Below, one piece after another: positions 1 through 45,628 of a DNA stretch of 45,628 bases. The stretch is from Microgenomates group bacterium RBG_16_45_19. GTDB lineage: Bacteria > Patescibacteriota > Microgenomatia > UBA1400 > RBG-16-45-19. The stretch covers positions 1-45,628 of the forward strand of contig MHDC01000006.1 of NCBI GenBank assembly GCA_001803415.1. Reading direction: 5' to 3'. The notes beneath the pieces are model-generated. The model was given only the letters and a program-made list of their open reading frames with translations, ran no database searches and was not told where the DNA came from. The number at the start of each line of letters is the position of its first letter. The first letter of the stretch is position 1. Made by a program: the position numbers and the translations under genes.

Positions 1-30
1 GTTAACGGTCCAATCAGCGGAGATAGGCAT
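1..30 (-). CDS. Start of a gene cut by the window edge
   Basis: An ATG at 30-28 on the minus strand opens a frame reading MPISADWTVN that runs off the window. It lies 55 bases downstream of the stop of the 940-aa phage-like protein on the same strand, so it is probably the next gene of that unit. A short start followed by 'DWTVN' resembles the N-termini of small phage structural proteins, but ten residues cannot settle this. No Shine-Dalgarno sequence is visible. Confidence 0.4.
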   Translation of the reverse strand, partial: MPISADWTVN

Positions 31-85
31 AGGTTAATAGCAGCAGAATATCAAAGCGCTAACTTTTATGGTAGTAGCAGGTGCT

Positions 86-2908
86 TTAAGTGAGCGACCG
101 ACGAGTGAAGGTGAGAGTGACGCCGGCGACCGGACCTTCTTGAGTCAGGTCTTCGGCGGCGGCGAGAGTGATGGTGTCGGTGGCAATGGTGGCGATTTCA
201 TAGGTGCCGTTGTTTGAAGCCGAACCTTCCACGGTCACTTGACCCATGACTTGAAGCCAACCATCGGTGGCAAAATCACCACTGGCCCGAACGATAGTAT
301 CGGCTGAGGGGGGATTTTCATTAAAGGTAATATTGACACCGGTTAAAACTATTTTCCAGTTGGGATCGACTTGCCAGACAGCAGTAACCGTCAGACCATC
401 ATTAGTGATGGTGCCGGTGGTTTCAAAAGGGAGATAGCCCATTTCCCGAGTCCGGACCGTGATAGCGGTATCGGTGGTGTAATTGTAGGTAGCGGTAGCT
501 TGGTAAGTATCACCAGATACAAGCGTGGTAGCAGTGGTGTTCATGAGTTCAGTGGTGCCAGTGTAGACCCAACATTGAGTGTTCTCTGTCACTCCAGTAA
601 TGGTCAGGGTAACCGGTTGATTAACTGTCGTCGAGGAGCCATCGGAATTTCTGATAGTGGGAATGTCACCTTCGTTAGTGACATTGATGGTCACCGCACC
701 CCCTGAGTTGTTGTAGACGTCGGCTTTGGCGGAATAGAGAAAGTGGGTTTGGCCGGCGGCGCCATCGGATAAAGCCACTTGATTGGTGTCCGCCAGAGCG
801 TCGGCTTTGGTGGGGTAGAAAGCCAGAGAATCAACGGTGACGGCGTTGACATAGTACATGTTGCCATCGGTTAAACCGATAGTGTCCGTGCCACCCTGAT
901 CTTGATAATAAATAGCATCACCATCGGTATAACCATGGCCGGTAGCGTCAATCTCGTCATTATCAGCGTCAACGTCAGTCTGAGTGTGAAAAGCGATGGC
1001 GGCCGGGCCACCACCGGAGAAAGTGTGGCCGTTGAAAGTATAGGTGCCGGCAGCCGTAATGCGGATAGAGTGGCCTAAATCGCCGTCGTGATTGTCGATA
1101 AATTCACAGGTGGTAATGCCGCCCGCTTCGGCGGCAGAGGTGAAGGCAACCGCGCCGTAATCGTCGCCGACCCGTTGGTTAGCGAAAGTAGAGTTGGAGA
1201 GGTTGGCGTCATTTAAGACAATTTCGTTACAGGCGATAAAAGTGATGTTGTCTAAGGTAACCGTGGAGCGGAGGGTAACGGTGGCGTTGATGATGGTGGT
1301 GCCGCCGAAATCCAAGATAGCGCTAGCCGAATGGCCGGAATTGAAGCGCCAGTAAAAGGGCGACCCGCCGACAAAAACAGAGTTGGTAAAGCTGATAGTA
1401 TCGTTAGCTTGGCCGTCGAATTCAAAGCCGACTTTGTTATCGTCGACGTGCCAATCGAGATAATCGAGTTCATCGGCTTGGGTGCGAAATTGGAGGGTGC
1501 GCAAGTTGACACTAAGGTGGATCGGGTCAGTGCCACCAATTTTGATTGGGGCCAGGAAGGTGGCGGCAGAACCTTCGCGGAGCATGATCCGCTGTTGGCC
1601 AACGGAAGCGTTGAGAACAAAATCCAGATCGTCAAAACTTAACGGATTGGTACTGGTGCCACCAGCGAGGGCTTGTTCATAAACAATCACCAGATTACCC
1701 CAACGAAAACTGACGGCACCATAACGGCCTTGTGCCAGGGTCAAGATGCTGTCGATGGCGGTGGCGACGATAGACCCAGACGTGGCAAAACGAGTGTCGG
1801 TGGACTGGTCTACTTGGATACCGACGTGGTTGTAGCCGTCGGGTTTGGTAGTGACGGTGCCTTTGGCGCCGACCGACCAAGCCCGGTAGGCGGTACCATC
1901 CCGGGCGACGAATAAGAGGCCGCACTGGCCGGAGTCGGTAGTTTTGGAGATATCGACGTAGTCACGGGAAGTGACAAAAAAATAGTTAAATAAAACAATC
2001 CCCCCGCTTAAGTCACTAGCTGAGGCAAAATTGAGCTGAGGCCCGCCCACGGTCGAGCCAGCGGCGGAAGCGGCGGGGGTGCAGTCGGCTACGGCCCAAT
2101 AAGGATTGAGGCCTTGGTCAGTTTGGAGGGCGGCGGCGTCGAAGGCAGTGGTTTTAGCGCCAATGGCGGCGAGGGAAAGCGAGGTTTGGTAGATATTACC
2201 CCAGGCGTTGGCGCCGCCGAGGGTGATCCAATAGCCGGATTCGAGCAAAGTCCCGTTGGTAGTGTCGGATTGAATGTAGGGAGAGATGGAGATAGGGGTG
2301 CCGGCGCCATCATCATTGATGGCGACAGAAATGGAACGGGTGTTTTCGTTGAATTGGCCCCGCCAGGTATTGGCGGCTACGGCACCTAAGGCTTTTTTAA
2401 TTTGGTAAGCCAGACCGCCAGAATTGGCGCCGGCATCACCGTTGGTAATGTTGGTCCAGGGCGGTTCGCAAGTGGGACCTATGCCGCCATCGGTGGTTAA
2501 AAAGGAGAAGATGAGGCAATCGTCGGCATCGGTAGTGACGGCAACGCCGTCAAAAGGGTTGGTGCTGTCGTCGGCCGCACTTAAGGCATTGGTATTGATT
2601 GGATCATTAGTATCGATGTTTTTGACGGAGACCACGGTACAGGTGTAGGTTTCGGCTGAAGCCAAGGTGATAGTGGGGGAGGTGACACTACTAGAAGTGG
2701 CGATGAAATAGTAAACGGCGGCGCCGTGGGCGCCATAGTCGGCGGCATAAATGGTAGACCAGTTGGCCGGCGCGGCACCAAAGCCAACCGCGTCATTATT
2801 ACAAAAGGCGATGAGAAGATCATCGGTTTCATGAACAGGCATGTCCGGTTGGTACGAGGCGGCAGTAGTAGTACCTTCGGTAAAGGCGAAATCGCGAATA
2901 GCAGGCAT
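86..2908 (-). CDS. Large phage-structural-like beta-rich surface protein (940 aa)
   Basis: A 940-residue protein rich in Thr, Ser, Ala, Asp and Gly and almost free of Lys, with no signal peptide or membrane segment. Its N-terminal 200 residues resemble phage structural domains ('ASAETYTCTVVSVKNID' near residue 85). The middle (about 480-680) reads like beta-helix turns with repeated 'ITF', 'TFNG' and 'STF' strands. The C-terminus (about 870-935) has the pattern 'SGDFATDGW...GQVTVEGSASNNGTYEI...ITL', which is typical of phage tail/baseplate modules. The start is the ATG 9 nt after a TATTCT box. It is probably exposed on the cell or part of a phage-derived structure, but no other head, tail or lysis gene surrounds it. 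The exact function is unknown. Confidence 0.7.
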   Translation of the reverse strand: MPAIRDFAFTEGTTTAASYQPDMPVHETDDLLIAFCNNDAVGFGAAPANWSTIYAADYGAHGAAVYYFIATSSSVTSPTITLASAETYTCTVVSVKNIDTNDPINTNALSAADDSTNPFDGVAVTTDADDCLIFSFLTTDGGIGPTCEPPWTNITNGDAGANSGGLAYQIKKALGAVAANTWRGQFNENTRSISVAINDDGAGTPISISPYIQSDTTNGTLLESGYWITLGGANAWGNIYQTSLSLAAIGAKTTAFDAAALQTDQGLNPYWAVADCTPAASAAGSTVGGPQLNFASASDLSGGIVLFNYFFVTSRDYVDISKTTDSGQCGLLFVARDGTAYRAWSVGAKGTVTTKPDGYNHVGIQVDQSTDTRFATSGSIVATAIDSILTLAQGRYGAVSFRWGNLVIVYEQALAGGTSTNPLSFDDLDFVLNASVGQQRIMLREGSAATFLAPIKIGGTDPIHLSVNLRTLQFRTQADELDYLDWHVDDNKVGFEFDGQANDTISFTNSVFVGGSPFYWRFNSGHSASAILDFGGTTIINATVTLRSTVTLDNITFIACNEIVLNDANLSNSTFANQRVGDDYGAVAFTSAAEAGGITTCEFIDNHDGDLGHSIRITAAGTYTFNGHTFSGGGPAAIAFHTQTDVDADNDEIDATGHGYTDGDAIYYQDQGGTDTIGLTDGNMYYVNAVTVDSLAFYPTKADALADTNQVALSDGAAGQTHFLYSAKADVYNNSGGAVTINVTNEGDIPTIRNSDGSSTTVNQPVTLTITGVTENTQCWVYTGTTELMNTTATTLVSGDTYQATATYNYTTDTAITVRTREMGYLPFETTGTITNDGLTVTAVWQVDPNWKIVLTGVNITFNENPPSADTIVRASGDFATDGWLQVMGQVTVEGSASNNGTYEIATIATDTITLAAAEDLTQEGPVAGVTLTFTRRSLT

Positions 2909-2917
2909 AGTAAAGGC

Positions 2918-2947
2918 AGAATAGCATGTGGTTTGCTTTTAGTCCAA
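2918..2947 (-). promoter_or_regulatory. Promoter of the 940-aa gene
   Basis: On the minus strand TTGGAC (2947-2942), an 18-bp spacer and TATTCT (2923-2918) are followed by 9 nt and the ATG at 2908. No Shine-Dalgarno sequence fits in between, so the mRNA should be leaderless or nearly so. The element overlaps the 5' end of the divergent frame, which favours the later GTG start for that gene. Confidence 0.5.
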
Positions 2948-2967
2948 AGCTTTGCCATCATGGTGAG

Positions 2968-5175
2968 GTGAGACTGTGTGGGTGGCTGCTTTTAACCTTA
3001 GCGCTAATGGGATATCCCGCCAGGGTGTTGGCCGCGGCTGAGTGTGCGGTGACCATTTCTCCTTTGGGGTTACCGGTAAATACAACCAATATTGCTATAC
3101 AATTCACCCTGACCAATTCAGGAACTGAAACTTTACGTTCGGCAGAGATTGAACTACCAGTTCAAGAGGAATTGACTTATACAACTGACCAGGTTACCAA
3201 CTGGACAGTACAAGATAACGGGAATGCGGTTTCGTATATGAATGGTGAGTTATCACCGGGTGCTAGTTTTGTGACCAGTTGGATGATGACTGCTGGGGAA
3301 ACCGAGGGAATGAGTGGTGACTGGACGGTGGGGATGGCCGAGGATGAATCAGCTTCTGATCTAATTGGATGCACAGGGAACTTAGGTATGTACTCGAATG
3401 CGAGCGTGGATATAACCGCGCCGGTGGTAAGCGGTTTGAGTGTGGCGGCGGCGGGGACGAATGTAACGGTAAGTTGGACCACGAATGAGGTGGCCACGAG
3501 CAAAGTGAGGTGGGGAACTCAGGCAGGGAATTATAGTGGGGAGCAGGTAGATAATTCATTGTCATCGAGTCATTCGGTGGTGATTATTGGTCTAACACCG
3601 GGTATTACTTATTATCTAGTGGCTCAGTCGACCGATGCCGCCAATAATACCGGGTCAAGCGGGGAATTCAGCTTTAATATGCCAGGAGTAGTAACCGATA
3701 CTCAAATATTGACGGTGACCCAAACGAGCACAGTGACAAATCAGGTAACCCAAGTAATAGGGGAACGGGATACAACCAAGCCGACAGTGAGTTTAAATGA
3801 GACGGTAAAGGCGCTAGATGACACACCACCGACCTTGACGGGGAGAGCAACGGATAATAAAGGGATATTGCGGGTCGACTATAGTTTGGATGGGGGTACG
3901 AATTGGATCGGGATTGAGAAGATAGAGGGCCAAGGGAAGAAAACGGCCACGTTTAGCTTAAAGATACCTGAGCTTCTCGATGGGACGTATGAGTTGGTAG
4001 TGAGGGCGATAGATACCTCGAATAACGTCGGGAAAACTAAGAAGCAGACTTTCACCATTGATAAGCTGGCACCTAAAATTGGGCCGGCGGTGTGGTACCA
4101 AGGTCCATTTCTATTGTCAACCAACAGCTCGGGAGCTTTGGAGGGGTATGAAGGGTTTAAGCAACGGGTGATCGTGACGGCCGTTGGGGGGGCGACTGAG
4201 GTGACGTTGCATCTTAAGTCAAATGAGGGTGAGGCTCAAGTGGTGTCCTTGACTGAAACAAGCGGAGTCTGGATGGGGGACTTGGATTTGGCGGCCGGGG
4301 AATATCAGGTGTGGGCGGCGTCAATTGATGGGGCAGAGAAACAGGAAGCACGAGCGATGGGCACATTAGTCATTCACCCTCAGGCTGTGATCACCAGCCA
4401 GGGGGAGGCGAGATCCGGGGTGAGGGTGCAGGCCTGGCGGTTGGACCCCTTAACCGGCCATTTTACAGTTTGGGACGGGTCCGGGTATGGGTTAGATAAT
4501 CCGGTGACTACTTCTATCCACGGTGCTTACTCTTTACTATTGCCGGCGGGCACTTATTATCTGACGTATAGTCATGAGGGGGTGGGAGTAGGACGTTCTC
4601 ACTTATTTGACCTGGACAAAGCGGCGGTGGTGTCGGAGCCGGTAGAGCTAAGTCGAAAGCGCTTCTGGCAGGTGGGACCGTGGGTGATCCCGGTGCCCAA
4701 GATGGCTATTGATGAGGCGGTGATGACCATATTACCTGAGGATGGGGGTGAGGCGGCTAAGTTAGTTGAATACAAGCTGCCGTTGTTTGGGTTGAGTCGC
4801 GACCAGCAGGTGATGTATTCGACGGCGTGGCGAGGGAGGCCGACGGTAGTGGCGATTTTCTCAGAGCAAGTAGTGGAGAAGGATCGGCTACTCAAGACGC
4901 TGGCTGAGCTGAAAGTAGCTACCCAAGCACGGGTGTTGGGGATAGTGGAACAAGTGCCACCATTGCAAACGTCCCTGCTCGAACAACGGTGGCAGAGTGA
5001 GGTCCCTTTGTATGCCGATGTGGAGGGGAGTATTAGCCTGCAGTTAGGGGTGACCAGTATCCCAACGTATCTTTTAATTGACGGTGGGGGAGTGGTGCGA
5101 GTAATCATGCCGGGTATGGTGGAGACAGACCGGTTGATGGAATTGGTTGGGGAAATGGGTCGTTTAGGAGGATGA
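2968..5175 (+). CDS. Secreted FN3/Ig-like protein with a C-terminal thioredoxin-fold domain
   Basis: From the GTG at 2968 the protein begins with a classical signal peptide (VRLCGWLLLTLALMG, then an Ala-rich cleavage site); an ATG at 2926 would add 14 unlikely residues. After a DUF11-like beta domain come a fibronectin type III domain ('PVVSGLSVAAAGTNVTVSWT' to 'YYLVAQSTDAANN'), a bacterial Ig-like domain ('PPTLTGRATDNKGI...LDGTYELVVRAIDTSNN') and a carboxypeptidase-regulatory-like beta segment. The last about 120 residues look like a thioredoxin/AhpC-type fold ('RGRPTVVAIFSEQV', 'LGVTSIPTYLLIDGGG' with the cis-Pro), but the CXXC pair is absent. It is probably an envelope or extracellular adhesion/scaffold protein. 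A redox role looks unlikely. Confidence 0.75.
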   Translation: MRLCGWLLLTLALMGYPARVLAAAECAVTISPLGLPVNTTNIAIQFTLTNSGTETLRSAEIELPVQEELTYTTDQVTNWTVQDNGNAVSYMNGELSPGASFVTSWMMTAGETEGMSGDWTVGMAEDESASDLIGCTGNLGMYSNASVDITAPVVSGLSVAAAGTNVTVSWTTNEVATSKVRWGTQAGNYSGEQVDNSLSSSHSVVIIGLTPGITYYLVAQSTDAANNTGSSGEFSFNMPGVVTDTQILTVTQTSTVTNQVTQVIGERDTTKPTVSLNETVKALDDTPPTLTGRATDNKGILRVDYSLDGGTNWIGIEKIEGQGKKTATFSLKIPELLDGTYELVVRAIDTSNNVGKTKKQTFTIDKLAPKIGPAVWYQGPFLLSTNSSGALEGYEGFKQRVIVTAVGGATEVTLHLKSNEGEAQVVSLTETSGVWMGDLDLAAGEYQVWAASIDGAEKQEARAMGTLVIHPQAVITSQGEARSGVRVQAWRLDPLTGHFTVWDGSGYGLDNPVTTSIHGAYSLLLPAGTYYLTYSHEGVGVGRSHLFDLDKAAVVSEPVELSRKRFWQVGPWVIPVPKMAIDEAVMTILPEDGGEAAKLVEYKLPLFGLSRDQQVMYSTAWRGRPTVVAIFSEQVVEKDRLLKTLAELKVATQARVLGIVEQVPPLQTSLLEQRWQSEVPLYADVEGSISLQLGVTSIPTYLLIDGGGVVRVIMPGMVETDRLMELVGEMGRLGG

Positions 5176-5191
5176 AGAGCGATCGGTCAAT

Positions 5192-5244
5192 AATACAGTG
5201 TGCTATTTCCTTGCACTTATATATTGAGAGAAGAGGACTGTATT
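5192..5244. other. Inverted-repeat element upstream of the orphan receiver
   Basis: AATACAGT (5192-5199) and ACTGTATT (5237-5244) form a perfect 8-bp inverted repeat, with an inner GTGC/GCAC stem at 5200-5203 and 5213-5216. It lies 17 bases after the stop of the secreted protein. It could be a transcript-end structure, an operator or a small RNA. There is no T-run directly behind it. Confidence 0.3.
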
Positions 5245-5351
5245 GTATGGGGGTGGTTTAGATGATGGGTGGCTATGAGGCCGAAAAGTGATGGTGAGTA
5301 TATTTTGTTAACTCACTCTTTACCTTGGTAGGAAGAATTTTTTTACGGTCA

Positions 5352-5380
5352 TTGACAGCAGGGGTAAAGCACTTTGCAAT
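5352..5380 (+). promoter_or_regulatory. Near-consensus promoter of the orphan receiver
   Basis: TTGACA (5352-5357), a 17-bp spacer and TGCAAT (5375-5380) are followed by only 6 nt before the ATG at 5387. The transcript would begin at or next to the A of the start codon, so a leaderless mRNA is expected. Confidence 0.65.
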
Positions 5381-5386
5381 AGATAC

Positions 5387-5761
5387 ATGGTCAGACAACA
5401 TAAAGTACTCATCGTTGATGATGATGAGCAGCTGACAAAAATGTTTCAGACGGCGCTACAACTAACCGGGATTGAGACGCATACGGCGAGCCGGGGTGAT
5501 CAAGCCTTGACAATGATTGAGCAAGATCAGTATGATTTGGTTCTTTTAGATATTATGATGCCGGAAACCGACGGTATATCGGTGTTGCATCAATGGCCAA
5601 AAGAGGCACCGACCAAGAAGAAAGATGTAGTCTTGATTACCAGTTTAGCTCCAGAAGCGATGGCGATAGAGGGGAAACAGTTAGGGATATGGGCATGTTG
5701 GAATAAGGATGAGTTGACCCACGAAGAGCTGGTAAAGCGAGTCAGACAGTTATTTACTTAA
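5387..5761 (+). CDS. Single-domain response regulator (CheY-like receiver)
   Basis: A 124-residue receiver domain with no output domain. It has the acidic pocket DDD at 11-13, the phosphoacceptor Asp55 in 'LVLLDIMMPETDG', Thr85 and Lys107 ('WNKDE'). It has its own promoter and no kinase in the same transcript; the closest kinase is three genes downstream at 8635. It may relay phosphate, or act by protein contact with the membrane sensor and PAS-CBS protein that follow. The 3' end overlaps a convergent small ORF by 8 bp. Confidence 0.92.
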   Translation: MVRQHKVLIVDDDEQLTKMFQTALQLTGIETHTASRGDQALTMIEQDQYDLVLLDIMMPETDGISVLHQWPKEAPTKKKDVVLITSLAPEAMAIEGKQLGIWACWNKDELTHEELVKRVRQLFT

Positions 5762-5879
5762 CCCCAATCTGGATGACGCTTAAATAGAGGAGCCAGCCGG
5801 TCAGGCCAATCAGATTGAAAGTAAAGATGACGCCGAGGAGAAACTGGTTACGGTCGACGGCTGGAGACGAGTTAGACAT
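5754..5879 (-). CDS. Small single-pass membrane protein (41 aa)
   Basis: A 41-codon frame from ATG (5879) to TAA (5754). It has a hydrophilic start (MSNSSPAVDRNQ) followed by one hydrophobic span (FLLGVIFTFNLIGLTGWLLY). It starts 11 nt after a TATACT box that overlaps, on the opposite strand, a TATAAC box facing the 530-aa sensor gene. The clean topology and the promoter position argue for a real gene. No family is recognised. A role near the divergent sensor is only an inference from position. Confidence 0.5.
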   Translation of the reverse strand: MSNSSPAVDRNQFLLGVIFTFNLIGLTGWLLYLSVIQIGVK

Positions 5880-5928
5880 AGATACATTTTAGTATAACAG
5901 GTTGTGTACCTGAGGGGGGTACCGGCTT

Positions 5929-7521
5929 ATGGGTTGGTGGTGGCAATTTATTTTTCAGAATGGGTGGTTTGTGGTGAATATGTTTGGGGCGATGGTGTTT
6001 TTGGCGATTTTTTGGTTATATTTGGATGCTTGGTGGCAACGACGACACTGGTGGGATATACCCCGCTTAAGCGGTTATTTGCTCCTGGCGCTGTCGATGG
6101 TAGCCGCGGCAGCCAGGGTGGAATTACCGCTGGGGCAGCAAGGGTTGATCAACCCGACGGCGTTAGTGGCCTTAACCATAGGTTTGCGAGTGTTGGCTTA
6201 TGGGTCGATTGGATTGGGCTTGGTGGGTGAACCAATCCAGCCGCGGCCAGAATATTCAAAGTCTACATTCCACGGCTGGGTTGGGTTGACCGTCGGCTGG
6301 AAACTGGTAGCGGGCTGGTCATGGCTGCTGGCACCGCTAGCTTCATTGGTGGGACTCTTATACTGGCGCCGGGGAACGGTGGGCTTGGAGCGACACATTA
6401 AACCAATGGGGATAGCCTTTTTTGTCCTCAGTGTAGCTGAGCTATGGAGCTTAAGGCCGTTATTTGGCAACACAGCCTGGGTGTGGTTATACCAAATAGT
6501 CGCCCCCTTTAGCTGGTTTTGGTTGATCGGAGTGGGGCTACTTTTAGCCGCCATCTTGGTGGCTTTTACTTGGGTTTGGCGTTATTTACTGATGCGGTTG
6601 GTGACCCAATTGATGTTAGTGTTTACCACGATAATTTTTTTGGTTTTTGTGGTAACCACAGCTGTGTTTACCGCGCTGCTAGTGGCCTCGATGGAGAGGG
6701 CGACCATGACCCGGTTGGAGAACGACGTGACTTTGATGGCTGAGGTTATTGACCAGAAACAAGCCACGGCTTTGGCTGATGCTCAGTTGCTGGCCCATGA
6801 CCCACTCGTGATTGAGGGTTTAATTCAAGGGCCGACGGTGCAGATGATTAATGAGGTTACTCGGGTGTTGGTTGATCGGCATGGTGGCCGGGTGATGGTG
6901 GTGACGGCTGAAGGTCAGGTGCTGGTGAGAGGTGAAGAACCGGAGCGGTTGGGGGAGGCGGTATCCTCAGATGTTGTTTACCAGCGGTCGATGGCTGGCG
7001 AAGTGCTGACAACGATCCGAGTGGAATCGGTGGGGGTGGTCGAGCACCTCTGGGCTCAGGCGGCAGTACCGGTACATTTTGATACACAAGTGGTGGGAGT
7101 GGTAATGTGGAGTGTGCCGATAGATAGTCAGGTGATTCGAGGGCTGGCGCAAGCATCGGGGTTGATCACCAGTGTTTGGGCAGGGGAGCGTTTAATCGCC
7201 ACTAGTCAGAATGAGCCAACGGTGGTTCCCGGTCTTAAGGAGGGACGGGTAGCCGTGGTTAAGCGGGTACTCGAACAAAACGAGCGCTGGGTCGGTTTAG
7301 GCCGGTTTGGAGCGGAGTCTATCTATATGGCTTACGCGCCCCTGATGGATCATGATCAAGTGGCGGTGGGGATGGTGTCGGTGGGGATACCGCAGGCTAG
7401 TGTTTGGGCGACCGTACGCCAAGTAGTGGAGCTGACTTTTTTGGTCACCATCGGGTTAATGCTGGGATCATTGATCCCAGCTTATCTGGTATCCCGGTCA
7501 CTGGCGAAGCAATTACATTGA
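5929..7521 (+). CDS. Membrane sensor: multi-TM domain plus Cache-like extracytoplasmic domain, no output
   Basis: Residues 1-220 contain about seven hydrophobic spans (7TM-like). A further span ('TIIFLVFVVTTAVFTALLV') leads into a Cache-like sensor of about 250 residues ('MERATMTRLENDVTLMAEVID', 'VMVVTAEGQVLVRG', 'YMAYAPLMDHDQVAVGMVSVG'). A last membrane span ends in 'SRSLAKQLH' and the stop, exactly where a HAMP linker and kinase or diguanylate cyclase would normally begin. A GAGGGG stretch 12-17 nt before the ATG may serve as ribosome site. The next gene (PAS-CBS) starts 26 nt later, so the output is probably supplied in trans, or a longer receptor has been split. Confidence 0.8.
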   Translation: MGWWWQFIFQNGWFVVNMFGAMVFLAIFWLYLDAWWQRRHWWDIPRLSGYLLLALSMVAAAARVELPLGQQGLINPTALVALTIGLRVLAYGSIGLGLVGEPIQPRPEYSKSTFHGWVGLTVGWKLVAGWSWLLAPLASLVGLLYWRRGTVGLERHIKPMGIAFFVLSVAELWSLRPLFGNTAWVWLYQIVAPFSWFWLIGVGLLLAAILVAFTWVWRYLLMRLVTQLMLVFTTIIFLVFVVTTAVFTALLVASMERATMTRLENDVTLMAEVIDQKQATALADAQLLAHDPLVIEGLIQGPTVQMINEVTRVLVDRHGGRVMVVTAEGQVLVRGEEPERLGEAVSSDVVYQRSMAGEVLTTIRVESVGVVEHLWAQAAVPVHFDTQVVGVVMWSVPIDSQVIRGLAQASGLITSVWAGERLIATSQNEPTVVPGLKEGRVAVVKRVLEQNERWVGLGRFGAESIYMAYAPLMDHDQVAVGMVSVGIPQASVWATVRQVVELTFLVTIGLMLGSLIPAYLVSRSLAKQLH

Positions 7522-7547
7522 GTCAAACCTTAAATGAGGATGACATT

Positions 7548-8648
7548 ATGCAGGACCATCAGGGGAATAACCCAACGCCGAGTAAGGGGGGAGTGCGCCA
7601 GCAAGAGCAGTTGACGGTGTCGGAAGGGAGATTTCGGAATTTGCTTGAGCAGGCGAATGATCTGATCCAGAGCGCAGATGCCAGTGGTCGTTTTGTGTAC
7701 GTTAATCCAGCTTGGCAGGCGCTCTTAGGTTACAGTGCCGAAGAAGCGCGGAAACTGACCTTTGAGCAGATAATCGCACCAGAGTACCTGGAGCTGTGTC
7801 GGCAGGTTTATGAAAGGTTGAAGCGGGGAGAAGTAGTCAGTACCGTAGAGACCGTCTTTGTTGGTAAAGATAGGCAACGGATCATAGTGGAGGGAAACGT
7901 ATCAGGCCAGTTTAATAAGGGGGTGTTTGTAGCCACGTGGGGGATTTTTCGGAACGTCACCGAGCGCAAGAAGACCGAAGAGATGTTGCGTTTGCGGACA
8001 CAAGAGCTGGAACGGATGAACGCTTTGATGGTGGGGCGGGAACAACAAATGGTCGAGATGAAGCGAAAATATGGTATCCAGACAAGTGGCGGGGTAACCA
8101 TACCAGTAGTATTGAGGCAGTTTGAGCAGGTGATGGTGGGGACGGTAATGAGTTCGCCGGTGGTAACGATTAACGAAGATGAGAGTTTATTGGTAGCCGC
8201 CCGGATGATGGCCGAAAAAGCTGTCGGCGCACTGGTGGTGGTAACGGCCAGGGGGAGGCTCGGGATTATCACTGAACGGGATTTTTTAACCCAAACGGCT
8301 AAAGGTTTGAAGAAAGCGGATAAAATCTCGGTTAAGTCGGTGATGAGTTCACCGGTCATTACCGTTTCCCCAGAGACAACGATTGACCAAGCGAGCCACC
8401 TCTTAAAAGAAATGCATATCCGGCGCTTGCCAGTGGTGAACCAAGGGCAGTTGGTCGGGATTGTGACCCAGACAACCCTCATTTTGGCTTTGCGAGAACA
8501 AGTGATCACTGCCTTAAAGCGGAATATGGAAGAGCTGAAACGGATGAACACTTTGATGGTGGGGCGGGAACTGATGATGGTGAAACTAAAACGTCGTTTA
8601 CAAGAACAGCCAACGGCTCAGACGAAGGGTTTGTATGGTGGAGGTTGA
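7548..8648 (+). CDS. PAS domain-CBS pair signalling protein
   Basis: A cytosolic 366-residue protein. The start is the ATG at 7548 with GAGGA 9 nt upstream. A PAS domain ('FRNLLEQANDLIQSADASG' to 'GIFRNVTERKK') is followed by a helix carrying 'ERMNALMVGRE', a pair of CBS motifs ('VGTVMSSPVVTINEDESL', 'IITERDFL'; 'VKSVMSSPVITVSPETTI', 'HIRRLPVV'), and a second copy of the same helix ('KRMNTLMVGRE'). CBS pairs usually bind adenine nucleotides, so this may combine energy-state and PAS sensing. No catalytic domain follows. The 3' end overlaps the kinase gene by 14 bp, which implies translational coupling. Confidence 0.85.
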   Translation: MQDHQGNNPTPSKGGVRQQEQLTVSEGRFRNLLEQANDLIQSADASGRFVYVNPAWQALLGYSAEEARKLTFEQIIAPEYLELCRQVYERLKRGEVVSTVETVFVGKDRQRIIVEGNVSGQFNKGVFVATWGIFRNVTERKKTEEMLRLRTQELERMNALMVGREQQMVEMKRKYGIQTSGGVTIPVVLRQFEQVMVGTVMSSPVVTINEDESLLVAARMMAEKAVGALVVVTARGRLGIITERDFLTQTAKGLKKADKISVKSVMSSPVITVSPETTIDQASHLLKEMHIRRLPVVNQGQLVGIVTQTTLILALREQVITALKRNMEELKRMNTLMVGRELMMVKLKRRLQEQPTAQTKGLYGGG

Positions 8649-10920
8649 ACCGACCCGGCAGTATCGCTCACGACGCACCCTGACGTTGATAGTGGTGATG
8701 GGGGTAGTGGGGCTAGTGGTGATCCAAGTGGGGCTGATCCGGGGGTATTTGATGCCTCAGTTTGAAGTGATTGAACAAACCGAAGTCGCGACCCGGTTGG
8801 AGCGCATCGTGGTGGATTTACATGAGGAGAGTGAGGTAGTGGCCCTGGTTGCCCGAGATTGGGGTCATTGGGATGATTCTTATCAGTTTGTTCAAGATCA
8901 CAATCAAGCTTTCATTGAATCGTCATTAAATCAGGCGACTTTTGAGAATTTGGGCTTGGATGTGCTCTACTACTTGGATCGGACCGGGCGACCGATTTTT
9001 TTGGCTGAGCCCAGGAGAATAGTCGGCCAAGTCGCAGTCGAGACAGCGGTATACCTGGCACCATTTTACAGTGCCGATGGAGGCCTGAACCAAAAATTTA
9101 CGACAGAAACGGCGGGGATGGTGGCGGTGGATGGACGAGTGATGGCAGTCGGTAGCAGTCCGATTTTACCCAGTAGCGGTGAGGGGGAAGCGGTAGGAAC
9201 GTTGATTATGGGGCGGTTTATTAGTCAGGAGGTGTTGGAGCGCTGGTCGGATAAGTTTGAGAACCTGGTGTTTGTAGGAGTTGATCAAGAAGCGGTCGTC
9301 TGGTTTAAGAGGCAGGGAATAGAACCACCGACTGATGAGGTGATGATCGTTCCGTTGTCGCGGTTTGAATTGGTGGGTGAAAGCCGAATTTTGGATATTT
9401 TTCAGAAGCCGATCGGGTATATCGGAATCCGGATGGTACGCGAAACTTATCGGCAAGGTTGGTGGGTGAGCCATATGATTTTAGGTTTAATGATGACGGT
9501 AACGATGGTGGCGGGGACGCTAGTTTGGTGGATGGGACGGCGGGAAATGGCCAGTGAAGTGAGACGGCGGCGGGAATTGTCAGATACGATCCAGAAGATT
9601 GAAAGTCAGAAACGATTGTTGGAAGCGGGAGATAAGCAGATGAAAGAGACAGTGGCCGAGGTGTCGCGAAAAAATCTGGATATGCAGAGGATGCAAATCG
9701 CGATGATGAATATTCTGGAAGACCAGAAAGCCCTAGATGAGGAATTGAGACTGGAGAAAGCCAACGTGGAACGCAAAGTCGCCCGACGGACAGTCCAGTT
9801 GCGACAGAAAACCAACGATTTAGTCATGGCGCAGAAACGGATCTCTGAAGGCTGGTTGCAATTACAACAGGAAAAGGCGCGGTTGACAGCCTCAATTCAA
9901 AGTCTATCAATGGGATTTTTATTAACCGATAATACCGGAGCAGTACAGGTGGTGAATGGCCGGGTAGAAGAAATTTTTGGGCAGCAATCAGCGGCTTGGA
10001 GTTTGGGGAGTCTGCATCGTTTACTGGGGAAAATAGATTTGGTCGCTCGGTGGTCTGAGTGTAAAAACCAGGAGCGGGAAATTAAAGTGGAGGCGATGGT
10101 GTCTGGGGTACGCTGGGTGCGGGTCTTGCTGGCACCAATCCGGATGATCGATCAAACGAAACAGGTCATCGGGGTGGTGATCTTAGTTGAGGATATTACT
10201 CAAGCCAAGCAACTGGAGAAATCCCGGGATGAATTTTTTGCGGTGGCTAGCCATGAATTGAGAACACCACTGGCGGCCATCCAGGGCAATGCGGCGCTGA
10301 TCAAAGAATATTATCAAGCGGAAGTCAAAAGCGAGGCTTTAAAAGAGATGTTGACGGACATTGAGCTAGCCAGCGGGCGGTTGATCACTATTGTCAACGA
10401 TTTCTTAGATGCAAGCAGATTAGAGCTGAATAAATTGGTCTTTAAAACGGAGACGATTAGCCTTAGGCCGTTTCTGGAACGAGTCATGCGAGAGATAGAC
10501 CCTAATGCTTTAGGGAAGCGTCTTGCCTGGCAATTGGCAGTGAAGCCTGAAGGGATTCAGGTCTTGGCTGATCCCGCTCGCTTGGAGCAAGTGATAGTGA
10601 ATGTCTTGGGAAATGCGGTGAAATTTACTAATGAGGGAGGGGTGGATGTCACCGCCGAGCAAAAACCAGGACAAGTGGTGGCGATTGCAGTCCGGGACAC
10701 GGGGAAAGGCATTACCCAAGATGATCAAGCAGCTCTGTTTCAGAAATTTAAACAAGTCGGCTCGAGCGCTTTATCCCGAGATGTGTCACAAGGAACAGGC
10801 ATGGGTTTGTACATCTCTCGTTTATTGATAGAAAAAATGGGCGGGCGGTTGTTTTTATTAGAATCCACACCGGGCAAGGGGAGTGTGTTTGTGATTGAGG
10901 TACCAACGACTCCTTATTGA
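8635..10920 (+). CDS. Membrane histidine kinase (CHASE4-PAS-HisKA-HATPase)
   Basis: A 761-residue hybrid-less sensor kinase. TM1 (about 16-38) is followed by a CHASE4-like extracytoplasmic domain with the signature 'DWGHWDDSYQF', TM2 (about 280-302), a long coiled coil (305-430), a PAS domain introduced by 'KARLTASIQSLSMGF', HisKA with His540 in 'ASHELRTPL', and HATPase_c with the N box 'NVLGNAVKF', G1 'DTGKGI' and G2 'GTGMGLYISR'. All catalytic motifs are intact. Its partner should be the receiver that begins 64 nt downstream. The PAS-HisKA half is closely similar to the kinase at 16531, which suggests duplication. Confidence 0.93.
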   Translation: MVEVEPTRQYRSRRTLTLIVVMGVVGLVVIQVGLIRGYLMPQFEVIEQTEVATRLERIVVDLHEESEVVALVARDWGHWDDSYQFVQDHNQAFIESSLNQATFENLGLDVLYYLDRTGRPIFLAEPRRIVGQVAVETAVYLAPFYSADGGLNQKFTTETAGMVAVDGRVMAVGSSPILPSSGEGEAVGTLIMGRFISQEVLERWSDKFENLVFVGVDQEAVVWFKRQGIEPPTDEVMIVPLSRFELVGESRILDIFQKPIGYIGIRMVRETYRQGWWVSHMILGLMMTVTMVAGTLVWWMGRREMASEVRRRRELSDTIQKIESQKRLLEAGDKQMKETVAEVSRKNLDMQRMQIAMMNILEDQKALDEELRLEKANVERKVARRTVQLRQKTNDLVMAQKRISEGWLQLQQEKARLTASIQSLSMGFLLTDNTGAVQVVNGRVEEIFGQQSAAWSLGSLHRLLGKIDLVARWSECKNQEREIKVEAMVSGVRWVRVLLAPIRMIDQTKQVIGVVILVEDITQAKQLEKSRDEFFAVASHELRTPLAAIQGNAALIKEYYQAEVKSEALKEMLTDIELASGRLITIVNDFLDASRLELNKLVFKTETISLRPFLERVMREIDPNALGKRLAWQLAVKPEGIQVLADPARLEQVIVNVLGNAVKFTNEGGVDVTAEQKPGQVVAIAVRDTGKGITQDDQAALFQKFKQVGSSALSRDVSQGTGMGLYISRLLIEKMGGRLFLLESTPGKGSVFVIEVPTTPY

Positions 10921-10938
10921 AGGAGAGGGGAGTTTTTT
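10909..10938 (+). terminator. Possible attenuator/terminator between kinase and receiver
   Basis: ACTCC (10909-10913) can pair with GGAGT (10929-10933), which runs into a T6 tract. An alternative tighter hairpin, CTCCTT/AAGGAG, sits at 10910-10925. The stop codon of the kinase lies inside. Partial termination here would lower receiver expression relative to the kinase or make the receiver separately controlled. Confidence 0.4.
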
Positions 10939-10984
10939 ATAATAAGATTATGCCCCGTTGTCAACCGGGGTAAAGGAGAGAGTT

Positions 10985-11386
10985 ATGGTAAGAATCTTGT
11001 TTATTGAAGATGACTCACTGATGAGTCGGATGTACCAAAAAGCCTTTACGTTTGAGGGTTACGAAATCGAGATGGCGGCGGATGGCGAGGAGGGGTTAAT
11101 CAAAGCCCACCAGGCCAAACCAACGGTGATTTTATTAGACGTGATGATGCCTAAGTTGGACGGCCTACAAGTGTTAGACCGGTTGAAAGCTGACCCCGAA
11201 ACCAAAGCCATCCCGGTGATCATGTTGACGAATTTAGCGGGGGAGCAGGATGCGGATGAAGCACTCAAGCGGGGAGCAGTGAAATATATTATTAAAAGTG
11301 CTTATAAGCCCAAACAGGTAGTCACGATGGTTAAAGAGGTGATTGCTGGCTATACCCGTAACGAGGTTCCGACAAGTAGCTCATAG
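10985..11386 (+). CDS. Single-domain response regulator, partner of the CHASE4 kinase
   Basis: A 133-residue receiver with the acidic pair Asp9/Asp10, phosphoacceptor Asp52 ('ILLDVMMPKLDG'), 'MLTN' and the Lys of 'KYIIKSA'. The start is the ATG at 10985 with AAGGAGAG 5-12 nt upstream; an upstream in-frame TTG is less likely. There is no DNA-binding or enzymatic output domain. A second CheY-like fold protein with the same 'DVMMPK' core lies at 18314, so the pair probably arose by duplication along with their kinases. Confidence 0.93.
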   Translation: MVRILFIEDDSLMSRMYQKAFTFEGYEIEMAADGEEGLIKAHQAKPTVILLDVMMPKLDGLQVLDRLKADPETKAIPVIMLTNLAGEQDADEALKRGAVKYIIKSAYKPKQVVTMVKEVIAGYTRNEVPTSSS

Positions 11387-11401
11387 TACAGGCCAGCTTG
11401 T

Positions 11402-11619
11402 CTACAGAGTTGATTTAAGTCGGGGTAAGCGGTGAGAAAGGAGGTGGGGGGTTTGGAGAGTTTCATAGGTTAAAGCGGCGTCGCGAACGGCGATGATACT
11501 CCCGGTGGAGGTTTCGGCTGTATGAGTAACGGTGGTGTTGGCCTTGAAGATTATTTCTTAAAGCGACCCAGTCGGTGGGATTAGTAATAGAGCCAGTAGC
11601 CGCGTCTTTGCTGGTGCGA
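11402..11619 (-). pseudogene. Degraded fragment of a phage-like surface protein
   Basis: No intact gene lies here, but two minus-strand frames carry coherent pieces that join by a frameshift: 'DAATGSITNPTDWVALRNN' and then, in the next frame, 'NTTVTHTAETSTGSIIAV' to a stop at 11402. The second piece resembles the N-terminal module of the 940-aa protein ('ASAETYTCTVVSVKN'). It looks like the remnant of a paralogue. The match is by eye and short. Confidence 0.35.
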
Positions 11620-11635
11620 CATGCTCACCATAAAG

Positions 11636-12400
11636 TCAGAGTAAACGGGTGGGGAGGGAGGTGGTGATCAAGTGATGGATTTCGGCTAGGCGAGCGCGGT
11701 CCTGGTCATTAACGAAGGGGGTGAGGTCGGTAACAAAGGAGTTGAGGGGAAATGAAGTGATTCGATCGATAAGTTTTTGCGGTTCATAGGTCTGATTCAA
11801 TAAAGTGAATTTTTGCTCAACGAGCGAACGGTTTAAAGGCGTCTGCATAGAGAGTAAAAACCAAATGTCGTAAAGGTCGCGGCCTTTGGTGCGGCCGAGA
11901 ATAGCGTAGATTTTCTCGGCTAGGATGGTTTCTTTGGAATAGTAAAAAATGAGGCGATTAAAGAGAATGGGGTAGGTGGTTTGAATAGGAGCAGAATCAA
12001 ATTTTCCAAGAAAATCACGAAAAGACAGATCTATTTTTATGACAATCGGTTGGGGGTGGAGTGGGGTAGTAAAGGTCATTTTGAAACAACGCCCGGCAAG
12101 GGATTTAACTGGTTTGAGGGAGATACTAAGTTCTCTGGTCATCGCGGTCACAACAGCGCTAATAGCTTCAGCGGCCGTCTCTTCATCAAGACCAACAACA
12201 GTAAAATCGATATCCTCGGAGAAGCGATTGCCCTGATATAGTAGACGAATAGCGGTACCGCCTTTGAAGATAAAATGACTGTTATAGGGGTGTTGGCTGA
12301 GGTAAGAGAGAAAGAGGGTTTGAAAGTATTCACGAATGATACTAAAGGGGGCGATACGGGATTGCTGTGATAGCTGTTTTAGTTCTTGGGCGGTAAGCAT
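11636..12400 (-). CDS. AbiEii-type nucleotidyltransferase toxin
   Basis: A 254-residue protein of the AbiEii/AbiGii (type IV toxin) nucleotidyltransferase family. It has the hallmark 'FKGGTAIRLLY' with GGTA at 47-50, 'RFSEDIDFTV' with Asp63 and Asp65 as metal ligands, and the downstream 'AEKIYAILGRTKGRDLYD' motif. The length is normal and all key residues are present. Its start overlaps the end of the antitoxin gene by 22 bp, so the two are translationally coupled. Family members block growth, probably by nucleotidyl transfer to tRNA, and some give phage resistance; which target applies here cannot be read from the sequence. Confidence 0.88.
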   Translation of the reverse strand: MLTAQELKQLSQQSRIAPFSIIREYFQTLFLSYLSQHPYNSHFIFKGGTAIRLLYQGNRFSEDIDFTVVGLDEETAAEAISAVVTAMTRELSISLKPVKSLAGRCFKMTFTTPLHPQPIVIKIDLSFRDFLGKFDSAPIQTTYPILFNRLIFYYSKETILAEKIYAILGRTKGRDLYDIWFLLSMQTPLNRSLVEQKFTLLNQTYEPQKLIDRITSFPLNSFVTDLTPFVNDQDRARLAEIHHLITTSLPTRLL

Positions 12401-12996
12401 GGGGTTTGCTCCATAATAATTCGGATAATAGCTGAGTAGCTGGGACTAGTTTTTAGAAGATCTAGATAACCGGATAGTTTTTTTGAGTCAAGCGGTTCAA
12501 AATCCCACTCGGTGAGATCAATAGGTTTACCGAGTTTGTGGTAGATGTAAATGTAGTCAAGGAGAGCTTTTTCTGGTGTCGCTATAAGGTAGTTGTTTTG
12601 CTTGGCGAAACCAAAATAGAAAGTTTGACTGAGGCGAGTATAGCTAAAGGTTCCCAAAGAGAGGCTTTTAATTTGGGTTTTACCAAGGGTGGCGGAAGTG
12701 GTGATCTGAGGGCCTTGCGAGAGAATGCCATAGAGATTAAGGGCGGTTTCAAAAGACAAATATGAGGGTTTAACTAATTCATTGGCAATAGTAAAGTAAT
12801 TGTCCTGGCCAGTTTTTTGATATAGACCCGGGGTGACTTCTTGGATGATGTCGGCCGCAGTTAGTTTTTTAATGATGGGGAAGAGTGCACTTTGAGTCCG
12901 CAAACCCAAGATTTGTTGGAGTGTTTTTAAGTCAAAAACCGAAATGGGAGAGGTGTGGAGGCGATGAGTGAGGCTGAGATAAGAGTATCTTTCCAT
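12379..12996 (-). CDS. AbiEi-type antitoxin/transcriptional regulator
   Basis: A 205-residue protein with an N-terminal winged-helix region ('VFDLKTLQQILGL...LFPIIKKLTAADIIQEVTPGLYQ') and a C-terminal AbiEi-like domain ('PSYLSFETALNLYGILSQ', 'PEKALLDYIYIY'). It precedes the AbiEii toxin and should both antagonise the toxin and repress the operon. The ATG lies inside one arm of a perfect palindrome and 9 nt after TATAAC, so the mRNA is predicted to be leaderless and repression to act directly at the promoter. Confidence 0.87.
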   Translation of the reverse strand: MERYSYLSLTHRLHTSPISVFDLKTLQQILGLRTQSALFPIIKKLTAADIIQEVTPGLYQKTGQDNYFTIANELVKPSYLSFETALNLYGILSQGPQITTSATLGKTQIKSLSLGTFSYTRLSQTFYFGFAKQNNYLIATPEKALLDYIYIYHKLGKPIDLTEWDFEPLDSKKLSGYLDLLKTSPSYSAIIRIIMEQTPCLPPKN

Positions 12997-13034
12997 ATAC
13001 TCTATGTTATATAGAGTATATGGAAACGTGTCAA
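12991..13034 (-). promoter_or_regulatory. AbiE promoter with overlapping perfect palindrome
   Basis: On the minus strand TTGACA (13034-13029), a 17-bp spacer and TATAAC (13011-13006) make a near-consensus promoter. A perfect inverted repeat with 15-bp arms (12991-13005 and 13011-13025, 5-nt centre GTTAT) covers the spacer, the -10 box and the start codon. AbiEi proteins of known systems bind inverted repeats at their own promoters, so this is a strong candidate operator. Confidence 0.85.
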
Positions 13035-13074
13035 GGGGGTGGTCGGGTGGGCGAGAGTTTGGTAGACTAGAAGG

Positions 13075-14430
13075 ATGAAGCCTGCCCGGAAAAAGTGGCC
13101 CCGCCGTGGCGGGGTAGGATTTACGTATGTTGAGGCCTTGGTGGCGGTGGGGACCCTGGCGGTGTTAATAGCCGCGGTGATGGTGATTATCAAGTCTTCG
13201 GCTCAGTTGGTGGGGGTGGCTCGGGTACGGGCGATCGCTACCGGTTTAGCTCGAGATCGCTTGGAACTGGCTCACGCCGTCCCCTATGAAGATTTGGGAG
13301 TCGAAGGGGGAATCCCCAACGGGATCTTGCCGGCAGATGAATGGGTGACGGTCGGGGGACAGGAATTTTTAATTGAGACGGATGTGGTTTATATCGATGA
13401 CCCGGATGACGGTTTGGCACCCGGTGACGTCATCCCTACCGATTACAAACGGGTCCGAACCGAAGTATCTTGGAGTGGGGTCTTAACCTCGACGCCGATC
13501 GTGATGTGGTCGGATGTGGCCCCCAAGGGTTTGGAAACCATGGTGGGGGCGGGGACGTTGTCTTTAAGAGTCTTAAATGCCAGCGGGGAGCCGGTGAGTC
13601 AGGCGACGGTGTCGATTATTGCCAACAGCTTGAGCCCGCCGGTGGCGGCGACCCAGTCGAGTGATATTGACGGCCGGGTGCTGCTACCGGGGGCGCCGGT
13701 ATGTGTCGAGTGTTATCAGGTCACGGTGACTAAGCCGGGATATACCACCGACCGAACTTACGGGACCGCTGAAGTGGTCAACCCCAACAAACCGCACGTC
13801 TCGATCATTGAAGCTCAGGTGTCGGAAGTGACCTTTGCCATTGATAAACCGGCCAGCCTGACTTTACGGGCGGTGAGGGGGGCTCAGTTTGGCTACGCGC
13901 CGTTTGCCGGGGTGGTATTTAAACTGCAAGGGACAAAAGAGATCGGTCGGAACGCGGTGGACGAACCGGTTTATTTGTATGAAGCCAATCACGTCACCAG
14001 CGGCGGCGGCGGCCAGGTGATCGTGCCCAATTTGGAGTGGGATACCTATAAAATCATCATGCCGACCGGCTCATCAGTTGATTTTGCCGGGTCGCTGCCA
14101 TTCACGCCAGTGGTAGTAACGCCCGATTCCAGCCAACTAGTGAACTCGGTAGTGGTGGCGGCCACACCGGACAGCTTATTGGTCCGGGTGACGGATTTAA
14201 GTGAGCAACCGGTGGCGTCAGCGTCGGTGACCTTAAGTTTGAGCGGGACCATTGAGGCCACCAAGTCGGCCGGGGTACCGGGAGCGCCTGATTGGGCTCA
14301 GGTGCATTTTCCGGGTTTGGACTCGGTGAATTATGACGTTTTTGTCTACGCCGGCGGCTATCAGGAAGCGACCGCTTCGGTGACCGTCAGTGGGGATAAA
14401 CTGGAGGTTTTCAAGTTGGACAGCTTATGA
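13075..14430 (+). CDS. Type IV pilin-like protein with carboxypeptidase-regulatory-like repeats
   Basis: A 451-residue prepilin. A basic leader ends in Gly before 'FTYVEALVAVGTLAVLIAAVM', with Glu at mature position +5 as needed for assembly. The long C-terminal part carries two or three transthyretin-like/carboxypeptidase-regulatory beta modules (about 162-235: 'LSLRVLNASGEPVSQATVSI'; about 365-450: 'LLVRVTDLSEQPVASASVTL') that would stand out from the pilus or pseudopilus. The start is the ATG 6 nt after TAGACT (leaderless type). The next prepilin gene overlaps by 4 bp (ATGA). It is probably a large minor or tip pilin involved in surface contact. Confidence 0.82.
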   Translation: MKPARKKWPRRGGVGFTYVEALVAVGTLAVLIAAVMVIIKSSAQLVGVARVRAIATGLARDRLELAHAVPYEDLGVEGGIPNGILPADEWVTVGGQEFLIETDVVYIDDPDDGLAPGDVIPTDYKRVRTEVSWSGVLTSTPIVMWSDVAPKGLETMVGAGTLSLRVLNASGEPVSQATVSIIANSLSPPVAATQSSDIDGRVLLPGAPVCVECYQVTVTKPGYTTDRTYGTAEVVNPNKPHVSIIEAQVSEVTFAIDKPASLTLRAVRGAQFGYAPFAGVVFKLQGTKEIGRNAVDEPVYLYEANHVTSGGGGQVIVPNLEWDTYKIIMPTGSSVDFAGSLPFTPVVVTPDSSQLVNSVVVAATPDSLLVRVTDLSEQPVASASVTLSLSGTIEATKSAGVPGAPDWAQVHFPGLDSVNYDVFVYAGGYQEATASVTVSGDKLEVFKLDSL

Positions 14431-15068
14431 GTAAAAATATGAGGCAAAAAATTATACATAAATTGTTGAATCAAGGCTTTTCGATTGTGGAAATCATCGT
14501 GGCCACCTTTATGGGCACGGTAGTTTTTGTCGGAGCTTACACTTGGTGGAACGTGTCTTTAAAGCAGTTTGTGGTGGGGGTGGGGACGATTAATAACAGC
14601 GAACAAGCCCAGCGGTCCTTAAGAGCGATGACTGATGTGCTCCGAGAGGCGCGGGACGGTGAAGATGGGGCTTACCCGATGGCTTTGGCCGATGACCAAG
14701 AGTTAATCATCTATTCGGATGTGACTGGGGACCTGATGGCCGATCGAGTGCGCTATTTTTTGGACGGCAACGAGCTAAAACGAGGGGTGATTGAACCAGC
14801 CGGAGATCCAACCATATATGATCCGAATACGGAGACAGTCACGGTCTTGGCAACGGGAGTAGAAAACGGCACCGAGCCGATCTTTTATTATTACAACGCT
14901 GCCTGGCCCGCCGATACAGTCAACAACCCGTTAGCGGCGGGGAATCGGTTGTTGGCTAGCCGCTACTTGGAAATTCAGATTATGATTGACCAAGATGGGG
15001 ATGTGGGGTCACCCCCGGTCAACTTACAAGCCGGAGCCCAGCTTAGGAATCTAAAAGATGATTACTAA
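14427..15068 (+). CDS. Type IV pilin-like protein, PilW/GspJ type
   Basis: A 213-residue prepilin with the cleavage region 'NQGFSIVEIIVATFMGTVVFVGA' (Gly-Phe, Glu at +5) and an elongated helix ('NNSEQAQRSLRAMTDVLREARDG') typical of PilW/GspJ-like minor pilins. A compact beta domain follows. It is coupled to the preceding prepilin by an ATGA overlap. It probably belongs to a minor pilin complex with its two neighbours. Confidence 0.82.
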   Translation: MSKNMRQKIIHKLLNQGFSIVEIIVATFMGTVVFVGAYTWWNVSLKQFVVGVGTINNSEQAQRSLRAMTDVLREARDGEDGAYPMALADDQELIIYSDVTGDLMADRVRYFLDGNELKRGVIEPAGDPTIYDPNTETVTVLATGVENGTEPIFYYYNAAWPADTVNNPLAAGNRLLASRYLEIQIMIDQDGDVGSPPVNLQAGAQLRNLKDDY

Positions 15069-15103
15069 GACAAGAATCAAGAATTACGAATTAAGAATCA
15101 AGT
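15069..15103 (+). repeat. Low-complexity spacer between pilin genes
   Basis: The 35-base gap is built of near-repeats of the units AAGAATCAAG and GAATTA. It carries no Shine-Dalgarno sequence for the following gene. A similar though different repetitive spacer separates kinase and receiver at 18256-18300. Confidence 0.5.
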
Positions 15104-16513
15104 ATGAGTAGCCGAACCCAAAATACAAAATACCAGAAACTAAATGATGGGGCGGCGACGGTCCTGGTGATGATCATGGGCGTGGTATCGGTCATCGTTT
15201 TAGGAGGGTTGGTAGTCTTGGCCAGTACTAACCAAGTGGCGGTGGAGCGACGGGTGGCCAACGACCAGGCTTTAGCGGTGGCTGAAGCCGGGGTCAATTA
15301 TTACCGCTGGCATTTGGCTCATCACCCGGATGACTACACCGACGGCACCGGGAATCCAGGACCGTACGTCCATGAATATAAAGATCCCCAGGGTGGGTTG
15401 GTGGGTACTTATAGCTTGGAGATTACCCCGCCCTCAGCTGGTTATTCGATTGTGTCGATCACTTCGACTGGCTGGACCGCAGTCAATCCGGGGATAAAGC
15501 GCGTCGTCAGGGTCAGATATGGTATCCCGTCGTTGGCTCGATTTTCCTTTTTGCATAACGCCAACGTTTGGTTTGGCCAGGGCTTGACAGTCCATGGTCG
15601 GGTGTTGTCTAACGGCGGCATTCGTCAGGACGGCGTCAACGATTCAGTCATCCAGAGCGCTAGGGAAACCTACACCTGCGGGTCGGAGACGGGTTGCAGC
15701 CCGTCTCAACCGAGACCAGGGGTCTGGGGTAGTGGCGGGCCGAGTGAGTTGTGGGAATTTCCGGTGCCGCCGGCCGATTTCGATGCCATTAATGTTGATT
15801 TCAACGCCATCAGAACCGCCGCCCAAAGTACTAACACTTATTGGGGACCGTCACCCAGGCAAGGTTACCATTTGGTGTTCGAAGCTTCAGGCCAAGTCCG
15901 GGTGTATGAGGTGGTTAGCACCAATTACTATCGGGGCTATGATTCGGGAGTCGGTTGTACCAATCTGTATCAGCGGATTACCTCGGAGAACCAGTTAACC
16001 GTGGTGAACTTGGATACGCCCAAATCGCTTTTATTTGAGGATACGGTTTGGATTGAAGGTACAGTTAAAGGCAATGCCACCGTAGCCGCCGCCAGGTTCC
16101 CTTTGGATTCGTATAACGAAGATGTCTGGATTAGAGGCAACCTGGTTTATAGTGCCAAGGACGGTAAGAACCATCTGGGTTTGATTGCTCAGCGTAACAT
16201 CTATTTTGTCAAGGATTTACCCGAACCGTTTGAAATTAATGGGGCTCTCTTGGCAAAAAACGGCAAAATTATTCGCCACCACTATCGTGCGTCCGGCTGC
16301 AGCAGTTACAGCAACGCGGTCCGGAGTCGCTTAGAAATTTACGGGGCGGTCATCTCCAACTTAAAATCTTACTGGAATTGGGGGACGCCACCATCATCCG
16401 GTTTTACCACTCGAGAAGTGACCTATGACAGCTCACTCTATCTGTATCCGCCGCCTTACTTTCCGGCTTCGGGTGATTATGAAGTGATCAGTTGGGATGA
16501 GTTGCCGCCTTAG
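15104..16513 (+). CDS. PilX-like pilus assembly protein
   Basis: A 469-residue protein with one N-terminal membrane helix ('ATVLVMIMGVVSVIVLGGLV') followed by the PilX signature helix ('RRVANDQALAVAEAGVNYYRWHL'). The large remainder has repeated beta strands ('LTVHGRVLSNGGI', 'VWIRGNLVYSAKDGKNHLGLIAQRNIYF', 'EINGALLAKNG'), as in PilX/DUF4900-like proteins. It contains several Cys residues (for instance in 'YTCGSETGC' and 'ASGCSSY') that could form disulfides outside the cell. It completes a three-gene minor-pilin group. The next gene, a kinase, follows 17 nt later in what looks like the same transcript. Confidence 0.8.
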   Translation: MSSRTQNTKYQKLNDGAATVLVMIMGVVSVIVLGGLVVLASTNQVAVERRVANDQALAVAEAGVNYYRWHLAHHPDDYTDGTGNPGPYVHEYKDPQGGLVGTYSLEITPPSAGYSIVSITSTGWTAVNPGIKRVVRVRYGIPSLARFSFLHNANVWFGQGLTVHGRVLSNGGIRQDGVNDSVIQSARETYTCGSETGCSPSQPRPGVWGSGGPSELWEFPVPPADFDAINVDFNAIRTAAQSTNTYWGPSPRQGYHLVFEASGQVRVYEVVSTNYYRGYDSGVGCTNLYQRITSENQLTVVNLDTPKSLLFEDTVWIEGTVKGNATVAAARFPLDSYNEDVWIRGNLVYSAKDGKNHLGLIAQRNIYFVKDLPEPFEINGALLAKNGKIIRHHYRASGCSSYSNAVRSRLEIYGAVISNLKSYWNWGTPPSSGFTTREVTYDSSLYLYPPPYFPASGDYEVISWDELPP

Positions 16514-16530
16514 AAGGAGGAGTTGAGTTT

Positions 16531-18255
16531 ATGACGGTCGGGTCGTTGGCTGATTACGAACGGTTGATGCGTCGGGCCAAGATCATGGAAGCCTTGTCGG
16601 CGGCGTCGGAGTATTTTTTAAAGGCGACCCCGGAAACCTGGGAGAAAAATGTCATCATTGTCTTGGAGCAACTGGGTGAAGCTCGGGAAGTGCACCGAGT
16701 TTATGCCTGTAAAAACGTTTATTTTAATAATGAATTGAAAGTTTTCTTGAAGTATGAGTGGAAAAAGGACGGGACCAAAAACGTCTTTATTGATGATCTG
16801 ACTGATGCCAGTACCTATGCTCTGGTGGGCCTTAACCGCTGGGCGGAAGTGCTAGCCCGCGGGGAGATGATCTGTCAGACGACGGCCAGTTTGCCCAAGA
16901 ATGAACTGACTTGGAACGTGTCCCCGGTGGCCGAGGGAGTCATTATCGTACCGGTGTTTGTCGGGACCGAATGGTGGGGCTATTTGGGGTTTGAGACCTT
17001 GGTAGAAGGCGAGGAGCAGTGTACCCGACCGGAGGTGGAAGCGTTGCAAGCGGTGGCCACCACCTTTGGGGCGGCGATAAAAAGGAAACGGTTGTCGGAG
17101 GAGATTGAGCGGGAACGGGCCAGTGTTCAGCATAAAGTGGAAAAGCGGACTCGGGAGCTGACCATTGCCCAAGCGGAATTGAAAGCAGCTTTATTCCATA
17201 GTAAGGAAGAAAAAGCCAGGTTAACGGCCTCGATTCATTCGTTGTCCATGGGGTTTGTGATGACGAATCGGGAAGGGGAGGTGTTGCTGTATAACCATGC
17301 CGTTAGCGGGATCTTGGGGGAGATTAATCGGCCTTGGACCTGGCCGGATTTAGCGGAGAAATTCATGGGGTTGGTGGAAATGGACCAAACGCTCAAGACA
17401 GCGGTGGATGAAATCAAGGAGATCAGAATTGACGACCTTCATTACCATGAGAAGTGGTTAAGGCTTTATTTTACCCCGATCAAGATGGTAGAGGACGATG
17501 GCCGGGTCATCGGGGTGGTCTGTCTGATTGAGGACATTACCGAATATAAAGAGTTGCAGCGGGCGCGGGATGAGTTCTTTGCGGTGGCCTCGCACGAGTT
17601 AAGAACTCCCTTAACGGCCATAAAAGGTAATGCCCAATTGCTAAAGCGCTTGGTGCCGGAGGTCAATGGCAATCCGACGGCTTTGGAAATGCTGAAAGAT
17701 ATCGAGACCATGTGTGACCGCTTGTCGGCCATGGTTAATGAGTATTTGGATGTGTCCCGGTTGGAAATTTTACCGGGAATTGTCCAGTCGGGACCATTCA
17801 ACCTGGTGGAAATGGTGGCCAACGTCATGCGGGATTTGGAGGGTCAAGCCAAGGCCAAGGGTTTGGCATGGGAAATGCAGCTGCCGTCGGGGGTGGAGGT
17901 GATGGCTAAGGCCGATCGGGCGCGGAGTGAGCAAGTCTTGGTCAATTTATTAGCCAATGCCATCAAGTACACGGACCAAGGTGGTATTTACGTTAAGGTG
18001 GAGAGCACTCAGGATAAAGTTAAGTTGGCGGTCTATGATACCGGCGAGGGGATCAACCCGGAAGATCATGGGAGTCTGTTTCAGAAGTTTAAGCGGGCGG
18101 GTGACCGGGTTTACACCCGGGATGTGAAGGAGGGGACGGGCATGGGCTTGTATATTTCCCGGTTATTGACCGAAGCCATGGGAGGCAGGATCTATTTGGA
18201 AAAATCCCAAGTCAATGTCGGCAGCGGCTTTGTGGTGGAGCTACCGAAGGGCTGA
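16531..18255 (+). CDS. Soluble histidine kinase (GAF-like, PAS, HisKA, HATPase)
   Basis: A 574-residue kinase without membrane segments. The N-terminal 185 residues form a GAF-like domain ('RRAKIMEALSAASEYFLKAT' to 'VEALQAVATTFGAAIKRKR'). A coiled coil, a PAS domain ('KARLTASIHSLSMGF'), HisKA with His355 ('ASHELRTPL') and HATPase_c ('NLLANAIKY', 'DTGEGI', 'GTGMGLYISR') follow. AAGGAGGAG precedes the ATG by 10-18 nt. The position right behind the pilin genes suggests it senses or controls pilus activity. The GAF-like domain is paralogous to that of the kinase at 21923, while the PAS-HisKA part matches the kinase at 8635. Confidence 0.93.
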   Translation: MTVGSLADYERLMRRAKIMEALSAASEYFLKATPETWEKNVIIVLEQLGEAREVHRVYACKNVYFNNELKVFLKYEWKKDGTKNVFIDDLTDASTYALVGLNRWAEVLARGEMICQTTASLPKNELTWNVSPVAEGVIIVPVFVGTEWWGYLGFETLVEGEEQCTRPEVEALQAVATTFGAAIKRKRLSEEIERERASVQHKVEKRTRELTIAQAELKAALFHSKEEKARLTASIHSLSMGFVMTNREGEVLLYNHAVSGILGEINRPWTWPDLAEKFMGLVEMDQTLKTAVDEIKEIRIDDLHYHEKWLRLYFTPIKMVEDDGRVIGVVCLIEDITEYKELQRARDEFFAVASHELRTPLTAIKGNAQLLKRLVPEVNGNPTALEMLKDIETMCDRLSAMVNEYLDVSRLEILPGIVQSGPFNLVEMVANVMRDLEGQAKAKGLAWEMQLPSGVEVMAKADRARSEQVLVNLLANAIKYTDQGGIYVKVESTQDKVKLAVYDTGEGINPEDHGSLFQKFKRAGDRVYTRDVKEGTGMGLYISRLLTEAMGGRIYLEKSQVNVGSGFVVELPKG

Positions 18256-18300
18256 TGGATTGATGATTGATGATTAATGATTTATGATTGAAGTATTAGA
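18256..18300 (+). repeat. Low-complexity spacer between kinase and receiver
   Basis: The gap is made of iterated TGATGATT/GATTGATG-like units. No ribosome-binding site is present before the receiver ATG at 18314. Confidence 0.5.
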
Positions 18301-18313
18301 TTAATCTACCTTT

Positions 18314-18703
18314 ATGGCTTCAGTCCTGATAATTGAAGACGACATGATCCTGGCGAAGATGTATCAGCGGGCTTTTGGGGTGGAGCAGGTACCGGTGGAG
18401 CTGGCGTTTGATGGTGAAGACGGTTTGAAGAAAGCCATGACCTTAAAGCCATCGCTAATTATTTTAGACGTGATGATGCCTAAGATGAGCGGCTATCAAG
18501 TCTTGGACGCGTTAAAAGCGGATGAAGTGACCAAGGGAATTCCGGTGATTGTCCTGACTAATTTGAGTTCGGCTGAGGATACCAGTTTGGCGACGTCAAA
18601 AGGGGCAACCCAGGTGATTGTCAAAAGCCAGAGTGACCCCTTTAAGGTGGTGACGATCGCTAAGCAATACCTGGTGGCACCGGAGTCAACCACAAACACT
18701 TAG
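18314..18703 (+). CDS. Single-domain response regulator, partner of the GAF-PAS kinase
   Basis: A 129-residue receiver with Asp9/Asp10, phosphoacceptor Asp52 ('IILDVMMPKMSG'), 'VLTN' and Lys in 'QVIVKSQ'. It has no output domain. It lies 58 nt after the kinase, separated by the repetitive spacer. It presumably acts by binding a partner such as a pilus motor component encoded elsewhere; that is inference from the neighbouring pilin genes. Confidence 0.93.
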   Translation: MASVLIIEDDMILAKMYQRAFGVEQVPVELAFDGEDGLKKAMTLKPSLIILDVMMPKMSGYQVLDALKADEVTKGIPVIVLTNLSSAEDTSLATSKGATQVIVKSQSDPFKVVTIAKQYLVAPESTTNT

Positions 18704-18784
18704 GGGGTAGTTTTTCTGAACTGGGGGTGGATCGGGGACGATTTGGGTAATGAAGAAGGGTGAAGAACCAAGAGTAGATTTTCA

Positions 18785-19186
18785 CTATTGAGGGGTTAGG
18801 CTAGTGAGCTTTTTATCCAGGGAATAGAGAGGGATTTTTAAGCGCTGGGCGAGTTCTAGGTAACTGGAATCATAAGCAGATAAATGATGAACTTGGGCAA
18901 GTTTGAGGACGGATAAAGGTTGGTTTTCGGTGAGAGTCAGATGGAGCTTTGAAATTTCGGTCAGAAGAGTTTGGGCGTGGTGAAAGGTAATCTTATGACG
19001 GAGGATGGCGGTATTAAGACCGCTGATTACTTCGTAAATAAGGAGGAGGGGGGCGTAAAACTTGATCAATCCAGAGGCATGTAGGTCCATCGTCTTATCA
19101 ACTTGAGGATTGGTTTCATCTGGCATGAGGTAAGCCAGCAAGTAGGAGGCATCAATAACGGCTTGAATATTAGTGCTTGCGGCCAT
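18785..19186 (-). CDS. PIN-domain toxin (VapC-like)
   Basis: A 133-residue PIN-domain ribonuclease. The four acidic positions are visible: Asp in 'VIDASYLLAYL', Glu in 'IYEVISGL', Asp in 'SAYDSSYLELA' and Asp in 'YSLDKKL'. The start chosen is the ATG at 19186, giving a 17-bp overlap with the antitoxin; a TTG at 19210 is an alternative. It is paired with the RHH antitoxin upstream. Confidence 0.85.
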   Translation of the reverse strand: MAASTNIQAVIDASYLLAYLMPDETNPQVDKTMDLHASGLIKFYAPLLLIYEVISGLNTAILRHKITFHHAQTLLTEISKLHLTLTENQPLSVLKLAQVHHLSAYDSSYLELAQRLKIPLYSLDKKLTSLTPQ

Positions 19187-19409
19187 AATTGATGAGCTCT
19201 TTATAGTCAATAGGGGAGTGGACGTGCCTGATTGATCTAATCTTCTGGTGGGCTAGCTTGATTTCATCTTTAATGGGTAGATCACGATAGGTTTGGGAAA
19301 CAGCCTGGCGGACCAAATGTCCTACCGACGTACCCTGCTGCTGTGCCAGGGCGGCTAACATGCGCCAGTCGGCTTCATCAAAGATGATATTGGTCCGTTT
19401 GGTTAACAC
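19170..19409 (-). CDS. RHH-type antitoxin
   Basis: A 79-residue protein with a ribbon-helix-helix N-terminus ('RTNIIFDEADWRMLAALAQQQGTSVGHLVRQAV') and a hydrophilic C-terminal tail that should wrap the toxin. The GTG at 19409 is chosen because it follows TATACT by 6 nt; a TTG at 19415 would lie almost on the -10 box. It should autoregulate the operon. Confidence 0.8.
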   Translation of the reverse strand: MLTKRTNIIFDEADWRMLAALAQQQGTSVGHLVRQAVSQTYRDLPIKDEIKLAHQKIRSIRHVHSPIDYKELINYGRKH

Positions 19410-19415
19410 GACCAA

Positions 19416-19444
19416 AGTATAACATGTGTATGTGTATGTTTCAA
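19416..19444 (-). promoter_or_regulatory. Promoter of the RHH/PIN pair
   Basis: On the minus strand TTGAAA (19444-19439), a 17-bp spacer and TATACT (19421-19416), then 6 nt to the GTG. The spacer consists of the reiterated unit ACATAC, which may be the RHH binding site. Confidence 0.6.
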
Positions 19445-19455
19445 AGGGAGAGTGA

Positions 19456-19554
19456 TATGGGGGGAAGCAGGAATTAGAAGCGGTGCCGTACCAAACCAGG
19501 CTGAACTCGCTGATTCATCGTTATGCTGAAGGGGAAGTGAAGTTGGAACTTTAA
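19456..19554 (+). pseudogene. C-terminal remnant of a CopG/BrnA-like antitoxin
   Basis: An open stretch without a start reads 'KQELEAVPYQTRLNSLIHRYAEGEV' (in two pieces around the Pro) to TAA at 19552. The core 'PYQTRLNSLIHRYAEG' matches the RHH core of CopG/BrnA-type antitoxins ('PYQTLINSLL' pattern). The first part of the gene and any toxin are missing. It indicates turnover of toxin-antitoxin modules at this site. Confidence 0.45.
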
Positions 19555-19626
19555 ACATACACGGGTACCCTACCTACCGGCTATTAGTGATCACACAGTT
19601 GTAGGAGCGACTGATTGATTCAGGGA

Positions 19627-20040
19627 TTATGAATTTAGAAAAAAACTAGGATTATTATAGGGGTGATCGTAATCCCTGCACTTTTCGAGAAATCCCATGA
19701 TTGAGTTAATCTGCCATTCAGCAAGGGGTGTTTGTCTGTCAGCATAGGCCTCGGTCATTGCTAGTTTCAGCTTTTGAATCGACTGATAATAAGGGCTATC
19801 TCCACCCCCGGTAAAACAGGCTGTGCCAATGTCTAAGGTGAGTCCAACCATTTGAGGATGTGTATCACTTGCACCCCAACCCAGCCTGATTAAATGTTTC
19901 TGTGTTTCTTCTGGTAATTCCTGCAATAAAGCTATTGTTCGAGAATTATCATAACCAAATTTCGCTTCGGGAGGGTGGAATTCGTTTTTCGCAAAGTATG
20001 ATTGAAGGTCGAATTTGGGAGGGATTTCAAAGGAAGGCAT
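19627..20040 (-). CDS. Conserved-looking soluble protein of unknown function (137 aa)
   Basis: A hydrophilic 137-residue protein with no membrane span or familiar motif. A central 'LRLGWGASDTHPQMV'-like segment (actual: 'LIRLGWGASDTHPQMVGL') and 'CFTGGGDSPYYQSI' are the most distinctive parts. The ATG has AGGAG 6-10 nt upstream. It is divergent from the winged-helix gene, with a shared 62-bp promoter region, so the regulator might control it. Confidence 0.6.
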   Translation of the reverse strand: MPSFEIPPKFDLQSYFAKNEFHPPEAKFGYDNSRTIALLQELPEETQKHLIRLGWGASDTHPQMVGLTLDIGTACFTGGGDSPYYQSIQKLKLAMTEAYADRQTPLAEWQINSIMGFLEKCRDYDHPYNNPSFFLNS

Positions 20041-20059
20041 AAGTGACTCCTGATAAGTA

Positions 20060-20092
20060 TTGACTGGAATTATAAATGAAATAGTTTATAAT
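20060..20092 (+). promoter_or_regulatory. Promoter of the winged-helix gene
   Basis: TATAAT at 20087-20092 lies 10 nt before the ATG at 20103. TTGACT at 20060-20065 is the best -35, though the spacer of 19-21 bp is long. The region is shared with the divergent 137-aa gene. Confidence 0.45.
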
Positions 20093-20102
20093 ACTGGACA
20101 TT

Positions 20103-21248
20103 ATGCGGACAAAAGTACCCGAGACGACGTTTGTTCGGAGTCCAGAAACTGAAAGTGAGCGGATCCTGGACACGGGCCGAAGCGTGGTTGACGGCTTCTT
20201 CCAAAGAAAAGGTTTTGCGGTCTTGCCCAGTTTGCCAACGGCTGGAGATCCAGGAGTGGTGGTGTTACCAAGACTGCCTTATCACCAAATTCCAAATTTC
20301 TGGCAGAGAGTGGGATCATTGGATCGACAACTACCCATGCATATACCAGCAGATTTACAACAGGGAGTGATGGCTTTGCTGGAACCGAAATATGATCGCA
20401 ACCGACTCAATCAACGAAAGCAATCATGGATAAGGGTAGCGGAGTCCTTCTGGGGAGTGATCGATGAGTATCCGCGTATGCGGCATTTAATTGGTTCAGT
20501 GGAATGTCGGATAACTCAATTTGGGTCGGTGAGTAGCGCCTCAATACTCACCCGTCGAAAGAGTCAGCGGTGCGTTGTCTATTTGCGCAGTGACGCTGGG
20601 GTTGGCCATATGGCCGAGATAATCTTAACCCAACTGGTCAGGGCTTTTAAAAATGAATATTGGTTTTCTTGGGGAGAGACCGAGGCAGTGGTGGATTTTT
20701 GGTTAAGGGAAGGACCGTTGGGGAAGTATTTTCCGGATTATCGACCAACAATAATCAGGTTAAAAGAGAAAAAGTGGTTAGGGGCAGCCAAAAAGTACAT
20801 CGCTGAATTAGGGGTGGTTTATCGGACCCCGGTGTGGGAAATAGATAATGGTCAGGTTTACTTTCAGGGTAGAGACATCAGTCAATACGTCAGTGGTAGA
20901 GAGTTGGCGATGCTGGAACTGCTAGTCCAAAAACAGGGAGAGTTGGTCAGTTTTGATGCGATTGCCGATAGACTGTGGGGGAATGATAATTTTGTGAGCT
21001 TGTGGGCGTTAAATAAAGCGGTCCAGCGATTGCGGCTTAAACTCGAGCCAATCAGCGGGGAGTTGGTGTCGTTGAGAACAATCCGGAAAAGAGGCTATCT
21101 CTTAGATTATTCCGACCAGTCTTCGCCGACGATAAGGCGGGCGGAGGCGGTGGAGTCCTCGAGAGTGCCAGAAATAGAGGCGGAGCCGAATTCGGCTTCG
21201 AGGTCGGCGAGGAAGACGGTGGTGTCGGTAAAGTCAGGATTGGTGTAA
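20103..21248 (+). CDS. OmpR-type winged-helix regulator with an unrecognised N-terminal domain
   Basis: Residues about 255-340 form a clear OmpR/PhoB-type effector domain ('YVSGRELAMLELLVQKQGELVSFDAIADRLWG' with 'ALNKAVQRLRLKL' and 'LRTIRKRGYLL'). No receiver domain precedes it. Instead there are about 250 residues of unknown fold, including 'GHMAEIILTQLVRAF' and 'GETEAVVDFWL', which recall the helices of zinc metalloproteases but lack HExxH. The last about 40 residues are translated antisense to the LytR_C gene and look unconstrained, so the original stop may have been lost. Next to a kinase/receiver pair it is a candidate output for an output-less receiver; this is inference. Confidence 0.75.
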   Translation: MRTKVPETTFVRSPETESERILDTGRSVVDGFFQRKGFAVLPSLPTAGDPGVVVLPRLPYHQIPNFWQRVGSLDRQLPMHIPADLQQGVMALLEPKYDRNRLNQRKQSWIRVAESFWGVIDEYPRMRHLIGSVECRITQFGSVSSASILTRRKSQRCVVYLRSDAGVGHMAEIILTQLVRAFKNEYWFSWGETEAVVDFWLREGPLGKYFPDYRPTIIRLKEKKWLGAAKKYIAELGVVYRTPVWEIDNGQVYFQGRDISQYVSGRELAMLELLVQKQGELVSFDAIADRLWGNDNFVSLWALNKAVQRLRLKLEPISGELVSLRTIRKRGYLLDYSDQSSPTIRRAEAVESSRVPEIEAEPNSASRSARKTVVSVKSGLV

Positions 21249-21841
21249 ATTTCGGTGGTGGCGTAGTCGGAGGCATCGGCGTTACCGGTGGAGAAGATGG
21301 TATAGCCTAGACCTTCTAGGGTAGTGGCGGATTTACCAGCCAAACCAGAGACGCCGGAGCCGTTGAACACTTCCAGGGTGATGGCGCTTTTGTCAGCCGC
21401 GGCGGGCGACGGGGTGGGGGCGGGAGTTTGGTTGGCTTGGTCAGCCGTTTCGGAGTCGGGTTTGGAAAAGATATTAATTTGGGAAGAAGAGGCAAAGTAG
21501 AGCGCCCAACCGGCTAGACCAATAATTAGGGAGAAAGTGGCGATCCCTACCAGGACGGCGTTACAACTAGTGCCATTTTTGGTCGATTTGGCGGTTGGGG
21601 CTTTGGGGGGGATTTTGACCGAGGTGGTATCGGTGAGGATATCGTCGAAGCTGGAATCGGGCTGACTGCCGCTGCGGCTGACGACTTTAGGGTTGGAACC
21701 AAGCGGGCTGGCGGCTGCCTCATCGAGGACGACGGTATCGGTGACCGGGTGTTCGTCTTGGTTGGTGACGACGGCATCCGGATTGGCTGGGGCTTTGGGA
21801 GCGGAAAACTTCGGCCGTTTGGCCTTATCATCTTTATCCAT
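21107..21841 (-). CDS. Membrane protein with LytR C-terminal domain
   Basis: A 244-residue protein. A disordered, charged cytoplasmic N-terminus (1-105) leads to one membrane span ('AVLVGIATFSLIIGLAGWALYF', about 112-133), a Pro/Ala/Thr linker and a LytR_C domain ('ITLEVFNGSGVSGLAGKSATTLEGLGYTI...ATTEIY'). LytR_C domains occur at the outer face of the membrane in cell-wall-associated proteins. The LCP catalytic domain is absent. It overlaps the convergent winged-helix frame by 142 bp. Confidence 0.8.
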   Translation of the reverse strand: MDKDDKAKRPKFSAPKAPANPDAVVTNQDEHPVTDTVVLDEAAASPLGSNPKVVSRSGSQPDSSFDDILTDTTSVKIPPKAPTAKSTKNGTSCNAVLVGIATFSLIIGLAGWALYFASSSQINIFSKPDSETADQANQTPAPTPSPAAADKSAITLEVFNGSGVSGLAGKSATTLEGLGYTIFSTGNADASDYATTEIYTNPDFTDTTVFLADLEAEFGSASISGTLEDSTASARLIVGEDWSE

Positions 21842-21922
21842 AGATCAGAGCCAGAGTAACATAATTTTTGGGCACAATACAAGTAGTACCTAAGGGGGTG
21901 TAGTAGCCTTATACTGATAAAG

Positions 21923-23545
21923 ATGGACCAACCCTTGATTAACCAAGTGGAGCCAGCGCTGGCCGCTTTAGCTCGCCGGGATAAGATTTTGTCGGCCTTG
22001 ACCTCGGCTTCGGATGTCTTTCTTAGAGGTTCCTTGGCGACGTGGCAGGAAAACGTGCTCCAAGTGTTAAGACATATGGGGGGAGAACTGGGGGTAAGGC
22101 GAATTTTCTTATGCAAACACCAGGAAATCACGGCGAAGCGAGTATTAACCTCACTCAGGTATGAATGGCTGGCGGCCGGGGATCAGACCCGAGTGGATGT
22201 GGCGGAGTTTCAAAATATGAATCTTAATGAGGGCGGTTTTGAGCGCTGGGCAGAGGTACTGTATCCTGGTGGCGTCCTCTATGGAGAGCGGGACGATTTT
22301 CCCGAGGGAGAACGACAGTGGTTTCTATCGCCCCAATGGCAGACCCTAATTGTGGTGTCGGTGTTTGTGGAGTGGGAATGGTGGGGTTTTATCGTGATTG
22401 AGGATTACTCATTTGCCGGCGGGGTATCAGCAGCCGAACTGGATGCGTTTAAAACGGTGGCGGTGACTTTTGGGGCGGCCATTCGACGCAAGCGAATGGA
22501 AGAATCGTTGCTGCGGGAGCGGGCAGCGGTGGAGGAGAAGGCCAAACAAGTGGCCGACGTGGCCCGGTTTCCGTCAGAGGATCCTTGGCCGGTGCTGCGG
22601 GTGAAGCATGAAGGCACCTTAACCTACGCCAACCGGGCGGCCGAACCGCTAATAAAGAATTGGCAGGTGACTGTCGGTGGGGTGGTAGGTGAAACCCAGC
22701 AGGCTTTAGTGAATCAGGTAATTAAGCAGGGAGCACCGCTGGCGGTGGATGCTTTGATTGGAAAACAGACGTTTTCACTGTTGTTTGTACCGATCATGGA
22801 GGCCGATTATGCCAATGTTTACGGTCATGATGTGTCTCGAGAGCGGGAGTTGGACCGGTTAAAGTCGGAATTTTTAGCCATTGCCTCACATCAGTTACGG
22901 ACGCCGTTAACCTCGATGCGGTGGTACTCGGAACGGTTGTTGGCCAAACGGCAGGGTTTGGCGCCGGACCAGATCGAGATGACTCAGGTGATTCATGACA
23001 GCTCGGTGCATTTAGCCGGGTTGGTAAATGATTTGTTAAACGTTTCCCGGATTGAGCGGGGGAAGATTGAACCGGAGCCGGTCTTAAGTCACCTGAAATC
23101 GATGATTGAGGAGGTCTTAGCTGAATTGATGGCCCAACTGGTCGAGAAAAAGATTGACTTGAAGAAGGAGATCGACGAGGAAGTGGCGCCGTTTTACTTT
23201 GATCCGGAGTTGATCCGCCAGGTGATTACTAATTTGGTGGCCAACGCCATTAAGTATTCCCGACCGGCGGGAGTGGTCGTGGTTAAGGTATTTTTATTTG
23301 ATCAGCATCATGTGGGAGTGGAAGTGGTGGATCAGGGGATAGGCATCCCCGAAGCGGAACAAGTCAAGATTTTTGAGAAGTTCTTTAGAGCCAGCAATGC
23401 CCGAACTCATGCGGCTGAAGGGACAGGCTTAGGTCTGGCCTTATGTCAGATGATAGTCGAGAAATCCGGCGGCCGGATCTGGTTTACCTCAGCCCCGGGA
23501 CAAGGATCCACCTTTGCCTTTGTCTTACCCTATCGGCGAAGTTGA
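21923..23545 (+). CDS. Soluble histidine kinase (GAF-like, PAS-like, HisKA, HATPase)
   Basis: A 540-residue kinase. The N-terminal GAF-like domain ('RRDKILSALTSASDVFLRG' to 'TVAVTFGAAIRRKR') is paralogous to that of the kinase at 16531. A shortened PAS-like region (about 210-300) leads to HisKA with His323 ('ASHQLRTPL') and HATPase_c ('NLVANAIKY', 'DQGIGI', 'GTGLGLALCQ'). The HisKA/HATPase belongs to a different branch from the two upstream kinases (HQL, not HEL), so this gene looks mosaic. The start follows TATACT (21910-21915) by 7 nt. Confidence 0.93.
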   Translation: MDQPLINQVEPALAALARRDKILSALTSASDVFLRGSLATWQENVLQVLRHMGGELGVRRIFLCKHQEITAKRVLTSLRYEWLAAGDQTRVDVAEFQNMNLNEGGFERWAEVLYPGGVLYGERDDFPEGERQWFLSPQWQTLIVVSVFVEWEWWGFIVIEDYSFAGGVSAAELDAFKTVAVTFGAAIRRKRMEESLLRERAAVEEKAKQVADVARFPSEDPWPVLRVKHEGTLTYANRAAEPLIKNWQVTVGGVVGETQQALVNQVIKQGAPLAVDALIGKQTFSLLFVPIMEADYANVYGHDVSRERELDRLKSEFLAIASHQLRTPLTSMRWYSERLLAKRQGLAPDQIEMTQVIHDSSVHLAGLVNDLLNVSRIERGKIEPEPVLSHLKSMIEEVLAELMAQLVEKKIDLKKEIDEEVAPFYFDPELIRQVITNLVANAIKYSRPAGVVVVKVFLFDQHHVGVEVVDQGIGIPEAEQVKIFEKFFRASNARTHAAEGTGLGLALCQMIVEKSGGRIWFTSAPGQGSTFAFVLPYRRS

Positions 23546-23587
23546 TGTTATGATGAGAAAGATTAATGGGTAAAAAAAGGAGGCCTC

Positions 23588-23962
23588 ATGGCAACAATTT
23601 TATTAGTCGAAGACGACAAGATGCTAGGTAAAGCCATGGCGGATGCTTTAACCGAGGGCGGCTTAGAGGTGACCTGGGTCCGGTCAGGTGAAGAGGCGGT
23701 AGCTCAGGTGGCGCAAATTAAACCACAGTTGGTGTATCTCGATATCATGCTGCCGGGGATTGACGGGTATGAGGTCTTACGGCAAATCAAGGCTAATCCG
23801 CAAAACCCGCCGGTGAAGATAGTCATGTTATCGAATCTCGGTCAAATGGAGGAAATGGAGAAAGCCAAGGAATTGGGGGCGGCCGATTACGTCATTAAAG
23901 CCAACGTTGATCTGGCAAAATTGGTCGAACTAACCAAGACTAAATTTTTGACCCCGACTTAG
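23588..23962 (+). CDS. Single-domain response regulator, partner of the third kinase
   Basis: A 124-residue receiver with Asp9/Asp10, phosphoacceptor Asp52 ('LVYLDIMLPGIDG'), 'MLSN' and Lys in 'DYVIKAN'. A strong AAGGAGG lies 6-12 nt before the ATG, consistent with an internal operon gene. There is no output domain. It is convergent with the last gene of the minus-strand membrane operon, with 6 bp between the stops. Confidence 0.93.
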   Translation: MATILLVEDDKMLGKAMADALTEGGLEVTWVRSGEEAVAQVAQIKPQLVYLDIMLPGIDGYEVLRQIKANPQNPPVKIVMLSNLGQMEEMEKAKELGAADYVIKANVDLAKLVELTKTKFLTPT

Positions 23963-23968
23963 GGATGG

Positions 23969-24448
23969 TTATGCGGGATCAAGCCATTCGGGAGTGGAGG
24001 CATCACCGGTAGTTTGGACGGCCGCTTGTTTCAGGCTAGTGTGAGCCGAATCGGTCAAACCACGGAAGAAGTAGTAAACGGTGGGGATTAACAATAAGAT
24101 GCCCCCTAAAGCCAGAGACAAAGCCCATTCCATGGGGACGGTGGCGCTGTTGGTAGCGATGTCCTGAAGGGCATAAAGTTGGAGCAGACCGGCCATGACC
24201 AAACAGATGGCGCCTTTGGCAAAAAAGGACTTTTTGAACAGGGAGAAGATGACCAGCGGGGTCAAGAAAACGGCGAGACCCCGGATGACAATGATGGTGG
24301 AAGTAAAGGGGTAGTGGCGGAAGTACTGGCCTTGAGCAAAGGCATAGGGGGAAGTCAGGTCGAGAGGTAGAGGATTAACCACGGCTTCTAAAACGTAGGC
24401 TAATAAAAAGAGGCCGAGAATCGTGGCTACCCAATATTCGCGTTTCAT
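23969..24448 (-). CDS. Four-span membrane protein of unknown function
   Basis: A 159-residue protein with about four hydrophobic spans (starting 'WVATILGLFLLAYVLEAVV', then near 55-70, 80-95 and 110-130) and a hydrophilic C-terminal tail. It is the last gene of the six-gene operon, one base after the previous stop. A large loop after TM1 ('SPYAFAQGQYFRHYPF') should face outside. No family recognised. Confidence 0.7.
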   Translation of the reverse strand: MKREYWVATILGLFLLAYVLEAVVNPLPLDLTSPYAFAQGQYFRHYPFTSTIIVIRGLAVFLTPLVIFSLFKKSFFAKGAICLVMAGLLQLYALQDIATNSATVPMEWALSLALGGILLLIPTVYYFFRGLTDSAHTSLKQAAVQTTGDASTPEWLDPA

Positions 24449-24449
24449 T

Positions 24450-25010
24450 TTAAATCTCTTCGGGTTTGAGGTATTTAATATTTTTCTTGAGCGAGTCAGA
24501 GGTCAGCCGGCCGTGAGCCTTGTCCATCTGCATGGCCCGTTTTTCTAAGGCTTTCATGTCTGCTTGGGGGAGGGTATTACCCATAGCTCTAACTGAATCC
24601 TGGACGTTGTAAGAAATGACGTATTGGGAGGTACGATCGGGTTTGGTCTCCCAGTCGGCGTCAACGGTGACGGTGGTTTTGGTATTGTGGCGGATTTTGC
24701 GCTTCTGCCCTTCACCTAAACCCCGGGAGATCCAGACCCACATGCCGGGGTAGACTTCTTTTTTCCAGGACTTGGTCGAGTCGGTCAGGGTGTGGTGAGT
24801 ACTTTTGGTGACGACACCGACTACATCCGGGGGTGGGGAAGCTTTAGATTTAATTAGGTGTTTGAGCTTAGGATTTTTTTCTAAAAATTCGCTATAACTC
24901 ATCCACTCATGGTGGCGCTTAAATTCAACTCTAACAAAACCGGGGTAAGCGGGGTCCGGGGCGGCCGATTGGGCCTCGCGGTTGGTACCGTTAACATCGA
25001 CAATTTGCAT
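24450..25010 (-). CDS. Phage-structural-like soluble protein
   Basis: A 186-residue protein; the ATG at 25010 is preferred over an upstream GTG at 25028. The middle carries a module common in phage structural proteins: 'TLTDSTKSWKKEVYPGMWV' followed by 'GEGQKRKIRHNTKTTVTVD', a beta domain ending 'QYVIS'. The C-terminus is helical and charged. There is no signal peptide or membrane span. It lies between two membrane-protein genes in a tight operon, so it probably assembles with them at the envelope. Confidence 0.7.
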   Translation of the reverse strand: MQIVDVNGTNREAQSAAPDPAYPGFVRVEFKRHHEWMSYSEFLEKNPKLKHLIKSKASPPPDVVGVVTKSTHHTLTDSTKSWKKEVYPGMWVWISRGLGEGQKRKIRHNTKTTVTVDADWETKPDRTSQYVISYNVQDSVRAMGNTLPQADMKALEKRAMQMDKAHGRLTSDSLKKNIKYLKPEEI

Positions 25011-25039
25011 ATTAGTGCATCTTACCACAGCCAGGAAGG

Positions 25040-25690
25040 TTAGCTACCGAAAACAAGATTGAAGTAGCTGTAACTTAAGCCGGTATGGTTGCCCCAGTAG
25101 CTACTGAAATCGGTGGCTCCCCGAGCGTAGCGATATTCACCAGAGTTGCCTTCACGGGCGATGTACCAAGCCCCATTTTTGTTCAAAAAGCCGTAATAAG
25201 CGGGGATGGTGCTGTCATCGACTTGGCTGATTTCGTAGCCATCGGTGGGGTGTTTTTCGGCGGGGTCGATTTTGTTGCCGGCGGTGTCTTTGAGGGCGAC
25301 GGTGCCGGGACCGGGAACCGAGCCGAAGAAGGCGGCGTGAGCTGATTTACTAAAAAGGGCAAAGACAAAGGTAGCCAGGCCGGCACTGCCGATAAGTTTA
25401 AGGAACATGCGGCGGTTGAGATCTTTGACTTCGGCGTCGTCTAAAGCTTCACCTTCCAAGACTGGAGCGGCTGGATAAAGGGTGGCTGAAGGCAACCGAG
25501 GTCGGATAGATTTGGTTTTGCCGACCCGACGGCGGGAAAAACTGCGGCCAATGACCCGGATGAAGTAAAAGGCAATGGGCAGAAAGAGTAAGCCATAGAG
25601 GAGTTGATAACCACCCTTGGCATTGAAAACGGCTGCCAGGGTAATGACCAGAGTCAGGATGAGGTTGTAAACGATAATCAGGCGGCGCAT
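25040..25690 (-). CDS. Two-TM protein with internal Tat-like segment and external beta domain
   Basis: A 216-residue protein in three parts. Residues 1-55 form a two-span hairpin ending in 'SRRR'. Residues 56-92 are a charged linker. 'NRRMFLKLIGSAGLATFVFAL' (around 92-112) matches the twin-arginine consensus RRxFLK and is followed by a hydrophobic stretch and an 'AHA' cleavage-like site. The C-terminal about 95 residues ('SVPGPGTVALKDTAG', 'YYGFLNKNGAWYIAREG') are a beta domain that should be exported. An internal Tat motif behind two spans is unusual. The N-terminal hairpin is paralogous to the next upstream gene product. Confidence 0.75.
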   Translation of the reverse strand: MRRLIIVYNLILTLVITLAAVFNAKGGYQLLYGLLFLPIAFYFIRVIGRSFSRRRVGKTKSIRPRLPSATLYPAAPVLEGEALDDAEVKDLNRRMFLKLIGSAGLATFVFALFSKSAHAAFFGSVPGPGTVALKDTAGNKIDPAEKHPTDGYEISQVDDSTIPAYYGFLNKNGAWYIAREGNSGEYRYARGATDFSSYWGNHTGLSYSYFNLVFGS

Positions 25691-25696
25691 AGAGAG

Positions 25697-26050
25697 TTAA
25701 GGTTGTGCTAGAACTTGAGGCAGAGTGGTTAGGGTTTTGACGAGGAAAGCGACGATTAAGGCCAGGTAGAGCGATAAGGTAACCAGAAAAGTGGGGTGGT
25801 TTTGGGTCAGGAAGCGTTTAAGGGAAAAGGTGGTGAGGTTTGGCTGAAGGGGGTCGGTGGCCGCCGGGGGAGCGTATCTACGGCGGTAGTAAGCCTTAAG
25901 GAGTTGGTAGGCAAAATAGCCGGAGAGAGGTAGAAACAGGGCGGTCATGAGTAGGTTCTTTAAATTAAAGCCGGCGGTCAAGCTGACCGCGGTCAGGGTG
26001 ACGGTGATCACGGCTGAGTAGACAAAAAGCCATTTATCGATTGCTTTCAT
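25697..26050 (-). CDS. Three-span membrane protein, paralogue of the neighbour's N-terminus
   Basis: A 117-residue protein. Residues 1-58 ('FVYSAVITVTLTAVSLTAGF', 'MTALFLPLSGYFAYQLL', 'YYRRR') align with the first 55 residues of the following gene product: both have a Tyr-Thr-rich first span, then 'LFLP...YF' in the second span, then an Arg cluster. A third span ('FLVTLSLYLALIVAFLV') lies near the C-terminus. Spacing to its neighbours is 6-7 bp, so it is co-expressed. Function unknown. Confidence 0.7.
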   Translation of the reverse strand: MKAIDKWLFVYSAVITVTLTAVSLTAGFNLKNLLMTALFLPLSGYFAYQLLKAYYRRRYAPPAATDPLQPNLTTFSLKRFLTQNHPTFLVTLSLYLALIVAFLVKTLTTLPQVLAQP

Positions 26051-26057
26051 ACAGGCT

Positions 26058-26417
26058 TTAGGGAGTTGGAGAGGGATAAAGCTCGGGACTCAAGACGGCG
26101 GCGGCCGTACCCAGGACTGGTTGATTAAGGGTGTTAAGGTCGTTGGCTAAATTAACTGCTTGCTCCAGGTTATTAACGGCGGTAGTTAGATCAGCGACGG
26201 TGGCTTTTAGGTCGGTGAGCTGGTCCAGTTTGTCGTGGATGGTTTTTAATGATTGGGAAGTTTGAGTTTGGGAATTAACCAGGGGAGTCAGGCTATCGGG
26301 GGCGCGGCGGCCGAGGAAGATAGTCAGGAGGAAGCCAGAGACGGCACCGATGACAAAGACCAAGAGGATCAGAAGGTAAAAGCGACGGATTAACCAGGCG
26401 GTGGTGGGGGTAGGCAT
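26058..26417 (-). CDS. Single-span membrane protein with external coiled coil
   Basis: A 119-residue protein from the ATG at 26417, 4 nt after the upstream stop. One membrane span ('FYLLILLVFVIGAVSGFLL') is followed by a Leu/Ile heptad region ('LKTIHDKLDQLTDLKATVADLTTAVNNLEQAVNLANDL' region, about 60-100) predicted to form a coiled coil outside the cell. It could be an oligomerising stalk for the operon's surface proteins. Confidence 0.7.
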   Translation of the reverse strand: MPTPTTAWLIRRFYLLILLVFVIGAVSGFLLTIFLGRRAPDSLTPLVNSQTQTSQSLKTIHDKLDQLTDLKATVADLTTAVNNLEQAVNLANDLNTLNQPVLGTAAAVLSPELYPSPTP

Positions 26418-26421
26418 AAGT

Positions 26422-26895
26422 TTAAGCTGGAGTCTGGGAGACCGAGAGGCCGCCGTATTGATAAGTGAGGACAATTAAGATCCCCATCAAGACCAGGCGT
26501 AAAGCTTGATCGGTGAAAGAGAAATCTTGAGATAGGACTAAGTCTAAGAGGAGGCAGATGAGACCAACAATGATTAAGAGACGGGTGATCTTGAGGGGTA
26601 GGCCATAAACCGGGGGGTTGACCGGTGGGTAAGGAGCGGGAGAGGCACCGGCGACAAATTCCTTTTTGATTTGCATGTTTGGCTCGGGTGCGGCTTGTAA
26701 AGCCGCTTTGACAGCGTCTTCGGGGATGGGGGTACCGACAAATTTTTCAATGGCCGTGTGAGGAATTTTAAAGCGGCCAAGGTCAGACAGGCCACGGTGG
26801 CCGCGCAGTCGTCCTTGGTCTAAGAATTTGTAAATACTGTTAGTGGAGAAGCCGAGGATTTTAGCGGTTTGTTTAACGGTGTAGAAGGTAGCCAT
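26422..26895 (-). CDS. HTH protein with C-terminal membrane anchor
   Basis: A 157-residue protein. An excisionase/MerR-type HTH at the N-terminus ('YTVKQTAKILGFSTNSIYKFLDQGRLRGHRG...GRFKIPHTAIEKFV') is followed by a Pro-rich linker and two hydrophobic spans ('LLIIVGLICLLLDLVL', 'LRLVLMGILIVLTY'). A DNA-binding domain tethered to the membrane could couple envelope state to transcription of this operon, of which it is the first gene. The ATG at 26895 lies 8 nt after TAGAAT (leaderless type); an upstream start is not supported. Confidence 0.78.
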   Translation of the reverse strand: MATFYTVKQTAKILGFSTNSIYKFLDQGRLRGHRGLSDLGRFKIPHTAIEKFVGTPIPEDAVKAALQAAPEPNMQIKKEFVAGASPAPYPPVNPPVYGLPLKITRLLIIVGLICLLLDLVLSQDFSFTDQALRLVLMGILIVLTYQYGGLSVSQTPA

Positions 26896-26937
26896 GGGAC
26901 AGGATTCTACTTGATAAGGTTTACCAGTTTTTACCAA

Positions 26938-27264
26938 CCTGGCAACTCACTAAGTTTCCTTAATCTGGAAAGGTTTGTCAAGTAAGGTAAAGACCAAATT
27001 GAATACAAAGTGTGGACAATAGTGATAATTTATGAAATAGGAGTAGGATCGGGATATATAGCGACGCCAAAGCGGCAAAGACTCTAGGGTTGGTGGCGGC
27101 GAGGTCAAAGGCTAGAGTTAGAATAAATGAACTAATGAAAGTACGAGAGCATATGAAATGACCGCCAAGTTATTTACCAGGCAAAGAAAATATTGAAGAT
27201 GAATGTAAGCCAGATAATGATTTGGCTATTTCAAAAGATGAGGTAGAGCAGGTAGGATGAGATT
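26938..27264. other. Intergenic region without a supported gene
   Basis: It holds the upstream region of the minus-strand operon and a 7-bp inverted repeat ACTCTAG/CTAGAGT (27081-27087, 27112-27118). A short plus-strand open stretch without a start ('SYLPGKENIEDECKPDND' ending at 27258) may be a gene remnant. Nothing else is recognisable. Confidence 0.4.
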
Positions 27265-27597
27265 ATGACCGAAATTAGCGATGCTGATTGGCAAAAGGTC
27301 CAAGGTTTGCTGACCAAGTCAGCGGGAGCCAGTCGAGGTGGACGGCCGAGGATGGATGATCGGCGGATTTTAAACGGCATTTTCTGGGTGCTGTTAAATG
27401 GCGGCCAATGGTCACAGTTGCCCAAAGCCTATGGTGCTTATGTCACCTGCTGGCGGCGGTTTAAAGAGTGGGAGAGTAGCGGTTTATGGGCGGAGATCTG
27501 GGTGATCTACCTCAAAAACTTGGATCGTCAGGAGCAGATTGCTTGGATGTTGGCCTTTTTGGATGGGAACTTTGTGCCGGGAAAGAAGGGGAAGTAG
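27265..27597 (+). CDS. Solo N-terminal part of an IS5-family transposase
   Basis: A 110-residue protein matching the DUF4096/IS5-type transposase N-terminus: 'ISDADWQKVQGLL', 'GGRPRMDDRRILNGIFWVLLNGGQWSQLP' region and 'RRFKEWESSGLWAEI', then 'FLDGNFVPGKKG' and the stop. The Asp of 'LDGNFVP' should be the first residue of the DDE triad. The rest of the catalytic core is absent downstream in any frame, and no terminal inverted repeats are visible. It is therefore a remnant or a domesticated DNA-binding fragment. The HTH part is intact and a GGATGAG ribosome site is present. Confidence 0.7.
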   Translation: MTEISDADWQKVQGLLTKSAGASRGGRPRMDDRRILNGIFWVLLNGGQWSQLPKAYGAYVTCWRRFKEWESSGLWAEIWVIYLKNLDRQEQIAWMLAFLDGNFVPGKKGK

Positions 27598-27802
27598 CTG
27601 CAGATTTGAAATAGGGCTATTTTCTCGAGTAGTTGGGGTTTAGTTAGGCTAGGGGACAATGTGTCGGGTGGCAGTGCCGGCAGAGGAGTGATGGGAGCAG
27701 GGGGCGGGGGTAATCTGCCAGCGAGCTGAAACGTCCAGGAGCAAACCTCCTCTGGAAGTTGGCAGTAGATGCATGAGATTGCGACTGATTTTCCAGTTTA
27801 GG

Positions 27803-27831
27803 TTTGGATTATGCCACTTTCACGATATAAT
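27803..27831 (+). promoter_or_regulatory. Promoter of the guanylate-kinase-like gene
   Basis: TTTGGA (27803-27808), a 17-bp spacer and a consensus TATAAT (27826-27831), then 8 nt to the ATG at 27840. A leaderless mRNA is expected. Confidence 0.6.
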
Positions 27832-27839
27832 ACTCGATC

Positions 27840-28745
27840 ATGACAGAACAACTCTTTCAGCGGTTAGTTGAGGACGGGTATGATTTGGTGAGATTGGAGC
27901 AGCTGAACCCGGTTTTGAGACCGTTTGCATTGGAAGAGTTGTGGACAGAGTGGGGTAAGATGATTCCACATAGAAAAGGTTTTGGCTTGTGGTCTGACCT
28001 TGATGGGATGATGAGGATGAGTGCGCAGTGGCTTCAATGCGATAAGGTATTATTTCTGCTTTCTGGAGTAGCTACCGGGGGAAAAGACGCAATCCGTAAA
28101 CAAATTGATGAAAAATTTCCTGGGAGAATGAGGAAACTGGTTAGCGCTACAACCAGAGGCATTAGGCCAGGAGAGGAACATGGCAAGGATTATTATTTTT
28201 ATGATCGCGAAGCATTTAAACATCAAATAGAATCTGGTGCAATGTTGGAGTGGGGTGAGCAGGGTGATAGGCTGTATGGTTTACCCGTGGAGTCAATTGA
28301 ATCTGCCTTATTAAGACCGGAGCCAGTGATGGTAACTCATGTGGAAATGGAAAGCGGTTGGCCAGGAATAGATAGGTGGCTCCAAGATTATAGGGGTGAT
28401 TTGAGAATAGGAGTACTGAAAGTGTTTGTGATGCCGGAAATGCCTTTTCATGATTTTGAGAAGAGAGTGTGGCGAGAAAGAGCAACAGATGATCCTAAAA
28501 ACAGGATTTACAAGTCAGTAAGAGAGTTGGCATTGGCTCCAAGGACTGCGGATGTGGTGGTGACTAATCGGATAATGGAGGGAACACTTCAGCCTCTAGA
28601 GTGGGTGGCAGCCGATTTATTTGGCTCAGCGAACTTGATGCTTCAAGATAAGTATAGGATAGCGGTTCAAGGTAGTAAGTTGGACCCGAGTCAAGGTATC
28701 CCTGATAAGATGATACCGGCTTATCAAGAAGCCCAAGTGAATTGA
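27840..28745 (+). CDS. Guanylate-kinase-like protein with N-terminal extension
   Basis: A 301-residue protein. Residues 70-250 match the guanylate kinase fold: P-loop-like 'LLSGVATGGKDAI' (76-83), the GMP-binding signature 'VSATTRGIRPGEEHGKDYYFYD' region and 'LEWGEQGDRLYGLP'. The usual GPSGAGKS/T loop is altered to GVATGGKD, so Ser/Thr after the Lys is replaced by Asp. About 70 extra N-terminal residues and 50 C-terminal residues have no match I recognise. It may phosphorylate a modified nucleotide or act as a binding protein; the housekeeping Gmk would normally be about 200 residues with a canonical loop. Confidence 0.75.
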   Translation: MTEQLFQRLVEDGYDLVRLEQLNPVLRPFALEELWTEWGKMIPHRKGFGLWSDLDGMMRMSAQWLQCDKVLFLLSGVATGGKDAIRKQIDEKFPGRMRKLVSATTRGIRPGEEHGKDYYFYDREAFKHQIESGAMLEWGEQGDRLYGLPVESIESALLRPEPVMVTHVEMESGWPGIDRWLQDYRGDLRIGVLKVFVMPEMPFHDFEKRVWRERATDDPKNRIYKSVRELALAPRTADVVVTNRIMEGTLQPLEWVAADLFGSANLMLQDKYRIAVQGSKLDPSQGIPDKMIPAYQEAQVN

Positions 28746-28753
28746 TTATTAAG

Positions 28754-28825
28754 TCGGAGTGGAGAGAATTGAACTCTCTACCTCTCGGTCCCGAACCGAG
28801 CGGTCTACCGATGACCTACACTCCG
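28754..28825 (-). tRNA. tRNA-Pro (anticodon CGG)
   Basis: A complete cloverleaf of 72 nt: acceptor CGGAGTG/CACTCCG, D stem GGTC/GACC, anticodon stem CTCGG/CCGAG with loop TTCGGGA (anticodon CGG), a 5-nt variable loop and T arm GAGAG-TTCAATT-CTCTC, discriminator A. The 3' CCA is not encoded. Confidence 0.93.
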
Positions 28826-28856
28826 TCCTTCAACTACGCTCAGGATTGTATGCTGG

Positions 28857-28928
28857 TGCCCCCAGTAGGAATTGAACCTACATTAGAGGTTTAGGAAACC
28901 TCTGTTCTATCCGTTGAACTATGGGAGC
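28857..28928 (-). tRNA. tRNA-Arg (anticodon CCT)
   Basis: A complete 72-nt cloverleaf: acceptor GCTCCCA/TGGGGGC, D stem GTTC/GAAC, anticodon stem GAGGT/ACCTC with loop TTCCTAA (anticodon CCT) and T arm GTAGG-TTCAATT-CCTAC, discriminator A. CCA appears to be encoded at 28856-28854, unlike in the neighbouring tRNA-Pro. A TATAAT box on the minus strand (28965-28960) lies upstream. Confidence 0.93.
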
Positions 28929-28987
28929 GATAGTAGAGCTCTAGGGTTTATCCTCCTGCATTATACTGCTTGGCGCTGACGGCTAAT

Positions 28988-29059
28988 CTAGCCGTATCGC
29001 CAGCCGATAATTTCGGAGGACAGGGGAAACCCCCGTTCTGTCCATTGAACTATAGAGGC
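28988..29059 (-). pseudogene. Broken tRNA (5' half of an Arg-type tRNA)
   Basis: From 29059 the minus strand reads a tRNA 5' half: acceptor-like GCCTCTA, TA, D arm GTTC-AATGGACA-GAAC and 'GGGGGTTTCC', almost the same as the intact tRNA-Arg(CCT) next door. After the anticodon loop the match stops. No 3' acceptor strand TAGAGGC and no normal T arm follow. Instead GGACAG/CTGTCC can form a hairpin. It looks like a tRNA truncated at the anticodon. Confidence 0.4.
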
Positions 29060-29125
29060 CTGGGGAGATTATACCAACAAGACCATCCCAAGGGTGAGGG
29101 CGGCTTTTACCCGTTGGGTGGAAAG

Positions 29126-30514
29126 TTACCTAATGGCGATGGCGTAGAGGTTTTCGGGGAGGGCGGAGGAGGGATTAAAATTTGTGAGAATAATCAAGGA
29201 TTTACCATCAGGCCAGGGGTAGACAAAATCGTCATTAATGGGGCCGGAGTAGACCGTAATCAGGTTTTGACCATCGTACTCGAGGATTTCAATGCCGGCA
29301 TCTTGGTGGTGAATGAGGTGGGTAGAATTGGGATACCATTGAAAAGTGGAGGTGTAAATCGACGAATAGTGGGTATTGAAATTTGTGGCCGTCTGGGGGA
29401 AAGAATTCGGGTCCTGTAAGCTCATAAAATCACTAATCGCTGTGGGAGTGGGAGTGATAGGGTTTCTATCAGCAATCGTTATTAATTGCTGATTGCTATC
29501 TAAGATTATAAGCTGTTTTTGGGGTTTGAGCTCGTCTTTAGGGGTACTCCCTATCAGAAAATTTTTATCTTCGATCAGATCATAAACGTAAATGGTGCCG
29601 GGTGATAGTTGTCTTTCCTCTGGCTGAGTATTGGTGGCAGGGGGTGTCTGAATCAAGTTAGGGCGAATGGTGGCAGACCCGGTACTGGTATACATCACCC
29701 GTTCATCATTAGGGGAAAAGTAAACATTAGTGGCACTTTGAGTGGCAATCACTTGAAGTTCCAGGGGTAACTTGGCAAACTGCTTAGTTTCCCTAATGGC
29801 GATCTCTTCTTCCCAGCCGGCAAGAATGACCGGCAGCTGGACGGAGATATCGCGTAAATTGGCTGGTTCGGTCAGGTTGGCGATAGGCAGAAGGTAAGCG
29901 CTAAATTGATCGTTTGCCTCTGGAGCATAAGCGAGTAGTTGAGTACTGTCGGGTGACCAGACTAGTATATTTTGGGAAAAATCGATGGCTTCGGTATTTC
30001 TGGCGATTTGACGAGGTTCTTTGATTTGGGATAGGGGGGTGGAGCTAGTCATATCGAGGATGTAGAGGCCGTTTTTGGCGGCACTGGAAGCGACGGTGAC
30101 AGCGAAAGCAATTTTCTGACCATCAGGACTAGGGGTAATATTGAGCGCACCGGCTAAAGTTAAGGGAGATAAGCCTGGAGCAGCCTTAAATAAAGTGGCA
30201 TTGGTTTGGGAAACCAGTTCTTCTTGAATGAGCAGGGCTTTTTGCCAGGGGAGGTAGCCATCTTTTTTGATGGCTACCTGGTAACTACCTGGGGTGAGAT
30301 TAAGAGTATCGTCAGTGGCAGTGGTCAATTTGTCATTAATATAAACCTCGGCACCGGTGGGGAAGGAATTGGCCGCTAACAGGCCAGTGCCTTTGATCAT
30401 CCCGTCTTTGGTGGGACGGTAACCCTTACCAAATTGGATAGCAACGTAGGTACCACCGATAATGACGCACAAGCTAATAATAGCGGTAATGAGACGTTTA
30501 GGTGGCAGTTTCAT
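29126..30514 (-). CDS. Membrane-anchored PEGA/beta-propeller protein
   Basis: A 462-residue protein from the ATG at 30514 (an ATG at 30571 and others further upstream are possible). One N-terminal membrane span ('LITAIISLCVIIGGTYVAI') is followed by a PEGA domain ('SFPTGAEVYINDKLTTAT...LTPGSYQVAIKKDGYLPW') and a propeller of TolB/WD40-like blades, seen as 'SPDGQKIAF', 'SPDSTQLLAY', 'SPNDERVMYT', 'YPNSTHLIHH' and 'WPDGKSLIIL'. It should sit on the outer face of the membrane as a binding or scaffold protein. Confidence 0.8.
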   Translation of the reverse strand: MKLPPKRLITAIISLCVIIGGTYVAIQFGKGYRPTKDGMIKGTGLLAANSFPTGAEVYINDKLTTATDDTLNLTPGSYQVAIKKDGYLPWQKALLIQEELVSQTNATLFKAAPGLSPLTLAGALNITPSPDGQKIAFAVTVASSAAKNGLYILDMTSSTPLSQIKEPRQIARNTEAIDFSQNILVWSPDSTQLLAYAPEANDQFSAYLLPIANLTEPANLRDISVQLPVILAGWEEEIAIRETKQFAKLPLELQVIATQSATNVYFSPNDERVMYTSTGSATIRPNLIQTPPATNTQPEERQLSPGTIYVYDLIEDKNFLIGSTPKDELKPQKQLIILDSNQQLITIADRNPITPTPTAISDFMSLQDPNSFPQTATNFNTHYSSIYTSTFQWYPNSTHLIHHQDAGIEILEYDGQNLITVYSGPINDDFVYPWPDGKSLIILTNFNPSSALPENLYAIAIR

Positions 30515-31101
30515 ATGGCGCACATTGGTTGATTTTAAAGTGAGTCTAACTGAGTGGTGTGAGTCAGACATTGTCAAGTAATCCGAAAATGATAATTGAG
30601 TGTATTTTAACATTAGTCGCGGGGGTAGAGAACAGTAAACAAACCCGAAGTCGATTGGAGAAGTGGAATTGAAGTGATTTAGATTAGCCACTTTAGGTTT
30701 TGTCAAGGTAAACGGACTGAACGCCGACGACAATTGACTTAGTGATGAGGTCATCAACGACCTTAGAGCCGATTGCCTAGCCAATAAAACGTTTTAGACA
30801 GATTCAAGCGTGTCGACTCCAAGCCCAGTTTTGAAAATGGGAGATTTCAATGAGGTCGATTTAGTGGATATAAAACCTGAACTATATATAGGAGTATTAT
30901 AGAACGCTAGTTAAAAAGAAATTAAAGAAATATTAGGGATAAAGTAACCTAATGAGTGGTGAGGCTTTAACTAAATCTAAGCACATCAAAGCCTTTATAA
31001 ATTTAAGCTAACTTCAATAGTAAACCTATTGAACGGTGATAAAATCAAGCACTTAATTTGTTTGAGTGATATTTAGTTGAGAGTTAAACTGAATCTAAAC
31101 T
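30515..31101. other. Intergenic region without a supported gene
   Basis: The region contains the possible N-terminal extension of the PEGA protein up to 30571 and an A+T-rich stretch to 31101. No start-associated frame, tRNA or strong hairpin was found. The A+T content rises here toward the desert beyond 32 kb. Confidence 0.4.
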
Positions 31102-32112
31102 TTAGATGATGGGTAGAGTTAGGGCGTCAGAAGGGGTGAAGCGGTTGGGGGGTAAATCAGTCGGATTTAAGGGATTGGGTAGAGGAGTAATTTGATTGAG
31201 ATCAAGTGGTTTAAACAGAGGTAAGTTTAAATTACTGGGAGTGATGGTATCTTCAGGTTGGTCTAGCGGTTGAGGCGTGAGGTAAGAGCTGAGTGGGGGA
31301 GAAGACAATGTGTTATTAGTATTACTATTGATATAATGGTTATCAAAATGATAGATTATTGAATCTTCATGACTGGCTTTAGGTAAGTTAAGTGACCCAA
31401 GGGGTGAAATAACCCCGAGAAGATTAACTGGATTCAGGTTAGCTAAGACAAGGGGTGAGGCAGTAGGCTGGGAATCAATTCCAAAGATAGCTGCTGTTAT
31501 TAGGCTTTTATTTGTCATAGTTAGGCTATGATTGATAAGGGCTTTAGTCGATAGGGGTGAAGCAAGTGAGATAGTTTTGGATAACGGTCCCGGAGTAGTG
31601 AGTAAAAAGTCTACTTGAGGACTATAAAGACCGAGACTATAAATCACTAGTAAGAGTGAGGTGTAAAAGGCTGGTTTTATCCAAGTGCGATAGAGATCAT
31701 GATCAGATCGACGCCAAGTTTGAAAAGGCATCGCTTTAAGTTGTTTACCTTGGATAATGGCTTCTTGAGTAAATAAACGTTGCTGCCTGGAGTTACGAAT
31801 ACAGGTAATTTTGCCAGCTTGCTCCCAACGACGGAGGGTTTTAACGGAGACGCCGATGGCATGGGCCGCTTGAGAGATGGTTAGATGACGATATAAGGGG
31901 GAGGTGTACTTAGGTAAAGGCTGGTTTTTTCGGCCTTCAAGTTTGACCAGATCGGATAAAAAGTAAAGGCGATGATTAAGGGGGTTACGTTGGGGTTTTA
32001 TCAGGCCAACTTGTTCCCAGCGACGCATAGTCTTAATAGAGACGTTAAGGAACCTGGCCGCATCGCTAATGGTCAATAGATTGACTATAGTAGTCGGGTA
32101 AGACTTAGACAT
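31102..32112 (-). CDS. Membrane-anchored protein with two tandem MerR-type HTH domains
   Basis: A 336-residue protein. Two successive MerR/excisionase HTH units are nearly repeats: 'LTISDAARFLNVSIKTMRRWEQVGLIKPQRN' region (about 15-55) and 'LTISQAAHAIGVSVKTLRRWEQAGKITCIRN' region (about 75-115). A membrane span follows ('PAFYTSLLLVIYSLGLY', about 165-182) and then a Pro/Asn/Leu/Ser-rich external tail with no known domain. The second ATG (32112) lies 9 nt after TACAAT and is preferred over the ATG at 32118. It may bind a bipartite site at the membrane, perhaps in the A+T-rich region just upstream. Confidence 0.78.
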   Translation of the reverse strand: MSKSYPTTIVNLLTISDAARFLNVSIKTMRRWEQVGLIKPQRNPLNHRLYFLSDLVKLEGRKNQPLPKYTSPLYRHLTISQAAHAIGVSVKTLRRWEQAGKITCIRNSRQQRLFTQEAIIQGKQLKAMPFQTWRRSDHDLYRTWIKPAFYTSLLLVIYSLGLYSPQVDFLLTTPGPLSKTISLASPLSTKALINHSLTMTNKSLITAAIFGIDSQPTASPLVLANLNPVNLLGVISPLGSLNLPKASHEDSIIYHFDNHYINSNTNNTLSSPPLSSYLTPQPLDQPEDTITPSNLNLPLFKPLDLNQITPLPNPLNPTDLPPNRFTPSDALTLPII

Positions 32113-32118
32113 TTCCAT

Positions 32119-33805
32119 ATTATTGTATTCTACTTTTGTCTATGGTCATTTAAGGTATGTGGGTAGGTGATTTACTAATAATGTAAACATACCCAAAAGA
32201 AAAAAACAAGTGTAAATTTTTTAGGATTAATAAGAGTAACGTAGTTTGAACAAGATGTATAAATACGTTTCAGGGGTAAATGGAGTGTGTATTTAGTAGA
32301 CTTTATCTTTGCAGTATTTTATCAATGAATAATTCCAGATCATGCAATATATATGCGATATTTATATAGATTAGCAACTTGAGTAATAGTGGTTATTATT
32401 TAATACTAAGAAGGTGGATGATTAATTACTAAACACTGAAGATCAAGTATAAAGAGTAAATCAAGAAATCTAAATATTAGTGAAATAAGAGAATATTAAA
32501 CGATATATTTTCTCAAGAATTAAATTTATATGCAGCTAAAAATATGCGTGAATAACTTAACGTTTTTATTATAAGAAATGAAATATAGAGGAGTAGTAGT
32601 CTAACAAGATCAAGAGCTTGTAGTTGAATTAACGATTTAAAAGTAGCTAAAAAATACAAGAAAATAACGAAAACCAGATATGGTTTTTATTTGGTTATGA
32701 ATATTTGGTCAGGTATTGATCTAAAGTATATCCTGATATATCAATATATATATGATATTTATCTAGTTAGCACTCAGTCAATCAGATCACGAATAACCTA
32801 GAAATAGGCAGACAGGTGAATAGATAAGCATAATAAAGGTGTTTTAGAGACATATATATAATGTAATTAGCTTTACAGTTACCTAAATTTATTAAAAGAC
32901 AATAAATATAAAATTTAGAAAACTAATAATAATTACAAATAAATATGCAAAGCGTTAAGCTACAGAACAGAAATTTATAAACACACAGTAAAAATCTAGC
33001 TATGATTAAAAAGATCTAGAATAATACATAATGTCACTAAATGATAAATATAAATATATTTAATATCATTTAAATAAAAATAAAAAATAAATGTATAGAT
33101 TAATGACAAAACAGCATAATTATTTAACGGCCTAAAATAGGGCTAGTTAAAAATTAGACTTTTTTAACTGAATAGAAAATAATGCAGTCAAGCTATATAA
33201 AACGAAAGTAAAATTTGAATTAATATTAATAGTAAAAATTGGATCAGCAGTATTAAAACATTTTTATATAAAAAGAAGTAACCAAATAATTATAGAAAAA
33301 GGTGATTAAAATTAAATCCCGAATTGTATAAGTTAGTATTCTTAGCATTTTAAAGAAGTTCGGTGCAATATACTACAATTTTACTTAGATATTCTTTGGT
33401 CAAACGATAGAGAAAGTAGGCAATCGACCGTAATGTTTCCAGTGAGCGTGAAGCGATGGATTAACCAGGCTAAGTAATTTGTCCTGTGGGAGTAATTTTG
33501 TCAATAAAAAGGTGGACAAGTCACAAAATTACTATTATTTAACGTCAGCCGAAGCGACTGACAAAACGACGGAGGCTAAAACTAGTCGAAGGCGCTGGAA
33601 GTTCGAAGCCCTTGCGAGAAAAGACTTTAATCAGCATATAATAATATATAGGTTATTATATCAATCCGGATTATCAGTCAGAGGCGGGGTGTAGATAGGT
33701 AAAGGCATATTTAACCTCAAGAGTAGTTAAAATAATGCTTGATCCAGCAAGATATGTACTATCATGACCCTCCTAGCAGACATATGTTTGAAGTGACAGG
33801 AAAAA
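32119..33805. other. A+T-rich gene desert
   Basis: About 1.7 kb without a convincing gene on either strand; stops are dense in all frames. The stretch to about 33.4 kb is strongly A+T-rich compared with the coding regions. A degenerate direct repeat is visible: CAATATATATGCGATATTTA at 32344 and a similar CAATATATATATGATATTTA near 32742, each followed by TTAGCA/GTTAGCA. A short hairpin GTCAG/CTGAC lies at 33544-33562. No DnaA-box cluster was seen. Confidence 0.5.
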
Positions 33806-33906
33806 TTAAGTCAAAAATAGTCCTATAGGTATAGTTTTAAGGAGCGGGTTTTAAGGCTTAAATCGAGTACCACTCCTCAACCTATAGAGTCGGACTTAAC
33901 TATTTT
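33806..33906 (+). ncRNA. Candidate structured RNA or cis element (nested, possibly bistable stems)
   Basis: Five nested complementary pairs lie within 100 bases: AAAATAGT/ACTATTTT (33814-33821, 33899-33906), CTATAGGT/ACCTATAG (33823-33830, 33880-33887), AGGAG/CTCCT (33840-33844, 33873-33877), GGT/ACC (33847-33849, 33869-33871) and TTTAA/TTAAA (33850-33854, 33858-33862). An alternative pair TTAAGTC/GACTTAA (33806-33812, 33893-33899) competes with the outer stem or forms a pseudoknot. It is untranslated and lies 365 nt before mreB. Strand and function are not determined. Confidence 0.4.
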
Positions 33907-33911
33907 CAGGC

Positions 33912-34039
33912 AGATACCAGTTGGCCAATGTTTTAGCGGTTATTTTTACCCTGGAGAATGGGATGGGTCTCAGCGTCAAGCGGATAGATGGGTTTAATCC
34001 AGGCAAACGAACCATTATCGGTGGTAGATACCAGTTGGC
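33912..34039. repeat. Direct repeat pair AGATACCAGTTGGC
   Basis: The 14-mer AGATACCAGTTGGC occurs at 33912-33925 and again at 34026-34039, 114 bases apart, in the long leader region of mreB. It may be a regulator-binding site pair or a trace of local duplication. The rest of 33907-34215 shows no gene. Confidence 0.5.
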
Positions 34040-34215
34040 TGATTGCTGGTGAAAAACCTAAAATGAGGCATTTCAACGCTTCGATTTCCAGGGGTGAGCT
34101 AAAGAATTGAGGTCATGAAAATGGTCTTGAGGGCGATATTAACCAAAAATGGGAGTCGGGTGAGGTCATTTACCGAAAACAACGGGTGTACATGACCGAT
34201 TCTGATATGTTAAGA

Positions 34216-34245
34216 TTGACTCGCCCGCTTTTTCTCAAGTATTTA
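34216..34245 (+). promoter_or_regulatory. Promoter of mreB
   Basis: TTGACT (34216-34221), an 18-bp spacer and TATTTA (34240-34245). The ATG at 34271 is 25 nt further and has AGGA 6-9 nt upstream, so unlike many solitary genes here this one has a leader with a weak Shine-Dalgarno sequence. Confidence 0.45.
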
Positions 34246-34270
34246 AGGGTTAAATTTAAATAGGAAATAA

Positions 34271-35278
34271 ATGTGGATTAAACGATTAGGGATTGATTTA
34301 GGAACCGCCAACAGCCTGGTTTGGTTAGCGGGTGAAGGCATTGTCTTAAATGAACCGACGGTGGTGGCTGTTTCCTTGAGGGAAAAGAAGGTGTTAGCGG
34401 TGGGCAGAGAAGCCAAAGAAATGTTAGGTCGTACACCAGGCGGGATTGTGGCTACCAGGCCCATGCGCGAAGGGGTGATTGCTGATTATGTGGTTACTGA
34501 GGCCATGCTCAGGTTTTTCATTCAAAAAGTGATGGGACGGAATTATTGGTTAAAACCAGAGGTAATGATCTGTGTGCCGGCGGGTTGTACTCAAGTAGAA
34601 AGGCGGGCGGTGCTGGACGCGACTCTGTCGGCTGGAGCCCGTGCGGCTTATTTGATAGATGAACCGCTGGCGGCGGCCATCGGGGCTAACATTCCGATTG
34701 CGGAAGCCTCGGGGAATATGATCTTGGATGTGGGCGGGGGGGCTGCCGAGACGGCAGTGATTTCTCTGGGGGGAGTGGTGATCGCCAGAAGCGTTAGGGT
34801 AGGCGGCAATAAGATAGACGAAGCCATCGCTGACTGGGTCAGGAAGAAATATAATCTGGTAATTGGGGAACAAACAGCGGAAATGGTGAAATTGAAGATC
34901 GGCTCGGCTACCGAGCTTAAACCGGAGCAGAAAATCGAGGTTCGTGGCCGAGATACGGTTAGTGGTTTACCCAGGGAGATCAATTTGAGTTCGACGGATA
35001 TCACGGCGGCGGTGAATAAGCCGTTGTCCCAGATAGTGGGGTTAGTGAAGTCGGTACTTGAGGAAATTCCGCCAGAGTTGTCGAGCGATATTATCGACAA
35101 AGGGATCGTTTTATCCGGAGGTAGCAGTCAATTGATTAATTTCCATGTAATGTTAACCCAGGAGACGGGAGTGCCTTGTCATGTTTGTGAAGAGCCGATG
35201 TTGGCCGTGGTTAAAGGGACGGGGATTGCTTTGGAAAACTTGGATTTATACAAACGTTCGATCAGTCGGCGGCGATAA
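34271..35278 (+). CDS. mreB: Rod-shape-determining protein MreB
   Basis: A 335-residue bacterial actin of normal length. Phosphate-1 motif 'GIDLGTANSLVW', phosphate-2 'LDVGGGAAETAVISLGG', the connecting 'RSVRVGGNKIDEAI' and adenosine motif 'IVLSGGSSQL' are all intact. MreB filaments on the inner membrane guide peptidoglycan synthesis and cell shape. mreC/mreD/rodA do not follow; the next gene is an envelope glycosyltransferase after a 460-bp gap. It has its own promoter, with the structured leader element upstream. Confidence 0.95.
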   Translation: MWIKRLGIDLGTANSLVWLAGEGIVLNEPTVVAVSLREKKVLAVGREAKEMLGRTPGGIVATRPMREGVIADYVVTEAMLRFFIQKVMGRNYWLKPEVMICVPAGCTQVERRAVLDATLSAGARAAYLIDEPLAAAIGANIPIAEASGNMILDVGGGAAETAVISLGGVVIARSVRVGGNKIDEAIADWVRKKYNLVIGEQTAEMVKLKIGSATELKPEQKIEVRGRDTVSGLPREINLSSTDITAAVNKPLSQIVGLVKSVLEEIPPELSSDIIDKGIVLSGGSSQLINFHVMLTQETGVPCHVCEEPMLAVVKGTGIALENLDLYKRSISRRR

Positions 35279-35737
35279 GATTACAGGTTATATGTTTTAC
35301 AGGAATGTTATATGCAAAGAGATGATTATTGGGGTAATAATTAGGGGGGATAATAAGGCTTGTAAGTTTTATATTCCAAGACTTTGGGTAAATGACAATT
35401 TTGACAGGGGTTATTCGCTATTTTTTAGCTGTATATAGTCATAATATGCTGAGTATATTGTGTATTCTATAGGAGTGATTAAAGCTTCATAAAATTTAAA
35501 CTAAATAGCTTATAGACTGACGATTATCTTGGGGTAATGTTAGGGTTATGCCTAAGACGATTTTCAGCACTGGTATTAACATATATAAGACAATATTCAT
35601 GCGAATTGGTGGTCGGAGGGGAACCACTAAGTGACTCAGTTAAATAGCTTAATTTTAAGCCACTATGGACATAGTCCTTCCAGAGGACTTGGCAGTTAGC
35701 TAACATCGTGGGAAAATAGACTGAGGAGACTTTTTGG
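35279..35737. other. Intergenic region between mreB and the glycosyltransferase
   Basis: A+T-rich with no supported gene. It contains the hairpin AGTCCT/AGGACT (35673-35678, 35684-35689) and a GTGGT/ACCAC inverted repeat near 35610-35627. GAGGAG before 35738 serves the next gene. Confidence 0.45.
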
Positions 35738-36526
35738 ATGAGATCAGCAGGTGGGCCAATACAAAAACGGATTGATGGACATCGGCAGATTTTGGGTGTG
35801 CCGGTATTTAGCGGTTCTTTGGAAAGAGTGCTGAGGTTGGGGGTGGAAAAACTCAAAGAGGGGGATAATCGAGCGTTGATGGTGGTATTTACCCTCACCA
35901 CGGAGCAAGTGGTCATGGCCCAGCATGATAAACCCTTCTGCCGTAGTTTGATGCAGTCAACGCTGAATGTGCCGGATACGGTGGGCGTCGCCTGGGGGGC
36001 TCGGCTACCAAAGCGGGTTCCCGGGGTGGAATTGGCCGAAAAGCTGGTTTTAGAAGCGCTGAAACTAGGTAAAAAGGTGTTTTTGGTCGGAGGTAGACCC
36101 GGTGTAGGCCAAAAGGCGGCCGAAAGCTTTTTACCTCGTTTGCAGACAAAGGCTAAGACTTTAATCGCGGCTACGACCGGGGCGGCCGATATTGCCCGAG
36201 AACAAGTAACAGAGCGGGAGGCGGTCTTGGGGGAGATCAGGGCGTTTAAACCGATGTTGGTTTTGGTAGCTTACGGGGCACCTTGGCAAGAAGAGTGGCT
36301 GATTAAGAATGCTGCGGCCTTAGAGCAGGCCGGAGTGAGATTGGCGATGGTGGTTGGTGGAGCCTTTGACATTTGGGCGGGGAACATCCCTCGTGCCCCC
36401 CTGAAATGGCGCCAAATCGGGCTGGAATGGCTCTGGCGCCTAAGGCATGAACCGTGGCGGTGGCGGCGTCAGCTGAGGCTGGTGGAGTTTATAGTCAGGG
36501 TAGGTGGGGAGCGAGTAAGTTTATAA
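35738..36526 (+). CDS. WecG/TagA/CpsF-family glycosyltransferase
   Basis: A 262-residue family GT26 enzyme. Family motifs in order: 'TLTTEQVVMA', 'VPDTVGVAWGAR', 'RVPGVELAEKL', 'VFLVGGRPGVG', 'YGAPWQEEWLIKN' (GxPxQExW), 'VGGAFDIWAG' and the C-terminal 'GLEWLWRLRHEPWRWRRQ' membrane-associating basic helix. Such enzymes transfer an N-acetylhexosamine or related sugar to a lipid-linked acceptor in wall polymer or surface polysaccharide synthesis. GAGGAG lies 10-15 nt before the ATG. Being near MreB suggests a cell-wall glycopolymer role. Confidence 0.92.
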   Translation: MRSAGGPIQKRIDGHRQILGVPVFSGSLERVLRLGVEKLKEGDNRALMVVFTLTTEQVVMAQHDKPFCRSLMQSTLNVPDTVGVAWGARLPKRVPGVELAEKLVLEALKLGKKVFLVGGRPGVGQKAAESFLPRLQTKAKTLIAATTGAADIAREQVTEREAVLGEIRAFKPMLVLVAYGAPWQEEWLIKNAAALEQAGVRLAMVVGGAFDIWAGNIPRAPLKWRQIGLEWLWRLRHEPWRWRRQLRLVEFIVRVGGERVSL

Positions 36527-36919
36527 TCAAGGCGAAGTTTTGAGTCTGAGTTGAGTGATGATCGAAAAGTGTTTGGTGTTGGCAGTGACTAGGATGAGAT
36601 GGTGCGTGATTGCGGTTGCAGCGATGAGCAGGTCAAAATCTTCAAGTCTTTGACCTTGTTTCTCTAGCTCGACTCTAAGCGGAGCGTAGGTAGCGATGAC
36701 GTTCTGGTCGAGCGGTAGCACTTGGAGAACGAGGTCTTGAATCAGCGACTCGATGAGTTTTAAGTTTTTTGGCGGATTTAGACTTTTATGGGCACCGGCA
36801 AGCAATTCAGCGTAGGTGATAATACTGATGGCGGCGCCGGCTGGAAAGATCAGTGGATCTGGGGAAGAATTACCTCGCAAGAGGTTGACGAGGACATTAG
36901 TATTCAGGAGATACTTCAT
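36527..36919 (-). CDS. PIN-domain protein with a substituted catalytic Asp
   Basis: A 130-residue VapC-type PIN protein. The first catalytic residue, normally Asp in 'LLDTNVL', is Asn6 here ('YLLNTNVLVNLL'; codon AAT). The other positions look intact: Glu in 'TYAELLAG', Asp in 'LEDFDLLIAATA', and 'ANTKHF'. Length and fold signatures are normal. The loss of the first Asp should weaken or abolish metal-dependent RNase activity, so the toxin may be inactive. It overlaps its antitoxin by 4 bp (ATGA). Confidence 0.85.
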   Translation of the reverse strand: MKYLLNTNVLVNLLRGNSSPDPLIFPAGAAISIITYAELLAGAHKSLNPPKNLKLIESLIQDLVLQVLPLDQNVIATYAPLRVELEKQGQRLEDFDLLIAATAITHHLILVTANTKHFSIITQLRLKTSP

Positions 36920-37173
36920 AGTTGGGAATCAAAGCGGTGGGGATTTTGAGTCCGGTCTTGAGTGATGTTAGGAAAAGCGGGAAGACTGCCAGAGTATTTT
37001 TTCAAGATATTGGTAAAATCTCTGATTATTGGAGTGACCTTGGCAGGAATAATGGTGGCGATGATTTTACCATGGCGCTTGATGGAGACATCGGCTTTTT
37101 CGTAAGCGACGAGATTGATAATTTCCCCAGTATTATGTTTGAGATCGGTGGTTGTGAAGCTATAAGTGTTCAT
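36916..37173 (-). CDS. Phd/YefM-type antitoxin
   Basis: An 85-residue protein with the Phd/YefM N-terminal DNA-binding fold ('YSFTTTDLKHNTGEIINLVAYEKADVSIKRHGKIIATIIP') and a flexible C-terminal toxin-binding tail. The ATG at 37173 is the last base of a perfect palindrome arm and 7 nt after TAAAAT, so longer upstream frames are rejected. It pairs with the PIN protein and should autorepress. Confidence 0.87.
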   Translation of the reverse strand: MNTYSFTTTDLKHNTGEIINLVAYEKADVSIKRHGKIIATIIPAKVTPIIRDFTNILKKYSGSLPAFPNITQDRTQNPHRFDSQL

Positions 37174-37208
37174 ATTAATCATTTTAATAATAATGATTAA
37201 TATGTCAA
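37171..37208 (-). promoter_or_regulatory. Phd/PIN promoter with overlapping palindrome
   Basis: On the minus strand TTGACA (37208-37203), a 16-bp spacer and TAAAAT (37186-37181), then 7 nt to the ATG. A perfect inverted repeat with 13-bp arms (37171-37183 and 37192-37204, 8-nt centre) spans the promoter and includes the start codon. It is the expected operator of the Phd-type antitoxin. Confidence 0.82.
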
Positions 37209-37228
37209 TAACTGATGGTGACGAGGGG

Positions 37229-38662
37229 TCAGGGTTTAAGGCAGCGGTAAAAGTCGACGGCGATGGCATCACAAGTGAGGTGGGTTGGGGTGGGGAAGAG
37301 GTGGTAAGCACTTTGAGTCAAGTAGATGGGGGTGGCAAGCGGGAGTTGGTCTAAATTAACAGGTTGGGACAGGGGGTGGAGGTTGAGCGGCGGGCATTGT
37401 TGATCAATTTCGGGGTAAGAGCGCGCGTGGCAGGTGTCGTAAGCCAGTTCGATGTCGCTGGGAGTGAGATAGACCAAGCCTTGGGGGACAGGTTGGAAAT
37501 GGGGCGGGTAGGCGGTGAAGTCTGGCTGGACATAACTCAAGGTCTTTCTGGCCATCAGGCCAAAGAGACAGAGGAGGATTAGTCGCCCAACTAGAGGGCG
37601 AGCGGGGTGTAAGCGAAGCAGTAAGTAGATTAATCCCAGAGTCAGGCACACCGCCACCGGAAAAAGCTGGCGGACGTGGAAATAAGGGAGTTTAAAGATC
37701 AGGCTGGTCAGAAAGAGACTAAGTTCGACCAGCAGGGCACTGAGACAGAACCAGAGGAGTAAAGAGGTGAGCGGATTTGCTTTTAGAGGGGGCGTTTTGA
37801 CTATGATTAGCCAGGCAGCGACAGCGATCAAGATCAAGGCCAGGAGACTGATGAGGTAGGCGGGAGCTTGGGCGGTAATGGCTTCATAATAAGCCGGATT
37901 AGCCAGGCCAAGAAGAACGGTCGTCATCCCCATCAAGTCACCCGCTTTTGGGATTGGGACCCAGTAGAGGTAGAGGTTGGCCGCCGATTGGGGAGTGAGG
38001 CTACGGGAGAGGCTTAAGAGACTCAAGCTGAGAGCAGCGCCAATTAAAGCTGGTTTGATGAGTTTGGGGGGGAGCTGGTGCTTTAGCCAGAGAAAAAACA
38101 AGGCAGAATACTTGATAGCGATAAATAACCAATAACCACTGACCAGAGAGGTGCCCAAGACATCGATAAAAATAGAGACCAGCAGGGGAAGAGACCGGTG
38201 ACTGGCCACCGCTCTAAAAGTCAGGTTAAGGGAGAAGAGGAGACAGACAATAGCCAGGCCGTACATTCTAACTAGGTAACTGAAGCGGAGGAGGTAGGCG
38301 GACCAAGTCCAAAAGATCAAGGCAAGGAGGCGGTCATGGTGGTTTAAGGACCAGAAGCCAAAGAAGCGGTAAACCAGCCAAGTAGAGAGACCAAAGAGGC
38401 CAAAGTGGGCTAGGCGCAAACCGAGATCGCTAATACCTAAGCCGAAGAGAATTTTGACCAAGAGGTAATAGAGGTTGGGGTGGATGGGTTCGAGGCGATG
38501 AGCCAGCAGTTGGGCGAGGGAATAAGAATTGGCAAAGAAGACGGAGAGGATTTCGTCGCCAAAGAAAGGTTGATGGATGGCGGCGTAGAGATGAATGGTC
38601 AAGCCCAGGCCGACGCCGATGGCCAAGATCCAGGTTGTCCAAGTGGATTTTTTTTGACCCAT
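37229..38662 (-). CDS. GT-C-fold membrane glycosyltransferase (PMT/ArnT-like)
   Basis: A 477-residue polytopic protein with about ten spans. The catalytic Asp-Glu pair after the first span ('QPFFGDEILS', D36/E37) and the 'RLAHFGLFGLSTWLVYRFFG' second-helix region are typical of PMT/ArnT/GT39-83-like enzymes that use polyprenyl-phosphate sugars. A soluble C-terminal domain of about 95 residues with several Cys ('YDTCHARSYPEIDQQCP') should lie outside. The start ATG follows TACAAT by 8 nt. It probably glycosylates a surface protein or lipid. Confidence 0.82.
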   Translation of the reverse strand: MGQKKSTWTTWILAIGVGLGLTIHLYAAIHQPFFGDEILSVFFANSYSLAQLLAHRLEPIHPNLYYLLVKILFGLGISDLGLRLAHFGLFGLSTWLVYRFFGFWSLNHHDRLLALIFWTWSAYLLRFSYLVRMYGLAIVCLLFSLNLTFRAVASHRSLPLLVSIFIDVLGTSLVSGYWLFIAIKYSALFFLWLKHQLPPKLIKPALIGAALSLSLLSLSRSLTPQSAANLYLYWVPIPKAGDLMGMTTVLLGLANPAYYEAITAQAPAYLISLLALILIAVAAWLIIVKTPPLKANPLTSLLLWFCLSALLVELSLFLTSLIFKLPYFHVRQLFPVAVCLTLGLIYLLLRLHPARPLVGRLILLCLFGLMARKTLSYVQPDFTAYPPHFQPVPQGLVYLTPSDIELAYDTCHARSYPEIDQQCPPLNLHPLSQPVNLDQLPLATPIYLTQSAYHLFPTPTHLTCDAIAVDFYRCLKP

Positions 38663-38710
38663 GTGGCTTTATTGTAAGGGAGAGTGGGGAGAAGGGCCAA
38701 TTAAGGAAAT

Positions 38711-38734
38711 TATTATACAATGTATTGTATAATA
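38711..38734 (+). promoter_or_regulatory. Perfect palindrome over the promoter of the wHTH-PEP-utiliser gene
   Basis: 11-bp arms (38711-38721 and 38724-38734, centre GT) form a perfect inverted repeat. The right arm contains TATAAT (38728-38733), 6 nt before the ATG at 38740. It is a likely operator for the wHTH domain encoded by the gene itself. Confidence 0.75.
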
Positions 38735-38739
38735 TATAA

Positions 38740-40749
38740 ATGACTGGTAAAAGATGGGCAGCTAAAGATGAGTTGAGGGCGATATTTCAAGCCAATCCTA
38801 AGCAGTGGTTTTATATTAACGAGCTAATTCGCTTGACCGGCCGCTACCCAAATGCGATCCAACAAGCCTTAAAGGGATTAGAACGAGCAGGTGAAGTAAG
38901 AGTTAAGCGGTTAGGCAATAAGCGGTTTTTCCAGATTATCCAGACGGTTAAGCCCAGTTTGAGTCTGGGTCGACCGACGAGTAATAGGGTCAATTGGGTG
39001 AAATTGGTCAATCGAAAAACTTCTCTGGATTTTAATTGCTCAGTGGCTTGGTCTAATATGCACACTGTAGATGATTTATATGGGATTAATTTACCCACCC
39101 TTTGGTATAACGGTTTAACTGGAGGTGCTTATTACAATCAGAATGAATTAATGGCTTTAGGCCGAAAGATTGGAGAACGATTGGATCGGGATTTGTCTTT
39201 TGCAAAAAAGGATATCAACCGGTGTCGGGTAGTAATCGAGAACTTGATCCAGTATGGCCAGACTGAACTGACTAGAAGGTTTAAGGGATTATCTTTAGCT
39301 GAATTAAATAGATTGTTGGCGGGATTTTATCAAGTATATCTACCGGTTTTTCCCTACATGACTACGCCACATGGGATCGAGCGGTATTTTGAACGAAAGA
39401 TTAGGACCATAGTTCAGGATGAAGAGGTAGTGGCAGCCTTAATGGCACCGGTATTTGTAAGGGATCCGGTAGTGGAACGAGGCTTACAGGTGGCTTGTAT
39501 CTTGAAGGGGAAGACGGACCAGGAGACCATTTCTCTGGTGATTAAGGCTTACTGGAGTGATTATTGCTGGCTGTCGATGTTTTCGTTGGATGATCAACCG
39601 TTAAAACAGGCTTATTTTGAGATGGAAGTGGCAGGATTGCTCAAGCGAGTGGCTGACCCAAGGCAAGAATTAGTGAATTTAAGGAAGCGTGAAGAAGGAT
39701 TAAAGTTAGCGTTGGAGAATAAATTAAAAGTTCTGGGAGCAAAGAGGCAGTTAAGTCAGATGGTATGGCTCTTGCAGGAGTATATTAGGTTGCGGACAGA
39801 GCGCAAGAATGCTTTATGCCAAGCCCATTACTTAGTTAGACCGCTTTTAGTGGCCATCTCCCAGACTTTAAGCTGGACCTACAGTCAAGTCTGCCTGTTA
39901 AACTTTAAGGAATTAGAGGAGTTATTGGGTGATATTAAACAAAAGAGTAAGTGGCAACAAGTAGTCGAGAAACGTAGTCAGGGTTGGGCGATACTAATGT
40001 GGCGGGGACAAATGAAAATCATTACTGGTGCGGTGGCAATTGTTCAGGCAATGGAGCGGTTTAGGATTGTGCAAAAGCGGGGGGAAGAGGGTGGAGTGAT
40101 AAAGGGTAGACCAGCATCTCTTGGAGTAGCTGAAGGTCCAGTAAAGGTTGTCAGGGCAGTGAAGGATTTAAGTAAAGTGGCGGAGGGTGATGTCTTGGTG
40201 GCGCGTATGACTACGCCTGATTATGTACCAGCTATGCGCCGGGCGGTAGCTATAGTCACTGATGAAGGGGGAGTCACTTGTCACGCGGCTATTGTCGCCC
40301 GGGAGTTAGGTTTACCCTGCGTGATTGCGACTCAGAGAGCCACTCAAGTTTTAAGCGACGGAGTGTTGGTAAGAGTCGATGGCCAGGCTGGTGAAGTAAG
40401 TTTGGTCAAGTTGATGGCAAGACAGAGTTTGGGTCCTTGGGTAGGAACGGCAGTTTATCCTGGCAAAGTGACAACTCGGGTGCGCTTAATTGAGGGAGTT
40501 AAGGATTTTGATCGGGTTCGTAATGGAGAAATAGTGGTGTGTGCTCAGACCTCACCGGAGTACTTGTCGGTTTTGTATCGAGCGGGAGGTTTGGTAGTGG
40601 ACGAAGATTCTGTTTCAGGTCATGGAGTAGTTTATGCCCGGGCTTTAAAGTTACCCTGTATTATGGGGACAGGTAATGCCCGCGAGGGGCTACGGGATGG
40701 ACAAAAAGTGACGCTAGACGCCGGGAATGGGGTGGTGAGGGTGGTTTAA
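38740..40749 (+). CDS. Winged-helix domain fused to two PEP-utiliser swivelling domains
   Basis: A 669-residue protein. Residues about 1-70 form a winged helix ('WFYINELIRLTGRYPNAIQQALKGLERAGEVRVKRLGNKRFF' region). A middle of about 380 mostly helical residues is unrecognised. Near 455-555 a phosphohistidine swivelling domain of the PPDK/PEP-synthase type carries the canonical 'TCHAAIVARELGLPCVIAT' with His515. A second copy near 570-669 has 'SGHGVVYARALKLPCIMGT' with His628 in a drifted motif. No ATP-grasp or PEP-binding TIM barrel is present. It may be a phosphorylation-responsive regulator or a carrier subunit. The leaderless start overlaps its own palindromic operator. Confidence 0.8.
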   Translation: MTGKRWAAKDELRAIFQANPKQWFYINELIRLTGRYPNAIQQALKGLERAGEVRVKRLGNKRFFQIIQTVKPSLSLGRPTSNRVNWVKLVNRKTSLDFNCSVAWSNMHTVDDLYGINLPTLWYNGLTGGAYYNQNELMALGRKIGERLDRDLSFAKKDINRCRVVIENLIQYGQTELTRRFKGLSLAELNRLLAGFYQVYLPVFPYMTTPHGIERYFERKIRTIVQDEEVVAALMAPVFVRDPVVERGLQVACILKGKTDQETISLVIKAYWSDYCWLSMFSLDDQPLKQAYFEMEVAGLLKRVADPRQELVNLRKREEGLKLALENKLKVLGAKRQLSQMVWLLQEYIRLRTERKNALCQAHYLVRPLLVAISQTLSWTYSQVCLLNFKELEELLGDIKQKSKWQQVVEKRSQGWAILMWRGQMKIITGAVAIVQAMERFRIVQKRGEEGGVIKGRPASLGVAEGPVKVVRAVKDLSKVAEGDVLVARMTTPDYVPAMRRAVAIVTDEGGVTCHAAIVARELGLPCVIATQRATQVLSDGVLVRVDGQAGEVSLVKLMARQSLGPWVGTAVYPGKVTTRVRLIEGVKDFDRVRNGEIVVCAQTSPEYLSVLYRAGGLVVDEDSVSGHGVVYARALKLPCIMGTGNAREGLRDGQKVTLDAGNGVVRVV

Positions 40750-40752
40750 TCC

Positions 40753-41442
40753 CTATGAGCGCAGTGAACGGAAGCTGCATGACAGCAAGGTCATCGGGAG
40801 CAGGGCGCCAAATAGGCCAAAGTAAGCGATGCTGCCCAAGTCGGTGAAGGTTATTTGGGTGGGGACAGCGAAAAATAAGGCCAGGGTACCGCCTAGGGCT
40901 TGGCCGAGTAAAAATACAAAGGTTTGGTCGCGGGCAGGCACTTTCGCAGCTCGATGACAAACATCTTGGAAGCCGGAAGCAATGGCCGCTCCCAGGCTTA
41001 AAATTGCCCCTAAAGTTAAGGTAATAGTGGCTTGACCGGGTAGGTTGAGGACCAGGGTGAGGCCAAGTAAACCAGTAATGGCGGCAAATAAGTGGTGGGG
41101 GCGGGGTCTTTCACGGATAAGTAAGGGAGCAAAGAGCATGGCAAACAGGGGGGCTAAGTTATGGATGATCATGGCTGGGGCGACAGGATAGATTTGGAGA
41201 GCTTTAAACCAAAAGAGGCCTTTGAAGGCAGCAGCGGCCATGATTCCTAAAATAGGCCAGGTAAACCGGGTACTGACTGGTTGACGGTTGAATAAACTAC
41301 CAGCATAGACCAGACATAAAGCCAGAATAGAGCCCAGGCTGATGTAGATGCCTACAGGCAGATCGACCCGATTAAAGAACACCGCCAGGCTGCTCCAGAG
41401 AGCGAAGGCGGTCAAAGCCTGGGCAATACCAATTTTAGTCAT
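40753..41442 (-). CDS. EamA/DMT-family transporter, C-terminally short
   Basis: A 229-residue protein with about seven or eight spans. The first EamA repeat is complete ('ALTAFALWSSLAVFF' to 'LFAMLFAPLLIRERP'). The second starts at 'LGAILSLGAAIASGFQDV' but ends abruptly after 'LFGALLPMTLLSCSFRSLRS', about 60 residues short of the usual 290. The last residues are hydrophilic and unlike the family, which suggests a frameshift or deletion at the end. The stop is 3 bp from the convergent gene's stop. It is probably impaired unless it assembles with a partner. Confidence 0.75.
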   Translation of the reverse strand: MTKIGIAQALTAFALWSSLAVFFNRVDLPVGIYISLGSILALCLVYAGSLFNRQPVSTRFTWPILGIMAAAAFKGLFWFKALQIYPVAPAMIIHNLAPLFAMLFAPLLIRERPRPHHLFAAITGLLGLTLVLNLPGQATITLTLGAILSLGAAIASGFQDVCHRAAKVPARDQTFVFLLGQALGGTLALFFAVPTQITFTDLGSIAYFGLFGALLPMTLLSCSFRSLRS

Positions 41443-41539
41443 AGGGGTGTGTATAATTTTGTCGGAGTCTACTTGACTGATCTATTTATTTCAAGGAAAA
41501 ATATGTGTATATATGTAAGGAAATGAATGGAGGACGAAA

Positions 41540-42109
41540 ATGCTAACGGTGTTTTTTACGGCTTCATACGCAGGCAAATCCGATTACCAGTCTGAATACG
41601 ACGCGGTGCTCAAAGCATTGCGGGGCTTTAGGCTGAATTTGATCGGGACGGAGGTGGGTAATTACCAGGAGTTTTTACCAGAGAAACTGAGGGCTAGGTT
41701 AAAGACTGAGCCGAAGCTACTACATTATGAAGCCATTAGGCATGGGATTGCGATAGCCGACGCGGTGGTGATGGAAGTTTCTCAGGAGGATTTTCAGTTG
41801 GGGCACGAGGCAACGATGGCCGTTGACGCCAAAAAACCGACTTTATGTTTGTCGGTCCGGGAAGATTGGAGCCAAAAGATCAAGCACGAATACTTTTTTG
41901 GGGCCAAGTATCAGCCAGGGGAGGTGGCTGGAGTGATTCAGGATTTTTTGGTGAGGGTGAGGGAGATGAGCCGAGCCAAGCGGTTTAACTTATTTGTGTA
42001 TCCGCATCAGATGGAATACTTGGAGCAAACGGCCAAAACCGAGGGAGTAAGCGTAGCCCAGTACTTGCGAAAATTGATCAATACCGACAAGCAGTTGAAG
42101 GGGGAGTAG
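41540..42109 (+). CDS. Nucleoside deoxyribosyltransferase-like domain fused to an RHH domain
   Basis: A 189-residue protein. Residues 1-140 have the Rossmann-like layout of nucleoside 2-deoxyribosyltransferases and related TIR-like hydrolases: 'LTVFFTASYAGK' first strand, 'AIADAVVMEVSQED' with Asp74, and 'QLGHEATMAVDAKKPTLCL', where Glu90 aligns with the catalytic Glu. Residues 146-183 are a ribbon-helix-helix unit ('KRFNLFVYPHQMEYLEQTAKTEGVSVAQYLRKLI' region). GGAGG lies 9-13 nt before the ATG. A nucleotide-glycosidase-type fold tied to a DNA-binding unit suggests a nucleotide-sensing repressor or a self-regulated effector. Confidence 0.72.
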   Translation: MLTVFFTASYAGKSDYQSEYDAVLKALRGFRLNLIGTEVGNYQEFLPEKLRARLKTEPKLLHYEAIRHGIAIADAVVMEVSQEDFQLGHEATMAVDAKKPTLCLSVREDWSQKIKHEYFFGAKYQPGEVAGVIQDFLVRVREMSRAKRFNLFVYPHQMEYLEQTAKTEGVSVAQYLRKLINTDKQLKGE

Positions 42110-42186
42110 GGGGCTTGATGGCTAAGAGGTTTATGGTAAGGCTTTAAGTTTGTGGCCGGAGATGTAGGCGAAGGGCTTACCAAATA

Positions 42187-42210
42187 TTGTCAACTTTGGA
42201 CAACTTTTTT
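42187..42210 (+). terminator. Intrinsic terminator after the RHH-fusion gene
   Basis: TTGTC (42187-42191) and GACAA (42199-42203) form a 5-bp stem with a 7-nt loop, followed by C and T6 (42205-42210). It lies 78 nt after the stop and just before the convergent gene's end. Confidence 0.5.
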
Positions 42211-42233
42211 AGGGGGAGGTAGGTGAATAATAA

Positions 42234-42929
42234 CTAGAGGGAAGGAGTATCCCCACTGGGAGGGGGAGTTGGGGTAGTTTTGAGGGCGCCGCCCAGAGGG
42301 CTGGGCTCTGCCCGGAGGGTGGGGATGGGGACGGGGTTGGCCGGCAGGACTTCGAGGTCGGTGGCGTCGGAGACGACCAGGATCCGGGTGCCCTTGTTAT
42401 AGTTACCGACAGCCATGATACGGCGGCCGACTAAGGGGGCGAGGTTGAGGTTGGGGGGAACTTCCAACGTAATGGCTTCGGCGCTGGTGGTGACTAAGTA
42501 ATAATGGGCGGCGGAGACTTGAAGTTTGCCGGAAAAAGCCGTTTCCCGCCAGGGACTAGGAGTGGGACTGGGCGCCATGGTGGGGTTAGCCAGCATGGGG
42601 ACGTACTGGATGAGCGGTTCGGGGATAGTCAGACGGCCGAGGCCAAAACCAATACCGGAGACGATCAAGGTCAAGGTCATGGCGGTTAAGGGTTTGATTT
42701 GGAGGGTGAGCTTGATGCCTTCATTGCCGACCAGTTTTTTCCACCAGGCTTTGAGGTAGGTCACCGGATTGGTCAATTGAAAGGAGAACAGCGGGGGAAG
42801 CGTTGATTTGGATTGCTTGATTTTGGTGACGGTTTTAGTGACAGTGGGTGGGCCGCCCTGGTTAGGTTTGAGGGTAGACTTAGTTTCGATCGATTCCAGG
42901 TTGAGCGGAGGAAAGGGGGCAGAGTCCAT
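42234..42929 (-). CDS. Single-span membrane protein with external beta domain
   Basis: A 231-residue protein. A Lys/Thr/Pro-rich cytoplasmic N-terminus (1-75), one span ('AMTLTLIVSGIGFGLGRLT', about 83-101), a Pro/Ser/Thr linker and a small beta domain ('FSGKLQVSAAHYYLVTTSAEAITLEVPPN' region to 'VGRRIMAVGNYN...RILVVSDATDLEVL') resembling an OB-like fold. A Pro-rich tail follows. No family recognised. The start follows TAGAGT by 6 nt. Confidence 0.68.
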   Translation of the reverse strand: MDSAPFPPLNLESIETKSTLKPNQGGPPTVTKTVTKIKQSKSTLPPLFSFQLTNPVTYLKAWWKKLVGNEGIKLTLQIKPLTAMTLTLIVSGIGFGLGRLTIPEPLIQYVPMLANPTMAPSPTPSPWRETAFSGKLQVSAAHYYLVTTSAEAITLEVPPNLNLAPLVGRRIMAVGNYNKGTRILVVSDATDLEVLPANPVPIPTLRAEPSPLGGALKTTPTPPPSGDTPSL

Positions 42930-42935
42930 GCTTTA

Positions 42936-42965
42936 ACTCTAGGAGATGGGAGGAAGCCGAGTCAA
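42936..42965 (-). promoter_or_regulatory. Promoter of the 231-aa membrane protein
   Basis: On the minus strand TTGACT (42965-42960), an 18-bp spacer and TAGAGT (42941-42936), then 6 nt to the ATG at 42929. Leaderless type. Confidence 0.5.
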
Positions 42966-42976
42966 GTGGCGGTGCG

Positions 42977-43567
42977 TTATAAAGGCAGGACTTTGATGAG
43001 GTAGCCTTGGCCCTTGAGAACGGGGAGGCGAATGAAGGGTAGAGTTTGACAGTCATAACTTACCCACTGGCCATTTTGATACCAATCGACCTGAGCCACT
43101 TGATTACCGCCGACCATGGGACCACAGAGCTCATCAACGGAAATACCATAATCTTCAGCCACACTGACGCCAATAGCGTTATATCCGACCGGGTAAGTAG
43201 CAGGAAATTCAGCTGACGGAGTCCCTTTAAGAGTGAGACTGGTTGAGCGACTGGCAGTGATCAGATAACCGACGTTGGGCAAGAGGGTAAAGTTAGCCTC
43301 TGCATCCGGTTGAGTGCAGCTGTAGGTTTGCCAGACTAAATCTGAGCTTGATACCGGTAAAGTCTCGATTTTAGTCAGGAGTTTATGGATCTGACACAGT
43401 TTGGCCGCGGTGATATTAGTAGTTAAAGGGGGAGAGATAAAGTTGAGACCGGTGGTGAGAGCCCAGGTAAAACGGGTATAAGGTTGGCTTTGAGCCTGAA
43501 CTTGAGTGGTAAGAAACAGGCATAAGCCTAAAACTAAGGAAATAATCGGCCAACGCAGTCGGGTCAT
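42977..43567 (-). CDS. Secreted protein of unknown function (196 aa)
   Basis: From the ATG at 43567 a signal peptide is clear ('MTRLRWPIISLVLGLCLFL...VQAQS'), with cleavage after 'VQA'. The mature part has paired Cys residues ('LCQIHKLL', 'YSCTQ', 'LCGPM', 'YDCQT') and two repeats of a motif '...LPNVGYLITAS' and '...LKGQGYLIKVLP', typical of small beta domains at the end of CPR surface proteins. The ATG follows TATTAT by 6 nt. It is divergent from the lipoprotein gene with a shared promoter region. Confidence 0.72.
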   Translation of the reverse strand: MTRLRWPIISLVLGLCLFLTTQVQAQSQPYTRFTWALTTGLNFISPPLTTNITAAKLCQIHKLLTKIETLPVSSSDLVWQTYSCTQPDAEANFTLLPNVGYLITASRSTSLTLKGTPSAEFPATYPVGYNAIGVSVAEDYGISVDELCGPMVGGNQVAQVDWYQNGQWVSYDCQTLPFIRLPVLKGQGYLIKVLPL

Positions 43568-43617
43568 ATTTTGATAATATAAATTAATTAGAGGATATTG
43601 TACTACCAAGAATTTGT

Positions 43618-43646
43618 TTGGCAAGCAAGAGTATTTAGTTTACAAT
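43618..43646 (+). promoter_or_regulatory. Promoter of the HEIVH lipoprotein gene
   Basis: TTGGCA (43618-43623), a 17-bp spacer and TACAAT (43641-43646). The ATG at 43664 is 17 nt downstream, leaving a leader of about ten bases without a Shine-Dalgarno sequence. Confidence 0.6.
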
Positions 43647-43663
43647 GCAACCTCTTGATTTAT

Positions 43664-44731
43664 ATGATAAAAGAATTAGGTCAAAGGATAACGGAAAAAT
43701 GGGCTGGGCATTGGTGGCAGGCCTATACAGGGCTAGTGGTGGGGATGTTGGGCTTATTGATCTTACCTGGTTGCGGACCATCAATCGTCACGGTTGAGGC
43801 GGATAGATTACCCACTCAAGCAGTTGATATGGTTACTCCGGTGCCGTCTTGGGAAATTTATCAACAAATGAGGCCGCTGAATGAGGCGGAGTGGGAAATC
43901 CCAAGCCAGTTTTTATCTTGGGCCGGCATCGAGATAACAAGCCAAACTTCATACCGCGATCGTCTACGAGTCGGAACGCGGGGTCAAGTCGAGGAGTTTT
44001 GTGGAGCTGATCAACTACCACTTGATGAGAACGAACAGGTAGCGGGTTGTGTCAGGTTTACGTGGAATGCTACCGGAAGGAATAACTACCTGGATGTAGG
44101 AGTGGTAAGTGATACATCTGGCCCGATCATGAGTATTCATGAAATAGTGCATTTGATTCTAAAGAATCAATTGGAACTAGTCGGTACCAAACCGCCAAGG
44201 CTATTAATCACCGCTCCCAACCAGTGTATTGTGATTCCAGCTAGTCCGGACGCGAATGTCCAGCGCTTTACCTTTAGGGGGGACGATGATTCGGCTTTTT
44301 CCCAGGTCTTAGCGGAAACAACCATGAGTCAGGAGATAGTGGCGGAACTGGTCACTTGGTTGTATTGGTCAACTTACGGAGGACCGAGCGTGGTAAGTGC
44401 CTATGATTATAATGAGGTGGAGTCTTTTGCCTGGCTGGCAAAACAAGCCGCAATTGATCCAGATTGGGCTCAAGACACGGTTAAAGAAGTCACAGTCAAT
44501 AATTCGCTGGAACAATTTTTGAATGATGTCGGGGGAAGATTGAGGGCAGGTGGTTGGTTTCTGGAAGAGCCAAGTGACTTAGAAGCAGGCTTAGCCTGGG
44601 TCTTTGAGTTATTGGGGACTGGGGGTCTGAACCCTGAATGGCGGGCTAATTTGCCGTTTTCAACCCGTCAGTTAAATTTAGAGGATGCCTGTAAGGCTCG
44701 ATATAATCCAGAGTTGATGCAGACACCTTAA
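43664..44731 (+). CDS. Lipoprotein with an HEIVH zinc-protease-like motif
   Basis: A 355-residue protein from the ATG at 43664; a longer frame from 43598 starts upstream of the promoter and is rejected. A hydrophobic segment ends in the lipobox 'LPGC' (Cys37), so it should be lipid-anchored outside. 'IMSIHEIVHLILKNQ' (159-163) fits HExxH of zincin metalloproteases. A third ligand could be a Glu in 'MSQEIVAELVTWLYW' or 'YNEVESFAWL'. The domain otherwise matches nothing I know. It may cut surface or host-cell proteins; the activity is inferred from the motif only. Confidence 0.7.
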   Translation: MIKELGQRITEKWAGHWWQAYTGLVVGMLGLLILPGCGPSIVTVEADRLPTQAVDMVTPVPSWEIYQQMRPLNEAEWEIPSQFLSWAGIEITSQTSYRDRLRVGTRGQVEEFCGADQLPLDENEQVAGCVRFTWNATGRNNYLDVGVVSDTSGPIMSIHEIVHLILKNQLELVGTKPPRLLITAPNQCIVIPASPDANVQRFTFRGDDDSAFSQVLAETTMSQEIVAELVTWLYWSTYGGPSVVSAYDYNEVESFAWLAKQAAIDPDWAQDTVKEVTVNNSLEQFLNDVGGRLRAGGWFLEEPSDLEAGLAWVFELLGTGGLNPEWRANLPFSTRQLNLEDACKARYNPELMQTP

Positions 44732-44976
44732 GTCCGTTCCGGGTTAATACCGAGTAGCCACAGGACTTGTTCTTTTTTATAGCGGCGGTCACCGCGAGAG
44801 TTGATGCGAATGGCCGGCAGTTTGCCCCGCTTGCCCCAGCGTTTAATGGTCAGGGGGGAGACGCGGAGGATTTCGGCGACTTCGCGGACGGTTAATAAAT
44901 CGGGTAAGTTGTACAGATCTAGGTCTCGTTTGGTTCTGGGTTGAGGATTGTGGGTGATAGCATCGCTTTGTATCAT
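44728..44976 (-). CDS. Small excisionase/MerR-type HTH protein
   Basis: An 82-residue protein consisting mainly of one HTH ('LLTVREVAEILRVSPLTIKRWGKRGKLPAIRINSRGDRRYKKEQV' region). AAAGGA lies 6-11 nt before the ATG. It has no membrane part, unlike the two larger proteins of the same HTH type at 26422 and 31102. It overlaps the end of the convergent lipoprotein gene by 4 bp. It may be a local regulator; no phage or integrase gene is nearby. Confidence 0.82.
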   Translation of the reverse strand: MIQSDAITHNPQPRTKRDLDLYNLPDLLTVREVAEILRVSPLTIKRWGKRGKLPAIRINSRGDRRYKKEQVLWLLGINPERT

Positions 44977-45146
44977 TTAGTCCTTTATGAGTTAGGTATT
45001 GATATATTTATTCTTGGGATTAAAGTATCAAACCATGCGCTTTAATGTCAAGTAGGGAATGAGCTAGAGTTGAGCTTGACTATTTTTAGAATGATTGATC
45101 GTGTTTAAATGTTTGAGTGATAACTCATGGTCTGATTTGTTACTTT

Positions 45147-45174
45147 TTGATATGTTTATGAAGTTAGATATAAT
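45147..45174 (+). promoter_or_regulatory. Promoter of the small lipoprotein gene
   Basis: TTGATA (45147-45152), a 16-bp spacer and consensus TATAAT (45169-45174), 9 nt before the ATG at 45184. Leaderless type. Confidence 0.6.
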
Positions 45175-45183
45175 GACCACCTG

Positions 45184-45591
45184 ATGTTTAATAAGGAACA
45201 GCTATTTGTCAGGGAAAAGTTGATAAAGTGGAGCATCTTATCAGTGTTAGCGATAGGCTTATTAGGCCTGGTGGGGTGTACCCAAGGGACTGGGTGGGCT
45301 GAGGGGATGAATGATTGTTTACCCCAGCAGGTGTTTATGGCTAATAACGGCTTTTTTAAGATGAAAATTGGGGATAACACCCGGACTTTTAGTAATACTC
45401 AATGGCAAGAAAAAGGCTTACCCTTAGCGGCCACTCTGGAAGGTCATTTAAAAAATACAAAATTTAAGAGAGACGGGATTGAGTGGACACTTTATGATTA
45501 TATGGCTCACCAGGGCTATGCGCCAGTGAGGTGGGGTAACCATTCAGGATTTAACAAAGGGGATTTGACATTCCCTCAAGATCCAGGTTAG
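45184..45591 (+). CDS. Small lipoprotein of unknown function (135 aa)
   Basis: A 135-residue protein. A basic N-terminus, a hydrophobic segment ('WSILSVLAIGLLGLVGC') and a lipobox with Cys32 indicate lipid anchoring. The mature part contains one further Cys and many aromatic residues ('WTLYDYMAHQGYAPVRWGNHSGF'). No domain recognised. Nothing else is seen between its stop and the window end. Confidence 0.7.
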   Translation: MFNKEQLFVREKLIKWSILSVLAIGLLGLVGCTQGTGWAEGMNDCLPQQVFMANNGFFKMKIGDNTRTFSNTQWQEKGLPLAATLEGHLKNTKFKRDGIEWTLYDYMAHQGYAPVRWGNHSGFNKGDLTFPQDPG

Positions 45592-45628
45592 ACTGAATGT
45601 CCTGATGAATCTGCCCTTAAATCAGTTT

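Follow-up and report, generated by a model that had tools for sequence, protein, structure and literature searches.

The window, a 45,628-nucleotide stretch of DNA from the genome of Microgenomates group bacterium RBG_16_45_19, contains a six-gene operon that we read, with a probability of roughly one half, as the membrane dock of a phage-derived surface appendage, which would be served by a specialised Tat translocase that inserts one of the operon products, protein D. The genes for D and TatC are associated and physically linked in genomes of Microgenomates (Patescibacteria), a group of very small bacteria known without cultures, the TatC proteins concerned form a separate clade, the order of the operon genes is conserved, and the fibre-like proteins encoded in many of these loci are related to phage virion proteins.

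The operon consists of six consecutive ORFs on the minus strand, which run from 26895 to 23969 with intergenic gaps of 4, 7, 6, 29 and 1 bp (Table 1), and the genes on both sides lie on the opposite strand. The tight operon of the original prediction, with gaps of 1-29 bp, was thus recovered. Scans for promoters and terminators gave matches at chance level only. The topologies that had been predicted from the letters also held for a membrane-anchored HTH protein (A), a single-span coiled-coil protein (B), a two-span protein with a Tat-like segment and an external beta domain (D), a soluble phage-structural-like protein (E) and a four-span protein (F), while for C, described as a three-span protein, we found two to three spans.

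Table 1. Genes of the operon and phage-type genes at the start of the window
Feature	Position	Strand	Description
A	26422..26895	-	HTH_17 DNA-binding domain and two C-terminal membrane spans
B	26058..26417	-	one span and coiled coil; a shorter form of the SH3b stalk seen in relatives
C	25697..26050	-	2-3 spans; paralogue of the D N-terminal hairpin
D	25040..25690	-	two spans, cytoplasmic linker, internal Tat signal, external beta domain
E	24450..25010	-	soluble, no span, phage-virion-type
F	23969..24448	-	four-span membrane protein; seen only with D
PHG19	86..2908	-	large beta-rich phage-type protein, no signal, no span
PHG11 start, cut by contig end	1..30	-	first ten codons, MPISADWTVN

The HTH_17 domain of A scored above the Pfam cut-off (E 5e-8), and homologues of A were found at the same position in nine related genomes; we propose that A is a membrane-tethered regulator. 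For B to F, no Pfam or NCBIfam model scored above its cut-off and a PHROGs search gave no convincing match. B matched the profile of the stalk proteins weakly but significantly (E 4.5e-5), and its stalk homologues carry an SH3_3 or SH3b domain at their C-terminal end, an end that B of the window lacks. The N-terminal hairpins of C and D proved to be paralogous (E 8e-4), and clustering placed members of the C family in six genomes. The N-terminal part of E corresponds to a protein of 66-75 aa in phage contigs. One marginal match of the E model to a phage tail-tube protein (E 8e-4) was taken as a hint only, and the ubiquitin-E1 matches that ranked below it were set aside.

Among the relatives and in named genome contigs, D was found in many Microgenomates lineages, namely Levy-, Woyke-, Roizman-, Davies-, Woese-, Beckwith- and Collierbacteria. 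The genes typically start with A or a different regulator, after which come the SH3b stalk (B), C, D, in some cases E, and finally F. In 13 of 17 named loci, F follows D immediately or after one intervening gene; of the remaining four, three sit at or close to the end of a contig or are divided between contigs. Within the class, F is restricted to genomes that encode D (23 of 23, a count that omits two borderline F matches with E > 1e-4). Since the same genes in the same order are seen in many Microgenomates families and F occurs only with D, the operon is more than a chance arrangement. The conserved order, the lack of Pfam and NCBIfam models for B to F, and the phage relatives of E and of the external domain of D together support the undescribed envelope apparatus with phage-type domains that had been proposed, for which conserved gene order had been named as a check.

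The Tat signal of D, RRMFLK at residue 93 followed by AHA|AF, lies within the segment RRMFLKLIGSAGLATFVFALFSKSAHA and is followed by an external beta domain (residues 126-214, about 95 residues), the strands of which were modelled with a pLDDT of about 95. In 27 D homologues the motif mostly reads D-x-[DN]-[RK]-R-x-F-[LI], and after it come a short stretch of low hydrophobicity and then K/R; most also have an AxA site after the Tat segment. KR, which makes a weaker Tat motif, is found in some copies, and the AxA site is missing from a few. The RR or KR pair is preceded by two or four spans in 24 of the 27 homologues (simple hydropathy cut), the Tat segment is less hydrophobic than the first span in most of them, and one to three K/R occur within the 14 residues counted after it in all 27; the hydropathy values are approximate. 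An even number of spans, low hydrophobicity and following charges characterise the dual Sec/Tat membrane proteins, including Sco2149 (PMC5449189). The Tat segment of D fits this rule.

The external domain of D appears to be of phage type. It gave a fold match to an uncultured Caudovirales protein (E 4.5e-5) and a profile match to a protein encoded upstream of PHG11 in the viral locus L219 (E 1.6e-4). No Pfam domain was found in D and no Cys or His is invariant in its alignments, a PDB fold search with D yielded nothing significant, and PDB sequence searches with D, PHG11 and f6 revealed no convincing relative. The best PDB sequence matches of D (E 1e-4) were rejected since they extended no further than the span region of a designed protein. 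Searches by tblastn with the external domain of D and with f6 against isolate phages gave nothing.

In many D loci we found a block of large beta-rich proteins (E, PHG19, PHG11 and f6), all of which lack membrane spans; long copies of f6 contain a repetitive insert that looks beta-helix-like by eye. Scans of IMG/VR with alignments returned 235 relatives of PHG11 and seven of f6, while single-protein scans of viral contigs with f6 or E gave no result. Among 87 viral loci, a few of which overlap, PHG11 was present in 84, f6 in 69, PHG19 in 35 and the E-like protein of 66-75 aa in five, and the usual gene order was E, PHG19, PHG11, f6. A major head protein follows the block in L209 and a portal gene precedes it in L203. 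Since the same families occur in the same order in these viral loci, beside head and portal genes in the two cases, we consider the block to be of virion type. Sheath, tube or baseplate genes were not detected among the operon and cluster proteins scanned, and no head or portal genes were noted in the D loci that were read.

The Tat genes of this genome are located on another contig, C14, which encodes TatC, TatA, PHG11, f6, a secreted SH3b protein (S1) and glycosyltransferases. The score of this TatC (113.8) is below the NCBIfam tatC cut-off of 132.7 and far above that of Pfam. The window (contig C6) ends in the start of PHG11 and C14 begins inside PHG11 without its start, so that the two contigs probably adjoin; as an exact overlap between their ends was sought and not found, and the ends share no sequence, we infer this join. 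It would give the order of the complete genome G057, in which D, F, PHG19, E, PHG11, f6, TatA, TatC and S1 lie within about 25 kb; PHG19 family members are also present in the loci of G057 and G274. A short motif is common to S1 and the C-terminus of f6 (E 5e-6 in G033), which suggests a possible contact between the two proteins. The original claim that no known secretion core is present is therefore correct inside the window, and it fails for the system as a whole, which is tied to a Tat translocase encoded on C14. In the same way, the prediction of an undescribed envelope system was sound, and the Tat link, the phage virion block and the SH3b ends of the stalk homologues had escaped it.

Taken as a dock, the operon might function as follows. 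Sec would insert the first two spans of D, and the third segment, which is weakly hydrophobic and lies between the twin arginine and K/R, would be passed to the co-inherited TatA/TatC, which would move the folded phage-type external domain across the membrane. C, F and the SH3b stalk B would then assemble with D, while the large Sec-exported S1 might anchor this complex to the wall. The fibre-like proteins without a signal, E, PHG19, PHG11 and f6, would be displayed on the dock, perhaps through Tat while bound to D, and the product would most likely be an adhesin or a host-contact fibre, which A could regulate from the membrane. Membrane genes that travel with their own Tat branch, and often with a virion block, suggest an undescribed appendage built from captured phage parts. 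Against the dock model, the size of large fibre trimers may exceed what Tat can transport, and the KR variants of D and the D loci in which the fetched stretch contains no block of phage-type genes are further weak points.

A bolder version, which we regard as tentative and rather doubtful, is that of a host-attachment fibre of captured virion proteins that are exported in folded form via the dedicated Tat system, with D as the signal-bearing carrier. Tat is reported to be able to transport a partner without a signal of its own (PMC10924467), so that by analogy D could carry the fibre proteins. If true, this carrier reading would imply that both the class of bacterial surface appendage and the use made of Tat are new, and fibre passage through Tat would be an appendage export route of which we found no description in the papers searched.

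It is also possible, though we think it unlikely, that the specialised Tat branch and a complex of D, C, F and B work alone, for instance as a wall-anchored sensor or adhesin, and that the phage-type genes are separate cargo of the same island. The stretches fetched for several D loci (G022, G036, G363, G420 and others) indeed contain no phage-type block, with glycosyltransferases or unrelated repeats there, while some other loci end too early to tell. Such an independent complex would likewise fit the loci of G005 and G057, where a sensor-only protein with a CHASE or dCache domain is encoded between D and F, and the histidine kinases and response regulators on the flanks of the operon, both in the window and in several relatives. 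Against separate cargo, E, a gene of virion type, is embedded in the operon with D on one side and F on the other, the external domain of D has phage relatives of its own, and D and TatC are repeatedly accompanied by E, PHG19, PHG11 and f6, in at least ten lineages.

Among 281 genomes of the class, D was found in 40 and TatC in 39; 32 encoded both, eight only D, seven only TatC and 234 neither (Fisher p = 7e-28). In 53 relatives, which partly overlap this set, the p-value was 4e-7; because the genomes are related, both p-values are indicative only. The eight genomes with D only are all drafts of at least 30 contigs, and TatC was present in all 19 D genomes of at most 20 contigs. D and TatC were located on one contig in 21 of the 32 genomes having both, five of which are single-contig genomes (G005, G057, G577, G603 and G614), at distances of 2.2-24.5 kb (median 14.7 kb). 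In G033 TatC directly follows D, and in G022 and G036 the pair TatC-TatA precedes the operon.

A maximum-likelihood tree of 62 TatC proteins showed a two-way split with a support of 100/100. The D-linked clade comprises 36 sequences, 33 from D genomes and the others from G025, the contig of which ends within the phage-type block, G374, the TatC gene of which is close to the edge of its contig, and G516. The other clade comprises 25 sequences from genomes without D and one TatC of G509. This genome has two TatC genes: the copy at C1:13185 belongs to the other clade, while the copy at C6:26547, 19 kb away from D on one contig, was outside the tree and has a Pfam score within the range seen in the D-linked clade. 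The deep placement of G060 and G099 is unsure, since long branches come together at the point where they join, as a warning of the tree program indicates.

A simpler explanation for this association is that Tat is rare, so that any substrate must co-occur with it in a phylum in which most members have no Tat, and nothing about the pair is dedicated. TatC was indeed found in only 35 of 380 genomes of the phylum, and Tat has been reported in Microgenomatia, Paceibacteria and Saccharimonadia (PMC9166423). A few other Tat-like signals do occur in the same genomes, which fits this explanation. In favour of the dock model, a pattern search of four genomes found a strict RRxFLK followed by a hydrophobic stretch only rarely besides D, with none in G033 and one possible case each in G000, G274 and G005. 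We nevertheless consider mere rarity improbable, as Patescibacteria with a TatC of the other clade, including five of the same class, lack D, the physical linkage of D and TatC recurs in many genera, G509 keeps the TatC near D beside its other-clade copy, and no D genome was seen with an other-clade TatC as its sole TatC.

Very improbable, finally, is a decaying prophage or virus-derived island in which the membrane genes would serve phage entry through the envelope or lysis: the PHG19-PHG11-f6 block is a genuine phage block, as the two viral loci with portal or head genes illustrate, but a pattern scan of viral contigs revealed no relative of D, the 87 viral loci lack D, F, TatC, TatA and S1, nine of ten D genomes lack the terminase family searched (phrog_2, which we take to be the large terminase), G509 giving one weak partial match, and the frames are intact in many lineages.

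When the dock and its translocase are compared with known systems, D resembles the dual Sec/Tat membrane proteins, such as the actinobacterial Rieske protein Sco2149 (PMC5449189), in its even number of spans, twin arginine, weakly hydrophobic last span and positive charges. It differs from them in having a small beta domain of phage type, with no conserved Cys or His, on the outside instead of the cofactor-binding external domain of the dual Sec/Tat proteins, in keeping an AxA cleavage-like site in many copies, and in not being homologous to the described families. With PhoD and TatAdCd of Bacillus subtilis, a specialised Tat pair (PMC3068169), the system shares that the genes of such a pair and of its substrate are neighbours and that the same genome may carry another TatC. 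In contrast to PhoD, D is a polytopic membrane protein and not a phosphodiesterase, with no Pfam match to the PhoD-type catalytic domain; the distance between D and TatC is often several kb, and the dependence of D on Tat is putative. The D system is thus similar to PhoD-TatAdCd in its Tat pair and to Sco2149 in its topology, and a member of neither family.

On the phage side, E-like proteins, PHG19, PHG11 and f6 of the D loci are of the same families and in the same order as in the IMG/VR virion block, whereas the D loci have no portal, head or terminase genes nearby and are joined to Tat and membrane genes. Like tailocins, contractile injection systems and gene transfer agents, they appear to represent phage structural genes retained by the host, although, unlike in those systems, neither sheath and tube nor head and packaging genes were present among the operon and cluster proteins scanned.

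We found no description of a locus with D, Tat and phage-type genes in the open-licence literature. As a genomic system we regard it as new in kind, made of parts of known kinds (Tat and phage structural proteins), and the mechanism put forward above is a hypothesis. By joining a distinct Tat branch, one conserved membrane operon and captured phage virion genes, the locus names concrete proteins for tagging, purifying and imaging. It bears on two open questions: how Patescibacteria touch other cells, and why a few of them retain Tat after losing most of their metabolism.

Several further observations concern the surroundings of these genes. Between f6 and TatC on C14, glycosyltransferase- and methyltransferase-like genes are present (L060:3035-9102, which is G000 C14:6035-12102), and such genes also follow D in G022, G036, G315 and G420. 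The sensor-only proteins with CHASE or dCache domains are encoded at L015:7478-8458 (G005) and L107:8773-9708 (G057). Repeated histidine kinase and response regulator genes occupy 5387-11386, 16531-18703 and 21923-23962 (+) of the window, and similar genes flank D in L117, L118, L120, L125 and L129. A short transposase-like ORF lies beside the operon at 27265-27597 (+), as it does in the nearest relative, G001 (L012:4160-4498). By eye, the window also contains probable toxin-antitoxin pairs of the nucleotidyltransferase type and the PIN type (11636-12996, 18785-19415 and 36527-37311), as well as three proteins with pilin-like N-terminal segments at 13075-16513 (+), which are probably minor pilins.
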